Shown here piece after piece: positions 1 through 64,000 of a stretch of DNA of 64,000 nt; position 1 is the stretch's first letter; every line of letters begins with the position of its first letter. The DNA lies in NCBI GenBank assembly GCA_016792935.1, contig JAEUJS010000570.1, forward strand, positions 1 through 64,000, read 5' to 3'. This stretch comes from Archangium sp. Its GTDB lineage: Bacteria > Myxococcota > Myxococcia > Myxococcales > Myxococcaceae. The notes beneath the pieces are model-generated. The model saw only the letters and a program-made list of their open reading frames with translations, was not told where the DNA came from and did no database searches. A program made the position numbers and the translations under genes.

Positions 1-23
1 GTAAGCCGGAGTTGCTCGAGACG

Positions 24-60
24 ACGGGCCAGCGGGGCGACTCGCTGGCCCGTTTGCTTT
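24..60 (+). terminator. Rho-independent terminator of a gene left of the window
   Basis: An 11-base inverted repeat (24-34 and 43-53) with an 8-base loop is followed by a T-rich run (53-60). It lies upstream of the histidine kinase at 126, so it most likely ends transcription of a plus-strand gene that lies outside the window. Confidence 0.8.
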
Positions 61-125
61 GCGGGCGGCGCTTCATGAAGAAACGATGAAGCAGCGCACA
101 CGCGAAGCGGCGAGAGTCGTGGGGC

Positions 126-1781
126 GTGAAGTGGGTTCCTCGCATCGGTCTTTTGGTGTTGCTGGTCGCGCTCGCGGCGTTCGAGGCGTTGTTCATGGCC
201 GAACGCGCGCGTGGTCACGAGGCGCTCACCGCCGAGCGAACGCTGCGCAGCACGCGCGCGACCGAGTTGCTGCACGAGGAACTGCAGCGACAATTCGACG
301 TGGCTGACACGCGGCTGGAAGCGCTGGAGACGCTCCCGCTGCTCGAGGAAGACGGGCTGCTGTGGATTGCCAACGGCGTGCAGCGCTTTCCGCGTGTCGC
401 GGGGGTGTTGAAGGGCGACGACAGCGTCGAGGCGCTCGGGAAATTCATCGACGGAGACGAGCGCGCACTCGACGCGGTGAGCGGAGAAGCCGGAAGTCTG
501 TCGAGCGCGGTCAAGAAGAAGGGGTCAGCGCAGGACCGATTGTTCCGCGGTTGGCCGTGGCTCGAGCGCAAGCAGGCGGCGGAGCTGTGCGTGCGTGCGC
601 AGCGCGCGGAGCCTCGTGACACCGAGCTCGTCGCGCGCTGCCAACGTGCGCTCGCGGGCGTGGAGGTGAAGTTGCCGACGGTTTCGAAAGACCAGCTGGT
701 GCTCCTCGACGAGCGATGGCTGGTGCGAGCGAGCGAAGGAGAGCTTCGCGGGGTCGAGCTCAACTTCGAAGCAACGCTCGCCAGGGTGAGCGAGTTGCTC
801 GCACGCCGCGCAGTCATCGAGGCGGGCGAGACAGTGTCCCCCTCTCCCTCGGGGAGAGGGTCGGGGGTGAGGGAGCGCATCGTCAGCAGTGCGACGGACG
901 GCGGCACCGAGGTGACGGGCGCATCGCCGAGCGCATCGCCGTTGGAGCTGATCCTGATCAGCCCCCGCCTCGACGCCGCCGAATCCGCGCTGACGTCAGC
1001 GTTCTGGTGGAAGTCGCTGCTCCTCGCGCTGACCGCCCTGCTCGGAGTCGCGGTCGTGCTCCTGATGCGGCTCGCCGAAGCCCGCGAACGGGCGACGCTC
1101 GCGCTGCAGCGCGACTTCATCTCCACCGTCAGCCACGAGCTGCGCACGCCGCTCGCCGCCATCCGCGTGCTCGCCGAGACGCTGGAACGAAAGCTCGGCA
1201 CCGCACCAGCAGCGAAGGACTACCCGAAGCGTCTCGTCGCCGCGGTCGATGGGCTCGGCTTCCTCGTCGAGAACATCCTGAGCTTCAACCGCATCGAGTC
1301 GGGCCGCGTGGAGCCCAAACGAGAGTCACTCTCACTTGCTTCCCTCGAGACGATGCTGCGTGAAGACATCGCGCTGGTGGTCGAGCGCCCCGTCGCGCTC
1401 GACTTCGATGCGGGGCTGTCCGCGCTCGGCAGCATCGACGCCGACGTCACGCTGCTGCGGATTCTGGTGCTCAATCTGCTGCGCAACACGTGGAAGTACT
1501 CGCAGCGGGACGCTCCGAAGTTCTCGGTGCGTGGGCGCGTGGAAGGGAGCGAGGTGGTGCTCACCTTCGCCGACGACGGACCCGGAATTCCTGCCGACGC
1601 GCGCGAACGCGTGTTCGAGCCATTTCATCGGCAGCCGGAAGCGTCGAACGTGAAGGGCTCGGGCCTCGGTCTCGCGCTCGCGCGGCGCATCGCGGAACTC
1701 CATCGCGGCACGCTGCGCATCAGTGCGTCGTCGAGCGGGGGCACGACGTTCGAGCTGCGGCTCCCGCGCGCGTCAGCCTGA
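126..1781 (+). CDS. Transmembrane sensor histidine kinase
   Basis: This inner-membrane two-component sensor kinase has 551 residues. An N-terminal membrane segment (about residues 7-24) and a second one (about 292-315) enclose an extracytoplasmic sensor region of unrecognised fold. The HisKA box with SHELRTP carries the phosphoacceptor His near residue 336. The ATPase domain shows the N box LRNTWKYS, the G1 box DDGPGIP near 482 and the G2 box GSGLGLA. Translation starts at GTG 126 because the signal-anchor begins there. No response regulator follows, so a partner may lie upstream of the window. A hairpin repeat is inserted in frame at about residues 238-250, just before the second membrane segment. 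The 3' end overlaps the convergent gene by 9 bases. Confidence 0.92.
   Translation: MKWVPRIGLLVLLVALAAFEALFMAERARGHEALTAERTLRSTRATELLHEELQRQFDVADTRLEALETLPLLEEDGLLWIANGVQRFPRVAGVLKGDDSVEALGKFIDGDERALDAVSGEAGSLSSAVKKKGSAQDRLFRGWPWLERKQAAELCVRAQRAEPRDTELVARCQRALAGVEVKLPTVSKDQLVLLDERWLVRASEGELRGVELNFEATLARVSELLARRAVIEAGETVSPSPSGRGSGVRERIVSSATDGGTEVTGASPSASPLELILISPRLDAAESALTSAFWWKSLLLALTALLGVAVVLLMRLAEARERATLALQRDFISTVSHELRTPLAAIRVLAETLERKLGTAPAAKDYPKRLVAAVDGLGFLVENILSFNRIESGRVEPKRESLSLASLETMLREDIALVVERPVALDFDAGLSALGSIDADVTLLRILVLNLLRNTWKYSQRDAPKFSVRGRVEGSEVVLTFADDGPGIPADARERVFEPFHRQPEASNVKGSGLGLALARRIAELHRGTLRISASSSGGTTFELRLPRASA
838..876 (+). repeat. CCCTCTCCC/GGGAGAGGG hairpin repeat inside the kinase gene
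   Basis: A perfect 9-base stem (840-848 and 852-860) with a 3-base loop is followed by a G-rich tail (862-872). The same stem arms recur at 17763-17785, and partial relatives lie at 50077-50093 and 51226-51256. This copy is in frame and encodes a Ser/Pro/Gly/Arg-rich insert. The pattern fits a dispersed REP-like palindrome that was captured by a coding sequence. Confidence 0.75.
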
Positions 1782-2312
1782 GAACGTCACGCGATATCGG
1801 TGCTCGGTCGGGCTGACCTTGGTGTCCACCAGGCGACCACCGCGCGCGAGCGAGAAGGCGACATCCATCATCCCCACCCAGACCGACGCCACCACCGCGG
1901 GCACGGCTTCCGGAAACAGGAACACCGCCTCGCCGCCATTTCCCTCGGGCGTGAAGCTGGCCTTCACACCGCGCACGCCGACGGCAGTGAACGTATCGAC
2001 GCGCGAGAACAGCGCCTGCCCGCGCGACTTCGAGAAAGTCAGCACCACCGAGACGAGCGGTCGCACGAGCAAGCTCATCCCATCGTGTGATGCGCGAATC
2101 GAGAGCGCGTCCACCGTCTCGCGCCCGTGCGCGGTCTCGAGGGACTCGAGCAACTCGACGAGGCGCGCTCCCGGCCACCACGTCTGATCATTCGGCCGAG
2201 CGAGCATCGCCTCAGTGGTCGAGCTCAACCCCGGAGCGTTCTTCCCGAGCCGCTGCATCGCGCGCGAGAGCGAGCGGACGTAGCTGCTGTTGACCTCCCA
2301 GGAAGCCGCCAT
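1773..2312 (-). CDS. Small soluble protein of unknown function
   Basis: The protein has 179 residues, starts at ATG 2312 and shows no signal peptide or membrane segment. The C-terminal half (a W-x-G-containing helix, then AFSLARGG and a closing YRVTF strand) loosely resembles the end of V4R or DUF2378 regulatory domains; that resemblance is my inference and is weak. The gene lies 12 bases after a STAS-like gene and downstream of a terpene synthase gene, all on the minus strand, so the three are probably co-transcribed. Its 3' end overlaps the histidine kinase gene by 9 bases. Confidence 0.7.
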   Translation of the reverse strand: MAASWEVNSSYVRSLSRAMQRLGKNAPGLSSTTEAMLARPNDQTWWPGARLVELLESLETAHGRETVDALSIRASHDGMSLLVRPLVSVVLTFSKSRGQALFSRVDTFTAVGVRGVKASFTPEGNGGEAVFLFPEAVPAVVASVWVGMMDVAFSLARGGRLVDTKVSPTEHRYRVTFSG

Positions 2313-2324
2313 GGCGGACTCTGA

Positions 2325-2810
2325 TCAGAAGCGCGTCGACATCTGCGTTCCACCGGGCGATGACGGCGGCGGCATCGAGCCAAACGACGGCGTGTTCGAC
2401 GGAGGCGCTCCACCGCCACCGGGAACCGGCTCGATCGACTTCGCCCACTCGATGATGGCGGCCTCGGTCGGCGCGCACTGCGCCTGAATCGGCATGTTCC
2501 CCAGCTTCATCGCCATCGAGAAGCCACTCACCACCACCTTCACCGCGCGGCTCACCGTCGCCACGCCGATGGCCTTCACCCGCAAACCCTTGTGCAGCAT
2601 CTGGTCGAGCCAGAACGGCACCATGCTGCGGTGAATCGAGTTGGTGGACGCAGGGAGCGAAGCGATGAGCGTGATGGGCGCGCGCTTGCTCGCTTCGATG
2701 AGCTCGGGAATGAGGTGCACGCACTCCGACGCCACGATGGTGTTGTTGTGAAAGCGCACCACGTAGACGTTGGGGGCTGGCACGTACAAGCTGTTCAGCT
2801 CCGACGGCAT
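2325..2810 (-). CDS. STAS-like small protein with Pro/Gly-rich tail
   Basis: The protein has 161 residues. Its first 125 residues alternate short hydrophobic strands and helices and end in an amphipathic helix with TEAAIIEWAKS. That is the pattern of STAS/SpoIIAA-type or related single-domain proteins of myxobacteria, though no diagnostic motif is visible. The last 35 residues are low-complexity Pro, Gly and Ser. The stop codon lies in a TGATCA palindrome (2322-2327). The gene is 39 bases after the terpene synthase gene and 12 bases before the next small gene, which suggests one transcript. A cytoplasmic regulatory role is inference. Confidence 0.65.
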   Translation of the reverse strand: MPSELNSLYVPAPNVYVVRFHNNTIVASECVHLIPELIEASKRAPITLIASLPASTNSIHRSMVPFWLDQMLHKGLRVKAIGVATVSRAVKVVVSGFSMAMKLGNMPIQAQCAPTEAAIIEWAKSIEPVPGGGGAPPSNTPSFGSMPPPSSPGGTQMSTRF

Positions 2811-2849
2811 GCAGCAAGGCTAACGCGTCGCGCGTGCGCGTGAACAGTC

Positions 2850-3884
2850 TCAGTTGCGGACGACCGTCGGCGCGCTCGGGCGAGGCTGTGGGCGAAGGTC
2901 GGCGAACGGAGATGCGGCCGCGCGGTAACGCGGCTCGAGCAGCGACGACTCGATGTTGCCGCGCTGCCAGTGGCGAATTCCAACCACGTACGCCGCCACG
3001 TGTTCATCGCCGGGAAATTTCAACGAGAGCCGACGCTCGGCACGCTCGACCGCGCGCGCGGTGTCGTTGACGACCTGCACCGCTTCGTTCAAGACCGCCT
3101 CGGTCACATCAGCAGGCGAGCCTGCTGGGCGAAACGGAACGCCACGCTCCACGGCGAGGACGTGAACGAGGTTGTTGGGGTTGTGCTGCGCGAGCACTTC
3201 CTTCGGGTACGACGCGAGGTCGTTGAAGAACGCGACGGTGCGCGTGCACGCCTGGTTGAGCGCGGTGAAGTCTGGATCAGCCAACACCTCGTCGGAGAGC
3301 CGCAGCCCGTGCGCCAGCTCGATGAGCGCGCACGCCGTGTAGACCGCGCTGTCGAACTCGCGCTGTCGCACGTACGCGTCGAGCGTCGGAGTGGTGTTGG
3401 CGAGCCAGTGACGACACGCCGGCAAGGTGCCTTCGAGCAGATAGTCGCGCGCGTGACCTTCGAAGCGGCGCAGCCAGCCCTCGCCCATCAACTCCAGTGA
3501 GCGCGTGCGGAACTCGAGCAGCAAGGCGTCGAGCGGAGTGAGCGCCGTGGTGGCCTTGCCCGAGTGCAGCACCGCGAGCGCGTGGTGCGCGGCTTCGAGC
3601 GCGTGTTCGAGCGAGAGCTCAGCGCCGTTCACGTCACGCTCGTCGTGCGCGTCGTCGAAGAAGAAGAGCCAGTTGCACCACAGCGCGCAGACGCGAGCGC
3701 GCTCGACCGGAGCGGTCGGGTACACGTACGGCACCAGGGTGTTGAACGCGGCGAAGCGCCGGCGGTTGGAAGCGTCGAGCAGCCCGAGCCGCTCTGCGTC
3801 TTCGGTGGACAGTCGTTCGATGGTCGCGCGCTCGGGGTGTTGGCGCGCGCCGGTCAGCATCACGAAATGATCTCTGTGCAGCAC
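2850..3884 (-). CDS. Class I terpene synthase
   Basis: The product has 344 residues, the usual length of a bacterial sesquiterpene or diterpene cyclase with a single alpha domain. It carries both metal-binding motifs of class I terpene synthases: an aspartate-rich DDAHDE near residue 75 and an NSE triad in NDLASYPKE near residue 220. An Arg-Tyr pair (EPRY) stands near the C-terminus, where the family keeps its diphosphate sensor. The enzyme would ionise a prenyl diphosphate with Mg2+ and cyclise the cation in the cytoplasm. The start is GTG 3884, with GGAG about 9 bases upstream; ATG 3860 is an alternative. No prenyltransferase or P450 gene is adjacent, so the product cannot be named. Confidence 0.9.
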   Translation of the reverse strand: MLHRDHFVMLTGARQHPERATIERLSTEDAERLGLLDASNRRRFAAFNTLVPYVYPTAPVERARVCALWCNWLFFFDDAHDERDVNGAELSLEHALEAAHHALAVLHSGKATTALTPLDALLLEFRTRSLELMGEGWLRRFEGHARDYLLEGTLPACRHWLANTTPTLDAYVRQREFDSAVYTACALIELAHGLRLSDEVLADPDFTALNQACTRTVAFFNDLASYPKEVLAQHNPNNLVHVLAVERGVPFRPAGSPADVTEAVLNEAVQVVNDTARAVERAERRLSLKFPGDEHVAAYVVGIRHWQRGNIESSLLEPRYRAAASPFADLRPQPRPSAPTVVRN

Positions 3885-4009
3885 GGTGGGGGACTCCGCG
3901 TCTCGATGAAAAACGCGGGCGCGCCTACACCAAATGGGTACCCCCGAACAAGACGCGCTCCCGGCGGAATTTTCCGCGGAAAACCGAATCGCGCGTCAGT
4001 GAGTTGGAG

Positions 4010-5017
4010 TCAGAGCGTGATGCCGATGCCGACGACCGGACCGTTGATGCCGGGGGCGGTCGTGAACAGCGTGCCGATGTTGCCGGACTGCGTGGCGTCG
4101 ATGACCTGAATGCGCCAGCCGAGGTGGACCTCGAAGATGCTCCAGTTCACGACGAAGGCGGCGCGCGCTTCGATCTGCCGATACGGGAACGCGGTGAAGA
4201 AGACCGCGCCGTCGACGCCGATGCGGCCGAACATCGAGCGCACGTTGACGCCGAACATCGGGCCGAACGCGGTGACCGTGTCGCGGGTCATGATGTCGGC
4301 GCCAGCGAGTGCGCGGAGCGTGAGCTCATCGCTGGTGAAGAACGCCCAGCCGGCCATCAGGTTGAACTGGTGAATCTGGATGTTGGTGCTGGTCGAGAGG
4401 AACGCGTTGTAGGCCGCGAGGAACCCGAAGCGGCTGATGTCGAACTCGCCGCGCGCGCTGCCGACGACTCCGGCTGCGGTGTCGACCACGCCGAGGGAGC
4501 CTGAGAGCAGGCCGACGAAGTGCTTCGTCTTCGTCGAGTCCATGAAGGTGGTCGCCTGCTTCTTGGTCTGCGCCGGGTTCTGCTGCGGCTGCGGGCGCTG
4601 CTGGTAGTACGGCTGCTGCTGCTGGTTCGGGTACTGCTGCTGGTTCGGGTACTGCTGCTGATTCGGATACTGCTGCTGATTCGGATACTGCTGCTGATTC
4701 GGGTACTGCTGCTGATTCGGGTACTGCTGCTGCGGGTACTGCTGCGGGTACTGCTGCTGCGGATACGGCTGGTAGGGCTGATACGGCTGATACGGCTGCG
4801 GCTGCTGTTGGGGGTACTGCGGCTGCTGAGGCTGCTGAGGATATTGAGGCTGACCGTTGGGCTGCGGAGGCGGCTGATCAGTCGGCTGATCCGCAGGAAT
4901 CATCGGAGGCGGCGTGAACTCCTCGTTCTGCGCGAGCGCGGCAGAGGAAAGCGCGACCGACAAGCACACCAGCAGGCGAGAAAGCATGGCCTGCTGACGA
5001 GAGGAGTTCCGTTTCAT
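4010..5017 (-). CDS. Exported protein with Pro/Gln repeats and a putative beta-rich C-terminal domain
   Basis: The protein has 335 residues. A signal peptide ends near ALA-QNEEF (about residue 30). Residues 35-150 are Pro/Gln/Tyr-rich and contain tandem QQQYPN units. The C-terminal 175 residues alternate polar and hydrophobic positions and end in the aromatic/hydrophobic pattern common in outer-membrane or periplasmic beta-barrel-like proteins. This suggests an envelope protein whose Pro/Gln spacer crosses the periplasm or peptidoglycan. The function is unknown. It starts at ATG 5017 and stands 43 bases after a small unknown gene on the same strand. Confidence 0.75.
   Translation of the reverse strand: MKRNSSRQQAMLSRLLVCLSVALSSAALAQNEEFTPPPMIPADQPTDQPPPQPNGQPQYPQQPQQPQYPQQQPQPYQPYQPYQPYPQQQYPQQYPQQQYPNQQQYPNQQQYPNQQQYPNQQQYPNQQQYPNQQQQPYYQQRPQPQQNPAQTKKQATTFMDSTKTKHFVGLLSGSLGVVDTAAGVVGSARGEFDISRFGFLAAYNAFLSTSTNIQIHQFNLMAGWAFFTSDELTLRALAGADIMTRDTVTAFGPMFGVNVRSMFGRIGVDGAVFFTAFPYRQIEARAAFVVNWSIFEVHLGWRIQVIDATQSGNIGTLFTTAPGINGPVVGIGITL
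4614..4740 (-). repeat. In-frame 18-base tandem repeat encoding QQQYPN
   Basis: About six copies of an 18-base unit lie head to tail within the envelope protein gene and differ only at a few third positions (GGT/GAT, GGG/GGA). The unit length is a multiple of three, so copy-number change would lengthen or shorten the spacer without a frameshift. Confidence 0.8.
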
Positions 5018-5060
5018 TCAGTCGGAAGCTTAGTTGCTCCTCGACCACGAAACGATCCAG

Positions 5061-5525
5061 CTACTTGCCGAACAACCGCGACAACAACCCGCGCGGCTTC
5101 TCAGGCGGAGCGAACGCAAACTCAACGGTGTTGCTCTCGAGCGCACCGCTGAACGCATTCGGATTCGGAGGGCTCTGCGAGAAGCCGTGCTCGGGCGGCG
5201 TCTTGAACAGCAACGTCACGCGGTACGTGCCAGCCGGCAGATGCTCGTAGCTCCAGCCGACGTTCTGCGGACCGCCTGCGGGCTGCGTGCACGCGAGCGA
5301 CTCCTCACGCTCGAACGACGCACCCGGAGCGAGCTCCGTCCAATCTTCCGGCACGCCACACGGCAACACGGGACCAGGACCGGTCGCGACGACACCACCC
5401 GATGCATCGACGACCCGCATGCGCCGGTTCCACCAGAACGCGAGCGCGACGGGAGTGGCTCCGTCGTTGAGCCACGTGCTGATCAATTTCTGCTGATCAA
5501 CTCGAAGCGAGAGCTTCACGCTCAC
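5061..5525 (-). CDS. Conserved small protein, possibly BsuPI-like beta sandwich
   Basis: The protein has 154 residues. The start GTG at 5525 overlaps the dnaN stop by 4 bases (GTGA), so translation is probably coupled to dnaN. The sequence shows a predicted all-beta fold with LAFWWNRR, a GPGPVLPCG turn and the pattern LPAGTYRVTLLF typical of intracellular proteinase-inhibitor-like (BsuPI) or Ig-like domains. That relation is inference. No signal peptide is seen. The C-terminus is basic (LLSRLFGK). The role in relation to the sliding clamp, if any, is unknown. Confidence 0.7.
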   Translation of the reverse strand: MSVKLSLRVDQQKLISTWLNDGATPVALAFWWNRRMRVVDASGGVVATGPGPVLPCGVPEDWTELAPGASFEREESLACTQPAGGPQNVGWSYEHLPAGTYRVTLLFKTPPEHGFSQSPPNPNAFSGALESNTVEFAFAPPEKPRGLLSRLFGK

Positions 5526-6628
5526 ACGCGCATCGGCATGACGACCGCGGTGTACGACTTGTCACCGGGCGCGTGCAGCACGCCGGGGCTGTGCTCATCA
5601 CCGAGCTCGAGCGTGACCTCATCGGTCTCGAGCGCGCCGAGCACGTCGAGGATGTAGCGCGCGTTGAAGCCGATGGTGAGCGACGGGCCACGGTACGCGA
5701 CCTCGAGGTCATCCTTCGCTTCGCCGAGCTCCGGGTTGTTCGCCGTGATGCGCAGCAGATTCTCCGAGAGCGACAGCTTCACCGCGCTCGACTTGTCGGC
5801 CGAGAGCAGCGCGATGCGCTTGAGCGCATCGAAGAACTGGCTGCGCTTCACCATCACCTGCTTCTCGCCCTCGCGCGGAATGACGCGCTGGTACTCGGGG
5901 AACTGGCCGTCGATGAGTCGCATCACCATCGAGAGGCCCGGCTTCTTGAACAGCGCCGAGTTCTCCGCGAAGCCGAGCTGACATTCCGCATCGGGCGCTT
6001 CGTCGAGCAGACGCTTCAGCTCGAACAGACCCTTGCGCGGAATGATGACGCCGCTCTTCAGCTTGAAGTCGCCGCTGAGCTCACGCTCCACGAGCGCGAG
6101 GCGGTGACCGTCGGTGGCCACCATGCGGACCTTGCCGTTCTCGCGCGGCTCGAAGAACACGCCGTTCAAGATGTAGCGGGTCTCGTCGTTGCTGATGGCG
6201 TACGACGACTTTTTGATCATCTCGAGGATGGTCGCGCCGGTGAGCTTCACCGCGTGTCCCGATTCTTCCTTGGGGAGCTTCGGGAATTCCTCGGGCGCCA
6301 TGCCGACGATTTTGTAGTGCGCCGCGCCGCTGGTGATTTCCGCGTAGTTGTTCGCGAGCTTCTTGACCGTGAGGTGCGCGTCGGGAATCAGCGAGACGAT
6401 GTCGAACAACGTCTTCGCGCTCACCGTCACCGCGCCGGGCTTGGTGACCTCGGCGTTGTGTTCACTGACGATGCCGATGTCGAGGTCGAACGCCGTCACC
6501 GTGACGCCGGTCTTCGCGGCGGTGATGAGCACGTTGGACAGAATCGGCATCGTCGCTTTGCGCTCCACGATGCCCTGCGCGCGATGCAACGCCTTCTTCA
6601 ATTCGTCGGCGGCGATCCGGAATTCCAT
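5522..6628 (-). CDS. dnaN: DNA polymerase III subunit beta (sliding clamp)
   Basis: The ring-shaped clamp holds DNA polymerase III on DNA. The 368-residue length and the order of three clamp folds fit the family. Typical segments are MEFRIAADELKKAL at the start, a lysine-rich first domain ending TISG-like (ITSGAAHYKI), DGHRLALVE in domain 2, and the C-terminal VVMPMRV tail that forms part of the protein-binding pocket. I chose ATG 6628 because family members begin with this MEFxI strand; a longer frame upstream adds 12 residues with no family support. No dnaA, recF or gyrB is next to it, so this is a dispersed dnaN locus. Confidence 0.97.
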   Translation of the reverse strand: MEFRIAADELKKALHRAQGIVERKATMPILSNVLITAAKTGVTVTAFDLDIGIVSEHNAEVTKPGAVTVSAKTLFDIVSLIPDAHLTVKKLANNYAEITSGAAHYKIVGMAPEEFPKLPKEESGHAVKLTGATILEMIKKSSYAISNDETRYILNGVFFEPRENGKVRMVATDGHRLALVERELSGDFKLKSGVIIPRKGLFELKRLLDEAPDAECQLGFAENSALFKKPGLSMVMRLIDGQFPEYQRVIPREGEKQVMVKRSQFFDALKRIALLSADKSSAVKLSLSENLLRITANNPELGEAKDDLEVAYRGPSLTIGFNARYILDVLGALETDEVTLELGDEHSPGVLHAPGDKSYTAVVMPMRV

Positions 6629-6716
6629 GGTGCCGCGTGTACTCCGCGCGCGCTGTGCGGGCAAAGGAATCCATGTAGGGTCACGGCTGCGAATCGCGAG
6701 CGAATCTCCAGTGAAT

Positions 6717-8717
6717 TCAGGGCACTAGCTGGACGAATGACTGGTACTTGTTCTCGATCTTCTTGACGTAATCAACCGGCTCCGCACAGCGGCAGAAGCC
6801 CGTGCGCACACGCCTGGCGTACTGCGGGCGCGCCATCAGACCCATCGCTTTCTCGACGTTGCCGGCCCACACATCGGGATTGAGCGAGAGCTCCCTGGCG
6901 AGTCGTCGCGCGTCTTGCACGCGACCGAAGCCAGCGTTGTAGCCAGCGAGCGCGAAGCGAACGCGTTCATCGAGCGGGAGTGAGGGCTCCAATCGCTGCA
7001 CGAGCTGGTTCATGTATTTGATTCCGGCGTGCGTGCCTTGATCAGGATCAGCGAGCTTCGTGAAGCCGAGCTCTTTTCCGGTGGCGGGCATGACCTGGAA
7101 GAGGCCGAGCGCTCCGACGAACGACTTCGCTTTCGGATCGAAGCGTGACTCGCGCCACGCCTGCGCGGACATCAAGCGCCAGTCGAAGCCGTATTGCGTC
7201 GAGTACTTCTTGATCAGCTGATCATACGGAGACAGCGCACCCGTCTTCGCAGTGGACAGTTCGCGCGCTTCGGTGAGTGCTCCGCGGTTCTCGAAGCAGT
7301 GCTTCTTGAGCACGTTGTACTCGAGGCCCCGGTAGACCTTCTTCACGTAGGCATCGAGCGCCGCGAGCAGGAGCGGGTTCTCCTTCCGCGTCGCGAACGC
7401 GATGGGCACTTCCGTCGTTCCGGAGAGTGAGAGCGGCGCCTCGAGCTCTTTGCGGAAGAGCGCTTCGGCCTGGAAGAAGTGCGAATCGGCGACGGTGAGG
7501 TCGATGACGCCGTCGTCCACGTCGGCGAGCAGGTCTTCCACCTCGAGGTCTTCCGGAGCAGCGTTGATGGTGAAGCCGTACTGCGTGGCGAGGGGCTTGA
7601 GTTTCTCGGCGTACGAGGAGGAATTGCGCACCACGACGGTGCGTCCCTTCAGGTCTTCGAACGTGGCGAGCTTCGGCTTGCCCTTCTTCTGCACGAAGAG
7701 CTCGCGCACGTTGAGGTACGGCCGCGTGAAGCTGACCTCTTTGCTGCGCTCCGGAGTCGCGGTGAGTGACGCGGCGATGACGTCGCCTTCGCCCCGCTTC
7801 AACATCGGAATCAGCTCGGCGTAACTCGGGGCGAGCACCACTTCGAGGGTGAGCCCGCGGGATTTCGCGAACGCCTTGATCAGCTCGTAGTCGAAGCCGT
7901 CGCGGTTGCCCTTGTAGAGATAGAAGCTGACTGCGTTGTTGCGCGTGAGGACTCGCAGCGTCTTGCGCTTCTCGATGACGCTCAGGTCGCCGGTCTCGTT
8001 GACGTCGTCTCCTTCGAAGGCGTGCGCGATGAGGAAGGCGTCGAGCTTGCTCTTGAGCGCGGTGTCTTCGGGCTTCAACGCGAACGCGATGGCGCGGCCC
8101 TTCGCGAGCGGGAAGAGCGACTCGAGCTCCGGGAGGTAGCGCCGGATGACGTCGAAGCGAACGCTGTCGATGACCGTCAAGTCAGACACGCCATCGACGA
8201 CTTCTTGCGCGAGCTGATCAGGCGCCTGCAGTCCGCTGCGCTCGGTGACGACCACTCCGGGGATTCTGCCGAGCGTCTCGAGGTAGCTGCTGCCTTTCGG
8301 AATGACGACGGTGCGGCCCTTGAGCTGCTCGGGTGTCTTCGGCGCGTTCGGCGCTCTTCGTTTGCCGATGAGCAGCTCGTCGACGCTCAGCGTGGGGCGC
8401 GTGAAGGCGAGCTGCTTCTTGCGCTCGTCGGTGACGGTGAGGCCCGCGGCGATGACGTCGCCTTTGTTCGCGAGCAGCGCGGGGATGAGGTCGGAGAACG
8501 CGGGGACGGAGACGACCTCCAGTGTGCGTTGCTCCGATTCCGCGAAGGCCGTGAGCAGGTCGAGCTCGCGGTGCACCGGGTTCGCTTGCGGCTGGAGAAA
8601 GTCGTCGTTTTGCCTCCCAACGCCGTCGCCCCCAGGGGCTTCGTCTTGCCTGACGAGGACCCGGAGCGGTGGAGCGACCGACTGCGTGAGAAGCATCACG
8701 ACAGCGAGGGCGTGCAC
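6717..8717 (-). CDS. Lytic transglycosylase with two solute-binding domains (MltF-like)
   Basis: The protein has 666 residues. A short signal sequence leads into two tandem SBP_bac_3-type domains (about 18-230 and 245-470), each with the DVIAAxLTxTxER and FTRPxL motifs of amino-acid-binding proteins. A C-terminal SLT domain (about 490-640) has the catalytic Glu in WRESRFDP (near 523), then GALGLFQVMP and AGYNAG. MltF cleaves peptidoglycan glycan strands to anhydro-muropeptides and normally has one such regulatory domain; this protein has two. It starts at GTG 8717. The start faces the kinase gene at 8782 across 64 bases, which must hold both promoters. Confidence 0.9.
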   Translation of the reverse strand: MHALAVVMLLTQSVAPPLRVLVRQDEAPGGDGVGRQNDDFLQPQANPVHRELDLLTAFAESEQRTLEVVSVPAFSDLIPALLANKGDVIAAGLTVTDERKKQLAFTRPTLSVDELLIGKRRAPNAPKTPEQLKGRTVVIPKGSSYLETLGRIPGVVVTERSGLQAPDQLAQEVVDGVSDLTVIDSVRFDVIRRYLPELESLFPLAKGRAIAFALKPEDTALKSKLDAFLIAHAFEGDDVNETGDLSVIEKRKTLRVLTRNNAVSFYLYKGNRDGFDYELIKAFAKSRGLTLEVVLAPSYAELIPMLKRGEGDVIAASLTATPERSKEVSFTRPYLNVRELFVQKKGKPKLATFEDLKGRTVVVRNSSSYAEKLKPLATQYGFTINAAPEDLEVEDLLADVDDGVIDLTVADSHFFQAEALFRKELEAPLSLSGTTEVPIAFATRKENPLLLAALDAYVKKVYRGLEYNVLKKHCFENRGALTEARELSTAKTGALSPYDQLIKKYSTQYGFDWRLMSAQAWRESRFDPKAKSFVGALGLFQVMPATGKELGFTKLADPDQGTHAGIKYMNQLVQRLEPSLPLDERVRFALAGYNAGFGRVQDARRLARELSLNPDVWAGNVEKAMGLMARPQYARRVRTGFCRCAEPVDYVKKIENKYQSFVQLVP

Positions 8718-8781
8718 ACGTGGTGTCTAACCCAAGAGGTCGTCCTTTCGGTCTCCACGCGCTGAAATATGCTCCGCGCGT

Positions 8782-11565
8782 TTGAGCGACGTCGATGACA
8801 CGCAGGCGAGCACACCGAAACCGAGCGGACGCGGCTTCGACGTGGGCGTCGTCATCGCCAATCGCTACGTGGTGCGCAGAGCGATCGCGAGCGGCGGCAT
8901 GGGCTCGGTGTTCGAGGTCCACGATACGCAGCTGAAGGAAATCGTCGCGCTGAAGACGCTCGACGACCGACTCGACGACGACATCTCGCTGGCGCGCTTC
9001 CAGGGCGAGGTGAAGAGCGCTCGCCGCATCAGCCACCCCAATGTGTGTCGTGTTTTCGACTTCGGCGTTCACACGCACGAAGGCCGCTCGACCTACTTTC
9101 TGACGATGGAGTTGCTGTCTGGTTCGACGCTGGCGAGCCTCCTCGAGCAAGGCCGGATTCCTCGAGCGGAACTGCTCGACGTCATGGACCAGGTAGCCTC
9201 CGGTCTCGATGCCGCGCACGCAGCAGGCGTGGTGCATCGCGACCTCAAGCCATCGAACGTGATGTTGGTGCCGACCGCGAAAGGCTCTCGCGCTGTGGTC
9301 ACCGACTTCGGCATCGCTCGCCGTCTCGATGAATCGTCGGTGACGAAGGAAGGCTGGGTCGGAACGCCTGCGTACATCGCGCCTGAGCAACTCCGCGGGC
9401 AACAGGTCGGACCAGCGACCGACGTCTACTCCTTCGGCGTCATGCTCTTTGAGGCGGTGACTGGGCGTTGGCCCTTTGTCGGCGACACCGCGGTCGACGT
9501 AGCGATTCAGCGGCTCTCGAACGATGCGCCCCGCACGCGATCGATTGATCCGTCGGTGCCGACGGCATGGGACGCGGCGATCGCCGGTTGTCTCGAGCGC
9601 GAGGCGTCAAAGCGGTGGAACAGCGCTCGCGCTGTCATTCAGGCCATGCGCGGCGGTGTGGAGCTCACTCCAACGCCATCGCGACCGAGGCGACGCACAC
9701 GCGCTCCGCTTCTTGGTCTTGGAGTCCTCACGCTCGCGGCTGGACTCGTGCTGTTTGCAACGCGATCTCGGCTCCCTTCTCACGATCGAATCGTCGCCGT
9801 GCGCGTGCGCCCGGCGGCTGGAGAGCCTGGATTCGCGATGCCTCGTGACTTTCCTTCTTTCGAGCAGGCGGCGGCATACGTCATGAGACGCGAGTGGAAG
9901 CGGCTCGAGACGCAGCGTCGCTTTCGCATCGCTCCTGGCGAGGACGGCAACGTCGATGCCGATGTGGTGTGGAGACGTGATGGCGAGCACGTCCTCGCGG
10001 TGCTCGAACTGCGCGCCGACGGAGCGTTGATTCGGCGCACCGAGAAGCGCGAGCAGAATTTCGCGGCGCTCGCCAAGGAGATGTTCCGCGACGTCTCGAC
10101 AGTCGTAGGAGCCGATCAGCCGACGGTGGATTTGTTTCCCGAGGAGCGCTCGGACCTGGAGCGTCTGCGTGCACCAGACCCAGACGCGTACAAAGAGTTC
10201 GTCGATGCCCTGACCGAGTACCTGATCAGTTTCGACACGGAATCCGACATCCTGCTCGCGCGTTTCGACGCACTGATCGCCAAGTACCCTCAGTGGGTAC
10301 GGCCGGTGGTGGTTCGCGCAACGAAGGATGGGCCTGCGACGAGCCCCACCAAGGCGTTCATCGACGAGCGACGCACCAACCTCGACGCGTCTGATCAGGT
10401 GGGCCTCGCTCTGCTGGAGGTCATCGAGAACAATCGCGCCAATTCGAGTCTCGACGTCAGTGATCTCTCCGTCGCGCTCGTCGCTGCGATTGGCTCTTCG
10501 AGCGGCGAAGAGGACCGCGTTGCGGTCGAGCGCAAGCTCGCGAACACCTGGCCTGGTTTGCAGTTTTCGGCAGCTTTCGTGGGTTCCGAGCGTGTGGCCG
10601 GGCGACCGGAATCCGCCGAGCGTGAATTGCGTACGTGGCTCGCGAAATCACCTGGGCAGATTCAAGCGTGGCGCTCGATGCTGGCAACGATTGAGCACCC
10701 AGGACTCGACGATGCGTACTTGCTTCTGTTCGAGCGCGATGCGGCTTCGATGCACTTCATCGCCTCGTGGTCGCTGCAGGCTGGGAAGGTCGATCGCGCT
10801 GAACTGTTTGTTCGCGAGAGCGCCGACTCTCCGCGAAGGAGAGCGTACGTGCAGTACATCCTCGGGCTGGCCGCCGTTCTTCGGGGCCAGCTTGCACAAG
10901 CAATCGATCGCCTGACGCGAGCGTGGACCCTCGCAAGCGAAGAGCTTGGACATGAATTCGCCTGGATTCAGGTCGCTCGCGAGCTCACTCGAATTTGCGA
11001 GGTGCTCGGCCGAACCGAAGATGCGCGCCGCTGGCGCAGCCTCGAAATCGAGCGGATGCAGCAATTCGCATGGGACCCCGGTGTCGTCGCGGCGATTGGC
11101 TACGCCAATGCCATTGAGGGAAGCCGGTGCCCAGATGCGAAGCCGTTTCTCGCGACACTCCGAGCGGACCAGAAGGGCGATGCGCATCGGTTCATCACAC
11201 GCCTGGGCCGGTCGCGCGGGTGCACCACGTGCGCCGAAGTTCTCTCGTTCGGAACGTCACCGTTCAACGAGTTCCTGCGCATCGGCACGGTGGAGTACCT
11301 CAAGTGCGCGCTCGAGAGCGAAGCGCACCTCGCTGTCGCGCGCGATGTCGGACGACGACAGCATCAGGTGCAGCTATGGCTGGTGACCACGACGCCCGAT
11401 CCATCAATCGTGCTCCTCATGCACTACTGGTACGGACGAGTGCTCGAGCAGACAGGCGAGGTCGCCGGCGCTCATGCTCAGTACCAGCGCTTCCTCGATT
11501 TCTGGGGGAAGGCCGACTTCTCATCGCCTGAGATCGAGGACGCCCGGGCTCGTCTCGCAAAGTAG
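8782..11565 (+). CDS. Transmembrane Ser/Thr protein kinase with large extracytoplasmic sensor
   Basis: This Hanks-type kinase has 927 residues. The kinase domain (about 25-290) shows the Gly loop ASGGMGSV, the lysine in VALKTL, the catalytic HRDLKPSN near 150, DFG near 174 and APE in the activation segment. A single membrane helix (about 308-330) is followed by some 600 residues outside that are helical and probably TPR-like, but lack a named domain. The start is TTG 8782; no ATG precedes the Gly loop in frame, and the residues upstream of it are needed for the fold. The ribosome-binding site is weak, so low expression is likely. Confidence 0.9.
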   Translation: MSDVDDTQASTPKPSGRGFDVGVVIANRYVVRRAIASGGMGSVFEVHDTQLKEIVALKTLDDRLDDDISLARFQGEVKSARRISHPNVCRVFDFGVHTHEGRSTYFLTMELLSGSTLASLLEQGRIPRAELLDVMDQVASGLDAAHAAGVVHRDLKPSNVMLVPTAKGSRAVVTDFGIARRLDESSVTKEGWVGTPAYIAPEQLRGQQVGPATDVYSFGVMLFEAVTGRWPFVGDTAVDVAIQRLSNDAPRTRSIDPSVPTAWDAAIAGCLEREASKRWNSARAVIQAMRGGVELTPTPSRPRRRTRAPLLGLGVLTLAAGLVLFATRSRLPSHDRIVAVRVRPAAGEPGFAMPRDFPSFEQAAAYVMRREWKRLETQRRFRIAPGEDGNVDADVVWRRDGEHVLAVLELRADGALIRRTEKREQNFAALAKEMFRDVSTVVGADQPTVDLFPEERSDLERLRAPDPDAYKEFVDALTEYLISFDTESDILLARFDALIAKYPQWVRPVVVRATKDGPATSPTKAFIDERRTNLDASDQVGLALLEVIENNRANSSLDVSDLSVALVAAIGSSSGEEDRVAVERKLANTWPGLQFSAAFVGSERVAGRPESAERELRTWLAKSPGQIQAWRSMLATIEHPGLDDAYLLLFERDAASMHFIASWSLQAGKVDRAELFVRESADSPRRRAYVQYILGLAAVLRGQLAQAIDRLTRAWTLASEELGHEFAWIQVARELTRICEVLGRTEDARRWRSLEIERMQQFAWDPGVVAAIGYANAIEGSRCPDAKPFLATLRADQKGDAHRFITRLGRSRGCTTCAEVLSFGTSPFNEFLRIGTVEYLKCALESEAHLAVARDVGRRQHQVQLWLVTTTPDPSIVLLMHYWYGRVLEQTGEVAGAHAQYQRFLDFWGKADFSSPEIEDARARLAK

Positions 11566-11655
11566 TCGTCAGCACGAAGTCGGCACTACGAGACTGATCG
11601 AGATTGGCACTGCGAGACAAACGAACAACTCGAGCAGACACCTGTTCGTCATTGA

Positions 11656-12447
11656 TCAGGGCTCCACTTCGTCGGAATTCGTGTTGCGCTTCTCGGGTTT
11701 CTCGGTGCTCCACTCGATGGGCAACGTCACCTGCGTCTTGCCATCGAGCGCGTTGAACACCTCGAAGTGGAGATGCGGCTCGCTCGACCAGCCCGTGTTC
11801 CCCGAGAGCGCGATGTTGTCGCCCGCGCTGACGCGTTGGCCGAGCGTGACGAGCACTCCGTCGGGCTTGAGGTGCGCGTAGTAGCCGTACGTGCCGTCGT
11901 CGTGCCGCACCACCACGTAGTTGCAGTCGTATTGGCACGACGCATCGGCGCAGCCCGAGTCGGAATCCGACCGGAAGCCAGTGACGATTCCATCGCGCGC
12001 GGCGAGCACCTTCGTGCCCTGCGGCATCGCCCAGTCGTACGCCTCTTCGTGCATCGAGCCTTCGAAGTGACTGAAGCTCCCGTGCGGCTTCTGCAACACC
12101 TTGCGCTTCCCCGCGAACGGCTGCTGGTACTTCGCGCTCGGAGGCACGTCGGAGAGCCGCTTCCCGATGCGCCAGTCCTGATGCCAGCCGCCGTACGACC
12201 AGCGGTCCTTCTTGTTGACGGCGCGGAACTTCACGAGCGTGAACTTCGTGCCCGGCTTCGCGGGCGTCTCGATGGTGAGCGGCGTCTCAGGCGCGAGGTT
12301 GTTCGCGTCGCTGAGCGTGACGGTGAAGGTGACGTCGGTGCAGTTCTTCAGCTCCGCGACGAGGTCGAACCCGCCAGGCACCTGCTTGTCGGTGACGGTC
12401 GCGCAGGGGTCTCCCGCCAACACCACCGAGGTCAGGATGGAGAGCAT
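11656..12447 (-). CDS. Secreted M23-family (LytM-type) metallopeptidase
   Basis: The protein has 263 residues, with a signal peptide (MLSILTSVVLAG) and a C-terminal LytM domain. The zinc site is visible as H...YDWAMPQGTKV, with GIVTGF behind it, and as HLHFEV at the end. An additional Cys-rich turn (CADASCQYDC) sits between them. Such enzymes hydrolyse peptidoglycan cross-bridges or extracellular proteins. The start ATG 12447 overlaps the stop of the upstream Cys-rich lipoprotein gene (ATGA), so the two are translationally coupled. The stop lies in TGATCA (11653-11658). Confidence 0.9.
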   Translation of the reverse strand: MLSILTSVVLAGDPCATVTDKQVPGGFDLVAELKNCTDVTFTVTLSDANNLAPETPLTIETPAKPGTKFTLVKFRAVNKKDRWSYGGWHQDWRIGKRLSDVPPSAKYQQPFAGKRKVLQKPHGSFSHFEGSMHEEAYDWAMPQGTKVLAARDGIVTGFRSDSDSGCADASCQYDCNYVVVRHDDGTYGYYAHLKPDGVLVTLGQRVSAGDNIALSGNTGWSSEPHLHFEVFNALDGKTQVTLPIEWSTEKPEKRNTNSDEVEP

Positions 12448-12818
12448 CACTTCGGCACTCCCGCGCAGTGCCCCTCGACACATTTGAGCGGAGGCGGTGC
12501 GACGCACTTCTTCATCGGGCAGTTCTGTTCCGCGTAGCCGAGCACCGAGCACGCGCGCTCGACGTTGTTCACGTCAGCTCTCGACGCAGCGCTCGGAGCA
12601 CACGTCCCGTTGCAACACTTTCCATCGACGATGAAGGTGAACGAGTACGCGCAGTCGGTGTCACTCGCGCAGTTTCCTTCGAGCACCGGCAAGGTGATGG
12701 ACGCCACGGCAGGCGTCGTCGCAGCAGGAGCAGGAGCAGGCGCTGTCGTCGGCGCCTCCGACTTTCGAGGACAAGCACTGAGCAGAAAAACGAACAGGAC
12801 CAGCTGTCGCGCGTTCAT
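12447..12818 (-). CDS. Cys-rich lipoprotein
   Basis: The protein has 123 residues. I chose ATG 12818 because it gives a compact lipoprotein signal (MNARQLVLFVFLLSAC) with a lipobox ending at Cys 16; upstream residues do not form a signal. An Ala/Pro-rich linker of about 30 residues precedes a domain with about ten cysteines, including CCNGTC and CPMKKC spacings, suggesting several disulfides. The last cysteines precede the coupled M23 peptidase gene. It could be an inhibitor or partner of that peptidase; this is inference from context only. Confidence 0.8.
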   Translation of the reverse strand: MNARQLVLFVFLLSACPRKSEAPTTAPAPAPAATTPAVASITLPVLEGNCASDTDCAYSFTFIVDGKCCNGTCAPSAASRADVNNVERACSVLGYAEQNCPMKKCVAPPPLKCVEGHCAGVPK

Positions 12819-12947
12819 GGCGATGACGCTAACCGGGGCCGACGCCGCGGTGCCGGCCGGAAATTCGCCCTGAAATTCCCGCCCATCTGCGAGCACCTTT
12901 GACAGTTCAATGAAGAGACCGTGCGGTCATGGTTCCGATGATGCCGC

Positions 12948-14684
12948 ATGCGAAAACTCCAGGCGGCAGTGGTCTCCTTGTTGTTGGTGGGCTGCGGTGA
13001 CTCGACGCTCGCGCTTCACGACGAGGAAGGCGGCGAAGGAAACGGGTGCAGTGAAAACGACGAGACGGTGACCATCACCGCGGGGCTCACGGCGAGCGGT
13101 CAGAGCAGCGTGGTGTTGCTGCCGCAGCCGGGCTCGTTCGGAACTCCGGTCGACGCCTTCGCGACCTACAACTCGGCCATCGACTCCACGCGGGTCTGTG
13201 GCGGCCTGGTGTTGCGCCCCGGGGTGCAGCGCGCGGCCGACTACTTCGCGACCGTCGGCATCATCGGCAAGTCGTACTACGGCTGTCAGAGCGGCTTTCA
13301 CCCCATCGGCCAGGCGCTCGACATCTACCTCGATGGCAGCACCGTGCCGCGCATGCAGCCGTTCGCTGACTGGCTGACGGCGAACAACGCCGAGATGGCG
13401 CGGCGGCTGGGCATCGTTCAAATCATCTTCAACCGCCGCATCTGGCGCTCGTACACCAGCGGTCCGACGCGGCCGCAGAACCAGTGGACGTCGTTCAGCG
13501 GCGCCGACCCGCACACCGGCCACATTCACATCTCGTTCGCCGAGGCCGGAGCGACCGGCAGCACCACCTTCTTCACCGAGTTCCTCGCGCCGCCGCCTCC
13601 TCCTGACTCGCAGGCGGTCGCGTTCGCGTTCCCCGCCTTCACCGAGACGGCCAGCGGCCTGCGCTTGAGCAGTGTCGGCGCGGCGCGGTTGGTCGACACG
13701 CGGAACACCGGCGCGCTCGCGGGTGGGCAGGTGACGACGGCCTTCCGTTCGTCGCAGGTCGGCGGCGCGGTCGCGGTCTCGCTCGGTGTCGCGCTGGTGA
13801 CGCCAGACGCTGACACCTTCCTCTCGGTCGCGGGTGGCTCAGGCATCGCGCCGACCTCGACCGTCAACGCGCGGGCCGGCACGGTGCGCGCCAACCAGAC
13901 GCTGGTGTCGCTCAGCTCCGGCCTGGCATCGATGCGCTCGCCGCAACGCACGCACGTGGTCATCGACGAGCAGGCGCGCTTCGGTACCGCCGGAGCGGGC
14001 TTCACGGCGCTGGGGCCGTCGCGGCTCCTCGACACCCGCGGTGGCGCTCCGCTGGAAGGTGGTCAGGTGCGCGCGGTGTCGCTGGCCGCGCTCGGCGTCC
14101 CGGGCACGGCGGTGGCGGCGCAGCTCGGGCTGGTCGCCGTTCCGCGCGGTGGAGCTGGCTTCGTGTCGGTCATTCCGTGCGGCGAAGGCGTGACGACCTC
14201 GGCGCTCAACTTCGACGGCGCGAACGTGGCCTCGAGCAGCGCGCTGGCGGCGGTGCGCGGCGGCCACATCTGTTTGTTCTCGAACGTGACGACCGACGTG
14301 GTGGTCGACGTGGCGGGCTTCTACGACGCCGCCGGAGCTTCGTTGTCGCTCGTGCAGCCGGCGCGCGTGCTCGACACCCGCTCGGGTGAGGGCGGCTGGC
14401 TGGGCGCGCCGTCGCCGGGCCAGGTGCTGCGCGTCGAGCTCTCGTCGATGCCGGGCTGGCGCGGCAGCAGCGCGGTGGCCTTCAACCTCACCGTGGTCGG
14501 TGCCACCACCGGCAACTTCGCGCGCGTGTGGGACTGCACCGGCAGCCCGGAACACTCCAACGTCAACGGCGCGACGGACAGCGCGGTGGGGACCTTCGGC
14601 GTGGTGCGGTCGGGTGGCTCGCTGTGCGTGATGTCGACCGCGCGGCAGCACCTCATCGTCGACCTGGTCGGCGTGTACCGCTGA
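12948..14684 (+). CDS. Lipoprotein with LAS-type peptidase-like domain and three DTR repeats
   Basis: The protein has 578 residues, with lipobox LLLVGC at Cys 16. Residues 40-205 hold HPIGQALDIYL and HTGHIHISF, the HxxGxxxD and HxH spacing of D-Ala-D-Ala carboxypeptidase/M15-like (LAS) folds, so cell-wall binding or cleavage is plausible. Residues 230-578 consist of three modules of about 115 residues, each with an (R)LxDTR signature (RLVDTRNTG, RLLDTRGGA, RVLDTRSGE) and each closing on a hydrophobic strand such as VVVDVAGFY or LIVDLVGVY. These modules are known from surface proteins of actinobacteria and myxobacteria. The gene is divergent from the Cys-rich lipoprotein gene with 129 bases between them. 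Confidence 0.8.
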   Translation: MRKLQAAVVSLLLVGCGDSTLALHDEEGGEGNGCSENDETVTITAGLTASGQSSVVLLPQPGSFGTPVDAFATYNSAIDSTRVCGGLVLRPGVQRAADYFATVGIIGKSYYGCQSGFHPIGQALDIYLDGSTVPRMQPFADWLTANNAEMARRLGIVQIIFNRRIWRSYTSGPTRPQNQWTSFSGADPHTGHIHISFAEAGATGSTTFFTEFLAPPPPPDSQAVAFAFPAFTETASGLRLSSVGAARLVDTRNTGALAGGQVTTAFRSSQVGGAVAVSLGVALVTPDADTFLSVAGGSGIAPTSTVNARAGTVRANQTLVSLSSGLASMRSPQRTHVVIDEQARFGTAGAGFTALGPSRLLDTRGGAPLEGGQVRAVSLAALGVPGTAVAAQLGLVAVPRGGAGFVSVIPCGEGVTTSALNFDGANVASSSALAAVRGGHICLFSNVTTDVVVDVAGFYDAAGASLSLVQPARVLDTRSGEGGWLGAPSPGQVLRVELSSMPGWRGSSAVAFNLTVVGATTGNFARVWDCTGSPEHSNVNGATDSAVGTFGVVRSGGSLCVMSTARQHLIVDLVGVYR

Positions 14685-14762
14685 CTGTGGTCTGTCGCAC
14701 GTTGATGACGATGGCGGCGACCGGGGTTGAAGCCGGTCGCGGCGTGTATTGAGAAGCCCGCC

Positions 14763-17753
14763 ATGCCGACCATCAATGCCCGCAGTGGAGTTCAGTTCCG
14801 CGCTGATCTGATCAGCCGCAACACCACCGACAAGACCGCGTGGCTCGAGGCCGTCGGCAAGGAGCTCGAACGCAAAGGCGTGTCGCTCAAGCTCGGCGAA
14901 GGCGCGAGCGCGAAGACGGTGAACAACGCGCAGACGCTCATCGCCGCGATGAAGGAACTGCCCGCGGGCGAATACGTGAACGAGCTCACCGAGGCGCTCG
15001 ACGACCTCGCTGGTGCTGACTCCGTCACCACCAGCGGAGACGTGTTCGACTTCACGAAGGGCAGCAAGCTCTCCGCTGCGCTCGGTGTCGGAGACGGCGT
15101 CGAGAAGAACTACGCCGTCGCGCTCAAGGCCGCGGGCGGTGCGCAGAGCATCGACGGTGTCACCGCGCAGCTGTGGAAGTCGGCCGATGGCGTCGACCTC
15201 TCGGCCGTTCCGCACATGAGCGCGGAGGCGCTGCGGGGTGCTCCGGTGGCGTACGGACGCGATGGAGAAGAGGTCGAAGACACGCGCGTCATCACGGGCT
15301 TGAGCACCGCCGAGACGGTGAAGCTCGCCACCGACGCGCTCGGTGATTTGCAGCGTCCGAAGGCCGCGGCGGGTCTCACGCTCGGCATGACGCCGCTCGA
15401 TGAGATGGCGTGGGATTCCGACTCGCACGCGTTGCGCCGCGCGAACCCCTACGTGAGCTTCTCGCTCGACCAGCGCAGCTACGAGCTGAATCCCAACAAC
15501 GGCAAGCCGCGCGTCGGCGTCGGGCGTGACTTCTTCTTCGACACCTTCCTGGCGAAGAAGGACCCGCGCACCGGAGAATTGAACAAGGACCTGCAGAAGG
15601 CCGAGCTGATGTACCGCACGCGCATTCGCTACGGCTCCGACCGTGACCCGTTCGACGGCACGCGCGTGCTCATCGGCATGAAGCAGGGCACCGCCATCGT
15701 CGATGGCGTGAAGCACGCCGCCAAAATCGACTCGCGCACCGACTCGGCGAATCAGGCCATCTTCGACACGCTCACCGAATCAGCGCAGACCGGCAAGCTG
15801 AGCAGCGCGTGGGGCTCGGGGAGCAACGTCGCTCCGGCCGCCGCGTCGATGTACCGCGTCGCCGTGCAGAAGGGCGTCACGGATAACGTGGGCGGAGAGA
15901 CCAATGTGTTGGCGCTCGCTCCGGGTGCGGTCGCTCGGCAGATTCGTGGACGCTTCCACTTGAACGAGACGCCGCGCGCGTCCGTACTCGATGGATTCCA
16001 GAAGGCCGGAGAGCCGCGCATCGCCGAGTTGAAGACGTTGCTCGAGAAGGCGCCGGATTTCTCCGAGCGCGCTGGGCTGCTCGCGCAGGCGAATGGACTG
16101 TTGGATCGTTCCGCCATCGTCGCGGCGGCGAGCGAGAAGTTGAAGGCCATCGACCCGAACATCACGGTCGACAAGGCGCTCATCGATCGTCTCTGGCCGG
16201 GAGCGACCATCTCCAACAAGCAAGACGCGAAGCTGCAGCGCGCGGTGGTCGATGCGATTCGCACCACGTACGACGGCTTCGCTGAGGGCATCGATGCGGC
16301 GCAGCGGAAGATTGGCGGCAACGAAGACCGCAAGGTGCGTGACGCGGGCAGCGCGAGCGACGTGATGGAGTTCTTCCGCACCCGTGCTGCCGTGGCGCGT
16401 TTCATGGCGCACGCCGAGCGCAACGGCGCGACGAAGGGCAACGCCGCGTCGTACGTCGAGGTCGCGAAGAAGGTCGCCGAGATGCCCGACGGCAAGCCGA
16501 AGACCGACCTCTTGCAGCAGATTGGCGTCGGTCTGAACCAGGTGCGCGAGATGACCGAGGCGAGCTTCGCCTCGACCGTCGCCGTGAAGCCGGAGCTCGC
16601 GAAGAAGCAGACGGTGGAGGGCTTCATCGCGGAATTCGACGCGCAGCTCGCGGGCCCGAACAAGGACGCGTTCTTGAAGGACCTCGGCGCGTTCCTCGCG
16701 ACGAAGAACTCCGGGGCGCTCGCCGCGGCGACGGCGGAAGGGTCCGTCGCAGCTGATTTGCGGAAGAACCTCGTCACTGCGCACGCCGAAGTGCTGCACC
16801 GCATGGTCGAAGGCGCTGCGGGCTGGGCGCAGGGCGTGTGGTTCAACGACTACCGCCAGGCCGCGCTGGGCATCAACGCGCAGGGCTGGAACTTCATCAT
16901 CGGCTCGATGGACTACACCGAGTTCTACGACGCGAGCACGGGACAGGGCCTCTCGTTCCAGGACCGGGTGAGCCGTCGTCCGCTCGATGCGTCGAAGATG
17001 ACCGGAGCGATGATCAGCAACGACATCCAGATCGAGCTCGAGGCCGAGGAGGGCTACACCAGGGCGATTCGCACCGCGCAGTACGGCGTGAACGCGAAGA
17101 CCGCGGGCGTGTTGATGGATTACGCGCTGTCGGTGAACGCCAGCGGCGTGACGGCGGGTGATGCGGCGTCGTTCGAGAAGTGGTTCGCGACGCAGTTGGG
17201 CCAGCGGCCGATGCAGCGTGATGCGTTCATTGCCGATGTGACGGCGTTCGCGAAGGGCAAGGGCTCGCCGATCGATCTCGCTGGTGCGCTGCCTGCGTTG
17301 GAAGCGCAGGAGAAGGCCATCACCGTGTTGACCGCGTTCGCGCAGAAGAAGGACGCGACGCTGACGACGCGCGAGGCGGTGCAGACGTGGATTCGCGCGA
17401 AGGGAAATCTCTCAGAGGCCGAGCGCAACGACTTCCTCACCGAGGTCGCGCAGTTCGCCTCCGAGTCGAAGAGCGACATCCCATTGTCGCCGAACTTGTT
17501 GCAGACGCTGGAGTTCTCACCGTTCGCCGCGGCGAATGCGGGCAAGCCGTACAGCGAGCACGCGGCGGTCGTCGATTCGCTGAGCATCGCGAACGAGGTG
17601 TGGACGATGGTGAAGCAGGCGCAGAAGGACCTGTCGACGGCGCGCGGTCAGGAAGTCGAGCGCGTGCTGCGTGACAACAACCTGCGCGGCAAGGGCTGGG
17701 AGCCGCCGACTGGTGCGAAGGGCGACTACGCCATCAATCTCGCGATCCGCTGA
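14763..17753 (+). CDS. Large cytoplasmic protein of unknown function with a possible CYTH/VTC-like segment
   Basis: The protein has 996 residues, with no signal peptide, membrane helix or named family. I chose ATG 14763 (GAGAAG upstream) over TTG 14727, which would add 12 residues. The first 200 residues are helical. Around residues 235-310 the pattern DFFFDTFL, then RTRIRYG, then LIGMKQG recalls the YFDT ... RxR ... K order of CYTH/VTC triphosphate-tunnel folds; this is a motif-level inference. The remainder is mostly helical and Ala-rich, with SMDYTEFYD near residue 720. It has its own position between a lipoprotein gene and a convergent HAD gene. Confidence 0.75.
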   Translation: MPTINARSGVQFRADLISRNTTDKTAWLEAVGKELERKGVSLKLGEGASAKTVNNAQTLIAAMKELPAGEYVNELTEALDDLAGADSVTTSGDVFDFTKGSKLSAALGVGDGVEKNYAVALKAAGGAQSIDGVTAQLWKSADGVDLSAVPHMSAEALRGAPVAYGRDGEEVEDTRVITGLSTAETVKLATDALGDLQRPKAAAGLTLGMTPLDEMAWDSDSHALRRANPYVSFSLDQRSYELNPNNGKPRVGVGRDFFFDTFLAKKDPRTGELNKDLQKAELMYRTRIRYGSDRDPFDGTRVLIGMKQGTAIVDGVKHAAKIDSRTDSANQAIFDTLTESAQTGKLSSAWGSGSNVAPAAASMYRVAVQKGVTDNVGGETNVLALAPGAVARQIRGRFHLNETPRASVLDGFQKAGEPRIAELKTLLEKAPDFSERAGLLAQANGLLDRSAIVAAASEKLKAIDPNITVDKALIDRLWPGATISNKQDAKLQRAVVDAIRTTYDGFAEGIDAAQRKIGGNEDRKVRDAGSASDVMEFFRTRAAVARFMAHAERNGATKGNAASYVEVAKKVAEMPDGKPKTDLLQQIGVGLNQVREMTEASFASTVAVKPELAKKQTVEGFIAEFDAQLAGPNKDAFLKDLGAFLATKNSGALAAATAEGSVAADLRKNLVTAHAEVLHRMVEGAAGWAQGVWFNDYRQAALGINAQGWNFIIGSMDYTEFYDASTGQGLSFQDRVSRRPLDASKMTGAMISNDIQIELEAEEGYTRAIRTAQYGVNAKTAGVLMDYALSVNASGVTAGDAASFEKWFATQLGQRPMQRDAFIADVTAFAKGKGSPIDLAGALPALEAQEKAITVLTAFAQKKDATLTTREAVQTWIRAKGNLSEAERNDFLTEVAQFASESKSDIPLSPNLLQTLEFSPFAAANAGKPYSEHAAVVDSLSIANEVWTMVKQAQKDLSTARGQEVERVLRDNNLRGKGWEPPTGAKGDYAINLAIR

Positions 17754-17761
17754 TCGGTGAT

Positions 17762-17786
17762 CCCCTCTCCCGCAGGGGGAGAGGGA
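17762..17786. terminator. Bidirectional hairpin between convergent genes
   Basis: A 9-base perfect stem (17763-17771 and 17777-17785) with a 5-base loop lies between the stop at 17753 and the convergent stop at 17802. There is no T-tract, so it may act with Rho or as a transcript stabiliser. Its arms are identical to those of the hairpin inside the histidine kinase gene (840-860), so it belongs to the same repeat family. Confidence 0.65.
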
Positions 17787-17801
17787 GTCCGCACGCAGTG
17801 C

Positions 17802-18578
17802 CTACTGCGCGACGATCCAGTTCCACGCGTCGGCGAGCGACTTCACCTCGACGTCGGCCTTCACGCTCGGCTTCGGACGCAGGCCGCGATCGATCCAGAT
17901 GGTCTTCATCCCCGCGTTGATGCCGCCCTGCACGTCGCGCTCGGGGTTGTCGCCCACCATCACGCACTTCGCGACGTCCACTTTCAGCTCGCGCGCGATG
18001 TGATCGAAAATTCCGCGCTCGGGTTTTCCGATGCGCACCTCTCCGGAGATCGCCAGCGCGTCGAACCAGTGCGAGAGCCCTGAGCCGTCGTACTTGCGCC
18101 GCTGCAAACCAGAGACGCCGTTGGTCACCACACCGAGCTTCGTGAGCGGACGCAGCCGCGCGAGCACCTCGTTGGTGTCGGGATACAGCGGGTACTGCTG
18201 GCGCACGCGAATCCAGCGTTGCGCGAGCGCCGCGGGCTCTGCGTGCGTGACACCGTTCTCCTTGAGCGCCTGCGCCCACACTGCTGGCCGAATGCGACGC
18301 GTCTCTTCCTCGAGCGCAGCTTCTTCCGGGATGCGCGCGTCATACGAAGCCCACATGCCTTCCGCGGGGCCATGACCGATGCGCGTGACGTACGCGTGCA
18401 GCTCGGCCGGCAACGCGGCCCACATCGCACGAATCGCCTTCTCCGCCGACACTGCGATGGCGTGCGCCTTCTGCGGCTCGCGCACCGACTCGAGCGCGGT
18501 CACGTACACCGCCTCGCGCGTCACCAGCTCATCGGAAATCAACGTGTCATCGAGATCGAACAACACCGCTGCGAACAT
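17802..18578 (-). CDS. HAD-superfamily hydrolase (class IA)
   Basis: The 258-residue enzyme has all four HAD motifs: DLDDT (I, nucleophile Asp), VVTNG (II), the lysine of GKPERGIF (III) and VGDNPERD (IV). The long helical cap between motifs I and II places it in subclass IA, close to YjjG/pyrimidine nucleotidase and small phosphate-ester phosphatases. The substrate cannot be read from the sequence. It starts at ATG 18578, 26 bases from the divergent gene at 18605. Confidence 0.93.
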   Translation of the reverse strand: MFAAVLFDLDDTLISDELVTREAVYVTALESVREPQKAHAIAVSAEKAIRAMWAALPAELHAYVTRIGHGPAEGMWASYDARIPEEAALEEETRRIRPAVWAQALKENGVTHAEPAALAQRWIRVRQQYPLYPDTNEVLARLRPLTKLGVVTNGVSGLQRRKYDGSGLSHWFDALAISGEVRIGKPERGIFDHIARELKVDVAKCVMVGDNPERDVQGGINAGMKTIWIDRGLRPKPSVKADVEVKSLADAWNWIVAQ

Positions 18579-18604
18579 GGCCGCGCAATGTAGCTTCCCG
18601 GCCC

Positions 18605-19051
18605 ATGTCCTTCACGGTGAAGCAGCTGCAGCACTTCTCTGACACCCTCGAGCTCGACTTCGACGAAGAGCTGCTCGAGAAGCTCCACGCAGCCGGGGAG
18701 CTCACGACGCCCGTCGAGTTCTTCGAGCTCATCGCTCCGCAACTCAAAGACCACGGCGTGAGCACCGGCCCCCGCATCGTGAGTGGACTCAACAAGCGCA
18801 GGAAGCAGCCGCTCGATCGCGTGCTGATCGCGCTCGGCATCGACGAAGACATCGCCACGGCCCTCAGCGCCGAGGGAGCCGAGCTTGACGACGTGCGCAA
18901 CTTCGCGGTCGATGAGATCGCCAACCGCGCAAAGTTGCCCTCGCCGGCAGCACGCAAGGTGCTCGCACAGCTCGAAGCGCTCGCGCCCGTCTTCGATGGA
19001 CTCGACGGTGAGCTGCAGATCTCCGCGGCGAAAAAGGCGAAGAAGAAGTGA
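18605..19051 (+). CDS. Small helical cytoplasmic protein of unknown function
   Basis: The protein has 148 residues and is almost entirely helical, with acidic first half and a basic tail (AAKKAKKK). No motif was recognised. It starts at ATG 18605. It is followed after 25 bases by a small membrane protein gene and then a zinc-finger membrane protein gene on the same strand, so the three may form an operon. Confidence 0.75.
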   Translation: MSFTVKQLQHFSDTLELDFDEELLEKLHAAGELTTPVEFFELIAPQLKDHGVSTGPRIVSGLNKRRKQPLDRVLIALGIDEDIATALSAEGAELDDVRNFAVDEIANRAKLPSPAARKVLAQLEALAPVFDGLDGELQISAAKKAKKK

Positions 19052-19076
19052 CGAGCTGCGCGGTAGCGTTCGCGCC

Positions 19077-19583
19077 ATGTCCATCGTCATTCCGAAGAAC
19101 GAGCTGAACGAGTTCTCGCTGCCGCGCGTGTGCGTCGCGACCGGCGCGCAGGGTCAGGTCACGTTCGAGAAGGTGCAGTTCCAGTTCATCCCGAAGTGGA
19201 TCGCCATCTTCGCGATGGCGCCGCTGCTGTACCTCATCTTCTTCATGATTCTCCGCAAGTCGGCGTCGGGCACGATGCCGTTCAGCGCCGAGGGCTGGGA
19301 AGCCGTGAAGACCGCGCGCCGCAACGTCATCTTCTCGGTGCTCGGGCTCGTCGGCGCCTGCGTGCTCGGCGGAGTGCTCGCAGGCGCGGTGCGTGACGCC
19401 GGCCCCATTCTGTTTCTCCTGCTCCTGCTCGGCGGAATCATCGGCATCGTCGTGACATCGATGCGCGTCCGCAAAGTGTTCCCGTTCGCGACGTTCATCG
19501 ACGACGCCAACGTGACGCTGACGCTGCCGTCTCCCGAAGCGGAGCGCCTCATCTCGCAGCACCTCTCCGCCGGAAAGAAGTGA
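19077..19583 (+). CDS. Small integral membrane protein
   Basis: The protein has 168 residues. I chose ATG 19077 because the preceding in-frame residues overlap the upstream gene and are Arg/Ser-rich. After a short N-terminal strand region with CVATGAQG, two long hydrophobic segments (about 41-60 and 80-125, the latter long enough for two helices) are separated by a polar loop. The C-terminal 40 residues are soluble. No family was recognised. The stop overlaps the next start by 4 bases (GTGA), which indicates translational coupling with the zinc-finger membrane protein. Confidence 0.8.
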   Translation: MSIVIPKNELNEFSLPRVCVATGAQGQVTFEKVQFQFIPKWIAIFAMAPLLYLIFFMILRKSASGTMPFSAEGWEAVKTARRNVIFSVLGLVGACVLGGVLAGAVRDAGPILFLLLLLGGIIGIVVTSMRVRKVFPFATFIDDANVTLTLPSPEAERLISQHLSAGKK

Positions 19584-19981
19584 CGATCGCTGCTCCAGTC
19601 TCGGGCAAGTGCGCCGCGCATCCCGACGTCGCTGCGGAATGGGCGTGTCAGCGCTGCGGCACGTTCGTGTGCACGCAGTGCGAGCGACGCACGCGGCCGG
19701 AAGCGCCTCCGCTGTGTCCGAAGTGCTGGGACCTGCGGAACAAGACGGTACAGGACACGGTCGCGAAGGAATCGCGTCGCCTGCAAATCGGCGGACTCGT
19801 CATCGGCTTTCTCTCGTTCCTCCATCCGCTGGTGATGGTGGGCAGCTTGATTCTGAACATCCGCGAGCTGCGTCGCGGCACGGGCGGGGACGCTCGGTGG
19901 ATGAACACCGCCGGTCTGGTCTTGACCGGCCTCGCGATGCTCACGTGGGTCATCGTCATCGCGGTGCTCGCGTCTCGCTGA
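19580..19981 (+). CDS. Membrane protein with N-terminal B-box-like zinc finger
   Basis: The protein has 133 residues. It starts at GTG 19580, overlapping the previous stop. Residues 10-52 hold a Cys/His cluster (CAAHP, CQRCGTFVC, CERR, CPKC) that matches the spacing of B-box-type zinc-binding modules. Two membrane helices follow (about 71-92 and 110-131). The paired gene upstream also encodes a small membrane protein, so both may act in one complex. The function is unknown. Confidence 0.8.
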   Translation: MTIAAPVSGKCAAHPDVAAEWACQRCGTFVCTQCERRTRPEAPPLCPKCWDLRNKTVQDTVAKESRRLQIGGLVIGFLSFLHPLVMVGSLILNIRELRRGTGGDARWMNTAGLVLTGLAMLTWVIVIAVLASR

Positions 19982-20124
19982 GCGGAGCGAAAGCACGCTC
20001 GGTTGCTCGATGTGCGACCGTACCTTTCACCGAACGTGCGCCAACCGAACGTGCGCCAACGGGTCGATTCCCAACGGCCGGAGGTCGAGCCCTCGCGCCT
20101 CCGAGCAGACCGGCGGTCGCGCGC
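19982..20124. other. Convergent intergenic spacer with duplicated segments
   Basis: No gene is visible here. The start of this spacer, together with the 3' end of the zinc-finger gene (19958-19992), is repeated with three mismatches upstream of the second Ser/Thr kinase gene (21665-21699). A perfect two-copy 15-base tandem repeat lies at 20029-20058. Confidence 0.6.
20029..20058 (+). repeat. Two perfect copies of a 15-base tandem repeat
   Basis: The unit at 20029-20043 is repeated exactly at 20044-20058 in the spacer between convergent genes. It does not lie in a supported reading frame. Confidence 0.85.
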
Positions 20125-20784
20125 TCAGCGGCGGCGAGCGGTGATGGCGGCCTGGAGCGCCGCGATGGTCTTCGGCACTCCCAGCGTGTTGACGCGGTTG
20201 ACGAAGGAGGGCGGCACGTCGCCGCCGGGGGCCGACAGCAGGCGGTAGGTGAGGAAGGTCTTCTGACCGTCTGCGCGGGGCTCGAGCCGCCACTCGCCTT
20301 CGTTGACGCGCAGCCGCACCACGTCGTCGTCCTTCGGGCGCTCGCCGTCGCGGGCCTCGGGCGCGGCGACCCACGAGAGCACCCACGCGGCGTCGGTGCG
20401 CGCCTCGGTCAGCTCAATGAGCGTGTCGCGTGTCGCGATGATGGGCAGCACGTAGCGCAGGTAGACCAGCGCGTGACCTGCCTCGTCGCGCGACAGCACC
20501 TCCGCCGCGTCGGTCGAGGGCATCGTCTTCACCCAGCCCGGGTAGTCCGTCAACACCGCCCACACCTCGGCCGGCGTGGCGTCGAGCAGCACGGTGGCCT
20601 TGAGCTCGTTGACCGCGCTGCCTACCCGCGCGCGGGTGTACCAGTGCACGCCGTTGGCGCTCCCCGCGGCTTCCCAGCGGGGCTCGGCGGTCACCACCAG
20701 GCTCAGGATCAGGGGCAGCACGAGGGTAGAGATGCGCCGGCCCACCAGGAGGATTCCGAGAATCCCCGGGCCGGTCTCGCGCAC
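20125..20784 (-). CDS. Exported START/SRPBCC-domain protein
   Basis: The protein has 219 residues. An N-terminal hydrophobic stretch (about 7-32) resembles a signal sequence or anchor. Residues 35-215 follow the SRPBCC helix-grip pattern, with DATPAEVWAVLTDYPGWVKTMP near the start of the pocket and a long C-terminal helix after PPSFVNRV. Such domains bind hydrophobic ligands. The assigned start, GTG 20784, is only 9 bases from the divergent ATG at 20794, so promoter elements must lie inside one of the genes or the true start is further in. Confidence 0.8.
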   Translation of the reverse strand: MRETGPGILGILLVGRRISTLVLPLILSLVVTAEPRWEAAGSANGVHWYTRARVGSAVNELKATVLLDATPAEVWAVLTDYPGWVKTMPSTDAAEVLSRDEAGHALVYLRYVLPIIATRDTLIELTEARTDAAWVLSWVAAPEARDGERPKDDDVVRLRVNEGEWRLEPRADGQKTFLTYRLLSAPGGDVPPSFVNRVNTLGVPKTIAALQAAITARRR

Positions 20785-20793
20785 CTATAGGGC

Positions 20794-21633
20794 ATGAAAC
20801 GCGCATGGCCCAGAGAGGTGGTGGTCGCCGCGGTGAGCGCCATCGTCGGCGTCGGCTCGGTGGTGGCGCTCGGCGCGCTGGGCTGGCCGGGCACGCCCTT
20901 CGACTGCTCGGCGAACCCCTGCTACTGCGAGCTGCCGCGTGCGGGGCTGGTGCGCCAGCTCGGCAACACCTGGAGCAACCTCGCGGCCGTCGTCGCGGGC
21001 CTGAGCGTCGCGGTGCACGCCGCACGCACCCGCCGCGTTCGGGCGACTTCACACCCGGCGCTGGACCTCTTCGGCACGGTCGCGCCGCCGGCGCTGGTGT
21101 TCCAGGGCGTCGGGTCGATGTACTTCCACGGCGGGCTGACCATCTGGGGCTCGGCTCTCGACGCGATGAGCATGTTCGCCATCGCGGGCCTGCTGGGAGT
21201 GATGCAGGCGCACCGCCTCGGCTGGCTGCCGGTCTCTCGCCTCGTGCACGCGTGGGGCGCGGTGGTGACGGCGGGCCTGCTGGTCGGCTTCGTCAGCCCG
21301 GCGCTCGTGGCTGGCGCGGTGTTCGCCTTGTTCCTCGGCATCCTCGCCACGGAGGTGCTGGCGACCAGGCGCGGCCTCTCGCCGAGCTCGTCGTTGTTCC
21401 GCGTCGGTCTTGCCGCGCACGTCAGCGCCGTCGGTGTGTGGTTCTTCTCGGCAGGGGAAGGGCTCCCGCTGTGCGCCCCGCACTCCGTCTGGCAGGGCCA
21501 CGCGCTCTGGCACGCGCTCACCGCGCTCTCCGTCAGCCTCAGCGTGCTGCACGTGATGCGGAACCTCGGCCGCGCCGCTCCTGCCGACGGCGCCGCGCTC
21601 GTCGCCGCAACTGCTGCACCGGTCGTGGATTGA
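20794..21633 (+). CDS. CREST/alkaline-ceramidase-type membrane hydrolase
   Basis: The protein has 279 residues and about seven hydrophobic segments. It keeps the CREST superfamily signature: Glu and NTWSNLA after the first helix, SMYFH (SxxxH) with GxGS before it, LDAMSM with the conserved Asp, and HALWH (HxxxH) in the last helix. These residues bind a catalytic zinc in ceramidases and adiponectin-receptor-type hydrolases. A lipid amide hydrolase in the membrane is the expected role; the substrate is unknown. It is divergent from the SRPBCC gene, whose lipid-binding fold suggests a functional pair. Confidence 0.85.
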   Translation: MKRAWPREVVVAAVSAIVGVGSVVALGALGWPGTPFDCSANPCYCELPRAGLVRQLGNTWSNLAAVVAGLSVAVHAARTRRVRATSHPALDLFGTVAPPALVFQGVGSMYFHGGLTIWGSALDAMSMFAIAGLLGVMQAHRLGWLPVSRLVHAWGAVVTAGLLVGFVSPALVAGAVFALFLGILATEVLATRRGLSPSSSLFRVGLAAHVSAVGVWFFSAGEGLPLCAPHSVWQGHALWHALTALSVSLSVLHVMRNLGRAAPADGAALVAATAAPVVD

Positions 21634-21664
21634 CCGAGCGCAACGTCGCGTGCCACGCGTCGGC

Positions 21665-21699
21665 ATCGCCGTGCTCGCGTCTCGCTGAGCGAAGTGAAA
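21665..21699 (+). repeat. Near-copy of the 3' end of the zinc-finger membrane protein gene
   Basis: This 35-base stretch upstream of the second Ser/Thr kinase matches 19958-19992 with three mismatches by my alignment. The shared part covers the last codons and stop of the gene ending at 19981, so this copy is noncoding here. It includes the short palindrome TCGCTGAGCGA. Confidence 0.65.
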
Positions 21700-21712
21700 A
21701 AACACGGTCGCG

Positions 21713-23344
21713 ATGTCGGGCCCTCCGTCACAGACGTTCGTTGCACCCTCGGCGGCGCTGCTCCCTGGCGCGCTGGTGCTCGGAGATCGCTTCCGCATCG
21801 TGCGCCTGCTCGGCCGCGGCGGCATGGGCTTCGTCTATCTCGCCGAACAGGTCTCGCTCGGTCGCCAGGTCGCGCTGAAGGTGTTGCGGAATGACCTGAC
21901 GCTCGCCCCGGGGTTCGCGGAGCGGTTCCGGCGCGAGGCGCTGTTGCTCAGCTCCATCGAGCACGCCGCGGTGGTGCGCGTCATCGACTACGGCACCGAG
22001 CTCGACGCTCCGGTGTTGGTGATGGAGTACGTCGAGGGGGAGACGCTCGAATCGATTCTCGAGCGCGAGGCGCCGCTGTCGGTCGAGCGCTGTGAGCGAT
22101 TGCTGATGCAGCTCGCGCAGGGCCTCGCGGCGATTCACGCCAAGGGCATCGTGCATCGCGACATGAAGCCGGAGAACGTCATCGTCACCAAGACGGTCGA
22201 TGGCTTCGAGCAGGCGCGGTTGCTCGACTTCGGCATCGCGCGGTTGGTGCAAGACGAAGAGAGCGCGAAGGGCTCGGTCACGCAGGCGGGCATCGTGCTC
22301 GGCACGCCGGAGTACGTGTCGCCCGAGCAGGGCATGGGTCAGCAGATCGACGCGCGCTCTGACTTGTACTCGCTGGCGACGATTCTCTACCGCGCGCTCG
22401 TCGGGAAGCATCCGTTCCCAGGTCCGAGTCCGCGCGAGTTCATCTCGCAGCACATTCATCAGATGCCGCCGTCGTTGTTGGACGCTGCTCCTCATCTCGC
22501 GACGTTCCCGACGTTGGTCGGCGCGGTGACGGCGTGCCTCGAGAAAGATCCGGCGAAGCGTCCGCAGACTGCCGCGGCGTTGTTTCAGATGGCGACTTCG
22601 CAGCCGTTGACGCTGTCGGCGCCGCTGCCTCCTCCACCGTCGAGCGCGTTGCGTGGCACCGGCCCGATGATCAGCTGGAAGGCCGCGCTCATCGCAGGCG
22701 CGGTGGTGTTGGCGCTGATCAGCGTCGCGGTCTTCGTCGTGTGGAATGATCCAGTGCGTCGCGCGCGTCGGTTGGTCGAAGTGAATCGCGGCAGTGAAGC
22801 GCTGCAGATCATCGAAGACCTCGGAGCGACCGCGCAGAGCAACTGGACGGTGCAGCAGTTGAAGGCGACGGCGTTGCACCAGGTCGGGCGGCACGACGAA
22901 GAGCTGAAGGTGATGGGCGGCGCTCCACAAGGCGCGACGTTCGAGGAGCTGTCGCTCGAAGCGCTCGCCGACGACTTCGGTCATCAGGAGACGCCGAAGC
23001 TGCGCAAGCTACTCGCGGGCTTTCCGAAGGCGAACGTGTTGCCGACGTTCCAGGCGCTGGCGACCAAAGATGAGACCGACTGGTGGGCGAAGTGGGGCGC
23101 GCTGCGCTTCGTCGACCTCGAGTACGCGGGGCAGGGTCTGCCGCTGATGGAGCTGTATCTCTTCGCGCTGACCAATCGCGATTGTGGTGTGCGGAGGACG
23201 GCGGCGACGCGTCTCGTCGATTTTCGCTCGCAAGATGCGATGCCGGCGCTCGAGAAGCTGAAGGCGCTGCCGAAGAAGAAGGGCGAGCCGGATTGTGGGC
23301 AGGCCGCGGCTGATGCGGCGCTCAAGCAGCTCGCGAAGGAATAA
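21713..23344 (+). CDS. Transmembrane Ser/Thr protein kinase
   Basis: This Hanks-type kinase has 543 residues. The kinase domain (about 27-290) has GRGGMGFV, VALKVL, HRDMKPEN near 146, DFGIA near 172 and SPEQ in the activation segment. A membrane helix (about 319-344) is followed by about 200 residues outside, with short helical repeats resembling TPR/HEAT units. The start is ATG 21713. No phosphatase or FHA gene is adjacent. The spacer before it holds the duplicated 35-base segment. Confidence 0.93.
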   Translation: MSGPPSQTFVAPSAALLPGALVLGDRFRIVRLLGRGGMGFVYLAEQVSLGRQVALKVLRNDLTLAPGFAERFRREALLLSSIEHAAVVRVIDYGTELDAPVLVMEYVEGETLESILEREAPLSVERCERLLMQLAQGLAAIHAKGIVHRDMKPENVIVTKTVDGFEQARLLDFGIARLVQDEESAKGSVTQAGIVLGTPEYVSPEQGMGQQIDARSDLYSLATILYRALVGKHPFPGPSPREFISQHIHQMPPSLLDAAPHLATFPTLVGAVTACLEKDPAKRPQTAAALFQMATSQPLTLSAPLPPPPSSALRGTGPMISWKAALIAGAVVLALISVAVFVVWNDPVRRARRLVEVNRGSEALQIIEDLGATAQSNWTVQQLKATALHQVGRHDEELKVMGGAPQGATFEELSLEALADDFGHQETPKLRKLLAGFPKANVLPTFQALATKDETDWWAKWGALRFVDLEYAGQGLPLMELYLFALTNRDCGVRRTAATRLVDFRSQDAMPALEKLKALPKKKGEPDCGQAAADAALKQLAKE

Positions 23345-23704
23345 TGGTCTGCGGCGCCTCGAGCGCTCAGCCGTGACGTCGCGCTGCATTTCCTGAGGGT
23401 CGAAGTGGTGGCTGTGGGGCTCGCTCACTGCCGAGAGGCGAGACAGCCCCTCGTTTCGAGCGAGAAGTGAGCTCGATTGACCAATCTTCGAGAAAGAGGA
23501 TCGACCACTGCGTGAAATTGGTCGTCAGGACGGCCAAATTCAGACAATGGTCGACGCTTCGTCAAATGAGGTCAATTTGCTCGAAGAAGAGAGGCTCGCT
23601 CGCCGTTCGGCAGGGCCCAAACCATACACCAGCACCACCCAATGCTGTTGATGGTTCGAGACAATCTCAGCAGGGCCGCAACGACCAAATTCAGACACTC
23701 GTCA
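23345..23704. other. 360-base convergent intergenic region with repeats, no gene
   Basis: This is the longest gene-free stretch in the window and it separates two convergent kinase genes. It is less GC-rich than its flanks. A 13-base direct repeat occurs at 23534-23546 and 23685-23697. An imperfect inverted repeat with 11 of 13 pairs lies at 23514-23526 and 23529-23541. Related ATTGGTC/GACCAAT words recur at 23477-23485 and 23518-23523. I see no reading frame with coding character and no T-rich terminator. Confidence 0.65.
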
Positions 23705-26611
23705 TCATTTCGTCTTCTCGATGCGCTCGACGAGCGCCTGGTCACCTTCAGCGAGCGCTTCTTCTTTCGCCTCTTGCAGCAACGCCGCCGCACGCTGTGG
23801 ATTCTCGGCGGTCTTGAGCAACGCGGCCGCCAACACGCGCCGCGCTTCCGCACGCAGCTTCCGGTCGGGCTTGCCCTTCTCGATCGCAATCAACGCACGC
23901 TCAGCCCGAGGCGCCGCTTCGATGCCCCTTCCCAACGCGAGATGCGCCTGCGCCGAACGCAGCAACGTCTCGCCCGTCTTCGGAGAGTCCGCGCCACCGA
24001 GCGTCGCCTTCATCGCGAGGTACCGCTCGCTCAGCTCGACCGCTTCCTGCCAATTCCCGAGCGCGAACGCGGTCTCACCGAGCACCTCGGCGAACGCCGC
24101 GACCTCGGGATGCAGCTTGCCCAACTTCCGTTCCTGCTCGGTGAGCGTGGTCTTCCCCTCGCTCCACGCTTCCTTCAAGCGACCGAGCCGCGTCAGCGCA
24201 TGCACGCGCGCGCGCCCGTATTCGATCCACGACGCCGGCGTTTGATCGACGTCGATCTGCGCACGCAGCGCATCGGCGAGCGCCAGACCTTCCGCCGGCT
24301 GACCGACGAGAATCAGCATCGACGCCAACGACGTCTCCGCCGCGAGCCGACGTGACACCAACACGCCCGACAGCTGCACCGACATGCGCTCGCACCGCAC
24401 CGCTTCGACGTAGTCACGCTGTTCCGCCGCCAGCCCCGCGAGGTCGTTCCACGTGTCCGCGAGCGTCGGATGATCAGGACCCAGCAACTGCTCACGCAAC
24501 ACGCGCGACGCCTCGATTTCCTTGCGCGCCGCCGCGAGCTCGCCCTGCTCCGTCAGCACCCAGCCCGCACTGCTCCGCAGCCGCGCCACGTCGAGTGACT
24601 GCTCACCCTGCGCCTTCACGTAGAGCTGCAGCGCCTGCCGATAGGCCTGCAACGACTTCGCGCGATTTCCGTCCTGCCACTCCGCGTCGCCGAGCCCCTC
24701 TTCGATGTGCGCCTCGATGAGCACGTCTCCACCGATGCGCTGCACGATGCCCGACGCCAGGGCCGCCCACGTGCGCGCTTCATCGGGACGCCCCAGTCTC
24801 CAACCGACGACCGACACCATCTGCGACACCACGCGCGCGGCCGTCGCGTCGTCTCCTGCGATCTCCGCGGCGCGCACGGCGAGCTCGTACTGCTTGCGCG
24901 CATCGACGAACTTCCGCTCGAGCACCAGCAACGCGGCGAGGCTCTCGCGCGCATCGGCCTCGAGCGCCACCAACTTCAAATCCATGGTGCGCGCCGCGGC
25001 GGAGTTCAGCTCAGCGTGCGCTCCTTCGATGCGACCGGCGGCCACCAGCGCGCGACCGCGCGAGATCTGCTCCGCGAGGCCCTGCGCTTCCTTCGCCAGT
25101 TCCGGAGGCGGCGCGCGACGGTCTTCCAGCTGCTTCACGTTCGAGCACGAGGCGATGGACGACAACTTCGCCGCCGCCGTACCAGAGCCAGAGACCAACG
25201 ATTGATCAGCCTGCGCGAACTGATCAGCGAGCGTCGACAACTCGGTGAGCCGACGGTCGAGACACTCGAAGCGCAGGAGCAACTGCCGCTCGGTCTGCTC
25301 TCCTCGCACCTTCGTCGCCAGACACGCTTCGGTGCGCGCCTCGGTCCAATCGCGCGCCCACACGTCGAGCGCGTCCTTCGTCAGCGCCCAGCTCGCCTTC
25401 GCGTACGGAACCTTCGTCGCGAGGAACGCCGCTTCGGAACGCTGCTTCACCGCGTCGTTCCACACCGCCGCCACCAGCGCGTCGTTGCCCTGACAGGTGC
25501 GCGAGCGGTTGCTCACGTTCCACCAACCGAACGCGCCGAAGGCGCACACCAGCGCGAGCCCCGCGGCGCCGAGCCACATCGCGCGACGACGACGCAGGGT
25601 TGGATCATCCGACAACGCAGCGAGCAACACGCTCAACGAGCGATGCCGCTTCGAAGGCTCGACCGAGAGTCCCTTCACCAGAATGGAGTGAACCCACGCC
25701 GGCACCTCGCTGCCCTTCGGAGCCGGCGGCACGATGCCCGCGCGCGTCGAGGCCGCGAGCTCGGACAGACTCTTCCCGGGGAATGGACGCGCGCCGTACA
25801 GCGCCTCGTAGAGCGAGACGCAGAACGAGAATTGATCCGTCGCTTCACTCGTGTCGGCGCCGTCGTATTGCTCGGGCGCCATGTAGCCAGGGCTGCCCAT
25901 CATCGCTCCGGCCTGCGTGAGCGGCTGCTCGAGCGAGATGGGCCCCGAGCTCGTCGACACGTCCGAGACCGAGTCGAGCTCACCCGACGACGTCGAGCTG
26001 CTGCTCTTCGTGGCGCGCGCGAGACCAAAGTCCGTCACGCGCGGGCGGAGGTCGTCCCCGAGCAGCACGTTGGCCGGCTTGAAGTCGCGGTGGATGAGCC
26101 CCTTCGCGTGCGCCGCTTGCAGTCCACGCCCCGCCTCGATGAAGACGCGCAGCACTTCGGTCCACGCGCGCGGCTTCAGCTTGAGCCACAGGTCGAGCGT
26201 GCCGCCCTTCACCAATTCCATCGCGATGAAGATGCCGCGCCCGAACGGACCCGAGTCGTAGACCGGCACCACGTTGGGGTGTGCGACCTGCGCCATCGCC
26301 TGTGCTTCACGCAACAAGCGCGCTTGCCCCGAGGTGGATGCTTTGCCGCTCGCGACCGACGCGCGCAGCACCTTGATGGCCACGACGCGTTCGAGCTGTG
26401 GGTCGCGCGCGGTGTAGACGACGCCCATGCCGCCCTGCCCGAGCCGCTCGAGCACGACGTAGCGACCGATGCTCGCTCCAGCGCTCAGCGAGTCGGCGTC
26501 GAACTTTCCAGACTCACCGCGAACGAACGTTTGCCCGAGCTCACTGAGCGGCGCCTCGAGCGTCGCCGCGCAGATGGAACAGTGCTCCGCGTTGGTGTGC
26601 GCGCACGCCAC
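23705..26611 (-). CDS. Transmembrane Ser/Thr protein kinase with TPR domain
   Basis: The protein has 968 residues. A short N-terminal Cys/His cluster (CAHTNAEHCSIC) could bind zinc. The kinase domain (about 48-325) has GQGGMGVV, VAIKVL, HRDFKPAN, DFGLA and APEQ; between DFG and APE there is a Ser/Thr/Asp-rich insertion of about 35 residues. One membrane helix follows (about 340-362). About 600 C-terminal residues form repeated helical pairs typical of TPR arrays. The start is GTG 26611, 9 bases after the stop of a small cytoplasmic protein gene, so the two are probably one operon. Confidence 0.92.
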   Translation of the reverse strand: MACAHTNAEHCSICAATLEAPLSELGQTFVRGESGKFDADSLSAGASIGRYVVLERLGQGGMGVVYTARDPQLERVVAIKVLRASVASGKASTSGQARLLREAQAMAQVAHPNVVPVYDSGPFGRGIFIAMELVKGGTLDLWLKLKPRAWTEVLRVFIEAGRGLQAAHAKGLIHRDFKPANVLLGDDLRPRVTDFGLARATKSSSSTSSGELDSVSDVSTSSGPISLEQPLTQAGAMMGSPGYMAPEQYDGADTSEATDQFSFCVSLYEALYGARPFPGKSLSELAASTRAGIVPPAPKGSEVPAWVHSILVKGLSVEPSKRHRSLSVLLAALSDDPTLRRRRAMWLGAAGLALVCAFGAFGWWNVSNRSRTCQGNDALVAAVWNDAVKQRSEAAFLATKVPYAKASWALTKDALDVWARDWTEARTEACLATKVRGEQTERQLLLRFECLDRRLTELSTLADQFAQADQSLVSGSGTAAAKLSSIASCSNVKQLEDRRAPPPELAKEAQGLAEQISRGRALVAAGRIEGAHAELNSAAARTMDLKLVALEADARESLAALLVLERKFVDARKQYELAVRAAEIAGDDATAARVVSQMVSVVGWRLGRPDEARTWAALASGIVQRIGGDVLIEAHIEEGLGDAEWQDGNRAKSLQAYRQALQLYVKAQGEQSLDVARLRSSAGWVLTEQGELAAARKEIEASRVLREQLLGPDHPTLADTWNDLAGLAAEQRDYVEAVRCERMSVQLSGVLVSRRLAAETSLASMLILVGQPAEGLALADALRAQIDVDQTPASWIEYGRARVHALTRLGRLKEAWSEGKTTLTEQERKLGKLHPEVAAFAEVLGETAFALGNWQEAVELSERYLAMKATLGGADSPKTGETLLRSAQAHLALGRGIEAAPRAERALIAIEKGKPDRKLRAEARRVLAAALLKTAENPQRAAALLQEAKEEALAEGDQALVERIEKTK

Positions 26612-26620
26612 CTTCGGCTT

Positions 26621-27001
26621 TCAGTGCTTCAAGACCTGGTGGCCCGCTGCGCCTTCCATGCCGTGCGTGAGGAGGAAGCTGAAGAGCGGAAAGTTCTCGC
26701 CCTTCGCTCCACCGATGAGCTCGAAGTTCCACGCTTGCGAGCCGGGCTGCTCGAGGTCAGGGCTGGCCTGCACGAACAACACGTCGGCGCGCTCGATGAC
26801 GACCTCTCCCACGAGCGACTTGCCGACGATGGCCTGCACCACCGCGCGCTCGTCTTCGTCGAAGAAGTCCCAGTGCACGAGCTCGTTGTCCATGATGACC
26901 ACGTCGTTGCTCCCGACGCGCAGCACACAATTGCGGTGGTCGTTGAGCCATCGCCAGAAGGTGTCGAAGGTGAGCGGAGCGGCCGTCGTGCTGGTCGTCA
27001 T
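26621..27001 (-). CDS. Small cytoplasmic protein of unknown function
   Basis: The protein has 126 residues. I chose ATG 27001 because TAAGGA lies 8-10 bases upstream on the minus strand; the longer frame starts without such a site. The sequence is acidic and mixed alpha/beta (WRWLNDHRNCVLRVG, VHWDFFDEDERAVVQAIVG). No family was recognised. It is the first gene of a probable operon with the 968-residue kinase, so it may be a regulator or substrate of that kinase; this is inference. Confidence 0.75.
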   Translation of the reverse strand: MTTSTTAAPLTFDTFWRWLNDHRNCVLRVGSNDVVIMDNELVHWDFFDEDERAVVQAIVGKSLVGEVVIERADVLFVQASPDLEQPGSQAWNFELIGGAKGENFPLFSFLLTHGMEGAAGHQVLKH

Positions 27002-27009
27002 GAGGTGTT

Positions 27010-27032
27010 CCTTACTACTCCCGTGAGTAAGG
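27010..27032. promoter_or_regulatory. Inverted repeat formed by two divergent ribosome binding sites
   Basis: The 7-base arms at 27010-27016 and 27026-27032 are perfect inverted copies. Read outward, each arm is AGTAAGG, placed 8 bases before the minus-strand ATG 27001 and 9 bases before the plus-strand GTG 27042. The two genes therefore have only 40 bases between starts. The repeat can serve as two Shine-Dalgarno sites and, in addition, might be an operator. Confidence 0.6.
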
Positions 27033-27041
27033 TTCGCCACC

Positions 27042-28121
27042 GTGATGCTCCCGACCCTGGTCCTCGTGGCGGCGTTGTCTGCGGGTGGTGGCGATGCGCC
27101 GGAACAGCCGAGCGCTGATCAATCGACGGAAGCGAAGGAAGCGAAGCTCACGCCCGCGAAGCCCCCTGCGTTGCCCAACGACGACGCGGTGAAGTTCGAC
27201 GAGCTGCCCGACACCTCGCCACGCGTGGGAGACGACGCGCGCGTGCAACGTTTCCTCGGAGCCTTCGCCGGCGGACTCGTCGGCCTCGGAGCGACGCTGG
27301 CGCTGATTCCGCTCGCCGATTCCGCGAGCCCGTGCCCAACGTGTCTCAACGGGTGGCACGTCGTGCTCGGAGCGGCCGCTCCCGTCGTGTCGCTCACCGC
27401 CGCGTGGGCCACGTTCACGTTGCTCGGAGGAGACGCGGGCATCCTCACGCCGGTCGTCGCGTACATCCCCGCGGTGCTCGCCGGCCTGTTGATCGCGAAC
27501 ATCGCCAAGGAGCTCGACGCCAACACCGTCACCGCGCAGCTCCCATTCCTCGCAGCGGCAGGATTCTTCCTCGCAGGAGGCGCAGCCATCGCGCTCGATT
27601 CCCGTTCGCGACAGCTCGCAGGGCTCGGAAGCGGAAAGACCTGGGGCGGAGCGGATGCCGGTCGCGTCGCCGTCAACACGCTGGTGAGCGCGACCACCAC
27701 CGCGGTGAGCGCGCTGCTCTCGGTGTTGGGCGGTGTGCTGAATCCGTTCTTCGGAATCGCGCTCGGCGTGCTGCAGAGCGTCGGTGTGGCAGCGGCCACG
27801 TGGGGCGTGCATCGCTCGATGAAGGGCAAGGGCACGCTCGGCGCGGCGCTCGCAGGGATGGGCGTCGGAGGCGCGGTCACCTTCGCGGCGGTCGGGCTCT
27901 ACGCGCTGTCGCAGTCGTCGTTCTCGTCGTTCAACGCGCTGCGCAGCACGAGCGGCGGAGTGCTCACCGTGCAGCTGGGCATCATGGCGGCGTTGTTCGC
28001 TCCCACGCTCGCGCTGGAGTTCTCGCACTCGTTGGAGATTGAAGCGGCGATGCCGAAGTTCTCGGTGGGTGCGGCTCCGATGCGTGACGGCGGCATGATT
28101 TCGGCGGGGATGCGGTTTTGA
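27042..28121 (+). CDS. Multi-spanning membrane protein with signal sequence
   Basis: The protein has 359 residues. A short signal (MMLPTLVLVAALSAGGG) and a polar, acidic linker of about 50 residues are followed by about eight hydrophobic segments rich in Gly and Ala. No transporter motif was recognised. The start GTG 27042 is supported by AGTAAGG 9 bases upstream; ATG 27045 is the next codon and equally possible. The stop overlaps the TTG start of the secreted protease gene (TTGA), so the two are co-translated. Confidence 0.75.
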   Translation: MMLPTLVLVAALSAGGGDAPEQPSADQSTEAKEAKLTPAKPPALPNDDAVKFDELPDTSPRVGDDARVQRFLGAFAGGLVGLGATLALIPLADSASPCPTCLNGWHVVLGAAAPVVSLTAAWATFTLLGGDAGILTPVVAYIPAVLAGLLIANIAKELDANTVTAQLPFLAAAGFFLAGGAAIALDSRSRQLAGLGSGKTWGGADAGRVAVNTLVSATTTAVSALLSVLGGVLNPFFGIALGVLQSVGVAAATWGVHRSMKGKGTLGAALAGMGVGGAVTFAAVGLYALSQSSFSSFNALRSTSGGVLTVQLGIMAALFAPTLALEFSHSLEIEAAMPKFSVGAAPMRDGGMISAGMRF

Positions 28122-29461
28122 TTTCGACGCTGCTCGTCGCACAGCTCGCGCTCGCGCAGGTCGGCGTCATCGAGGGAGAGGTGGTCGTCGTTCCGGATCC
28201 ATCCGGCCAGGGCCACACCACCAACAACCTCATCGCGGGACTCGGCTCGACGTTGTGCGCGTACGCGTCGAAGGGCGTGTACTCGGTGAAGCCCGACGTG
28301 TTCGACGCCATCGTCGTCTTCACCACGCATCCGCTGAGTGGAATGGCGATTGGGAGTCCCGCGACGCCGAAGGGCACGGTGGTGCGCGCGGAATACACGA
28401 GCGGAGTGGTGTGGGGCTCTCCGCTCATCGTGTTGCAGCCGAGCGATTTCGGGAGTCCGCAGCGGTTGTTGCACTGCGCGTTCATGGGGCCGCTGCAGAA
28501 CCTGCCCGCGAACCCCGACGATGACTTTCTGCTGCCGGCTTTTCCAACGGGGACGATGCCGAGCGGCACGACCGGCATCGAGGTGCTGGGCCACGAGTTC
28601 GGTCATCACTGGATGGTGCTGTCCGCGTTCGACACCGGAAACGGACTGCTCGATGCGCTCCATCGGTCCGATGACCGCATGCCGTTGATGGGCATGCAGA
28701 TGAATCGCGTCTCAGCCGCCGGCGTGCACTACAGCCACCTCGCCGACACGCAGTCGGTGATGTACGGAAATTTCATCACGCCGCTCGGTGGAGGCATGTA
28801 CCGGCTCTCGGGTGGCGCGCGGAAATATGGCCCGATGGATCAGTACTTCATGGGGCTGCTTCCTCCCGCGATGACGCCGCCGATGCTGGTGCTCGATGAC
28901 GGCTCGGGCATGGGGCTCATCGGTACGCCGCTGCGTGCGGGTGAGACGGAGACCGTGAGTGCGCAGCGTGAAGTGCGTGTGAGCGTCGATGACTTCGTGC
29001 GGGCGCAGGGAGTGCGCATGCCGGCGTTCCCGAACACGAAGCGGTGCTTCCGTGTCGCGTTCGCGTTGGCGGTGCAGCAGGGGCAGACCGCGACGCCGCA
29101 GCAGATTGCGATGGTCGATGCGTATCGGCGGCGGTGGGAGCAGTGGTTCAAGTTCGCGACCGACCGGCGCGGGAGCAGCGTCACTTCGCTCGATGTCTTC
29201 GCTCCGTGTCCGGAGCCGGAGATTGATGCCGATGGTGGCGTCGTTCCGGAGGTCGATGCGGGCGTGTTGGACGGCGGCGAAGATGCGGGCTCAGTCGTCG
29301 AGATGGACTCGGGTGTGGTGCAGCCCTCGAGCGATGGCGGAGACGACGGTCGCATCGACACCGGGAAGATTCGGCCGGGCTGCGGGTGTGGTGCGAGCGA
29401 TGCGGTGTTGGCGCTCGCGCTGCTCGCGTTGTTGCGCCGACGAAAACTCCACTCGAACTGA
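28118..29461 (+). CDS. Secreted HExxH metalloprotease with MYXO-CTERM-like tail
   Basis: The protein has 447 residues. It starts at TTG 28118, overlapping the upstream stop by 4 bases, which fits coupling. A signal peptide (about 1-14) precedes a protease-like domain with LGHEFGHHWM, the zinc motif HEFGH. A Cys-containing segment, an Asp/Gly-rich linker (about 370-415) and then GCGCGASD, a membrane stretch and RRRK form a MYXO-CTERM-type sorting tail. The family tail directs proteins to the outer surface after cleavage at the Cys motif. The membrane protein upstream could take part in its export; that is inference. Confidence 0.85.
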   Translation: MISTLLVAQLALAQVGVIEGEVVVVPDPSGQGHTTNNLIAGLGSTLCAYASKGVYSVKPDVFDAIVVFTTHPLSGMAIGSPATPKGTVVRAEYTSGVVWGSPLIVLQPSDFGSPQRLLHCAFMGPLQNLPANPDDDFLLPAFPTGTMPSGTTGIEVLGHEFGHHWMVLSAFDTGNGLLDALHRSDDRMPLMGMQMNRVSAAGVHYSHLADTQSVMYGNFITPLGGGMYRLSGGARKYGPMDQYFMGLLPPAMTPPMLVLDDGSGMGLIGTPLRAGETETVSAQREVRVSVDDFVRAQGVRMPAFPNTKRCFRVAFALAVQQGQTATPQQIAMVDAYRRRWEQWFKFATDRRGSSVTSLDVFAPCPEPEIDADGGVVPEVDAGVLDGGEDAGSVVEMDSGVVQPSSDGGDDGRIDTGKIRPGCGCGASDAVLALALLALLRRRKLHSN

Positions 29462-29572
29462 TGCGCCGCATTGTTTCGCCTGCCGCATCGACCTGTGGGC
29501 GAGGCCGATTTGCGGGCTTCGTGGTTCACCTGACACGCGCGTCTTCTTCTCCGTGAGCTAGAACTCGCGGCC

Positions 29573-30937
29573 ATGCGCACGCTCACCCTCGCGATGACGT
29601 CGTTGCTCGCCGTTGGTTGTGCCGGAATTCCCCTCTACCCGTCGCGCCCCGGAGCCTCGACCGCTCCGCTCGTGCCCGACCCGTTGCCCGCGAAGCTCGT
29701 GGTGCACGTCGCCGCGACGAGCGAAGGCTTCAAGCACGCCCTCGATTCCACCGTGCCCGCGAGCGGCGAGTTGCAGTTCGACCTCCGCGGCCCGCGCCCG
29801 GTGAAGTGGACGCGCTCTCCGTTCACGCTGCGCTTCGCCGACGCGCGCGTCGAGGTGAAGACCGAGCTGAGCATCGAGATTGAGATGCCCATCATCGGGA
29901 AGCAGACGATTCCGATTCAGGCGTCCGTCGTCGGAGAGCCCGTCATCACCAGCGACTGGAAGTTCCGCATGCAGGGCGCGCACTCGAAGTTGGAATCGAA
30001 GGACATGCGCCTGCGCACGCTGCAGGGCCTCGCCGGCGCGCTCGAGACCGCCACCAAGATGACCGACGACTACCTCGAAGGCTTCTCGTGGGACCTCACG
30101 CCGCGCATCAAGGAGGCGTACGCCAAGGTGGCCGCGCCCATCACCTTCAAGGTCGGTGACGCCGACGCGTGCGCGACGCTCAAGGTGACGAGCATCGAAG
30201 CGGGCCCCACCGTCATCGCCGGCGGCTTCGAGAAGGACCTCGCGTTCGTCGTCGAGCCCTCGGTGATGTTGCCGTGTGGTGATGGACAGCTCGACCCGCA
30301 ACCGCCCCCGCTCTCGAACGTCGCCACGTTGCCCAGCGGGCCGTTCACCGTCGTGGTGCCCATCGCCGCCAAGTACGACGAGCTCGCGCGCGCGATGTCG
30401 GCTGCGTTCACCGACGGAAAGCTCCACTTCAGCAAGGACTACCCCGAGCTGTACCTCGCCAACCCTGAGGTCTACGCGTCACAGAAAGACGAGCTCGTGG
30501 TGAAGCTGCACCTGGCCGGGCCCATCAAGGCCGCGGGCATCTCGGCGACGCTCGACGGCGATTTGTATTTCGTCGGACATCCGGTGGTCGTCGACAACGA
30601 GCTGCGCATTCCCGACCTCGAGCCGAGCGTGGAGACGAAGAGCTTCCTCCTCGGACTCAAAGCGTCGCTCGACCACAACGGCATTCGCGACCAGGCCCGC
30701 GCTGCGTTGAAGTTGGACCTCGGTCAGCGCTTCGCGGCGGTGCGCCAGAAGCTCTCGAACGACGTCGGCTTCGGAGGTGACCTCGGTTGTCTCCGCGCGA
30801 ACGTGGCGAAGATTGAAGTCACCGGCGTGTACCCGCACGCGTCGTACCTGCGCGTGTACGTCTCGACGACGGCGCAGGCCGCGGTGTTGTTGCCGTGCCC
30901 GAATCCGCAGCAACTCCCGGTCGCGGTGAATCCATGA
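29573..30937 (+). CDS. Lipoprotein of DUF4403-like type
   Basis: The protein has 454 residues. The lipobox LLAVGC gives a lipidated Cys 16. The rest is beta-rich, with two similar halves that each contain FxVxxxP strands, an amphipathic PRIKEAYAKV helix and LxGxLxxxG turns. This is the layout of DUF4403, which is thought to form lipid-binding-like tubular folds; I assign it by pattern, not by search. The stop overlaps the start of the TPP-enzyme gene (ATGA at 30934-30937), a surprising pairing of an envelope lipoprotein with cytoplasmic enzymes. Confidence 0.7.
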   Translation: MRTLTLAMTSLLAVGCAGIPLYPSRPGASTAPLVPDPLPAKLVVHVAATSEGFKHALDSTVPASGELQFDLRGPRPVKWTRSPFTLRFADARVEVKTELSIEIEMPIIGKQTIPIQASVVGEPVITSDWKFRMQGAHSKLESKDMRLRTLQGLAGALETATKMTDDYLEGFSWDLTPRIKEAYAKVAAPITFKVGDADACATLKVTSIEAGPTVIAGGFEKDLAFVVEPSVMLPCGDGQLDPQPPPLSNVATLPSGPFTVVVPIAAKYDELARAMSAAFTDGKLHFSKDYPELYLANPEVYASQKDELVVKLHLAGPIKAAGISATLDGDLYFVGHPVVVDNELRIPDLEPSVETKSFLLGLKASLDHNGIRDQARAALKLDLGQRFAAVRQKLSNDVGFGGDLGCLRANVAKIEVTGVYPHASYLRVYVSTTAQAAVLLPCPNPQQLPVAVNP

Positions 30938-32568
30938 ACGGCGCGCAGCTCTTCGTCGCTGCGCTCGAGAATGAAGGAGTGGATCGCATCTTCGCGCTGC
31001 CCGGCGAAGAGAACCTCGATCTGCTCGAAGCACTGCGCACGTCGAAGATTCAGCTCATCCTCGTTCGTCACGAGCAGGCCGCGGCGTTCATGGCGGCGAC
31101 CTACGGACGCCTCACCGGAAAACCCGGAGTGTGTCTCTCGACGCTCGGCCCGGGCGCGTTGAACCTCGCGACGGGCGCGGCGTACGCGCTCCTCGGAGCG
31201 ATGCCGATGGTGATGATTACCGGCCAGAAGGGAATCCTCTCGAGCCGGCAAGCGCGTTTCCAAATCGTCGACACCATCGCGGCGATGAAGCCGCTGACGA
31301 AGTTGTCGCAGCAGGTCGTGTCGGGCGCGCTCGTTCCCACGCTGGTGCGCGAGGCGTTCCGCGTGGCGACGACCGAACGGCCTGGACCGGTGCATCTCGA
31401 ACTGCCGGAAGACATCGCGGGAGCACAGTGTGAAGCGTCTCCGCTGATTCCGGCTTCCGAAGCCGCGTTGCCTGCTCCGAGCGAATCGGCGTTGGAGCGC
31501 GCGGCGGTGCTGATTCAGAACGCGAAAAAGCCGCTGCTGATGTTCGGCGCGGCGGCGTCACGCCCACGCAGCACCGAAGCGCTGACGAAGTTCGTCCAGC
31601 GCACGCGCATTCCGTTCTTCACCACGCAGATGGGCAAGGGCACCGTCGCTGGAGCGAGCGAGCTCTACCTCGGCACCGCCGCGCTCTCGGAGCGTGACTA
31701 CGTACACAACGCCATCGAGCGCGCGGACGTCATCGTCACCATCGGTCACGACACCGCCGAGAAGCCGCCGTTCTTGATGGGGCCGAGCGGGCCGCAGGTG
31801 ATTCACGTCGGCTATCTCCCGGCGCACGTCGAGCAGGTCTATTTCCCGCAGACCGAAGTCATCGGTGACGTCAGCACCTCGCTCAAGCTGCTCGGTGACC
31901 GCCTCGAAGGAAGAGTGCCGAACGCTGGAGCGCTCACTTCGTTGCAGAAGGGAATTCTCGAGCGCATCGGCGCGCGCGCGACGGAAGAGCGCTTCACGCC
32001 GCAGCGACTGGTGCACGACATCCGCGCGGTGATGCCCGAGGACGGAGTGCTCGCCCTCGACAACGGCATGTACAAAATCTGGTTCGCGCGGAACTACCGA
32101 ACGCGCATGGCGAACACGCTCTTGCTCGACAACGCGCTGGCCACGATGGGCGCCGGGCTGCCTTCAGCGATGACGGTGTCGATGCTGCACCCGAAGCGGC
32201 GCGTGATGGCGGTGTGCGGTGACGGCGGCTTCATGATGAACAGCCAGGAGCTCGAGACCGCGGTGCGCCTGAAGCTGAACGTCGTGGTGCTGGTGCTCGA
32301 AGACCACGCGTACGGAATGATTCGGTGGAAGCAGGCGGTCGACCACTTCCCTGATTTCGGGATGACGTTCAGCAACCCCGATTTCGTGAAGTACGCCGAG
32401 GCGTACGGAGCGAAGGGGCATCGCGTCGCCGCCATCGGCGATTTCAAGCCGACGCTCGAGCGCGCGTTCACCGAGGGCGGCGTGCACCTCGTGGTGGTGC
32501 CCATCGACTACTCAGAGAACACGCGCGTGCTGGTGGATGAGTTGAAGCAGCGACTCCCAGTCGAGTGA
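30934..32568 (+). CDS. Acetolactate-synthase-type TPP-dependent enzyme
   Basis: The product has 544 residues and the three-domain layout of the large subunits of acetolactate synthase. The catalytic Glu lies in RHEQAAAFMA, the FAD/regulatory middle domain spans about 185-345, and the TPP motif GDGGFMMNSQELETAVRLKL runs from about residue 429. The family condenses or decarboxylates 2-oxo acids. I chose ATG 30934 because it forms ATGA with the previous stop; the longer frame has no support. No small regulatory subunit gene follows. Instead an aldehyde dehydrogenase gene begins 10 bases downstream, so the true role may be to make an aldehyde from a 2-oxo acid. Confidence 0.9.
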   Translation: MNGAQLFVAALENEGVDRIFALPGEENLDLLEALRTSKIQLILVRHEQAAAFMAATYGRLTGKPGVCLSTLGPGALNLATGAAYALLGAMPMVMITGQKGILSSRQARFQIVDTIAAMKPLTKLSQQVVSGALVPTLVREAFRVATTERPGPVHLELPEDIAGAQCEASPLIPASEAALPAPSESALERAAVLIQNAKKPLLMFGAAASRPRSTEALTKFVQRTRIPFFTTQMGKGTVAGASELYLGTAALSERDYVHNAIERADVIVTIGHDTAEKPPFLMGPSGPQVIHVGYLPAHVEQVYFPQTEVIGDVSTSLKLLGDRLEGRVPNAGALTSLQKGILERIGARATEERFTPQRLVHDIRAVMPEDGVLALDNGMYKIWFARNYRTRMANTLLLDNALATMGAGLPSAMTVSMLHPKRRVMAVCGDGGFMMNSQELETAVRLKLNVVVLVLEDHAYGMIRWKQAVDHFPDFGMTFSNPDFVKYAEAYGAKGHRVAAIGDFKPTLERAFTEGGVHLVVVPIDYSENTRVLVDELKQRLPVE

Positions 32569-32578
32569 GGGGCCGACC

Positions 32579-33973
32579 ATGACGACGAAGCTCGAAGTGT
32601 TTCAGGCGTTCGATCGAGCGCCCATCGAAGCCGTGCCGATGGATGACGTGAATGCGCTGGAAGCGAAGCTCGCGCGTGCGTCGAAAGCGTTCCGTCAGCG
32701 CGATGGCTGGCTGAAGACACATCAACGCTCAGCGGTGCTGCTCAAGACCGCGCAGCTGCTCTCGGAAAAGCAGGAACACTTCACGCGCCTCATCGCTCGC
32801 GAAGGCGGCAAGCCGTGGACCGACGCAGCCGTCGAAGTCGTGCGCGCCATCGACGGACTCCGAAACGCGGCGGATGAACTGCGCAACTTCGCGGGCCGCG
32901 AAATCCCGATGGGGCTGACGCCGGCGAGCGATGGACGCTGGGCCTTCACCACGAAAGAGCCCATCGGCGTCGTCGCTGCGATTTCAGCCTTCAACCATCC
33001 GCTGAATCTCATCGTGCATCAGGTCGCTCCGGCGGTTGCGGTTGGAGCGCCGGTCATCATCAAGCCGTCGGCGATGACGCCGCTCTCGTGTCTCGGACTC
33101 GTCGGGCTTCTGAAGGAGGCCGGTCTCGATGAGCCGTGGTGCCAGACGTTCATCACCGACGACAACGGCCTCGCGGAGAAGTTGGCGACCGATACGCGCG
33201 TGGCGTTCTTGAGCTTCATCGGCTCGGCGAAGGTCGGCTGGTATCTGCGGAGCAAATTGCCTCCGGGCACGCGTTGCGCGCTCGAACACGGTGGCGCTGC
33301 GCCCGTCATCATCGACCGCAGCGCTCGTCTGGAGCGTGTCATCGAGCCGCTGACGAAGGGCGGCTACTACCACGCGGGTCAGGTGTGCGTTTCCGTGCAG
33401 CGCATCTACGTGCACGACGCGGTGCTCGAAGAGTTCGTGTCTCGGTTCTCAGAGCGTGTCGCGAAGCTGCGCGTGGGAGATCCGGTGAAGGCCGAGACGG
33501 AAGTCGGTCCGCTGATTCTTCCGCGCGAAGTGACGCGCGTGCAGTCGTGGGTCGACGAGGCGGCGAAGGCCGGAGCGCGCGTCATCGGAGGCGGCGGGGT
33601 CTCGCAGACGACGCTGACGCCGAGCATCGTGGTGAAGCCTCCACTCGACGCGAAGTTGTCGACGCTCGAGGTGTTCGGCCCGACGACGTGCGTGTACGGC
33701 TTCAGCCACATCGACGAGGCCATCGAGCGCGCGAACTCATTGCCGTTCGCGTTCCAGGCGAGCGTGTTCAGCGCGGAGATTTCTCCCGCGTTGCGTGCGG
33801 CGCAGCGGCTCGACGCGTCGAGTGTGATGGTGAACGACCACACCGCCTTCCGCACCGATTGGATGCCGTTCGCCGGGCGGAGGCAGTCGGGCTACGGCAT
33901 TGGCGGCATCCCGTTCACGATGCACGAGCTCGCGCACGAGAAGATGATCGTCCTCAAGCACGACGCGATGTGA
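32579..33973 (+). CDS. NAD(P)-dependent aldehyde dehydrogenase
   Basis: The enzyme has 464 residues. ALDH motifs are present: FNHPLN, the cofactor loop FIGSAKVG, the general-base Glu in ALEHGGAAP (a variation of LELGG), the catalytic Cys in HAGQVCVSVQR, and EVFGPT. It oxidises an aldehyde to an acid through a thiohemiacetal in the cytoplasm. It starts at ATG 32579, 10 bases after the TPP-enzyme gene, so both are probably one transcript and consecutive steps. The usual substrate of such pairs is not fixed by sequence. Confidence 0.93.
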   Translation: MTTKLEVFQAFDRAPIEAVPMDDVNALEAKLARASKAFRQRDGWLKTHQRSAVLLKTAQLLSEKQEHFTRLIAREGGKPWTDAAVEVVRAIDGLRNAADELRNFAGREIPMGLTPASDGRWAFTTKEPIGVVAAISAFNHPLNLIVHQVAPAVAVGAPVIIKPSAMTPLSCLGLVGLLKEAGLDEPWCQTFITDDNGLAEKLATDTRVAFLSFIGSAKVGWYLRSKLPPGTRCALEHGGAAPVIIDRSARLERVIEPLTKGGYYHAGQVCVSVQRIYVHDAVLEEFVSRFSERVAKLRVGDPVKAETEVGPLILPREVTRVQSWVDEAAKAGARVIGGGGVSQTTLTPSIVVKPPLDAKLSTLEVFGPTTCVYGFSHIDEAIERANSLPFAFQASVFSAEISPALRAAQRLDASSVMVNDHTAFRTDWMPFAGRRQSGYGIGGIPFTMHELAHEKMIVLKHDAM

Positions 33974-33980
33974 CCTGCGC

Positions 33981-34598
33981 TCAGTAGAAATTCTCGCGAC
34001 GCGCGTAGCGGGCTGCGCGTTCGCGGTCGTGTTCTTCCGCGTCATCGATGGCGCACAGCTCGCGCAGAATTTCGCCGTTGGTCGGCAGCTCGGCTCGCGT
34101 GATGAAGCGCTCCGGCTTCCAGAACTCGCTGCGGATGAAGGCCTTGCTGCAGTGGGTGAAGCACTCGCGGATCTCGACGTGGATGCCGAGCTTCGGCGTC
34201 TTGCCCTCCACCGCACACGGAGCGAGCAGCGACTGATCAGTCGTCAACGTCGCGCGTCCGTTCACGCGGAAGGTGTCTTCGATTCCGGGGATGAAGAAGA
34301 GCAGCCCCACGTTGGGGTTCGCGAGGATGTTGCGGAGCGAGTCGGCGATCTTGTTGCCCGGCCGCTCTGGGACGAGGAGCGTCGCGTCGTCGAGAATGCG
34401 CACGAAGCCGCGCGGGTCTCCGCGTGGTGAAACGTCGCAGGTGCCGTCGGTGCTGCTCGTCGCGAGACACAAGAACGGTGAGCGCTCGATGAACTGGCGC
34501 GTGAGCGCATTCAGCTTCGTCGTGACCTTCGACTTCACCAGCGGCGTCGCTTCGCCTCCGATGACTGCACGGAGCTCGGCTTCAGTCGTGATGCGCAT
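33981..34598 (-). CDS. PPOX-type FMN-dependent flavoprotein
   Basis: The protein has 205 residues. I chose ATG 34598 because the family begins with a helix such as MRITTEAELRAVIG; the longer frame adds 11 residues. The split-barrel pattern of pyridoxamine-phosphate-oxidase-like proteins is visible (FLCLATSSTDGTCDVSPRGDP near residue 45, VPERPGNKIADSLRNI, and GLLFFIPG). The Asp-x-Ser-Pro-Arg-Gly-Asp motif is typical of the MSMEG_1061-like subgroup. It likely binds FMN or F420 and reduces small molecules. It ends 7 bases from the convergent dehydrogenase gene. Confidence 0.88.
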   Translation of the reverse strand: MRITTEAELRAVIGGEATPLVKSKVTTKLNALTRQFIERSPFLCLATSSTDGTCDVSPRGDPRGFVRILDDATLLVPERPGNKIADSLRNILANPNVGLLFFIPGIEDTFRVNGRATLTTDQSLLAPCAVEGKTPKLGIHVEIRECFTHCSKAFIRSEFWKPERFITRAELPTNGEILRELCAIDDAEEHDRERAARYARRENFY

Positions 34599-34662
34599 GG
34601 TGCGCACGATGCCGCGTCTGCTCTGCGGCACGAAGTCGCTGCATCAGCGTTGCTTCTGAGCC

Positions 34663-35256
34663 TCAGCTCAAGTGCCGGATGATCAGCTTCGTCATCTCGA
34701 ACATGTTGATTTGCGCCTTGTCGCCGAAGACGCCTTTGAGCGTGGCGTCGACGTTGATCATCCGACGGTTCTCCGCGTCCTGCAGCTTGTGCTTTGCGAT
34801 GTATTGCCAGACACGCTTGATGACTTCGACGCGATTGATCGGTTCGCTTCCGACGACCGCTGCAAGCTGAGGTGACGGCGTCATCTTCTGCATGAATGCA
34901 GCCGCCGCCTTCGAGCGCGACCCGCCCTCATCCGAGTCGTCGTCGTCCGCGTCATCTTCGTCCGCGTCATCTTCGTCCGCGTCATCTTCGTCCGAGTCAT
35001 CTTCGTCCGAGTCGTCGTCGTCCGAGTCGTCGTCGTCCGAGTCGTCGTCGTCCGAGTCGTCGTCGTCCGAGTCATCGTCGTCCTCGTCGCGGTCTTCCTC
35101 TTCACTTGCGAGCGGCGCGGCCGGCTTCGCGGCGACTGGCACTACGGCGATCGGAGAACTCGGAAGCACCGAGCCCGGATACGGAATCAACACGCTCGGG
35201 CCGGCAGCATCGGACGGCACCACATCGAGTTCGGACTCGTTGCGCTTCGTCGCCAT
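34663..35256 (-). CDS. SWIB-domain protein with acidic repeat region
   Basis: The protein has 197 residues. The C-terminal part (about 122-197) is a SWIB/MDM2-type domain with LAAVVG, INRVEVIKRVWQYIAKHKLQD and MFEMTKLIIRHL. In the middle (about 50-110) is a run of tandem Asp/Glu/Ser pentads (DDDDS, DEDDA) with hardly any positive charge. The first 48 residues are Pro/Ala-rich. In eukaryotes SWIB domains belong to chromatin remodelling complexes; bacterial SWIB proteins are thought to act on DNA topology. The acidic tract recalls DNA-mimic or histone-chaperone segments. It follows the TolC-type gene by 27 bases. Confidence 0.88.
   Translation of the reverse strand: MATKRNESELDVVPSDAAGPSVLIPYPGSVLPSSPIAVVPVAAKPAAPLASEEEDRDEDDDDSDDDDSDDDDSDDDDSDDDDSDEDDSDEDDADEDDADEDDADDDDSDEGGSRSKAAAAFMQKMTPSPQLAAVVGSEPINRVEVIKRVWQYIAKHKLQDAENRRMINVDATLKGVFGDKAQINMFEMTKLIIRHLS
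34936..35085 (-). repeat. In-frame 15-base tandem repeat encoding acidic pentads
   Basis: About ten head-to-tail units of 15 bases differ mainly at GTCGTC/GTCATC and CGC/CGA positions. They encode D-D/E-D-D-S/A pentads. Because the unit is a multiple of three, copy number can change without frameshift. Confidence 0.8.
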
Positions 35257-35283
35257 GGCGACGTCCTACTCCGATCCGCGGGC

Positions 35284-36492
35284 TTACTTCTCGGGGTGCG
35301 GACCGGCGACGGCTTCGAGCTCGACCAGCGCACGCGCGAGATCGAGCTGCACCTCGAGTCGCTTGTGCTCGAGATCGATGGCCTGTCGATCCGCCGTGAG
35401 TAACAGCGTCGGATCCAACGAGCCCTCGCTCAACACACGCGCCTGCAACTGCCGATGCGACGCAATCGTCGTCTTGTAGTCGGCCTCGAACGTGCGCCAC
35501 CGGTCCCGCAGACCTTCCGCGCGCGCCGCGAGAATCTGCAGCTCGCTCTTCATCTGCGCCAACTCGGCATCGAGCTGCGCGCGATTGCGAACCGTCAACG
35601 CACGCGCGACATCGAGCTGCGGCGCCGGAGTCACCGCCAACGGCACCGTCAACCCCAACTGAAAGTCATGCGTGTACGGCGCCGGAGCGACCTCGGCGTT
35701 CTGCCGCAACCGCACCTGCACCTCGGGCCACGGCAACCGCTTCGCCGCCAGGTTCTTCTCGTTCGCTTCCGACGCGATGACCTTCGCGCGAATCGCTTCG
35801 AGCTTCGGGTGCTTCTCCAACCGCGCCTCGAGCTCGCTCATGTTCGGCAACGCGGGAGGCTCATCGCCCAGCACCGACGGCAGCGGATTCACCGGCTGCC
35901 CCACGAGGTACGCCACCGACTGCGCCGCCTTGAGCCCCGCGTTCTGCCAACGCAGTTGTTCCTGCCGCGCGTCGGTTTCTCCGAGCTGCGCGAGGTTCAA
36001 ATCAATCTGTGTGCCCTGCCCCTGCTCGAGCCGCTTCTTGAGCACCGTGAGGAGCTTGCGTCGCACCTCGACCGTGTCGCGCGCGAGCTTCTCGTGAGCG
36101 GCGGCTCCGGAGACATCGAGCCACGCGAGCCGCACGTCTCTCACGATGCGCCAGCTCAAGTCGGCGAGCTCGAGCCGCGACTGCAGCAACTTCGCTTCAG
36201 CCGAGTCGGTGCCGTTCTTCCATTCCCACGGATTCGGCGGACGCCACTGCAGCCCCGCGTACCAACGGAACTGCCCCGTCGGGATGTCCTGGACGTCGTT
36301 GAACTGCACGCGGAACTTCGGCATCTCCCAGTCGTGCGCCAGCGGCACCGACGAGCGCGCCACTTCGACCTCGAGCCGCAACACCTTCAGCTGTGCGTTG
36401 CCATCGAGCGCCAGCTTGAGCGCGTCGTCGAGCGTAACCTCCGAGGGAGCAGCAGCGAGGGCGAACAGCACCAGCACGCTAGAACTGCACAT
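35284..36492 (-). CDS. Outer membrane efflux protein (TolC family)
   Basis: The protein has 402 residues, with a signal peptide (MCSSSVLVLFALAAAPSE). The rest shows the TolC layout: two long heptad-rich helical hairpins (about 100-190 and 315-400) and a short strand region with QVRLRQNAEV between them. I chose ATG 36492 because the signal peptide begins there; it overlaps the stop of the HlyD-type gene by 14 bases. It would form the outer-membrane channel for that adaptor. It is the last gene of the nine-gene minus-strand operon. Confidence 0.88.
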   Translation of the reverse strand: MCSSSVLVLFALAAAPSEVTLDDALKLALDGNAQLKVLRLEVEVARSSVPLAHDWEMPKFRVQFNDVQDIPTGQFRWYAGLQWRPPNPWEWKNGTDSAEAKLLQSRLELADLSWRIVRDVRLAWLDVSGAAAHEKLARDTVEVRRKLLTVLKKRLEQGQGTQIDLNLAQLGETDARQEQLRWQNAGLKAAQSVAYLVGQPVNPLPSVLGDEPPALPNMSELEARLEKHPKLEAIRAKVIASEANEKNLAAKRLPWPEVQVRLRQNAEVAPAPYTHDFQLGLTVPLAVTPAPQLDVARALTVRNRAQLDAELAQMKSELQILAARAEGLRDRWRTFEADYKTTIASHRQLQARVLSEGSLDPTLLLTADRQAIDLEHKRLEVQLDLARALVELEAVAGPHPEK

Positions 36493-37504
36493 AGAGCCGC
36501 TCTCCTGCCTGCCAGTGCGAGTCGCCTTCGACCTTGATGACCGCGCGTCGTCCCCAGCGCGGCCACGACGGCGAGAGCCACGAACGCAGCGGCAGCTGTT
36601 CGACCGACGGTCCCACTTCGACCACGGTGCCTTTGATTTTCTCACTCCACAAACCGCGCGACGCGCGCACGGTGAGCGTCAAACCCGGAGCCAGACCACG
36701 CGCACGCTCTTCGGGAACCGTCGCGACGAGATGTCCCGGGCGACCGCGCACCAGCCGCAGCACCTCGACGCCCGAAGGAATGACGTCACCCACCGGATGC
36801 ACGAGCAACGACACGGTGCCGTCGACCGGCGCTCTGATTTCGTACTGCTCGACCTGGAAATCGAGTTGCGCGATGGCCGCCTGCTTCGCCTTCAACGCCT
36901 CACGAAACGGAGCGACCCGCGCTTCGGTCTGCGCGTCGAGCTGGGTGTTCTTGTTCGAGTACAGCTCGGGCATCTGCGCACGGCGGCGCTCGAACACCTG
37001 CACGCGCGCGGCAGCGGCGAGGTAGTTCCTCCGCACTTCTGTCTCCGTCGCGGCGTCGACCAGCTTCTCCGCGCGCAATCGCTCCACGCGCTCGAGCTCG
37101 GTCTTCAAGCTCGCGGCTTCCGAGCGCGCCGCAGACTCGTCGGCGAGCGCAGAAGACGAACGCAGCGTCGCATCGACGACCTGGGTGCGATTGATGGCGA
37201 GCTGCGCGTTCAAGTCGGCCTCGAGCTGCGCGAGCTCGTTCTTCGCGCGCTCCCGCTCGAGCCGAATGGCGCGGTCATCGAGGGTGAAGAGCACGTCGCC
37301 CTGCTTCACCGACTGACCGAGCGCCACGTTGACGGTGAGGATGCGGCCCGTCACCACCGGAGCGACGGCGTGCTCGATGCTCTCGGCGTACGCGGGAATC
37401 GCGGTGCCCGTGAGTCCTCCGCGGTCTTGAATCATGAAGAACCCGGCCGCGAAGAAGAGCGCGGCGACGAACAACTTCATCGTGATGTCGCGAGGGTTGC
37501 GCAT
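36479..37504 (-). CDS. HlyD-family membrane fusion protein
   Basis: The adaptor has 341 residues. An N-terminal membrane anchor (about 9-24) is followed by the first half of a barrel-sandwich (lipoyl) domain with VVTGRILTVNVALGQSVKQGD, a long coiled-coil hairpin (about 75-220) and the second half with YEIRAPVDGTVSLLVHPVGD. The C-terminal beta domain ends in QAGERLYVQF. It should bridge an inner-membrane partner to the TolC-type channel. No ABC or RND pump gene is next to it; the neighbouring membrane gene is DUF4956. The gap to that gene is 6 bases. Confidence 0.92.
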   Translation of the reverse strand: MRNPRDITMKLFVAALFFAAGFFMIQDRGGLTGTAIPAYAESIEHAVAPVVTGRILTVNVALGQSVKQGDVLFTLDDRAIRLERERAKNELAQLEADLNAQLAINRTQVVDATLRSSSALADESAARSEAASLKTELERVERLRAEKLVDAATETEVRRNYLAAAARVQVFERRRAQMPELYSNKNTQLDAQTEARVAPFREALKAKQAAIAQLDFQVEQYEIRAPVDGTVSLLVHPVGDVIPSGVEVLRLVRGRPGHLVATVPEERARGLAPGLTLTVRASRGLWSEKIKGTVVEVGPSVEQLPLRSWLSPSWPRWGRRAVIKVEGDSHWQAGERLYVQF

Positions 37505-37510
37505 GCGCGT

Positions 37511-38161
37511 TCAGACTTCGAGCGAGTCGTCCTGCAGCAAGAGCGAAGCGTCGGCCGCTCCCACGTTCGGCAGCTCAGCGAGCAGCGCCGCCTGCGCCGG
37601 AGGGCCCGAGAGCCGCAGCTGCCACGTCTGCTCCGCGCCACCATCGGTTCCGAGCGAGCGCGACGAAGAGAGCATCGCGCGCGAGGTGTGCCTGGCGAGC
37701 ACCGCGGGCAACGAGGTCAGCGCCGTGGCGTTCACCTTCACGCGCAGCACGGCGGACACGCCGCGACGAGAGCCGAAGTCAGAAAACGTCTGAAAGAGAA
37801 TGGCGACGCTGAAGAGACCGGTCGACAGCAGCGCGATGCTCCACGCCCCGACGCCGCACGCGACGCCGACGGCGAGCGTCATGAACACGAACATCAGGTC
37901 GCGCGTGTCCTTGATGGTGCTGCGCATCTGCACGAGGTTGACGGCGCCGAAGATGCCGATGCCGCGCGCGATGGAATCGCCGACGCACAACATGACCGCG
38001 GCGCTCGCGAGGCCCGACAGCGCAATCGTCTGCGCGAAGCCCTTCAGGTACGAAACGCCCTGGTAGGTCGCGGTGTAGAGCGCGGACAACGCGAACGAGA
38101 GGCCGAGGGCCAGCGCGAGGCTGGACGCGGCCGTGATGATGTCGAAGTCACCCGGATTCAT
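37511..38161 (-). CDS. DUF4956-family membrane protein
   Basis: The protein has 216 residues. Four hydrophobic segments occupy the first 125 residues, with GIGIFGAVNLVQMRSTIKDTRDLMFVF-like arrangement (the Arg-Ser-x-x-Lys-Asp-x-Arg-Asp loop is the family hallmark), followed by a cytoplasmic ferredoxin-like domain of about 90 residues. DUF4956 genes usually stand next to VTC-domain and CotH-kinase genes. Here VTC is directly upstream across a 73-base gap that contains CTGATCAT and may hold an internal promoter. Confidence 0.88.
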   Translation of the reverse strand: MNPGDFDIITAASSLALALGLSFALSALYTATYQGVSYLKGFAQTIALSGLASAAVMLCVGDSIARGIGIFGAVNLVQMRSTIKDTRDLMFVFMTLAVGVACGVGAWSIALLSTGLFSVAILFQTFSDFGSRRGVSAVLRVKVNATALTSLPAVLARHTSRAMLSSSRSLGTDGGAEQTWQLRLSGPPAQAALLAELPNVGAADASLLLQDDSLEV

Positions 38162-38234
38162 GCGTGAGTCACGTCATTGTGTCAGCGGAATGCGAGGACT
38201 GATCATTTCTGGCCGAATCATATTGCTGCTCGCT

Positions 38235-39029
38235 TCAGGCGGCGTCGCTCGCGAAGAATGGGTCTCGACGCGCCTCGATGGCCGCTGCGACGTATTTGCT
38301 GAATGAAAGGCGGTACGGCCCCAGAATCTGCACGACCTGCCCGAGCCACCACGGCCGCGACTCACGGAACTTCACCTCGACGAGTCCCTTCGGCTTGTCG
38401 TCTCCACCGCCGATGTGGCGCCACAGCCCCTCGCGCGGAGTCAGAAACGACGGCCCCCGCGTCGGCTGCCACGCGATGTCGGTGTCCACCGTGAGTCGCA
38501 CGTCGATGTCCTTCTCCACTGCGCGGTACGCCGCTCTCTTCGCCCGCACCAACAGCTTCGGCTCTGCCTGACACCGCAGCGCGAGATATTGGAAATTCTG
38601 CATCGCCTCGTTGCCCGCCACCGAGGGAGGCAACGTCTGCGCGAGGTCGGGGATGAACTTCACGCTGTCTTCCAGCCCGAGCACCGCGCGCTTCTTCATC
38701 ACCACCAGGTTCTGGCGGCGCTTGATTTCGAAGAAGCAGTCGCCCTTCGGCTCGAGCCCGTAATACCGGACGCGCAGCTTGATGCGGTCAGGCGAGCCGC
38801 TGACGTGTTGCTCGAGAAACGTGAAGCGCGGCGAATCGAAGTACAGCGAGGTGTTCACCTGCGACGCACCGGTCTTTCCGGGCTCCCGCCCCTCGGCCAG
38901 GACCTTCTGCTTCGCGACCTCGTCTTCCTGCATGAAGCCGTCGAGCACACCGAGCGCCGCTTCGATGCGCGACATCGGCGCGAGGTATTTGAACTCGAAC
39001 CGCTCGAAGCGTTGAACCGACTCGCTCAT
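38235..39029 (-). CDS. VTC-domain polyphosphate-polymerase-like protein
   Basis: The protein has 264 residues and consists of one VTC tunnel domain. The order of conserved basic and acidic residues is clear: RFEFKYLA, NTSLYFDSP, IKLRVRYYG, FFEIKRR, a Lys-rich helix, GLVEVKF and SFSKYVAA. In yeast this fold makes polyphosphate from ATP; in bacteria VTC genes sit with DUF4956 and CotH-type kinases and their product is less certain. It starts at ATG 39029, 4 bases after the dikinase-like lipoprotein gene, so the two are almost surely co-expressed. Confidence 0.92.
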   Translation of the reverse strand: MSESVQRFERFEFKYLAPMSRIEAALGVLDGFMQEDEVAKQKVLAEGREPGKTGASQVNTSLYFDSPRFTFLEQHVSGSPDRIKLRVRYYGLEPKGDCFFEIKRRQNLVVMKKRAVLGLEDSVKFIPDLAQTLPPSVAGNEAMQNFQYLALRCQAEPKLLVRAKRAAYRAVEKDIDVRLTVDTDIAWQPTRGPSFLTPREGLWRHIGGGDDKPKGLVEVKFRESRPWWLGQVVQILGPYRLSFSKYVAAAIEARRDPFFASDAA

Positions 39030-39033
39030 GCGC

Positions 39034-41076
39034 TCACTGGCCCCGGCCCGGGTATGGCCGCGCTTGCTTGATGTAGAGCGTGGGGCTCGCGGGCGTCGCG
39101 TCGTCGTCGAACTTGAACTCCACGTCCATCGCGTACCAACCCAGATTGCCCGCCGCCGGCCCGTACGCCGCGCTGAAGCGCTTGTGAATCGCGTCGAGCG
39201 CGCGCCCCAGTTGGTAGGTCTGCGTGGTGGTCAGCACGTTGGTGTTGGGCGCGATGAGGTTGCTGTGCGCGAGGAAGGTGATGGGCTGGTTGGGCTGCGA
39301 GAAATAATAGAGGAATTGATCAGACGTGACGCCAGGGGGCGGAGCGACGACCTCGGCGTCACCTCCGTATTGAACGTTCACATAGAACGCAGGGTCGAGG
39401 CCCGCCGCGTCGAAGGGATTCGCGGTGACGGCGACGCCGTTCGCCTCTTCGTCGGGGAAGTTGGTGTGAATCAACAACGCCATGCCGACGCTGAATTGAT
39501 CAATCCCGTAGAAGTTGCGCTCTTCGAAGGTGCGGAAGCTCCACGCGCTGGCGTACGTCTGGCGAATCGCGTCGAGCACGTCGGGCACGTCGAGCGGGTC
39601 TCCGGTGTGTGACTCGTAACAACCCGCGCACGGAAACCCCTCGAGGTCTTCGGAGTTGGTCGAGGTGCGGAAGCGCAGCTTCTTCCCCGCGTACGTCGCG
39701 GTCGCGGCCTTGGCCAAAATCGCGTCGACGAGCGTCTGCCGCACCGTGCCCGCCATGATGGCCGTGTGCAGCTCGTTCAACTTCTGTACCCGCACCGCCG
39801 AGTCCGTGCGGAACGCGGGGTCAGCGAGGTAGCCCTGCACCAGCGTGTAGAGCCCGTTGTCCTGCATGAACTCGTCGTAGTGCTTCATCGGCACCACGAA
39901 GGCGGGCTTCACCGGCACCGTCGCGTCTCCGATGCGCTTGAGAATCGAGTACTGCGCGGCCTTGCCACCGTACGCGCGCGCCGAGTCCTTCAACGCCGCA
40001 CGCAATGTTCCACCATCGGTCGGGTCCGGCGTGCAGTCTTCGACGTCAAACAACCCACTCGGCCCGAGGTCCAACGGCGGCAACACCACCGGCGTCGGTT
40101 GATTCGCCAGCCAGAACGCTTCGGCTTCGGCCTGCGTCACTTCGACGGCGCTCCACTCGAGCGCACCGACCGTGAGCTTCACGAGTTTTCCGTCGAGCGC
40201 GCGCAGCGTCGCGTTGGTCAGCGCGGCCTTGAGGCCCATGTTCGGTGTGCCGCGATTCGCGGAGAGCACGTTGATGTGAGACAGCGGCGTCTGGAAGGTC
40301 TGCGTGACGAGCCCGCGCACCACCGAGATGTCGTTGGGCGCTTCATCGAGCACCAGGATGTCCTGACTCGACGGCGGACTGGCCGACACTTCAGCCGCGG
40401 TCGAGAACCGCAACCGGCCCACTCCGGTCGCGAGCGTCAGCGGCTGGTAGTCGATGCCCGCATAGAGCTCGTCGGTGGTCATGATGCGAATCGACGACGG
40501 CAACTTCTTCGCCTCGAGCGCGATGGCGTCGGACGTCGGGTGGAAGACGAGCTGCGCGCCGAAGTACGAGTGCTCGCGCACCGCTTCGAACAACGTCTGC
40601 ATCATCGTCGCGCTCGCCGTGTCGTACGGAGAGAACTCCAGCGCGAAGACCTGCGGGCCCTCGTAGTAGCTGACGGCCGCGAGGATGAAGCGGCGGTCGG
40701 GCGAGAAGTACTCCGTCTGGTTGAACTGCGAGAGCGCAGGCACGACGGGCAACGCTCCGCCCGAGAGATGCGTCGACACGAACTCGTAGTGCACCTGGTA
40801 CATCACGCTGTTCTGGAAATAGAGCGCGTTGGAATCGGCGGTATCGAGCACCACCTTCACCGAGCGCGCTCCGGGGATGCTGGCGCTCACCGGCACCGAC
40901 GCGAGCACGGTGTAATCGGTGAGGCAGCCGAGCTCGCGCAACGATTCGGGAGATGCAGTGGTCGCCGCGCATTCCCACGCGCGCGACGGGCCCGCATCGA
41001 CACCGCCATCAGCGTTCATCGGCGCGCTGCACGCCGACAGAACAAGACAACACAGAGAGAGACTCTTGAAATTCAT
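39034..41076 (-). CDS. Lipoprotein with phosphohistidine-swivel and ATP-grasp domains (PPDK/GWD-like)
   Basis: The protein has 680 residues, with a lipobox LVLSAC (Cys 16), so it is predicted outside the cytoplasm. Residues 230-320 resemble the phosphohistidine domain of dikinases, with the candidate His 267 in PLSHINVLSAN. Residues 365-675 resemble the ATP-grasp domain of pyruvate phosphate dikinase and glucan water dikinase: GGKAAQYSILK, RFRTSTNSEDLEGFPCAGCYES near 468-489, VGMALLIHTNF, a TANP turn, and IKQARPY at the end. The swivel domain before the ATP-grasp domain, and the lack of a PEP barrel, match the glucan/phosphoglucan water dikinase order rather than PPDK. ATG 41076 overlaps the upstream stop (ATGA). 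Confidence 0.85.
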   Translation of the reverse strand: MNFKSLSLCCLVLSACSAPMNADGGVDAGPSRAWECAATTASPESLRELGCLTDYTVLASVPVSASIPGARSVKVVLDTADSNALYFQNSVMYQVHYEFVSTHLSGGALPVVPALSQFNQTEYFSPDRRFILAAVSYYEGPQVFALEFSPYDTASATMMQTLFEAVREHSYFGAQLVFHPTSDAIALEAKKLPSSIRIMTTDELYAGIDYQPLTLATGVGRLRFSTAAEVSASPPSSQDILVLDEAPNDISVVRGLVTQTFQTPLSHINVLSANRGTPNMGLKAALTNATLRALDGKLVKLTVGALEWSAVEVTQAEAEAFWLANQPTPVVLPPLDLGPSGLFDVEDCTPDPTDGGTLRAALKDSARAYGGKAAQYSILKRIGDATVPVKPAFVVPMKHYDEFMQDNGLYTLVQGYLADPAFRTDSAVRVQKLNELHTAIMAGTVRQTLVDAILAKAATATYAGKKLRFRTSTNSEDLEGFPCAGCYESHTGDPLDVPDVLDAIRQTYASAWSFRTFEERNFYGIDQFSVGMALLIHTNFPDEEANGVAVTANPFDAAGLDPAFYVNVQYGGDAEVVAPPPGVTSDQFLYYFSQPNQPITFLAHSNLIAPNTNVLTTTQTYQLGRALDAIHKRFSAAYGPAAGNLGWYAMDVEFKFDDDATPASPTLYIKQARPYPGRGQ

Positions 41077-42272
41077 GGCGTCAACGCAAAGCAATAGAAC
41101 CCGCCGTACCCGCCGCCGCTGCCGACGGTGGGGTCATTCGGGTTGGGCGGCCCCATCTCGACGAGGTTCACGCCCGCGCCACAGCCGGCCTCGGTGAGCG
41201 CGTTCATCCAGTTCTGGCCCGAGGGCGCAGGCCACGAGTGACCGACGCGCGGACGCCCGGTGACGCTCGGGTTGGTGCTGTTGGTGGTCCACGACTGGCA
41301 GTTGAAGCTCAGCGTGGTCATGGAGCTCGTGTACCGCTGGCCCGAGCTGTTGGTGCCGGTGAGCATGTCGTGGTTGTCGACCTGCGTTCCGTCAGGCGCG
41401 TGGTTGAGCACGCCGTCTTCGTTGGGGAGGTCGTTGCAGATGGTCGTGTTGCAGCCCGTCGGTCGCGTGGTGAGCGCGTTCGCGAGCGTCATCGCGAAGA
41501 CGCGGCCGTTGCGGTCGTACCAGGGGCCGTTGCCGATGCGGTCGCGCGCGTGCACCACGCCGCCGTCTTCGCCTTGATCCGCCGAGAGGAACGCGCGCCA
41601 GCCCTTCGCGCCGGCGCCGGGCATCGAGAACTCGGCGACCTCGGTGCAAATCTTGTCCGCGCCACGCAGGCCCGCGCCGAGCCCCGTCTCGCCGTAGCGC
41701 AAGTCGCCACCGAAGCCGTTCGCCGAGCCAGAGAGCCGCTGAATCGCCGCGTAGCTGACGACGAAGAAGCTGAAGTTCGGGAGCGCACCACCACCGCCCG
41801 TCGCACCGCCACCGCCCGTCGCTCCACCACCGCCAGTTGCCGAGCCACCACCAGTCGCAGCGCCGCCGCCCGTCGCACCGCCACCACCCGTCGCGCCGCC
41901 ACCCGTTCCACCGCCCGTGACTCCGCCTCCACCGCTTGCCGCGCCGCCGCCGGTCGCAGCGCCACCGCCGGTCGCTGCACCGCCGCCGTTCGCCGCGCCA
42001 CCACCACTCGCCGCGCCGCCACCGTTGCCGCCGCCCGTACCCGTCGCGACGCATCGCTGCGTGACGCACGTCTGCGCGAAGAGCGCGCAGTTCACGCACG
42101 TGTTGCCGCTCGAGCCGCACGCCGTCGCCAGCGTGCCGCCGACGCACTCGTTGCCATCACAGCAACCGGTCGCGCAGTTCTGCGGAGTGCACGAGCCCGT
42201 CGGTGTTCCACACGACGCAGTGACGACGCCAAACGCCAGACCAACGCACGCTGCGAAGACGATTCGGTTCAT
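41073..42272 (-). CDS. Lipoprotein with Gly-rich tether and endostatin-like domain
   Basis: The protein has 399 residues. I chose ATG 42272 since it starts a lipoprotein signal (about 21 residues, ending VTASC). A Cys-rich segment (about ten Cys, to residue 75) is followed by about 80 residues of GGGAAT/GGGSAT units. The C-terminal 210 residues resemble the endostatin/NC10 (C-type-lectin-like) fold: GLRGADKIC, WRAFLSAD, DRIGNGPWYDRNGRVFA, GHSWP and the ending YGGFYCFA. A paralogue lies directly upstream. It may bind polysaccharide or matrix; that is inference from the fold. Confidence 0.78.
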   Translation of the reverse strand: MNRIVFAACVGLAFGVVTASCGTPTGSCTPQNCATGCCDGNECVGGTLATACGSSGNTCVNCALFAQTCVTQRCVATGTGGGNGGGAASGGGAANGGGAATGGGAATGGGAASGGGGVTGGGTGGGATGGGGATGGGAATGGGSATGGGGATGGGGATGGGGALPNFSFFVVSYAAIQRLSGSANGFGGDLRYGETGLGAGLRGADKICTEVAEFSMPGAGAKGWRAFLSADQGEDGGVVHARDRIGNGPWYDRNGRVFAMTLANALTTRPTGCNTTICNDLPNEDGVLNHAPDGTQVDNHDMLTGTNSSGQRYTSSMTTLSFNCQSWTTNSTNPSVTGRPRVGHSWPAPSGQNWMNALTEAGCGAGVNLVEMGPPNPNDPTVGSGGGYGGFYCFALTP

Positions 42273-42282
42273 TGAAGAAGAC

Positions 42283-43254
42283 TCAGGGGGTGAGTGCGAA
42301 GCAGTAGATGCCGCCGTAGCCGCCAGCGCCACCGACGGTGACCGAGCCCATGCCGCCGCCCGTGTCCATGATGTTCACGCCAGCCGCGCAGCCGGGCACG
42401 CGATGCGCCGACATCCAATGCGCGGCGTCGTTGCTGGTCTGCGTTCCACGCGGCCACGAGTGACCGGCCATCGGCCGTGGGCTGCCGGTGGTGCTGGTGC
42501 TCGTCCAGTCGCTGCAGGTCTGACCATCGGCCTGCAGCAGGCCCATGGTGTCGCTGCCGGTCATGGTGTCGTGGTTGTCGATGACCGTTCCGTTGGGCGC
42601 GTGGTTCGGCACGCCGTCTTCATTCGGCAGGTCGCGCGCGATGGCGGTGTTCGCTCCCGTCGGTCGCTGCGTGAGCAGATCGCTCTTCGTCATCGCGACG
42701 ACGCGGCCGAGGCGGTCGTACCAGGGACCGCTGCCGATGCGGTCGATGGCGTTGACGCGCTGACCGTTGGCGTCGGCGTTGACGCTCAAGAACGCGCGCC
42801 ACTGCTTCACCGAGCTGCCGGGCATGCTCCGCTCCGCGATGGTCTCGCAGATTTTGTCCGCGCCGCGCAGGCCGGCGCCGGCGCCGGTCTCTCCGAAGCG
42901 CAGGTCACCGCCGAAGCCGTTGCTGCTGTTCGCGAGCTGAAGCATCGCGGCCATGCTGGTGACGAAGAAGCTGAAGTTGGGGAGCGTGCCCGCGTCGGCG
43001 CTGCCTCCACCCGTCGCGCTCCCGCCGCCCGTCGCGCTGCCGCCGCCCGTCGCGCTGCCGCCGCCCGTCGCGGAGCCACCGCCCGTCGCGGAGCCACCGC
43101 CCGTCGCGGAGCCACCACCCGTCGCGCCACCGCCCGCGCTCGAGCCGCCTCCGGTCGCAGAGGAGCCGCCGCCCGCGCCGCCATCTTCTGAGGCAACGAC
43201 CGCGTCACACGCGCTGATCACCACGCTGATCAACACCACGGCTCGAAGGCGCAT
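42283..43254 (-). CDS. Lipoprotein with Gly-rich tether and endostatin-like domain (paralogue)
   Basis: The protein has 323 residues. The start ATG 43254 is preferred over GTG 43257 because GGAG lies about 6 bases ahead of the ATG. A lipobox VVISAC leads to a tether of GGGSAT units (about 30-85), then an endostatin-like domain with GLRGADKIC, WRAFLSVN, DRIGSGPWYDRLGRVVA and YGGIYCFA. It is closely related to the next gene's product but lacks its Cys-rich segment, so a tandem duplication followed by change of the N-terminus is likely. Confidence 0.8.
   Translation of the reverse strand: MRLRAVVLISVVISACDAVVASEDGGAGGGSSATGGGSSAGGGATGGGSATGGGSATGGGSATGGGSATGGGSATGGGSATGGGSADAGTLPNFSFFVTSMAAMLQLANSSNGFGGDLRFGETGAGAGLRGADKICETIAERSMPGSSVKQWRAFLSVNADANGQRVNAIDRIGSGPWYDRLGRVVAMTKSDLLTQRPTGANTAIARDLPNEDGVPNHAPNGTVIDNHDTMTGSDTMGLLQADGQTCSDWTSTSTTGSPRPMAGHSWPRGTQTSNDAAHWMSAHRVPGCAAGVNIMDTGGGMGSVTVGGAGGYGGIYCFALTP
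43010..43130 (-). repeat. In-frame 18-base tandem repeat encoding GGGSAT
   Basis: About seven head-to-tail units with small third-position changes encode the tether of the endostatin-like lipoprotein. A less regular relative, mixing GGGAAT, GGGGAT and GGGSAT units, lies at about 41785-42025 in the paralogous gene. Confidence 0.75.
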
Positions 43255-43264
43255 CACGCTCTCC

Positions 43265-44233
43265 TCACTGACAGCGAAGATCCGTCTGACACGTCTGACC
43301 CATCGGGCACTCGGAGTCGTCGGTGCACGACGTGAGCCCCGGAATCGTGAGCCCCACTTCGGTTCCTGACACGACCTTGAAGTCCACGCGACCGGTGGAC
43401 GACTTCTTGATGCGGCGCACCTTCATGGTCGGGAAGCCCGACACGCCGAGGTTGATCAACCGCGTGGTGAGCGTGCCGCCGATGGTGAGCGAGCCGTCGT
43501 CAGCGGTGTCGCAGAGAATCTGTCCGCGCAGGCCGCCGTGGTGGCTGATGTCGATCTCCACTTCGATGCGCGCGGCGGTGGCGGTGCTCCCCGCGGTCCA
43601 CTGCAAGTCGAGCGCGGTGTTCGGAGCGAGCGCCCACGTGCCGGCATCACTCGCCTGCGAGAGCGTGATGGGCGCGACGCCGGTGCCGACGACGGTGAAC
43701 GGACCGACCGCGCCGCTGCCCGACGCGGTGACGCCGAGCAGTGCGCCATCGGTGAACGGAGGAATCGAGAGCGTCACGCTCGCCGGCGCCTGGTAGCCGT
43801 TGTTGATGGGCGTCATCTCGAACGGCGTGACGACGCCGCCGACGAGCAAGCCGCTGGCGCTCAAGGTGCCCATGTTGCGCGAGGTCGGGTACGCCTGACA
43901 CACGTTGTCTTCGACGCACGCCGCGCTGCCACCACACGGCGTCGCGCAGAACGGAACGCGCGGGGTCTCGACGCGGCAGTCTCCGTCGACGAGATCAGCG
44001 GTGAAGAGGGTCGTGAGTGGAGTCGGCCCGTCGTAGACCTTGCCGAAGAACGACGACGAGTCTCCGAACTGCGAGACGGTGTGGAGAATCTGCAACGTGC
44101 CGACCACCTGCCCTGCGTCGGTCGTCATCATCGTTCCTGCGTCGCTGCCAGCGTCGGTTCCGGCGTCGGTGCCCGAGGGCGTACCGCACGCGCTGATCAA
44201 CACCACGCCGGCGGCAATGACTTCAAGGCGCAT
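43265..44233 (-). CDS. Lipoprotein of unknown function with Cys-rich ends
   Basis: The protein has 322 residues. The lipobox is VLISAC. A short Asp/Ala/Gly/Thr linker follows, then a beta-rich region with CATPCGGSAACVEDNVC (about 95-112) and a C-terminal CTDDSECPMGQTCQTDLRC motif that is a known Cys-rich repeat of myxobacterial surface proteins. The middle (about 130-290) resembles an immunoglobulin or jelly-roll-like beta domain. The gene starts inside the end of the lamin-tail gene (11-base overlap) and is followed by the endostatin-like pair. Confidence 0.75.
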   Translation of the reverse strand: MRLEVIAAGVVLISACGTPSGTDAGTDAGSDAGTMMTTDAGQVVGTLQILHTVSQFGDSSSFFGKVYDGPTPLTTLFTADLVDGDCRVETPRVPFCATPCGGSAACVEDNVCQAYPTSRNMGTLSASGLLVGGVVTPFEMTPINNGYQAPASVTLSIPPFTDGALLGVTASGSGAVGPFTVVGTGVAPITLSQASDAGTWALAPNTALDLQWTAGSTATAARIEVEIDISHHGGLRGQILCDTADDGSLTIGGTLTTRLINLGVSGFPTMKVRRIKKSSTGRVDFKVVSGTEVGLTIPGLTSCTDDSECPMGQTCQTDLRCQ

Positions 44234-44750
44234 TCTTCGCTCCGGGTGAACGTCGCTGCACTTCGAACATCGGAGCGCCGTCGTACGTGCGCGCCCACGA
44301 GGAACCAGTCGACGCCGCGTTCGCCGGGTACGCCTGCTGCGCGACGGTGCCGTTCTGCGCGTCGAGCAAGGTGAGCGTGTCGCCGTTGCCCTGCGAGATG
44401 CCGAACTCTCCGCGCACGCACGGCGTCACCGTCGTCGGGCAATCGCTCTCGAGGAGCACGGTGAAGTACCCGCGCGCCGCGATGGTGGTGCCGTTGCCGA
44501 AGCGCAGCGCGGTCGCGTAGCGGATGCCCGCGTCGTCCATGTCGGTGAGCCCAAAGCCCGAGAGGTCCATCTCCGAGTCGGTCGCGTTGAAGAGCTCGAC
44601 GAAGTCAGCGCCCGTACCCGCGAGCTCGTTGATGACCAGCCCCGCGTCGGAGCACGTGCCGCTGGTGCAGGTCGTGGGCATCGGCATTCCGCAGTTCATG
44701 AGGGAAATGAGGCTCAGGCTGGCGACAGCGACGACGAGCAGGATTCGCAA
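44223..44750 (-). CDS. Lipoprotein with lamin-tail domain (LTD)
   Basis: The protein has 175 residues. The start is TTG 44750, supported by AAGGAG 6 bases ahead. After the lipobox LMNC, residues 37-175 form a lamin-tail domain: LVINELAGTGADFVELFN, the strand LSGFGLTD, and the closing RRSPGAKN. In bacteria LTD modules are common in secreted nucleases and CotH-kinase proteins, where they probably mediate surface attachment. It is the first gene of the nine-gene minus-strand operon. Confidence 0.88.
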   Translation of the reverse strand: MRILLVVAVASLSLISLMNCGMPMPTTCTSGTCSDAGLVINELAGTGADFVELFNATDSEMDLSGFGLTDMDDAGIRYATALRFGNGTTIAARGYFTVLLESDCPTTVTPCVRGEFGISQGNGDTLTLLDAQNGTVAQQAYPANAASTGSSWARTYDGAPMFEVQRRSPGAKNAP

Positions 44751-44860
44751 GGCAGACTCCTTGTGTCAGGCAGGTGACGAAAGCGATCACACGAGCGTAA
44801 GCCCGCGTAGCGGCAAGTGCATTTCTTACAGATGGCGGTAATGAGGACGCCACGGCTGCG

Positions 44861-46165
44861 GTGAGTGGTTCGCGGTGGTACGGCCACCGTGTGCGACTTG
44901 TCATGGCCATCGCGCTGGTGGTGACGGTGGTGCTGGTGCGCGTAGCACCCGTGGGTTTGCATGGGACGGACGCGGCCTGCTACGCGCACATTGCACAGGC
45001 GCTCGCTGCCAAGCCGGTGACGGATTGGGCTGACGTGCGGTGGCTGGCGGACGAGCCGTTCTATGAGCACCCACCGCTCGGGCTGTGGCTCGAGGGTGGT
45101 TGGTTCGCGGTGTTCGGCGCCAGCGCGGCGAGCGCGGTGGCATGGGCTCGTGTGTTGGCCCTGTTGCTCGCCCTGTTCGTCGGGGTGCTGGGCTTTCGCC
45201 TCGGCGGTCGCGAGGGAGCTGCGTTGGCGTTGGTCGGCCTCTCGAGCCTCGCGACGTTTCAGCGTGAGGCGGAGAACCCGATGCTCGAGCTCCCGCTCGC
45301 GGTGGCGTGCGCGGCGGCCTTCGTGGCTTGTGAAGCGCTGCCTCGATTGGGGAGGGGCGCCGTGCTCGCCTTCGCAGCGTGTGCGACCGTGGCGTTTTGG
45401 ATCAAAGGCGTCGTCGCGTTTGCGCTGGTCGGAGGACTGGTGTGGGCCTGGTGGCGCGGAACCCCCCGCGGCCGGATTCTCGTGGCGGCCTCGGTGAGCG
45501 CTGCCCTGGCGTCTTTCACCGTCCTCGCGTTCGAGTTCGCGCGCTGGCGCGGGGGGCTGCCCCCATTCTTCCCTGACTACTTCGCCAAACACGTGCTGGT
45601 CGCGTTCGCGGAGGGCCGGCACACGGTGGAGCCCAGTCCCCTCTTCCATGTGGCCACCCTGCTCGACTGGCACCTTCCGGCGCTGCTCGCGTTGCCGGTG
45701 GTTGGGTTGAGGTGGCGCGCGACGCCAGGCATGCGACCCTTCGCGGTCCTCGGCGTGGCGTGGCTGGTGTGCGTGGTCGTCCCCTTTTCGCTCGCGCAGC
45801 AGAAGAGCGCCTGGCACTTGAACGTGCTGATGCCCGGTGACGCCCTGCTGGTCGGGGCAGCGTTGATGTGTCTGCCTGCGCCCGTGCTGCGGTTCACCAG
45901 TCCTGTGCTGGCGGCGTGGATGGTCGCCTGGGTGGTCGTCGAGTACCGAACAGCGGCCCAGCCGTCGGCGCGACAGGTCGCGGTGCGGGCGATGGCCACG
46001 GTGCCCGCGCCTCCCGCAGGCAGCGCGGTGCAGAACTGCTCGGTGCTCACTGACTGGCCGGCCCGACACCTGTTTGCATTCCATTGGGGTGCGCGCGTCG
46101 TGCCGTGCGAGGGAGACGGTGCGTGGCGCTTCGACGGGAAAGAGCTTCGCCGCGCCTCGCCCTGA
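44861..46165 (+). CDS. GT-C-type glycosyltransferase (ArnT/PMT-like) membrane protein
   Basis: The protein has 434 residues and about ten membrane helices. After the first helix comes the short extracytoplasmic loop HGTDAACYA with the catalytic-type Asp, and then YEHPPLGLWLEGGWF, the EHPPL motif of ArnT and related undecaprenyl- or dolichyl-phosphate sugar transferases. Such enzymes move a sugar from a lipid carrier to a target on the periplasmic side. The start is GTG 44861; an ATG at 44906 is possible but would cut the first residues. The target is unknown. The gene lies opposite the lamin-tail operon. Confidence 0.85.
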   Translation: MSGSRWYGHRVRLVMAIALVVTVVLVRVAPVGLHGTDAACYAHIAQALAAKPVTDWADVRWLADEPFYEHPPLGLWLEGGWFAVFGASAASAVAWARVLALLLALFVGVLGFRLGGREGAALALVGLSSLATFQREAENPMLELPLAVACAAAFVACEALPRLGRGAVLAFAACATVAFWIKGVVAFALVGGLVWAWWRGTPRGRILVAASVSAALASFTVLAFEFARWRGGLPPFFPDYFAKHVLVAFAEGRHTVEPSPLFHVATLLDWHLPALLALPVVGLRWRATPGMRPFAVLGVAWLVCVVVPFSLAQQKSAWHLNVLMPGDALLVGAALMCLPAPVLRFTSPVLAAWMVAWVVVEYRTAAQPSARQVAVRAMATVPAPPAGSAVQNCSVLTDWPARHLFAFHWGARVVPCEGDGAWRFDGKELRRASP

Positions 46166-46183
46166 GTTCCATCGCACGTGAAG

Positions 46184-46633
46184 TCAGGGCACGGCGCAGG
46201 TGCCTTCGAAGCCATCCGGCCCGCGACCGCACCCTGCGTGACAGCCAGTGCAGCGCGTGGAGTTGGTCTCTTTCACATCGATGCGGCGATCAGGAGCGCT
46301 CACGGTTTCCCAGAGCCAGCCATTGACCCCAGCAGCTTCGCTGCGACGAGTCATGACGGTCCACTTCAACACCGGGCCGGAGCAGCTCACGTCTCCGAAG
46401 TCGCGCTCTTCTTTCAAGACGACGGCGCCTTCTGGAAATCCTGCGTCGCGATCTCGATACGGACTCAGCGCGCTCGGAGAGGCGAGCACGCGGATCAAGT
46501 GTGAGTCGTGTTCAGAGCTCGGCCGGCAGTTGCGAACTTCGACGTAGCTCTTCGCGTAGTCGGCGGGGAACGACGGCTCCGGCTCGCACGCTGCCGAAGC
46601 CATCGCTGCGATGATCAACAGCAGACGTCTCAC
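46184..46633 (-). CDS. Cytochrome P460-like lipoprotein
   Basis: The protein has 149 residues and starts at GTG 46633, overlapping the NHL gene's stop (GTGA). The lipobox is MASAAC. The remainder has the P460/c'-beta pattern: a YRDRDAGFPEGAVVLKEE strand pair, LKWTVMTR, WLWETV and a covalent heme site CTGCH (near residue 131). A c-type heme protein in the periplasm or outer membrane is predicted. It is the last gene of a four-gene operon of lipoproteins. Confidence 0.8.
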   Translation of the reverse strand: MRRLLLIIAAMASAACEPEPSFPADYAKSYVEVRNCRPSSEHDSHLIRVLASPSALSPYRDRDAGFPEGAVVLKEERDFGDVSCSGPVLKWTVMTRRSEAAGVNGWLWETVSAPDRRIDVKETNSTRCTGCHAGCGRGPDGFEGTCAVP

Positions 46634-47889
46634 TTCAGCTTCACGACGCGAATGCGGTTGTTGCCGGTGTCGGAGATCTTCAGCAGCCCGTTCACGAACT
46701 CGAGACCGTAGGGCCGCTTGAGCAACGCGTCCTTCGCGGGGCCGTCATCGCCGGTGGTGCCCGAGGTGCCGCACGTGCCGACCACGGTGTGAATCACGCC
46801 CGCGGCGTCGATGGAGCGCACGCAGTGGTTGTACGTGTCGGTGAAGTAGAGCGTGCCGTCGTCTCCGAAGGCGAGGTCGACCGGGTTGTTCAACTTCGCG
46901 CTGGTCGCCGGGCCTTCGTCTCCCTCGAAGCCGCGCTGCGCAGCGCCACCCACCGGAGCCGTTCCCGCGAAGCGATGCACCACGCCCTGCGTGTCGATCT
47001 TTCTGATCAGCGCGTTCGAGGTGTCGGCGAAGTACAGATTGCCCGCCGCGTCGAACGCGATGCGACCGCCCGGGTCCGCCGACTGACCGAACGGCTGCGC
47101 GATGCGCATGTCGGCCGCGGGCCCTTCGTCGCCGCCGTAGCCCGGCGTGCACGGCTTGCCACACTGTTCCATCGGCACGCCGCACGTGGTCTTGCCCGAG
47201 CCCATCGGACACGCGACCGGAGCGACGCCCATCGCGCACGCGCCTGGACCCGCAGGCATCGGCGCGTCGATGACGCAGCGACCCGCATAGAGATGAATGT
47301 TGCCGCTGGGGTCGATGCGACGCAGCACCATGTTCGCCTGGTCCATCACGATGAGGTCACCGCTCGGAGCGAACGCCAGCGAGGTCGGCAGGTCGAGCAC
47401 CGAGGTGAGCGCGGGCCCGTTGTCTCCGAAGTATGCGCGGCGGCCGTCACCACAGGTGTCGACGATGGCGTTGGTGGTGAGATCGATCTTCCGAATCTTC
47501 GAGTTGTGCCACGCCGCGATGAGCATGTTGCCCTGCGCGTCGAACGCCATGCCCGTGGGGTGATTGAAGTCGGAGTTCGCTGGATCATCGAGCGTGCCGC
47601 CCAGCTCTCCGCGACCGGCGACGGCGAGCATCTTGCCGTCGGTGGTGATTTTGCGGATGCGGTGGTTGTTCCAGTCGAGCACGTAGGTCGTGCCATCGCT
47701 CGAGGTGAGCGTGTCTTGCGGCAGCGACAGCTCGGCGTCGATCGCGGGGCCGTCATCGCCGGAATAGCCGTTGGTGCCAGCGCCTCCGATGGTGCAGATG
47801 TTGCCGACCTTCGATTGATCACACGGCTTCGCGGCGGGACACGCCGTGAGGACGAGCGAGCAGAGAGCAAGCGAGCGCAGGCTGATCAT
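46630..47889 (-). CDS. NHL-repeat lipoprotein
   Basis: The protein has 419 residues, with lipobox LVLTAC. It contains about six NHL repeats with GDDGPA/GDNGPA loops and NHRIRKI, NSKIRKI, NALIRKI strands, giving a six-bladed propeller. A Cys-rich insertion of about 50 residues (CAMGVAPVACPMG ... CGKPC) sits between blades 3 and 4. NHL propellers bind proteins or carbohydrates. ATG 47889 overlaps the previous stop (ATGA) in the TGATCAT palindrome at 47883. Confidence 0.9.
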   Translation of the reverse strand: MISLRSLALCSLVLTACPAAKPCDQSKVGNICTIGGAGTNGYSGDDGPAIDAELSLPQDTLTSSDGTTYVLDWNNHRIRKITTDGKMLAVAGRGELGGTLDDPANSDFNHPTGMAFDAQGNMLIAAWHNSKIRKIDLTTNAIVDTCGDGRRAYFGDNGPALTSVLDLPTSLAFAPSGDLIVMDQANMVLRRIDPSGNIHLYAGRCVIDAPMPAGPGACAMGVAPVACPMGSGKTTCGVPMEQCGKPCTPGYGGDEGPAADMRIAQPFGQSADPGGRIAFDAAGNLYFADTSNALIRKIDTQGVVHRFAGTAPVGGAAQRGFEGDEGPATSAKLNNPVDLAFGDDGTLYFTDTYNHCVRSIDAAGVIHTVVGTCGTSGTTGDDGPAKDALLKRPYGLEFVNGLLKISDTGNNRIRVVKLK

Positions 47890-49046
47890 TTCGCCACCCG
47901 GAGGATGCGGCTGTTGATGGTGTCCGACACGTAGAGGTTCCCGTCCTTGTCGAACTCGATGGCGAAGGGCCGCTTCAGCTTCACCTTCGTCGCCGCGAGC
48001 CCCTCTTCCTTGTCGAGCCCGAACTCGCCGTTGCCGACGACGGTGGTGATGATGCCAGTGTCGAGATCGATCGCGCGAATGCGCTGGTTGTCGGTGTCAG
48101 CGACATAGAGCCGACCGTCGGGACCGAACTCGAGATCGCGCGGGTTGTTGAGCTGTGCCTGAAGCGCGGGGCCGTTGTCTCCCGCGAAGCCGCCCGTGCC
48201 GTCGCCCGCGATGGTGGTGATGACGTTGGTGGTGAGGTCGATGGATCGAATGCGGTGGCTGAGCGTCTCGCTCACGTAGAGCGTGCCGTCCTTGAGGGCC
48301 AGGCCGCCCGACGGCTCGGGGTTGGAGCCCGCCTCGAAGTCGAACGAGCACATCAGCGCGGGGCCGTTGTCTCCGGCGTACATCTTCATGCCGTTGCCGG
48401 CGACGGTGCTGATCACGCCAGTCGTTCCGTCGATTTTCCGAATGCGGAAGTTCTGCTGGTCGAGAATGTACTGGTTGTTCTGCGCGTCCACTTCGAGCGC
48501 TTTGGGCTGACGAAACACCGCGGCACCCGGCGTCACCATCGCGCCGTCTCCGGCGAAACCAGCGCCACCACCGGCGACGATGCCGACGCGATCCGTGCCG
48601 GGGAGAATCTTGCGCAGCTTGTGGTTGTGCCACGCCATGATCAGCATCGTCCCGTCGGAGAGCTGCGCGAGATCAGTCGGGTGGTTGAGCTTCACCTCGG
48701 TGCCCAGCGCTCCGTTGGGAGCGCTCTCTTCCATGGTGCCGGTGCCGTCGCCCGGGAAGATGGGGTCGACCCAACCGACCACCGTCTTCACCTTGCCGTC
48801 CTTCTCGACCTTGCGAACGAGGTGGTTGTTCCAGTCGATGAACCACGGCGTGCCGTCGGCCGCGAACTTCATGTCCATCGTCCAGTAGAGCTTCGTCTCG
48901 AGGCGATCGAGCCCGTCGCCGTTGAACCCATAGACACCAGGCACGCCGAGCCAGGTACAGGCGCGCTGCGACTCGTCACACGGCGGGGCACACGCCACGA
49001 CAGTCATGGTGGCGACCATCAGAAAGATGAGTCGAAAACGCGTCAT
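47886..49046 (-). CDS. NHL-repeat lipoprotein (paralogue)
   Basis: The protein has 386 residues, with a signal ending in VVACAPPC. It has about six NHL repeats, the clearest being GFNGDG, DWNNHLVRKV, HNHKLRKI, QNFRIRKI, SHRIRSI, NQRIRAI and NSRILRV with AGDNGPA/GFAGDG loops. It resembles the next gene but lacks the Cys-rich insertion, so the two look like tandem duplicates. ATG 49046 overlaps the previous stop (ATGA). Confidence 0.9.
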   Translation of the reverse strand: MTRFRLIFLMVATMTVVACAPPCDESQRACTWLGVPGVYGFNGDGLDRLETKLYWTMDMKFAADGTPWFIDWNNHLVRKVEKDGKVKTVVGWVDPIFPGDGTGTMEESAPNGALGTEVKLNHPTDLAQLSDGTMLIMAWHNHKLRKILPGTDRVGIVAGGGAGFAGDGAMVTPGAAVFRQPKALEVDAQNNQYILDQQNFRIRKIDGTTGVISTVAGNGMKMYAGDNGPALMCSFDFEAGSNPEPSGGLALKDGTLYVSETLSHRIRSIDLTTNVITTIAGDGTGGFAGDNGPALQAQLNNPRDLEFGPDGRLYVADTDNQRIRAIDLDTGIITTVVGNGEFGLDKEEGLAATKVKLKRPFAIEFDKDGNLYVSDTINSRILRVAK

Positions 49047-50047
49047 TGGAGCTCCGGAAGGTGCTCACCGCGGTGAAGAAGCACGCCATTTTTCAGGGGA
49101 AACGTCAGCACATCGCCGCCCACAGCCCAGACGCCCCCGGTGGGGTCGACCCACACCGCGTGCAACGACTGGTCCACGTTGAAGCCGGTCTTCTCTTCGC
49201 GCCAACCGCCGTCGGCGTTCGCAAAGACGGAACCATATTGTCCCACCGCGAAGCCTGAGGTGTCGCTCGTCAACGCGACTCCGACGAGCGAGGGAGCGTC
49301 GGGCGGGCTCGCGTTCTTCCACTCGCCGTTGATCAACTCGACGAGCTTGCCGCTGCCGAAGCCCCCCACCGCGACGACGCGATTGCCGAGCGCGTGCACC
49401 GTGAAGAGCGTCTCTCCGGTGTTCGCGGAGAGCTGCGTGAACGTCGTGCCGTCCCACCTGAGCGTCTTGCCCATCGAGCCGACGAACCACACGTCGTTCG
49501 CGCTGGTGCCCCACACTTTCCAGAGCGCGTCGGTGTCGACGAGTCCCGCGGGAAAATTCGGAGCGTTCGCCCACGTTCCGTTCTGCAGATGCCACGCGAA
49601 GGCGCCGCGTGCTCCGCCGCTCTCGGCGCCGGTGGCCCACACGTCGTCAGCGCTCACGCCCCAGATTCCGGTGACGACCGCGGTGCCGGGCGTCGTCATG
49701 CGCGTGAACGTGCCGTTCTCGTAGCGGAGAATGAGTCCGCCTTCGCCTCCGAGGAAGAGCGGGCCATTTGCGAAGCCGAAGACCCACCACAGGTCACCCG
49801 TCGCTCCGGTCTCGAGGCGCGTCCACGCGGCGCCGTCGTAGTGCACGACCATCGGGCCTTTGCCGTCTCCAGTGTCGGAGCCGACGGCCCACACATCACT
49901 CGCAGTAGTGCCCCACACGGAGAGCAGCGCGTTCGGCAGCTTCTTCGCGACCTGCTGCCACTTCGGTGCAGGCGGAGGTGGAGGACAGGCGACCAGGAAC
50001 ACGACACTCGCGATGATCAGGAGGAGTCTCAGAGCGGCGGCATCCAC
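49043..50047 (-). CDS. Beta-propeller lipoprotein with WGTSxxDVWxVG repeats
   Basis: The protein has 334 residues. It starts at GTG 50047, with lipobox FLVAC. Repeats with VWGTTASDVWAVG, IWGVSADDVWATG and VWGTSANDVWFVG are a hallmark of BNR/kelch-like propellers that myxobacteria encode in large numbers. The stop overlaps the following NHL gene. As first gene of the four-gene operon it probably sets expression of two NHL propellers and a heme protein. The promoter must lie in 50048-50116, shared with the divergent fusion gene. Confidence 0.88.
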   Translation of the reverse strand: MDAAALRLLLIIASVVFLVACPPPPPAPKWQQVAKKLPNALLSVWGTTASDVWAVGSDTGDGKGPMVVHYDGAAWTRLETGATGDLWWVFGFANGPLFLGGEGGLILRYENGTFTRMTTPGTAVVTGIWGVSADDVWATGAESGGARGAFAWHLQNGTWANAPNFPAGLVDTDALWKVWGTSANDVWFVGSMGKTLRWDGTTFTQLSANTGETLFTVHALGNRVVAVGGFGSGKLVELINGEWKNASPPDAPSLVGVALTSDTSGFAVGQYGSVFANADGGWREEKTGFNVDQSLHAVWVDPTGGVWAVGGDVLTFPLKNGVLLHRGEHLPELQ

Positions 50048-50076
50048 TCACGGCGACAGGTGCTTCGCAAGCGCGC

Positions 50077-50093
50077 TTCCCTCTCCCTCGGGG
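50077..50093 (+). repeat. Partial copy of the CCCTCTCCC hairpin family
   Basis: The left arm and loop of the repeat seen at 838-876 are present in the divergent promoter region between 50048 and 50116, but the right arm is lost. Confidence 0.5.
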
Positions 50094-50116
50094 TGCATTG
50101 GCCATACAGTGCGCAT

Positions 50117-51604
50117 GTGATTCGCCTCTATTTCGCTGGCGCCGTTCGCGGTGCCGATCAGATCAGCCGACACGTCGGCTGGGGCGAGGGAGTCGCCGGG
50201 CTCGCTCACCGCATTCGCGCACTCGAGAAGTTCGGAGTCGTCACCACGCGACACATGGCGCACGCGGCGTCGGTGGATCTGCCCGCGGGTGATCAAGCGA
50301 TCTACGCACATGATCAGCAGCTGATCAGTCAGAGCGATGTCTTCGTCGGAGACTTCTCGAGTCCTTCGACGGGCGCGGGCTTCATGGCTGCGACGGATCC
50401 ACTGGCCGTGAAGGTCGACGGCTTCATGAAGGCCGGGCAGCTCGTGCCCGCCGAGACGATGCGCGATCTCGTGTTGGATCGACTGCGGCAGCGCGACTGC
50501 GCGCGGTTTGGGTTTCTGCTCGATGGCTATCCTCCGTCGCGGGCTGATCTCGAGAATCTGCGCGGCGTCGTGCCTGATGTGGTGCTGCTGCTCGAGTGTG
50601 ATGACGAGACGGCGGCGAAGCGACAGGTGTCGCGTGCCGCGCGCTCGACGGACACTCCGGAAAAGGCGCGCACGCGGCTCGAGATCTATCGACGCGAGCA
50701 ACCGACGCCAGAGTGGTTTCCCCGCAGCGTCTTCGTGCGGCTCGATGCGTCGCGCACCGCCGCCGAGGTCGAGAAGCAGGCGCTCGACACGCTCGAAGGA
50801 CTCTTCGGAGAGCCGCGCCGCACGCGTTCGTATTTTCCGATTCCTGCGTTTCGTCCCAGCGACGAGAAGTCGACGCGCGTGCATTTTCACATCGACGCTC
50901 CGAGCACCGAGGCCGTGCGGCGGATCGCTCGTGATGTCTTCGTGAAGGTCCCGCGCGCGCAGGGACAGATGAAGATGTATCCGATCGACTCGCTCTTCCT
51001 CGGGCCGCAGCAGAAGAAGCTGGCGATCTACGAGCAGCTGCCAAACTTCCGTTCCATCACGCGCGCGGACGACGAAGCGTTCATCACCGGTCGCCTCGGA
51101 GACGGAGACGCCGAGCTGATGCGCGCCGTGTGGGAAGCGACGCGCGTGCAAGGCGGCATGACGGAGATCGAGGAATACACCGGCGAGTGGACGCTGCTGA
51201 CCGACGGCACCATCCGCCAGGATCTCCCGCTCCCTGCGCAGCGGGGTGAGGGGCTGGAATTTCTGAACGAGCTGAATGAAGGCCGCTGCCGCGAAATCCC
51301 CAGGCTCGAGCTGCACCTGGGCTTCGATCTCCCGCGCACGGAGAACGGTGCGCTGCCGATTCCGCTCGAGACCGTGATGCAGAAGTGCACAGACGCCGGC
51401 CTCGAGAACGGCGGCTGGTTCGTGTTCAAGAAAGACAACATCGCCGCGTATCGCTCGAACGAGTTCTCGAACGCATCAGTCGCCGAGGGAGAAGCGCGCG
51501 TGGCTGATCAGGCTCGGAAGGTGTCAGCCCTGTTGAGCGCGCTCGGGCATCCGACCGAGATCTCGTTCAGCCTCGAGCTCGTGCACGGCATCTGGACGTT
51601 CTGA
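50117..51604 (+). CDS. Fusion of deoxyribosyltransferase-like and P-loop-less adenylate-kinase-like domains
   Basis: The protein has 495 residues. Residues 1-88 match the N-terminal half of nucleoside 2-deoxyribosyltransferase/DNPH1 folds (LYFAGAVRG, YAHDQQLISQSDVFVGDFSSPSTGAGF), but the catalytic Glu of VxExSxPS is Asp and the C-terminal helix is missing. Residues about 95-225 match adenylate kinase from its AMP-binding region on (FMKAGQLVPAET, GFLLDGYPPS, DVVLLLECDDE), without the N-terminal P-loop and with Pro for Arg in DGFPR. Residues 230-495 are of unknown fold and include a hairpin-repeat relic. GTG 50117 begins the LYFAG strand. The stop shares TGATCA with the convergent gene. Confidence 0.8.
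   Translation: MIRLYFAGAVRGADQISRHVGWGEGVAGLAHRIRALEKFGVVTTRHMAHAASVDLPAGDQAIYAHDQQLISQSDVFVGDFSSPSTGAGFMAATDPLAVKVDGFMKAGQLVPAETMRDLVLDRLRQRDCARFGFLLDGYPPSRADLENLRGVVPDVVLLLECDDETAAKRQVSRAARSTDTPEKARTRLEIYRREQPTPEWFPRSVFVRLDASRTAAEVEKQALDTLEGLFGEPRRTRSYFPIPAFRPSDEKSTRVHFHIDAPSTEAVRRIARDVFVKVPRAQGQMKMYPIDSLFLGPQQKKLAIYEQLPNFRSITRADDEAFITGRLGDGDAELMRAVWEATRVQGGMTEIEEYTGEWTLLTDGTIRQDLPLPAQRGEGLEFLNELNEGRCREIPRLELHLGFDLPRTENGALPIPLETVMQKCTDAGLENGGWFVFKKDNIAAYRSNEFSNASVAEGEARVADQARKVSALLSALGHPTEISFSLELVHGIWTF
51226..51256 (+). repeat. Degenerate hairpin repeat inside the fusion gene
   Basis: A diverged, in-frame relative of the CCCTCTCCC hairpin family encodes PLPAQRGEG at about residues 373-381 of the fusion protein. 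The right arm keeps a GGGTGAGGGG run. Confidence 0.45.
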
Positions 51605-52315
51605 TCAGAAGGTCACGAGTACGCCCGCGCCGATTCCGTAGGGGAAAAGCTGCACGCTGACCTTCGGCTCGGCTTCGGCTCCGCGCTGGTACTGCTCCCA
51701 GCCCCTCTTCAACCCTGTCGGTCGGGTCAAAGCAGTCGCGCCACCGATGACCGTGCCCACGCCGAAGTTGATGGCGGCGGTGCGCCAGCGTTGAAACCCC
51801 AGACCCAACACCAGACCGACTCCGACGTTGAAGAGGACGTTCGCGGTGTGCGCGATCCAACCCGTGCTGAAGGCCTGCGCGCCCGCGCCCTCGCGGAGCA
51901 TGCGTTCTCCATCTTCCAGCAACGCGCACGTCTGCTCCGGAGTAACCACGCGCGCTCGCTCGACGAAGGCGGTCCCACTCTCGGTGACCTCGAGCCCTCC
52001 GACGACGATCGTCGCGAAGCCGACCGACGACGCCGCCGCGCCAATCACCCAGTCCGGACGATCCGCTTCTGTCGACAGCCCGAGTATCGCGAGCTGACCC
52101 ATCGTGATGAGCCCGTACCCCGCGCCCCACAGCAGCTTCCACGTGCGGGTGGCCGGCGCTTCTTCGCCGAGCACCTTCGAGAGGAACGCCAATCGCGCCT
52201 CCGTGCTTTGCGTCGAGATCGAGCCCGGAGCCGCGCCAGCTGGAGACGGACACTCAACCGAGAAGGCTGACGTCGAGAGACACACCACGAGCAACGCTGC
52301 GAGGTGCTTGTTCAT
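51605..52315 (-). CDS. Exported membrane protein of unknown function
   Basis: The protein has 236 residues, with a signal peptide (MNKHLAALLVVCLSTSAFS). Three or four hydrophobic, Gly-rich segments follow (LLWGAGYGLITMGQL, ASSVGFATIVVGGL, NVGVGLVLGLGF, FGVGTVIGGA). No family was recognised. It ends on the TCA side of the TGATCA palindrome that is also the stop of the convergent gene. It follows the DNA methyltransferase gene by 9 bases. Confidence 0.75.
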   Translation of the reverse strand: MNKHLAALLVVCLSTSAFSVECPSPAGAAPGSISTQSTEARLAFLSKVLGEEAPATRTWKLLWGAGYGLITMGQLAILGLSTEADRPDWVIGAAASSVGFATIVVGGLEVTESGTAFVERARVVTPEQTCALLEDGERMLREGAGAQAFSTGWIAHTANVLFNVGVGLVLGLGFQRWRTAAINFGVGTVIGGATALTRPTGLKRGWEQYQRGAEAEPKVSVQLFPYGIGAGVLVTF

Positions 52316-52324
52316 GCCTCGCTC

Positions 52325-53128
52325 TTACCGCTCGAGTCGCCGTCGCGCGATGTCCGCGTAGTCCTCGTTCAACTCGACGCCGAAGTACACGCGACCGAGT
52401 GACGCAGCGACGACTCCGACCGTGCCTGCGCCGAAGAATGGATCCAACACGACTTCTCCGCGGCGCGTCGACGCCAGCACGCACGGCTCCACCAACTTCG
52501 GAGGAAACGTCGCGAAGTGCGCCTCGCGCAGCGGCTCGCTCTGAATCGTCCACACCGTGCGTCGCGACCGCTTCGTGCGTCCATCGACCGCCGGCTCCTT
52601 CACCGCATCGGCGTCGTAGAAATAGCGCTCGCTCTTCGAGAACAAGAACACGTACTCGTGCGCGCGCGTGGGGCGGTCCTTCACCGATTCCGGCTGCGGA
52701 TTGGGTTTGCTCCAGATGATGTCGCTGCGCAGGTACCAACCATCGGCCTGCAGCGCGAAGGCGAGCTTCCACGGCACGCCGATGAGGTCCTTCGGCTTCA
52801 ACCCCTTCGGAGTCGCCGCCCGATAGTTCATTCCCCGCGCGGGATTCTTCTTGTCCGCATCGCGCCAGGTGCGACCGCCGCTGGTGTACGAGTCACCGAT
52901 GTTGAGCCACAGCGTTCCGTTCTTCTTCAGCGTGCGTCGCACTTCGCGAAACACGTTCACCAGCTGCTCGAGGTACGCATCGACGGTGGGCTCCGCGCCG
53001 ATCTGCCCTTCGACTCCGTAGTCGCGCAGGCCCCAATACGGCGGCGAGGTGATGCACGCCTGAAACGACTCACCTGGAGTCGCCTTCAACACGCGCAAAC
53101 AATCACCGACGACGAAGCCACTCTTCAC
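52325..53128 (-). CDS. Beta-class N4/N6 DNA methyltransferase, solitary
   Basis: The enzyme has 267 residues. The motif order is that of beta-class methyltransferases: motif IV TSPPYWGLRDYG near residue 28, then EVRRTLKKNGTLWLNIGDSY, a target-recognition region with RPTRAHEYVFLFSK, and motif I DPFFGAGTVGVVA near 229 with VELNEDY. SPPY is typical of N4-cytosine but also occurs in N6-adenine enzymes. I chose GTG 53128, which overlaps the stop of the upstream DJ-1 gene (GTGA); the longer frame lies wholly inside that gene. No restriction endonuclease gene is near. Confidence 0.92.
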   Translation of the reverse strand: MKSGFVVGDCLRVLKATPGESFQACITSPPYWGLRDYGVEGQIGAEPTVDAYLEQLVNVFREVRRTLKKNGTLWLNIGDSYTSGGRTWRDADKKNPARGMNYRAATPKGLKPKDLIGVPWKLAFALQADGWYLRSDIIWSKPNPQPESVKDRPTRAHEYVFLFSKSERYFYDADAVKEPAVDGRTKRSRRTVWTIQSEPLREAHFATFPPKLVEPCVLASTRRGEVVLDPFFGAGTVGVVAASLGRVYFGVELNEDYADIARRRLER

Positions 53129-53898
53129 TGCAGCGCCTTCACCAACGCCTCCGCGACCGCGCGGGTGGAACCGGGATTCTGCCCGGTGATGAGCTTCCCG
53201 CTCACCTCGACGTGCGAGTTGAACGGAAACACGCTCACGTATTTCCCGCCGCTCTTCGCAGCGAGCTGGTCTTCGAGCGAGAAGGGCACGAGCTTCTGCT
53301 TGCCCGACAGCCACTCCTCCATGTTCGAGAGGCCGGTGACCGTTTTTCCGGCGAGCAGATACGTCCCATCCGCCAGCTTCACGTTCAGCAGCGCCGCGGG
53401 CCCGTGGCACACCGCCGACACGATGCCGCCGCGCTCGAAGATGGACCGCGTGAACTGCTGCAGCGGCTCGTTGTCGGGCAAGTCGAACATCGGCCCGTGT
53501 CCACCCGCGAAATAGATGGCGACGTAGTCCTCGGGCTTCACGTCATCGGGCGTCTTGCTGTGCTCGAGCCGCTGCATCACCTCGTCGGCGACGAACGCCT
53601 TGTTGCTCGGCTCTTCGCGGTCGTTGCTGCGCTCATCACACGGCGGAGCGCCACCGAGCGGGCTGACGAAATCCACCGCGAAGCCCGCGGCCGTCACGAC
53701 TTCGTAGAAGTGAGAGACCTCGGACAACCAATAACCGGTCTTCTCAGCCGACTTGCCGACGAAGCGGCCATTGCTGGTGACGACCACGAGAATCTTCCGC
53801 GGCGATTTCTCGGCGCTCGGAGCGGCCGGCCACTTCACCGGCCCCGTCGTCGCGCAGCCACTCAACAACACCGCCAACACCAGAACTGTTCTGCCCAT
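53125..53898 (-). CDS. Lipoprotein of the DJ-1/PfpI (Hsp31-like) family
   Basis: The protein has 257 residues. The lipobox LLSGC at Cys 15 predicts lipidation. The DJ-1 core begins with KILVVVTSNGRF and contains TGYWLSEVSHFYEVVTAAGF and the nucleophile Cys in AVCHGPAAL (near 162), with the catalytic Glu likely in the GYWLSEVSHFY helix, as in Hsp31-type glyoxalases and chaperones. Most of the family is cytoplasmic, so the lipobox is unusual. It is coupled to the DNA methyltransferase gene. Confidence 0.9.
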   Translation of the reverse strand: MGRTVLVLAVLLSGCATTGPVKWPAAPSAEKSPRKILVVVTSNGRFVGKSAEKTGYWLSEVSHFYEVVTAAGFAVDFVSPLGGAPPCDERSNDREEPSNKAFVADEVMQRLEHSKTPDDVKPEDYVAIYFAGGHGPMFDLPDNEPLQQFTRSIFERGGIVSAVCHGPAALLNVKLADGTYLLAGKTVTGLSNMEEWLSGKQKLVPFSLEDQLAAKSGGKYVSVFPFNSHVEVSGKLITGQNPGSTRAVAEALVKALQ

Positions 53899-53926
53899 GC
53901 GCGACGCGTATCAGTAGAGGAGCCGC

Positions 53927-54619
53927 ATGACGACTCGCCCATGGACGGTGAATCACCCTGGCCCGCTCACCAGGCGTGGAGACGGCCTGTGGACGGTCGA
54001 CGACTTCGTGCCGGGGCCGCGCTCGATTCCACGCCGCATGACGGTGGTGAAGCGCGACGACGGGCTGCTCTTCTACAACGCGGTGCCGGTGCCCGAAGCG
54101 ACGCTCGACGAGCTGCGCGCGCTCGGCACGCCGAAGCACCTCATTCTGCCGAACGAGTACCACGCGCTCGACGCACACGCGTTCGCGCTCAAGCTGAACA
54201 TCACGTCGTGGGCGAGCTCGGTCGCGGTCGCCGCGCTCGCGCCCAGAGGCATCACGGCGAGCGACATCTCGGGAATTCCGCCGCAGACCGGCCATCGCTG
54301 GTTCACGGTGCAGGGCTTTCGCACGCACGAGCAGGTCCTCGTCGCGAATGGAGCGCTCATCGCCGCAGACCTCTTCACCAATGTTCCGCACACCCGCGGC
54401 TTCGTCGGGCTCATCATGCGACTGGTCGGGTTCACCGCGCCGCAGCCGATTCTCCCCAAGCCCGTCCGCAAGCGCGTCGGTCGCGACCTGCCGAAGGTGA
54501 AGGCGCTCCTCGAAGAGCTCGCCGCGCTGCCCGAAGTCAAACAGCTCATCCCCTCACACGGGGACGTCTTCACGGGCGATTGCGCCGCTGCGCTGCGCTT
54601 CATCGCCGGCTCGCTCTGA
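53927..54619 (+). CDS. Metallo-beta-lactamase-like fold protein (degenerate)
   Basis: The protein has 230 residues. It follows the MBL beta-alpha pattern with FYNAVPVPEATLDELRALGTPKHLILPNEYHALDAHAF, where the usual HxHxDH is reduced to H-x-L-D, and IPSHGDVFTGD near the end. It resembles DUF4336-type proteins that keep the fold but only part of the metal site. The start is ATG 53927, 28 bases from the divergent DJ-1 gene. The stop codon is inside TGATCA (54617-54622). Confidence 0.75.
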   Translation: MTTRPWTVNHPGPLTRRGDGLWTVDDFVPGPRSIPRRMTVVKRDDGLLFYNAVPVPEATLDELRALGTPKHLILPNEYHALDAHAFALKLNITSWASSVAVAALAPRGITASDISGIPPQTGHRWFTVQGFRTHEQVLVANGALIAADLFTNVPHTRGFVGLIMRLVGFTAPQPILPKPVRKRVGRDLPKVKALLEELAALPEVKQLIPSHGDVFTGDCAAALRFIAGSL

Positions 54620-54712
54620 TCAGCAATTTCGCGCCAGATTCCTGACACCCCCCACAAACGGAGTTTTGACCGCGTTACATCTTCATCACTGGGGTGTGCG
54701 GAGGGCACACGG

Positions 54713-55795
54713 ATGAGTGGGAACCTGCTGATCGTCGACGACTCGACGCACAACCTCGAGATTCTCTCGACGCTGCTGTCTGCACACGGCCATCAGGTGC
54801 GCGTGGCGTCGGGGGGCTTCGAGGCGTTGCGGCTCGCGCGGCAGTCGACTCCCGACCTCGTGCTGCTCGACGTGCACATGCCCGACCTCGACGGCTTCGA
54901 GGTGTGCCGTGCGCTGCGTGAGACGTGGGACAGCTCGCAACTCCCCGTCGTCTTTCTTTCCGCGGCGCAGGACCCGGTGAATCGCGTGAAGGCGTTTCAG
55001 CTCGGCGCCATCGACTTCGTCAGCAAGCCCTTTCACTTTCCTGAGGTGCTCGCGCGGGTGGACACGCACCTCGAGCTCAAGCGCCGCACCGAAGAGCTCG
55101 AAGCCGCGAACGCCCGCCTGCGCGCCATCGAAGAGTCGCGCCGGCAGTTCATCACCGCGCTGGTGCACGACATCAAGAACCCGCTGACGCCGCTGATGAA
55201 GAACACCGAGTGGCTGCTCGACCAACCGCTCCCCGGCGGAGAAGCGGTCGAAGTGACGCGCGACCTGCACGTCGCCTCGCATCAGCTGCACCGCATGGTG
55301 GTCTCGCTGCTCGACGTCGCGCGGTCCGACGAACATCCGCTCACCACGCGCGCCACCACGCACTCGCTCGCGCAGTGGCTCGACGACGCGCTGTCGTTGA
55401 CGCGGTTGCAGCTGCGCTCACAGCCCGGTCGTCTGCAACTCGACGTGACCGACGCCGAGGCGAGCTTCGATGGAGCGCTGCTCGCGCGCGTGCTCCAGAA
55501 CCTCGTCGACAACGCGCTCAAGTACACGCCGCGCAAGTTGCCGGTGTCGGTGTCACTCTCGCGTGACGCAACGACGCTGCGCCTGGTGGTCGAAGACCGT
55601 GGCGCCGGCATTCGCCCCGAAGACCGTGAACGCATCTTCGGCGCCTGGACTCGCCTCCGAGAAGACGGAGGGAGCGGTCACGGCATCGGACTGTCGTTCT
55701 GTAAACATGCAGTGGAGGCGCACGGCGGGACGATTCGTGTCGAAGAAGCGGCACCTACTGGAGCGCGCTTCGTGGTCGAGCTGCCGTTGAACTGA
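54713..55795 (+). CDS. Receiver-histidine kinase hybrid protein
   Basis: The cytoplasmic protein has 360 residues. An N-terminal receiver domain (about 4-120, phosphoacceptor Asp in LVLLDVHMPD, Lys in VSKPFHF) is followed by a coiled coil, a HisKA domain with LVHDIKNPL (His near 151) and an ATPase domain with NLVDNALKYTP, DRGAGI and GHGIGLSFCK. The receiver-first order means the kinase output is controlled by phosphorylation from another kinase. It starts at ATG 54713. Confidence 0.94.
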   Translation: MSGNLLIVDDSTHNLEILSTLLSAHGHQVRVASGGFEALRLARQSTPDLVLLDVHMPDLDGFEVCRALRETWDSSQLPVVFLSAAQDPVNRVKAFQLGAIDFVSKPFHFPEVLARVDTHLELKRRTEELEAANARLRAIEESRRQFITALVHDIKNPLTPLMKNTEWLLDQPLPGGEAVEVTRDLHVASHQLHRMVVSLLDVARSDEHPLTTRATTHSLAQWLDDALSLTRLQLRSQPGRLQLDVTDAEASFDGALLARVLQNLVDNALKYTPRKLPVSVSLSRDATTLRLVVEDRGAGIRPEDRERIFGAWTRLREDGGSGHGIGLSFCKHAVEAHGGTIRVEEAAPTGARFVVELPLN

Positions 55796-55812
55796 TACAT
55801 CCTTCGGCCTCG

Positions 55813-56685
55813 ATGTTCAGGCACCCCGAAGACCGGCTCCCCGTTGCTCTCATCTGTGCGCTCTTCGCGGTCGACCTCTCGGTCTACTTCTTCGTCGAGC
55901 ACCCGCTGATCATCCTCGCGTACGCGGGGCTGAGCATGCTCCCCAAGGCGGGCATCTGCGCGTTCAACCACCACCACCAGCACGTCTCGACGTTCCACTA
56001 CGCGTGGGCGAATCGACTGCTCGAGTTCGTGTACGTGCTGCAGACCGGCGTCTCGAGCCAGGCGTGGGTGCTCCACCATTCGCTCGGTCACCACCTGCAC
56101 TATCTCGATCAAACGAAGGACGAGTCGAGGTGGGCGCGTGAAGACGGCTCGCGCATGGGCGAGTGGGAATACGCGTGGAAGACGACCATCACCGCGTATC
56201 CGCGCGCGTGGGGCGTCAGCGCGAAGCACCCGCGTCAGCGCAAAATCTTCCTCGTGATGGGGCTGATCAGCATCGCGCTGATCAGCGCGCTCGTGGCGTA
56301 CAAGCCGCTGGCGGGGAGCATCCTCTTCCTCGTGCTGCCGGTGCTGATGTTGTTCGGCACCGCGCTCGCGACGTGGGCGCATCACTCTGATCGCGGCACC
56401 GCCGACGACTTCGACGCGTGCAACAACATCCTCCAGCCCTTCTACAACACGCTCACCGGCAACCTCGGGTACCACACGGCGCACCACCACCGGCCGGGCA
56501 TGCACTGGTCGATGTTGCCGAAGCTGCACGCCGAGCTGGAGTCGAAGATTCCTGCCGACGCGTTCCGTGAGCCGGGGATTCCGTGGAAGTGGTTTGGCGC
56601 TTCTCCGCGCGCGGTCGCGCCGGGGAAGAGCGTGGAACCGCGGGTCACGAGTGACCAGCCTCCCGTGATTGACCCTGCGCGCTGA
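55813..56685 (+). CDS. Membrane fatty acid desaturase
   Basis: The protein has 290 residues and three His boxes that bind the di-iron centre: NHHHQH near 52, HHSLGHH near 95 and HTAHHH near 220. About four membrane helices surround them. It inserts a double bond (or hydroxyl) in acyl chains, using oxygen and an electron donor. It starts at ATG 55813, 17 bases after the hybrid kinase gene, so they may be co-transcribed. The acyl substrate and regiospecificity cannot be read from the sequence. Confidence 0.92.
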   Translation: MFRHPEDRLPVALICALFAVDLSVYFFVEHPLIILAYAGLSMLPKAGICAFNHHHQHVSTFHYAWANRLLEFVYVLQTGVSSQAWVLHHSLGHHLHYLDQTKDESRWAREDGSRMGEWEYAWKTTITAYPRAWGVSAKHPRQRKIFLVMGLISIALISALVAYKPLAGSILFLVLPVLMLFGTALATWAHHSDRGTADDFDACNNILQPFYNTLTGNLGYHTAHHHRPGMHWSMLPKLHAELESKIPADAFREPGIPWKWFGASPRAVAPGKSVEPRVTSDQPPVIDPAR

Positions 56686-56715
56686 TCGCAGCTCCGCACA
56701 CCTGCAGCCGCTGAG

Positions 56716-57906
56716 GTGCATGGAGCGCGTCTTGCTCTGGCAGGGTGCGTGGACCTCTCTGCTGCTCTCGATGAACGCGTGGCGCGCAAGGCGGTGCACC
56801 TGCTGCCGCAGCCCCAGTCCGCGCTGCGCCTGCGAAAGCTGGTGGCGGCGCCCAATCACACGCTGAAGGAAGTCGTCGCGGCGGTGATGCTCGACCCGAT
56901 GCTCGCGGCGGCGGTGATGCGCATCGCGAACTCGGCGGCGTATTCGCGCGGCAACGCGACGACGAGCCTCGCCTCGGCCGTGCAGCGCATCGGCGAGAAG
57001 GAACTGAGCCGCCTCGCGCTCGCCGCGGGTCTCGGGGCGGCGACGAACGCGGCGGGTCCGCTCCTCGAGGTGCGACGTGCGGCGATGACGCGCGCGCTGA
57101 CGTCAGCGGTGTTGTGTGAGCGATTGGCGAACCTCTTCGGGTTGGACCCGGAGACGATGTTCCTCGCCGGCCTGCTCCACGACGTCGGCGTGCAGGTCGC
57201 GCTCGGCACGCTGGAGCTCATCACCAGCCAGCACAAAGACACGCACCTCGCGCGTGCATCGGCGGAGTGGCTGGACCTCGCCAACAAGCACCACATCGAG
57301 CTGGGTGCGCTGCTCGGCGAGAAGTGGGGGCTGCCCGAGAAGGTGTGCGAGGCCATCGCCACGCATCACGCGCAGGGAGAGCTGAGCGCGGCCACCGCCC
57401 TGGTGCGGTTGTCTGATCAGCTCAGCAGCGCGCTCGACGCGGGGCAGGCGCTCACCGTCGAACACCACGCGCTCCTGTCTTTCGATGACGAGACGAAGAA
57501 GAGCGTCGTCGCGCGGCTGGTGACGCTGCCGGCGATGGTCGCCGCGCTGGCCGGAGATGATCCACTCCCGTCGTGCGTGTCCCTGGTGCTGTCGTCTGCG
57601 AAGCAGGAGAAGAAGGGCCCGTCGTTCTCGGCGCGCCTCGGCCGCGCGCGCACGGCGACGGTGACGGTGTTGTCGGCGACCGAGCTGCACATCGACGTCG
57701 CGGGCGGCATGAGCGCGAATCAAATCGAAGAGCTGGAAATCGCCACGCCGCAGGGTCCGCTGAAGTTGTGGGTACGCGTCGAGAGTGTGTCGGCTGCTGG
57801 AGACGGCCGCAGCCGCGCTGGAGCAGTGCCGTTTTCTCCGAGCCGTGAAGCGCTCGCGATGTTGGACGCGATGTCGAAGTCGGAACCGATGGAGCGTGCG
57901 GCATGA
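56716..57906 (+). CDS. HDOD-domain signalling protein
   Basis: The protein has 396 residues. The HDOD region (about 25-230) shows DPMLAAAVMRIANSAAYSRG, SLASAVQRIGEKELSRLAL, FLAGLLHDVGVQ and the helix around ATHHAQG. HDOD proteins replace HD phosphodiesterases in signalling and act in second-messenger or motility control. The last 100 residues (about 290-380) look like a PilZ-like beta barrel. The start is GTG 56716 or GTG 56749. The stop overlaps the next start (ATGA). Confidence 0.88.
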   Translation: MHGARLALAGCVDLSAALDERVARKAVHLLPQPQSALRLRKLVAAPNHTLKEVVAAVMLDPMLAAAVMRIANSAAYSRGNATTSLASAVQRIGEKELSRLALAAGLGAATNAAGPLLEVRRAAMTRALTSAVLCERLANLFGLDPETMFLAGLLHDVGVQVALGTLELITSQHKDTHLARASAEWLDLANKHHIELGALLGEKWGLPEKVCEAIATHHAQGELSAATALVRLSDQLSSALDAGQALTVEHHALLSFDDETKKSVVARLVTLPAMVAALAGDDPLPSCVSLVLSSAKQEKKGPSFSARLGRARTATVTVLSATELHIDVAGGMSANQIEELEIATPQGPLKLWVRVESVSAAGDGRSRAGAVPFSPSREALAMLDAMSKSEPMERAA

Positions 57907-58931
57907 GCGCGGCCAGGTCCGTGCGCCCGAAGGTGTCTCCGTACGAGCTGGCGCTCGATGAAGCGGCGGAGGCCGAGGCGGCCGACGCGGCTTCGCCCCG
58001 AGCGACTTCGCTCGAGAACCTGTTCGACGACGTGAGTGATGTCAGCGCGGAACAGCCGCTCTCGAGGTCGCCTTCCTCGAACAAAGCGACTGATCAGTCG
58101 AGTGACACGCCGCTCGAGGGCGCGGCCAACGACGACGTCGTGCGCGACGTGACGCCGGGCTCACCGAAGCGAGAGGTCCTCGCGTTCGATGGACGCCGGC
58201 CGTGGCCGTTGGGGCTGCCTTCGTTGCCGCAGGCGCTCACGGCGATCGTCGCCGAGGTCGAGATCGATGAGGCGTTGGAAGAGAGCCACCTCCGCGTGCT
58301 CACGCTGTTCCCGGAGTGGATGTTCGACGAAGCCCGTTCCGCCCTCGGAGGCGGAGCCAGCGAGGTCGCCTGGGCCGCGGCGAGCGCGTGGCGCGCCGTG
58401 GTGGCCAGAGATCACGCTGATCACCCCGTCGGGATCGACCTTCCCGCCTTGCTCGCGCTCACCGATGAGACGGTACAGGCGCGTGAGAAGTTGGTCGGTG
58501 CGTCGGCGTTCGCGCTCGACGGAGGCACGGCCAGTGAGGAACTGCTGAGCACGCTCGACGAGTGCATTGGCCGCTTCGTCGTGCTCGCGCGGCACCACGA
58601 ACGCACGCGCGTGAAGCCGGTGAGCGAGGCCACGAAGGTGTTGTCGGTCTCGTCGGAGCCCGAAGGCACCAGCCGCAAACTCATCCCGATGGCATTCGCG
58701 GCGTCGATGTTCTTCGCGGTGCTCTTTCATCTCGCGCGACTGCTGGTCGCTCCGAACACCAACGTGTGGATGGTGAACGGCTCACTCGAGAGTGGCCACG
58801 CGACGCTGGTTCCCGGTGGGCCTGAGGCGAGCGCCGCGGCACTGGAAGCGAAAATTTCTGAGCTGCGCGCGCAGCACATCATCGCGACGCAAGGGCCTGA
58901 CGGCCAGTGGTACCTCGAGAAGGAGCCTTGA
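57903..58931 (+). CDS. Acidic protein with one membrane helix, unknown function
   Basis: The protein has 342 residues. The first 90 residues are acidic and low-complexity. The middle is helical (LPQALTAIVAEVEIDEALEESHLRVL). A single membrane helix (about 257-277) is followed by about 65 residues with an ALEAKISELRAQHI coiled coil. ATG 57903 overlaps the HDOD stop; its stop overlaps the pilin-like start by one base (TGATG), so HDOD, this gene and the pilin gene are one operon. Confidence 0.75.
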   Translation: MSAARSVRPKVSPYELALDEAAEAEAADAASPRATSLENLFDDVSDVSAEQPLSRSPSSNKATDQSSDTPLEGAANDDVVRDVTPGSPKREVLAFDGRRPWPLGLPSLPQALTAIVAEVEIDEALEESHLRVLTLFPEWMFDEARSALGGGASEVAWAAASAWRAVVARDHADHPVGIDLPALLALTDETVQAREKLVGASAFALDGGTASEELLSTLDECIGRFVVLARHHERTRVKPVSEATKVLSVSSEPEGTSRKLIPMAFAASMFFAVLFHLARLLVAPNTNVWMVNGSLESGHATLVPGGPEASAAALEAKISELRAQHIIATQGPDGQWYLEKEP

Positions 58932-59737
58932 TGCGTCGCCGCGGCATGACGTTGGTCGAAATGATGATGGTGGTCGGCATCATTGGTTCGCTGGCGAGCC
59001 TCGCGCTCCCGTCGTTCCAGGAGATGCTGCGCAAGTCGAAGCGCGTCGAGCAGGAATCGATGCTCCGCGGCATCGAATTGTCGATTCGCACGCAGGTCGC
59101 GAATGAGACGCTCGGTGCGGCGAGCTACGGCGGCGCGTGGAATCCGGCGACGGCCCCCGGAACTTTCGTGAACTCGATGCCCGGTTGGCAGCAGTTCGGA
59201 ATCAACGTGGAAGGCAATCTTCGGTACTCGTATCAATTCGCGCTGACGACCGGCACGCCGACGAATCTCACCATCACCATCCGTGAGCTCGTCGATGGCC
59301 AGTACGTCTACCGCGTGCGCGAGTGGCAGATGTGCTCGTCGTGGACGTTGCTGAGCGACATGCGTGCAGGCGTCGCGGCCTTTCCGCCCCTGACTGCTGG
59401 GTGTGGCGGCGCCGGAGCTGGTGTCGCGTCAGGCTCCGGTTCGTCGGGCTCCGGTTCGTCGGGCTCCGGTTCGTCAGGCTCCGGTTCGTCAGGCTCCGGT
59501 TCGTCAGGCTCCGGTTCGTCGGGCTCCGGTTCGTCAGGCTCCGGTTCGTCGGGCTCTGGTTCGTCGGGCTCCGGTTCGTCGGGCTCTGGTTCGTCGGGCT
59601 CTGGTTCGTCGGGCTCCGGTTCGTCGGGCTCCGGTTCGTCGGGAAGCGGAAACGGGAACGGGAACGGGAACGGGAACGGGAACGCGAATGGTCACACGCA
59701 GGAATACGGCAGGGGCAACAACTCGAGGTTCCGGTGA
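58931..59737 (+). CDS. Type IV pilin-like protein with GSGSS repeat tail
   Basis: The protein has 268 residues. The prepilin signature RRRG-MTLVE with Glu at mature position 5 and the helix MMMVVGIIGSLASLALP mark a type IV pilin or pseudopilin. I chose ATG 58931 because the signature begins there. A short globular domain (to about residue 155) is followed by about 75 residues of GSGSS repeats, then GN dipeptides and HTQEYGRGNNSRFR. Such a tail is unusual for a pilin. It is translated as the third gene of an operon. Confidence 0.88.
   Translation: MRRRGMTLVEMMMVVGIIGSLASLALPSFQEMLRKSKRVEQESMLRGIELSIRTQVANETLGAASYGGAWNPATAPGTFVNSMPGWQQFGINVEGNLRYSYQFALTTGTPTNLTITIRELVDGQYVYRVREWQMCSSWTLLSDMRAGVAAFPPLTAGCGGAGAGVASGSGSSGSGSSGSGSSGSGSSGSGSSGSGSSGSGSSGSGSSGSGSSGSGSSGSGSSGSGSSGSGSSGSGSSGSGNGNGNGNGNGNANGHTQEYGRGNNSRFR
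59430..59641 (+). repeat. In-frame 15-base tandem repeat encoding GSGSS
   Basis: About 14 head-to-tail copies differ only at single third positions (TCG/TCA, TCC/TCT). They are followed at about 59649-59683 by a 6-base AACGGG repeat encoding GN. Slippage would change tail length without frameshift. Confidence 0.9.
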
Positions 59738-59739
59738 GG

Positions 59740-61158
59740 TCAGCGGGCGCACTTCGCGAGCTCGTCGAGCTTCGCGTGCAGCTTCGCGGCGACGGTGTCT
59801 TCGAGCGCGTGCGGCAATGACTCGAGCGCGCGCAGCTCGAGCGTGAGCGCCTCGCGACACAAGCCGGCCTGCGCCAACACGTCTGCGCTCATCGCCAACG
59901 CGCGCGCATTCGCCGGAGCGCGATACGCACGCCGCGCGAAATCGACAGACTCGTTGTTCTGACCGTTGGCCTTCGCGGCCACGGCGAGCTCGGCTCCGGC
60001 CGTCGGCTGCGACGAGTCGAGCTCGAGCACGGTCTTCAGCGCCGTCTCCTTCGCGCTCGCCGACGCCATGCCCAACAAGAGCCACGCATCGACGCGCCTG
60101 GGGTCCGTCAACGTCGCCTTCTCTGCCGCGGCCACTCGCGCCTCCGGGTCGCCACGCGTCGCGCTCACCTGCTCGAGCACCGCCACGTCGTTCGCGTCCA
60201 TCGACGAGGCGAGGTCGGCCTGCTCCGCCGCGCGCTTCCAGTCACCACGCAGCGCCGCGAGCCGCGAGAAGACCGCGTGCACTCGCGCGTCCGGCAGCGC
60301 CGACTCCGTGATGGCCAAGTCCATGCGGCTCAGCTCGATCGACTGCCCCGTGCTCCTTCCTTCGGCTCGGAACTTGTCGCTCGCGCTCGCCATCGACGCG
60401 GTCGTCAACTCGGGGAATGCCTTCTTCCACGCCGCGCTCGGCCCATCGCCCTTCGCCAACGCCTTCAAGAAGCCTTCGAACGCCGCGCGGTGTTCGTTCA
60501 CCAGAAAGTAGACCCAGAACCACGCGCTCGCGAGGCGGTGCTGCTCGAGGCCGGGCTTGTCCTTCTCGACTCCGGTCCACGCCCACAGCGACTCGACGGG
60601 AAGAATGTTCCACCGCTCGATGTCACCGAGCCGCACCTGGTTCGCTTTGCCGCGACGCGCGGTCTTCTCCTTCACGTCGAGCGTCACCGTCTCGAGATAC
60701 GACGCGAGTCCTTCGGCGACCCAGCGCGGCAGGCGACGAAAGACGCGCGCCGACAACAAGTGCGTCAGCTCGTGCAGCGTGCGCTCGAGCTGGGGATTCG
60801 ACGCGAGGATGTTGGCGTCGTCTTGAATCACGAAGAGCGGGCCGCGGAAGTCTTCGCTCCAGAAGCTCTGGTCAGTCCCCGCCACCGCGTTCAGCTGCGC
60901 ACCACTCGCGAAGAGCACCACTTCGATCGGCGCGGTCGAGAGCTCGGTCCCCTGCAACACCGGCAACACCGCCGAACGCGACATCTCGAGCTTGAGCATC
61001 GAGGCCTTCGCCTCTTCGGCTCCGAGGTTGGTCACCAACGAGAAGTGCGGAGAGACGACCTGCCGCCAGGTGTTACCTCCGTGTGACGCACATTCGGGAC
61101 TGACGGTCGCGCATCCACTGGCCAGCAGGGCGAGCAACGCTGTCGCGGCGGTCCTCAT
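59740..61158 (-). CDS. Gluzincin-type lipoprotein with TPR-like C-terminus
   Basis: The protein has 472 residues. I chose ATG 61158 because it starts a lipoprotein signal with lipobox LLASGC. The peptidase part (about 40-250) has HELTHLL, then WVAEGLASYLE in which the third zinc ligand Glu lies, as in DUF1570-like or basic-secretory peptidases. The last 200 residues are Ala-rich helical repeats like TPR units. It is 100 bases from the divergent tonB-type gene. Confidence 0.85.
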   Translation of the reverse strand: MRTAATALLALLASGCATVSPECASHGGNTWRQVVSPHFSLVTNLGAEEAKASMLKLEMSRSAVLPVLQGTELSTAPIEVVLFASGAQLNAVAGTDQSFWSEDFRGPLFVIQDDANILASNPQLERTLHELTHLLSARVFRRLPRWVAEGLASYLETVTLDVKEKTARRGKANQVRLGDIERWNILPVESLWAWTGVEKDKPGLEQHRLASAWFWVYFLVNEHRAAFEGFLKALAKGDGPSAAWKKAFPELTTASMASASDKFRAEGRSTGQSIELSRMDLAITESALPDARVHAVFSRLAALRGDWKRAAEQADLASSMDANDVAVLEQVSATRGDPEARVAAAEKATLTDPRRVDAWLLLGMASASAKETALKTVLELDSSQPTAGAELAVAAKANGQNNESVDFARRAYRAPANARALAMSADVLAQAGLCREALTLELRALESLPHALEDTVAAKLHAKLDELAKCAR

Positions 61159-61259
61159 CGAGCGGCGCCGAGTGTAACCGTCAGAGTGAAGACGTTTGTG
61201 ACGAATCCGGAACACAAGCGACACGCCGCTGCCCACCACTGTCTCTACACAGGCACTCG

Positions 61260-62021
61260 ATGTTCGACGCCTTCGAGGTACAGACAGAAGACGCGAGTGC
61301 GCTCGGCAAGCGACTGGTCGTGTCGTTCGGCCTCGCGGCGGTGACGCTCGTCGGCCTCGGCATCGGAGTCGCCGCCCTCGCCTCGCGCCCGTCCACCGTC
61401 ACGAAGGAGAAACAGGTCGACGTGAGCTTCCGTCCGCCACCGCCTCCGCCCGAGCCGGTGAAGGTCGAGCCGCCGCCGCCTCCGAAGCCGAAAGCGAAGC
61501 CGCCTCCGCCGGTCGTGGTCGCTGAAGTGCCGCCGCCCGCTCCGGCCGCGATGGTCGCTCCGAAAGAAATTCCGAAGGAGAAGCCGAAGGAATCGGACAC
61601 CGCGGTGCAAGCCATCGCCGTCGCGGTCGGAGGTACGGGCAACGGGAAGATGGATGAAGCGCCCGTCGCTCCGCGTGATGAAGATGAATCGGAAGCACCG
61701 GTCATCGCGAGTGCGGGCAAGCCGAACGGCCCGGTGAATCTGCCGGAAGACGCCGACCCGCCGGTGCCCAACGAAGAGAACGCGCAGCCGGAATATCCAG
61801 AGAGCGCGCGCACGACCGGTCAAGAAGCGAAGGTCGTTCTGAAAATCGTCGTGGAGGCCGATGGGCGCGTCGGCCGCATCCAGGTGCTCAAGGGTGAGGA
61901 GCCGTTCGTTTCGTCGGCCCTCGCCGTGGTGCGCACGTGGACGTACGAGCCGGCAACGCTCGATGGCGCGCCCATCACCGTCTTCAAGATCGTCAACATC
62001 ACCTTCTCGCTGAGGGAATGA
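61260..62021 (+). CDS. tonB: TonB energy-transducing protein
   Basis: The protein has 253 residues. One membrane helix (about 18-42), a Pro-rich spacer (about 58-110, with PPPPPPEPVKVEPPPPPKPK) and a C-terminal TonB domain (about 165-253, with YPESARTTGQEAKVVLKIVVEADG and WTYEPATLDG) are all present. TonB links the proton-driven ExbB-ExbD motor to outer-membrane receptors. The stop overlaps the ATG at 62018 (ATGA). With the next three genes it forms an operon. Confidence 0.93.
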   Translation: MFDAFEVQTEDASALGKRLVVSFGLAAVTLVGLGIGVAALASRPSTVTKEKQVDVSFRPPPPPPEPVKVEPPPPPKPKAKPPPPVVVAEVPPPAPAAMVAPKEIPKEKPKESDTAVQAIAVAVGGTGNGKMDEAPVAPRDEDESEAPVIASAGKPNGPVNLPEDADPPVPNEENAQPEYPESARTTGQEAKVVLKIVVEADGRVGRIQVLKGEEPFVSSALAVVRTWTYEPATLDGAPITVFKIVNITFSLRE

Positions 62022-62023
62022 AC

Positions 62024-62797
62024 ATGGACACCATCACCAAAATCATCGAACACATGGGCCCTCCGGCCATCGCGGTCGCGAGCACGCTGGCGTTGATGGC
62101 GCTCGCCGCGTTGGGACTCTTCTTCGAGCGCCTGTTCGCGTTCTTCCGCTCGCGTTCGAGCTCACGCGCGTTCGCGGCGAAGGCCCGCGCGCTCATCGAG
62201 GCGGATGATCAGGCCGGGCTGATCAAGCTGGCGGATCAGAGCAAGGGCCACCTCGCGAAGCTCCTCGGAGCGGGCGCGAAGACCTACCTCTCCGTGAAGA
62301 GCAAGCCGTCGTCGCTCTCGCCGGTCGAGGCCACGCGCCGCGAGCTGCTGCGCAAGACGGAAGCCATCTCCGCCGACGTGCGCCGCGGCATGAGCGTCAT
62401 CGCGTCGGTCGGTTCCATCGCGCCGTTCGTCGGTCTGCTCGGCACGGTGTTCGGCATCATCACTGCCTTCCAGGGCATCGCGAAGGAAGGCTCGGGCGGT
62501 CTGGGAGCCGTTTCGCTCGGCATCTCCGAGGCGCTCTACGAGACGGCGCTCGGTCTGGTGGTCGCGATTCCCGCGGTGCTGGCGTTCAACTGGCTCAGCG
62601 CGCAGGCCGATGCGTTGATGCTCGCGCTCGAGCAGGCGCGCGGTGAGTACCTCGACTTCCTCGAGGCGCGTCACACCGGCATCGTTCACGTTCCTGCGCA
62701 GCCGCCGGCGTTCACCGCGCCACGCACCGACACGCCGGAGTTCGCGCTGCCTGCCGCGGCTGCTCCGAATCAGCTGAAGCCCGCGACGGAGAGTTGA
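62024..62797 (+). CDS. exbB: ExbB/TolQ-family motor protein
   Basis: The protein has 257 residues. I chose ATG 62024 over ATG 62018 because GAGGGA (62012-62017) sits at proper distance only from 62024. The MotA/TolQ/ExbB domain shows RRGMSVIASVGSIAPFVGLLGTVFGII and ALYETALGLVVAIPAVLAFNW. ExbB forms the proton-driven stator with ExbD in the inner membrane. The stop is part of TGATCA (62795-62800). Confidence 0.95.
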   Translation: MDTITKIIEHMGPPAIAVASTLALMALAALGLFFERLFAFFRSRSSSRAFAAKARALIEADDQAGLIKLADQSKGHLAKLLGAGAKTYLSVKSKPSSLSPVEATRRELLRKTEAISADVRRGMSVIASVGSIAPFVGLLGTVFGIITAFQGIAKEGSGGLGAVSLGISEALYETALGLVVAIPAVLAFNWLSAQADALMLALEQARGEYLDFLEARHTGIVHVPAQPPAFTAPRTDTPEFALPAAAAPNQLKPATES

Positions 62798-62803
62798 TCA
62801 GTC

Positions 62804-63226
62804 ATGGACGACGCACCTCGCCGCCGTTCTGGAGCGAAACCAGACATCAACATCACGCCGCTCGTCGACGTGGTGCTGGTGTTGTTGATCATCTTCATGG
62901 TCGTCGCTCCGCAGATGGAAGCGGGTGCGTCGGTCACGCTCCCGTCGATTCTGAACCCCGACAAGGGCAACGGCCCGTCTGAGCCGACGACCGTGACGCT
63001 CACCAAAGACGGCAAGCTGTTCTTCGAGAAGGATGAGCTGAGCGAAGACGTCCTCGTCGAGAAGCTGACGGCGTTGCACGCGAAGAATCCGAGCGCGCGC
63101 GTGGTGCTCAAAGCCGACGTCGGCCTCGCGTATGGAAAAGTCCGCGCGATGTTCAAGCGCTGCCAGGAGATTGGTTTCCCCGGCGCGGCGCTGCAGGTCA
63201 TCGACAAGGCCAACAAACAAGGGTGA
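62804..63226 (+). CDS. exbD: ExbD/TolR-family motor protein
   Basis: The protein has 140 residues. The hallmark MDDAP...DINITPLVDVVLVLLIIFMV contains the membrane helix with the proton-carrying Asp. The periplasmic domain follows (VLKADVGLAYGKVRAMFKRCQEIGF). It is the first of two exbD-type genes after exbB. It starts at ATG 62804. Confidence 0.95.
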   Translation: MDDAPRRRSGAKPDINITPLVDVVLVLLIIFMVVAPQMEAGASVTLPSILNPDKGNGPSEPTTVTLTKDGKLFFEKDELSEDVLVEKLTALHAKNPSARVVLKADVGLAYGKVRAMFKRCQEIGFPGAALQVIDKANKQG

Positions 63227-63232
63227 CTGATC

Positions 63233-63700
<468 letters not shown>

Positions 63701-63711
63701 CACGCGGCGAC

Positions 63712-64000
63712 GTGAAGGCGCTCGCGGCTCTCCTCGAACAGTGGAGGAAAGACGGCTCACCGAAGACGGCCGGTGAGATTGACGCGTTGACCGAGCCGAC
63801 GCGGCTGGAAGGCAAGACCATCGCGGCGCGTCAGGCCGAGTGGGACAAGCGGCTCAAACGCTACGACCCACACGACTTGCCGCGAATGGTCGACGCGCTG
63901 TTGCCCTTCGGGCGGCGCTCGGCGGAGTACCGCCTGCCCTTGCTCCACGCCAAAGGACGCGACCCGCGCCTCGCCGCTGCACTGTCATCGTGGGTCGAGA
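63712..64000 (+). CDS. Unidentified protein, cut by the window end
   Basis: From GTG 63712 an open frame runs to the window end, giving at least 96 residues that begin VKALAALLEQWRKDGSP. It stays open and keeps a coding pattern. The helical start resembles the N-terminal helix of leucine-rich or TIGR02996-type myxobacterial proteins, but no family can be fixed from this part. It lies 11 bases after the second exbD, so it is probably in the same operon. Confidence 0.6.
   Translation, partial: MKALAALLEQWRKDGSPKTAGEIDALTEPTRLEGKTIAARQAEWDKRLKRYDPHDLPRMVDALLPFGRRSAEYRLPLLHAKGRDPRLAAALSSWVE

Follow-up and report, generated by a model that had tools for sequence, protein, structure and literature searches.

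Proteins of the CotH, VTC and DUF4956 families are widespread genomic neighbours without an agreed function. In Gram-positive bacteria, CotH, a polyphosphate polymerase (VTC) and DUF4956 are encoded by accessory genes of Pel operons (PMC7112168; SIR_1594-1592, PMC12345266), and deletion of the DUF4956 or CotH homologue of S. intermedius changes both the Pel level and aggregation (PMC12345266). In yeast, polyphosphate synthesis is coupled to translocation, and VTC4 R264A/R266A/E426N is inactive (PMC9911596). A phospho-His domain is combined with an ATP-grasp domain in the GWD/PWD dikinases as well as in rifampin phosphotransferase, PEP synthase and PPDK. GWD carries its His domain first, followed by the ATP-grasp domain. 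The C-terminal position of the ATP-binding domain of GWD has been described (PMC5575247).

Here we analysed a locus of Archangium sp. that lies in a window of 64,000 nucleotides (the whole stretch of DNA examined), together with its homologues. This locus family shares with the Gram-positive Pel accessory set the CotH/VTC/DUF4956 grouping, a secreted CotH in homologous loci and a DUF4956 protein that combines four TM segments with an ACT-like domain at its C terminus. In contrast to that set, it adds a surface dikinase lipoprotein (DIK), outer-membrane conduits, Lp8, Endo and LTD lipoproteins, and LTD-DIK and HlyD-phytase-like fusions, while CotH is missing from the window's own operon. With the yeast VTC complex it has in common the catalytic tunnel residues and the pairing of a polymerase with a membrane protein, but it has no SPX domain, pairs the polymerase with DUF4956 instead of Vtc1-type helices and includes an outer-membrane conduit. 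Literature searches found no published description of this dikinase locus.

The nine-gene operon

The nine minus-strand genes listed in the preliminary description are all present as open reading frames at their reported positions, with coding-like third-position GC. The widest intergenic gap is the 73 bp between VTC and DUF4956; the remaining neighbours overlap or are separated by at most 7 bp. For three genes (Endo-A, DIK and TolC), the true start is probably internal. The first gene (44223..44750) encodes an LTD-domain lipoprotein (Pfam LTD, E 2e-12) and begins with a TTG codon after an AAGGAG ribosome-binding site. It is followed by Lp8 (43265..44233), a Cys-rich lipoprotein without a family in the Pfam scan, whose AF2 model (pLDDT 87.6) is all-beta and gave weak FnIII/Ig-like matches with low TM. 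Endo-B (42283..43257) is a lipoprotein for which the family alignment and Pfam indicate a Gly-Ser linker and a DUF1554-like, possibly endostatin- or CTL-like, domain. Its paralogue Endo-A (41073..42272, start moved from 42332 to ~42272) is 60% identical. In the earlier assignment of two endostatin-like lipoproteins, the endostatin label is less firm, as the DUF1554 match (E 1.7e-4) lies below the cut-off and was obtained for Endo-B only. Family profiles of Lp8 and Endo found no match among PDB sequences, endostatin included in the case of Endo.

DIK (39034..41076) starts at the ATG at 41076 (moved from 41094), which gives a 4-bp overlap with the Endo-A stop. Next come the adjoining genes for VTC (38235..39029; Pfam VTC, E 8e-31) and DUF4956 (37511..38161; Pfam, E 2.5e-7), each single-copy in the genome. 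The operon ends with a HlyD-type periplasmic adaptor (36479..37504; HlyD_3, E 3.8e-16) and a TolC-type outer-membrane channel (35284..36492; OEP, E 7.6e-21; start moved from 36645 to ~36492); no dedicated ABC, MFS or RND pump gene for this pair was found in the operon. A promoter/terminator scan returned nothing informative. Two sister genomes also have this operon, and in a third it is interrupted by a contig end.

Predicted enzymes and a possible route for phosphate polymers

DIK is a predicted lipoprotein dikinase (PPDK_N, E 8e-22) in which a swivel domain bearing H273 precedes an ATP-grasp domain (residues 375-681). The swivel domain has no Pfam match and was assigned from the predicted model and the invariance of its His in 92 homologues, among which K378, R476, E482, Q677 and R679 are likewise invariant. 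The predicted phospho-His and ATP-grasp site is intact, with every catalytic residue examined kept. By Foldseek, the ATP-grasp domain matches the ATP domain of RPH with a TMt of 0.77. DIK shares the ATP-grasp fold and a swivel-type phospho-His domain with rifampin phosphotransferase, PEP synthase and PPDK, whereas its domain order is reversed, a substrate or PEP domain is lacking and its predicted location is extracytoplasmic. The order and the absence of a PEP-binding/pyruvate TIM barrel from both the Pfam scan and the structure model rule out an assignment as PEP synthase or PPDK. GWD and PWD resemble DIK in having a phospho-His domain, a C-terminal ATP-grasp domain and no PEP-binding barrel; unlike them, DIK is a bacterial lipoprotein with an N-terminal domain of its own. 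The domain order, as given by the model and the alignment, fits a GWD; the Pfam scan detected no starch-binding CBM20/45, and we did not class DIK as a GWD.

In a search of PDB sequences, the VTC family profile found VTC4 of yeast with 5e-26, a clearly stronger match than VTC2/3; the single VTC protein as query found no match. Residues R86, R88, K103, R165, R178, E218, K220 and K245 of the VTC protein (P0004) correspond to VTC4 R264, R266, K281, R361, R373, E426, K428 and K458. Because the basic and metal-binding Glu residues of the VTC4 tunnel are all kept, the window's VTC is of the catalytic, VTC4-like type and a predicted polyphosphate polymerase. Its neighbour is an MgtC-like inner-membrane protein with a soluble C-terminal domain and invariant R80 and D88. 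By analogy, we propose DUF4956 as the inner-membrane partner or conduit of VTC, and it may also form the inner-membrane part of the HlyD-TolC exporter.

Among the 32 DIK loci that hold VTC/DUF4956, HlyD/TolC occurs in 15 and PorinOP, a Porin_O_P-type outer-membrane protein whose assignment is close to the Pfam cut-off, in 10. The two were found together in 0/32, as if they were alternative outer-membrane routes, the independent pairs being too few to correct the comparison for phylogeny. In several cases, a phytase-like propeller is fused to the HlyD adaptor.

The sequence contains a VTC4-like polymerase, DUF4956, an adaptor-channel pair and exported lipoproteins including DIK. Our tentative working model is that the products of the locus form an envelope system for phosphate polymers and phosphotransfer. 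Cytoplasmic VTC would polymerise phosphate from ATP and feed the chain through the membrane partner DUF4956, in the manner of the yeast VTC complex. The product would then cross the outer membrane via HlyD-TolC here and via the Porin_O_P-type protein in sister loci. At the surface, DIK, joined by CotH kinases where present, would phosphorylate an envelope acceptor that the Lp8, Endo and LTD lipoproteins may hold or present. The gene content suggests that myxobacteria make phosphate polymers inside the cell and use or attach them outside. Counting against this model, it does not account for a supply of ATP outside the cytoplasm, and no aggregation change was reported for deletion of the VTC homologue of S. 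intermedius (PMC12345266).

A possible, if rather doubtful, alternative is that the exported product is not polyphosphate: VTC and DUF4956 would serve in regulation or in a different triphosphate-tunnel reaction, and HlyD-TolC, working with a pump from another locus, would export a surface polysaccharide or protein phosphorylated by DIK and CotH. The GWD-type domain order of DIK speaks for it, as do the company that CotH-VTC-DUF4956 keep with Gram-positive Pel genes and the altered Pel amount after DUF4956 or CotH deletion (PMC7112168, PMC12345266). The retention of all VTC4 catalytic residues argues against it, and no glycosyltransferase family recurs among DIK-locus neighbours. PelG, used as a Pel marker, was found in 0/11 genomes with the locus, on which ground we rejected a Pel linkage; the CotH/VTC/DUF4956 set thus occurs in genomes without a PelG gene.

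Linkage of DIK with VTC and CotH in Myxococcota

Co-occurrence scoring of homologous Myxococcota loci supported the proposal of a conserved extracytoplasmic phosphotransfer and export gene set, with VTC and DUF4956 recurring beside the dikinase lipoprotein. In 28 of the 79 homologous loci, the distance from DIK to VTC is at most 10 kb, against a chance expectation of 0.1-0.3% calculated from VTC density, and whole-genome searches placed it within this distance in 9 of the 25 genomes with a canonical DIK. The linkage requires at least 17 state changes on the DIK tree. Distant DIK paralogues in the order are without VTC, and two deep homologues elsewhere have it.

These data bear on the view that Lp8-Endo-DIK (surface lipoproteins) and LTD-VTC-DUF4956-HlyD-TolC (polyphosphate export) are independent modules that became neighbours by accident. 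In a fourth sister genome (G131), the two groups are transcribed divergently, and many DIK loci, including most of those in Archangiaceae, consist of Lp8-Endo-DIK without VTC within 10 kb. We nevertheless regard accidental proximity as unlikely: the linkage recurs far above the VTC background density with varied outer-membrane partners and with VTC proteins of several subclasses, which share 18-31% identity with that of the window, the modules are interleaved in locus L080 (DUF4956-HlyD-Lp8-Endo-DIK-TolC), and in L153 a DIK homologue is fused to an LTD domain beside PorinOP-F6-CotH-VTC-DUF4956.

A quite improbable variant of the export model is an extracellular energy supply, in which polyphosphate exported by VTC-DUF4956 would leave the cell via either TolC or a Porin_O_P-type pore. 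DIK at the surface would make ATP from polyphosphate and AMP, or hand on phosphate via its His and so power extracellular CotH-type kinases. If true, it would be a bacterial answer to the question of where extracellular kinases obtain their phosphate donor.

The Pfam scan confirmed that the nine-gene operon has no CotH gene, and CotH is also absent from the loci of close sister genomes. The idea derived from this absence, that the dikinase-like lipoprotein substitutes for CotH as the surface kinase of an otherwise CotH-type system, is highly improbable and, as a general rule, refuted, because CotH shares the DIK locus or operon elsewhere, a finding that the preliminary description had itself named as fatal to it, and persists in this genome (4 matches, all on other contigs). 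CotH lies within 10 kb in 16 of the 79 DIK loci, among them 10 of the 32 that also hold VTC/DUF4956, and in the 76 loci scored the presence of VTC/DUF4956 goes with more CotH rather than less (10/33 versus 4/43 without). Several deep lineages have CotH in the locus, as do Polyangium, Sorangium and Pyxidicoccus, and sometimes it stands in the same operon, as in L152 (DIK-PorinOP-CotH-CotH-VTC-DUF4956) and Polyangium (Lp8-Endo-DIK-CotH-DUF4956-HlyD-TolC). Neither VTC nor DUF4956 adjoins the window genome's CotH matches at the 3 inspected. The predicted role of DIK is thus beside CotH rather than in its stead, CotH being missing only from the locus of this clade.

Carriers of the locus include named, growable isolates of Polyangium, Sorangium, Nannocystis, Pyxidicoccus and Archangium, and two questions become testable: polyphosphate export by bacterial VTC enzymes and the phosphate supply of secreted kinases. 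Lp8 accompanies DIK in 63 of the 79 loci. Reduced all-against-all clustering of six-frame ORFs yielded no recurring extra partner, only sporadic two-component and Ser/Thr-kinase families. A Tmk-like gene in Pyxidicoccus and other loci encodes a P-loop kinase with C-terminal repeats.

The nine-gene operon and its dikinase lipoprotein

All nine genes that the preliminary description had assigned to a minus-strand operon were found in the proposed order, from 44750 to 35284: an LTD-domain lipoprotein (LTD), a Cys-rich lipoprotein (Lp8), two paralogous lipoproteins whose DUF1554-like match is sub-threshold (Endo-B and Endo-A), a lipoprotein dikinase (DIK, P0005), a VTC protein (P0004), the inner-membrane protein DUF4956, a periplasmic HlyD adaptor and an outer-membrane TolC channel. 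Pfam matches back six of the families (LTD, PPDK_N, VTC, DUF4956, HlyD_3 and OEP), and the largest intergenic gap is 73 bp. The LTD gene has a TTG start codon with an AAGGAG ribosome-binding site; for Endo-A, DIK and TolC the true starts likely lie inside the annotated reading frames, and the likely ATG of DIK lies in a 4-bp overlap with the Endo-A stop. A divergent membrane-protein gene (44861-46165, plus strand) bounds the operon's upstream end. Also upstream are a tandem pair of NHL-repeat (teneurin-NHL-like) proteins (46630-49046, minus strand), of which the first, if not both, is a lipoprotein, and a protein of 736 aa that contains an adenylate-kinase domain internally, at residues 336-435 (49394-51604, plus strand). 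In the protein encoded immediately downstream (34663-35256, minus strand), a SWIB/MDM2 domain (E 1.2e-25) comes after a lengthy stretch of Asp/Ser-Asp repeats.

DIK begins with a lipoprotein signal and an N-terminal domain that belongs to no family; these precede a swivel-type domain, which contains H273, and an ATP-grasp domain at the C-terminus. In Foldseek comparison the ATP-grasp domain resembles that of PEP synthase and rifampin phosphotransferase (5hv6, TMt 0.77), and the swivel domain weakly matches the PPDK phosphoryl carrier 2fm4. Residues H273, K378, R476, E482, Q677 and R679 do not vary across 92 homologues. In glucan, water dikinases (GWDs), a His domain precedes the ATP-grasp domain and the PEP barrel is absent. 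Judged from its sequence, DIK is a GWD-type dikinase in layout, sharing this order and the lack of a PEP barrel, but the Pfam scan shows no CBM in it, and it is not classed as a GWD.

The profile of DIK-linked VTC proteins matches yeast VTC4 at 5e-26, far better than VTC2 or VTC3, and P0004, a predicted VTC4-like polyphosphate polymerase, retains 8/8 of the VTC4 tunnel residues compared. VTC4 is inactivated by R264A/R266A/E426N, and yeast VTC couples polyphosphate synthesis to translocation via a basic transmembrane channel (PMC9911596). In DUF4956 relatives, a motif close to the membrane contains two invariant residues, R80 and D88, which is compatible with a conduit role but falls short of proof.

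Linkage of DIK and VTC genes across Myxococcota

The gene order of the operon is identical in two sister genomes (G050 and G052), and the same in a third (G133) as far as the contig end. In G131, LTD-VTC-DUF4956-HlyD-TolC and Lp8-Endo-DIK point away from each other and are divergently transcribed, which indicates that the operon comprises two sub-modules. Other Archangiaceae retain just Lp8-Endo-DIK at the corresponding site. At one homologous locus (L050, genome G078), DIK is split over several frames with the rest of the locus conserved, making it a possible pseudogene.

Co-occurrence was scored within 10 kb in the best 80 named loci, 79 of which contain a full DIK. Lp8 was present in 63/79 and Endo in 49/79, followed by VTC (28), DUF4956 (21), HlyD (19), LTD (17), CotH (16), F6 (13), TolC (12) and a Porin_O_P-type outer-membrane protein (PorinOP; 11). 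Given about 100 VTC genes across 145 genomes of the order, chance would place VTC this close to DIK in roughly 0.1-0.3% of loci, against the 28/79 observed. The linkage is not due to picking the best 80 loci, because whole-genome searches placed VTC no more than 10 kb from a canonical DIK in 9/25 genomes having one. In Polyangium (12.7-Mb genome), the sole VTC gene sits in the DIK locus. The VTC/DUF4956 neighbourhood shows at least 17 state changes on the DIK tree, and the association has thus been repeatedly lost or re-formed. No such neighbourhood was seen in the locus survey for distant DIK paralogues inside the order; two deep DIK homologues in other families (G149 and G193) do have it.

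CotH genes and the relation to Pel loci

It had been proposed that DIK replaces CotH, whose gene is not visible in the operon. This idea fails by the refuting condition set out with it, because CotH shares conserved DIK loci in several lineages. The arrangement is Lp8-Endo-DIK-CotH-DUF4956-HlyD-TolC with VTC-CotH alongside in Polyangium, Lp8-Endo-DIK-DUF4956-HlyD-(TolC)-CotH in Sorangium and CotH-VTC-PorinOP-Tmk-DUF4956-Lp8-Endo-DIK-F6 in Pyxidicoccus. Locus L152 reads DIK-PorinOP-CotH-CotH-VTC-DUF4956, and L153 opens with an LTD-DIK fusion (L153:12625-15690, minus strand; LTD domain 69-174, PPDK_N 703-1011), followed by PorinOP-F6-CotH-VTC-DUF4956. The genome of the window itself has four CotH matches, all on other contigs. 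It is safe to say that CotH is missing from the locus in the window's clade, but not that DIK replaces it.

Pel polysaccharide genes of streptococci, clostridia and bifidobacteria are accompanied by CotH, a polyphosphate polymerase and DUF4956 (PMC7112168). Deleting either the DUF4956 or the CotH gene of S. intermedius altered Pel and aggregation, with no comparable change reported for the VTC gene, and that study encountered the trio only at Pel loci (PMC12345266). In contrast to this Gram-positive, Pel-linked trio, the myxobacterial trio occurs in genomes without the marker gene PelG, which was absent from 11/11 genomes with the locus in which it was sought.

A candidate polyphosphate system and its proposed outer-membrane route

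Gene content, catalytic residues, lipoprotein signals and linkage form the established part of a model in which polyphosphate would be the product, DUF4956 the inner-membrane partner, and HlyD-TolC or a porin the passage across the outer membrane. DIK and CotH would act as surface phosphotransferases, and Lp8, Endo and LTD may serve as scaffold or acceptor. In the boldest reading, exported polyphosphate would supply the ATP for DIK and CotH outside the cytoplasm.

Of the 32 loci that contain VTC or DUF4956, 15 have HlyD/TolC and 10 have PorinOP, but the two never occur together; the hypergeometric value for this exclusion (3e-4) counts loci regardless of relatedness, and the independent pairs are too few for a phylogeny-aware test. 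HlyD was associated with VTC/DUF4956 in an independent-pairs test (median p 0.03). Since most Pfam Porin_O_P scores are only slightly above the cut-off, PorinOP is a tentative assignment. Several HlyD proteins carry a phytase-like propeller at the C-terminus, as in the fusions to a phytase-like/DUF3616 beta-propeller at L075:14550-16562 and L104:3197-5314 (both plus strand). Another protein that recurs beside PorinOP in DIK loci (L121:4442-6289 and L107:13221-14948, both plus strand, and L097) is a P-loop protein that resembles thymidylate kinase and carries AWxMRE-type repeats at its C-terminus.
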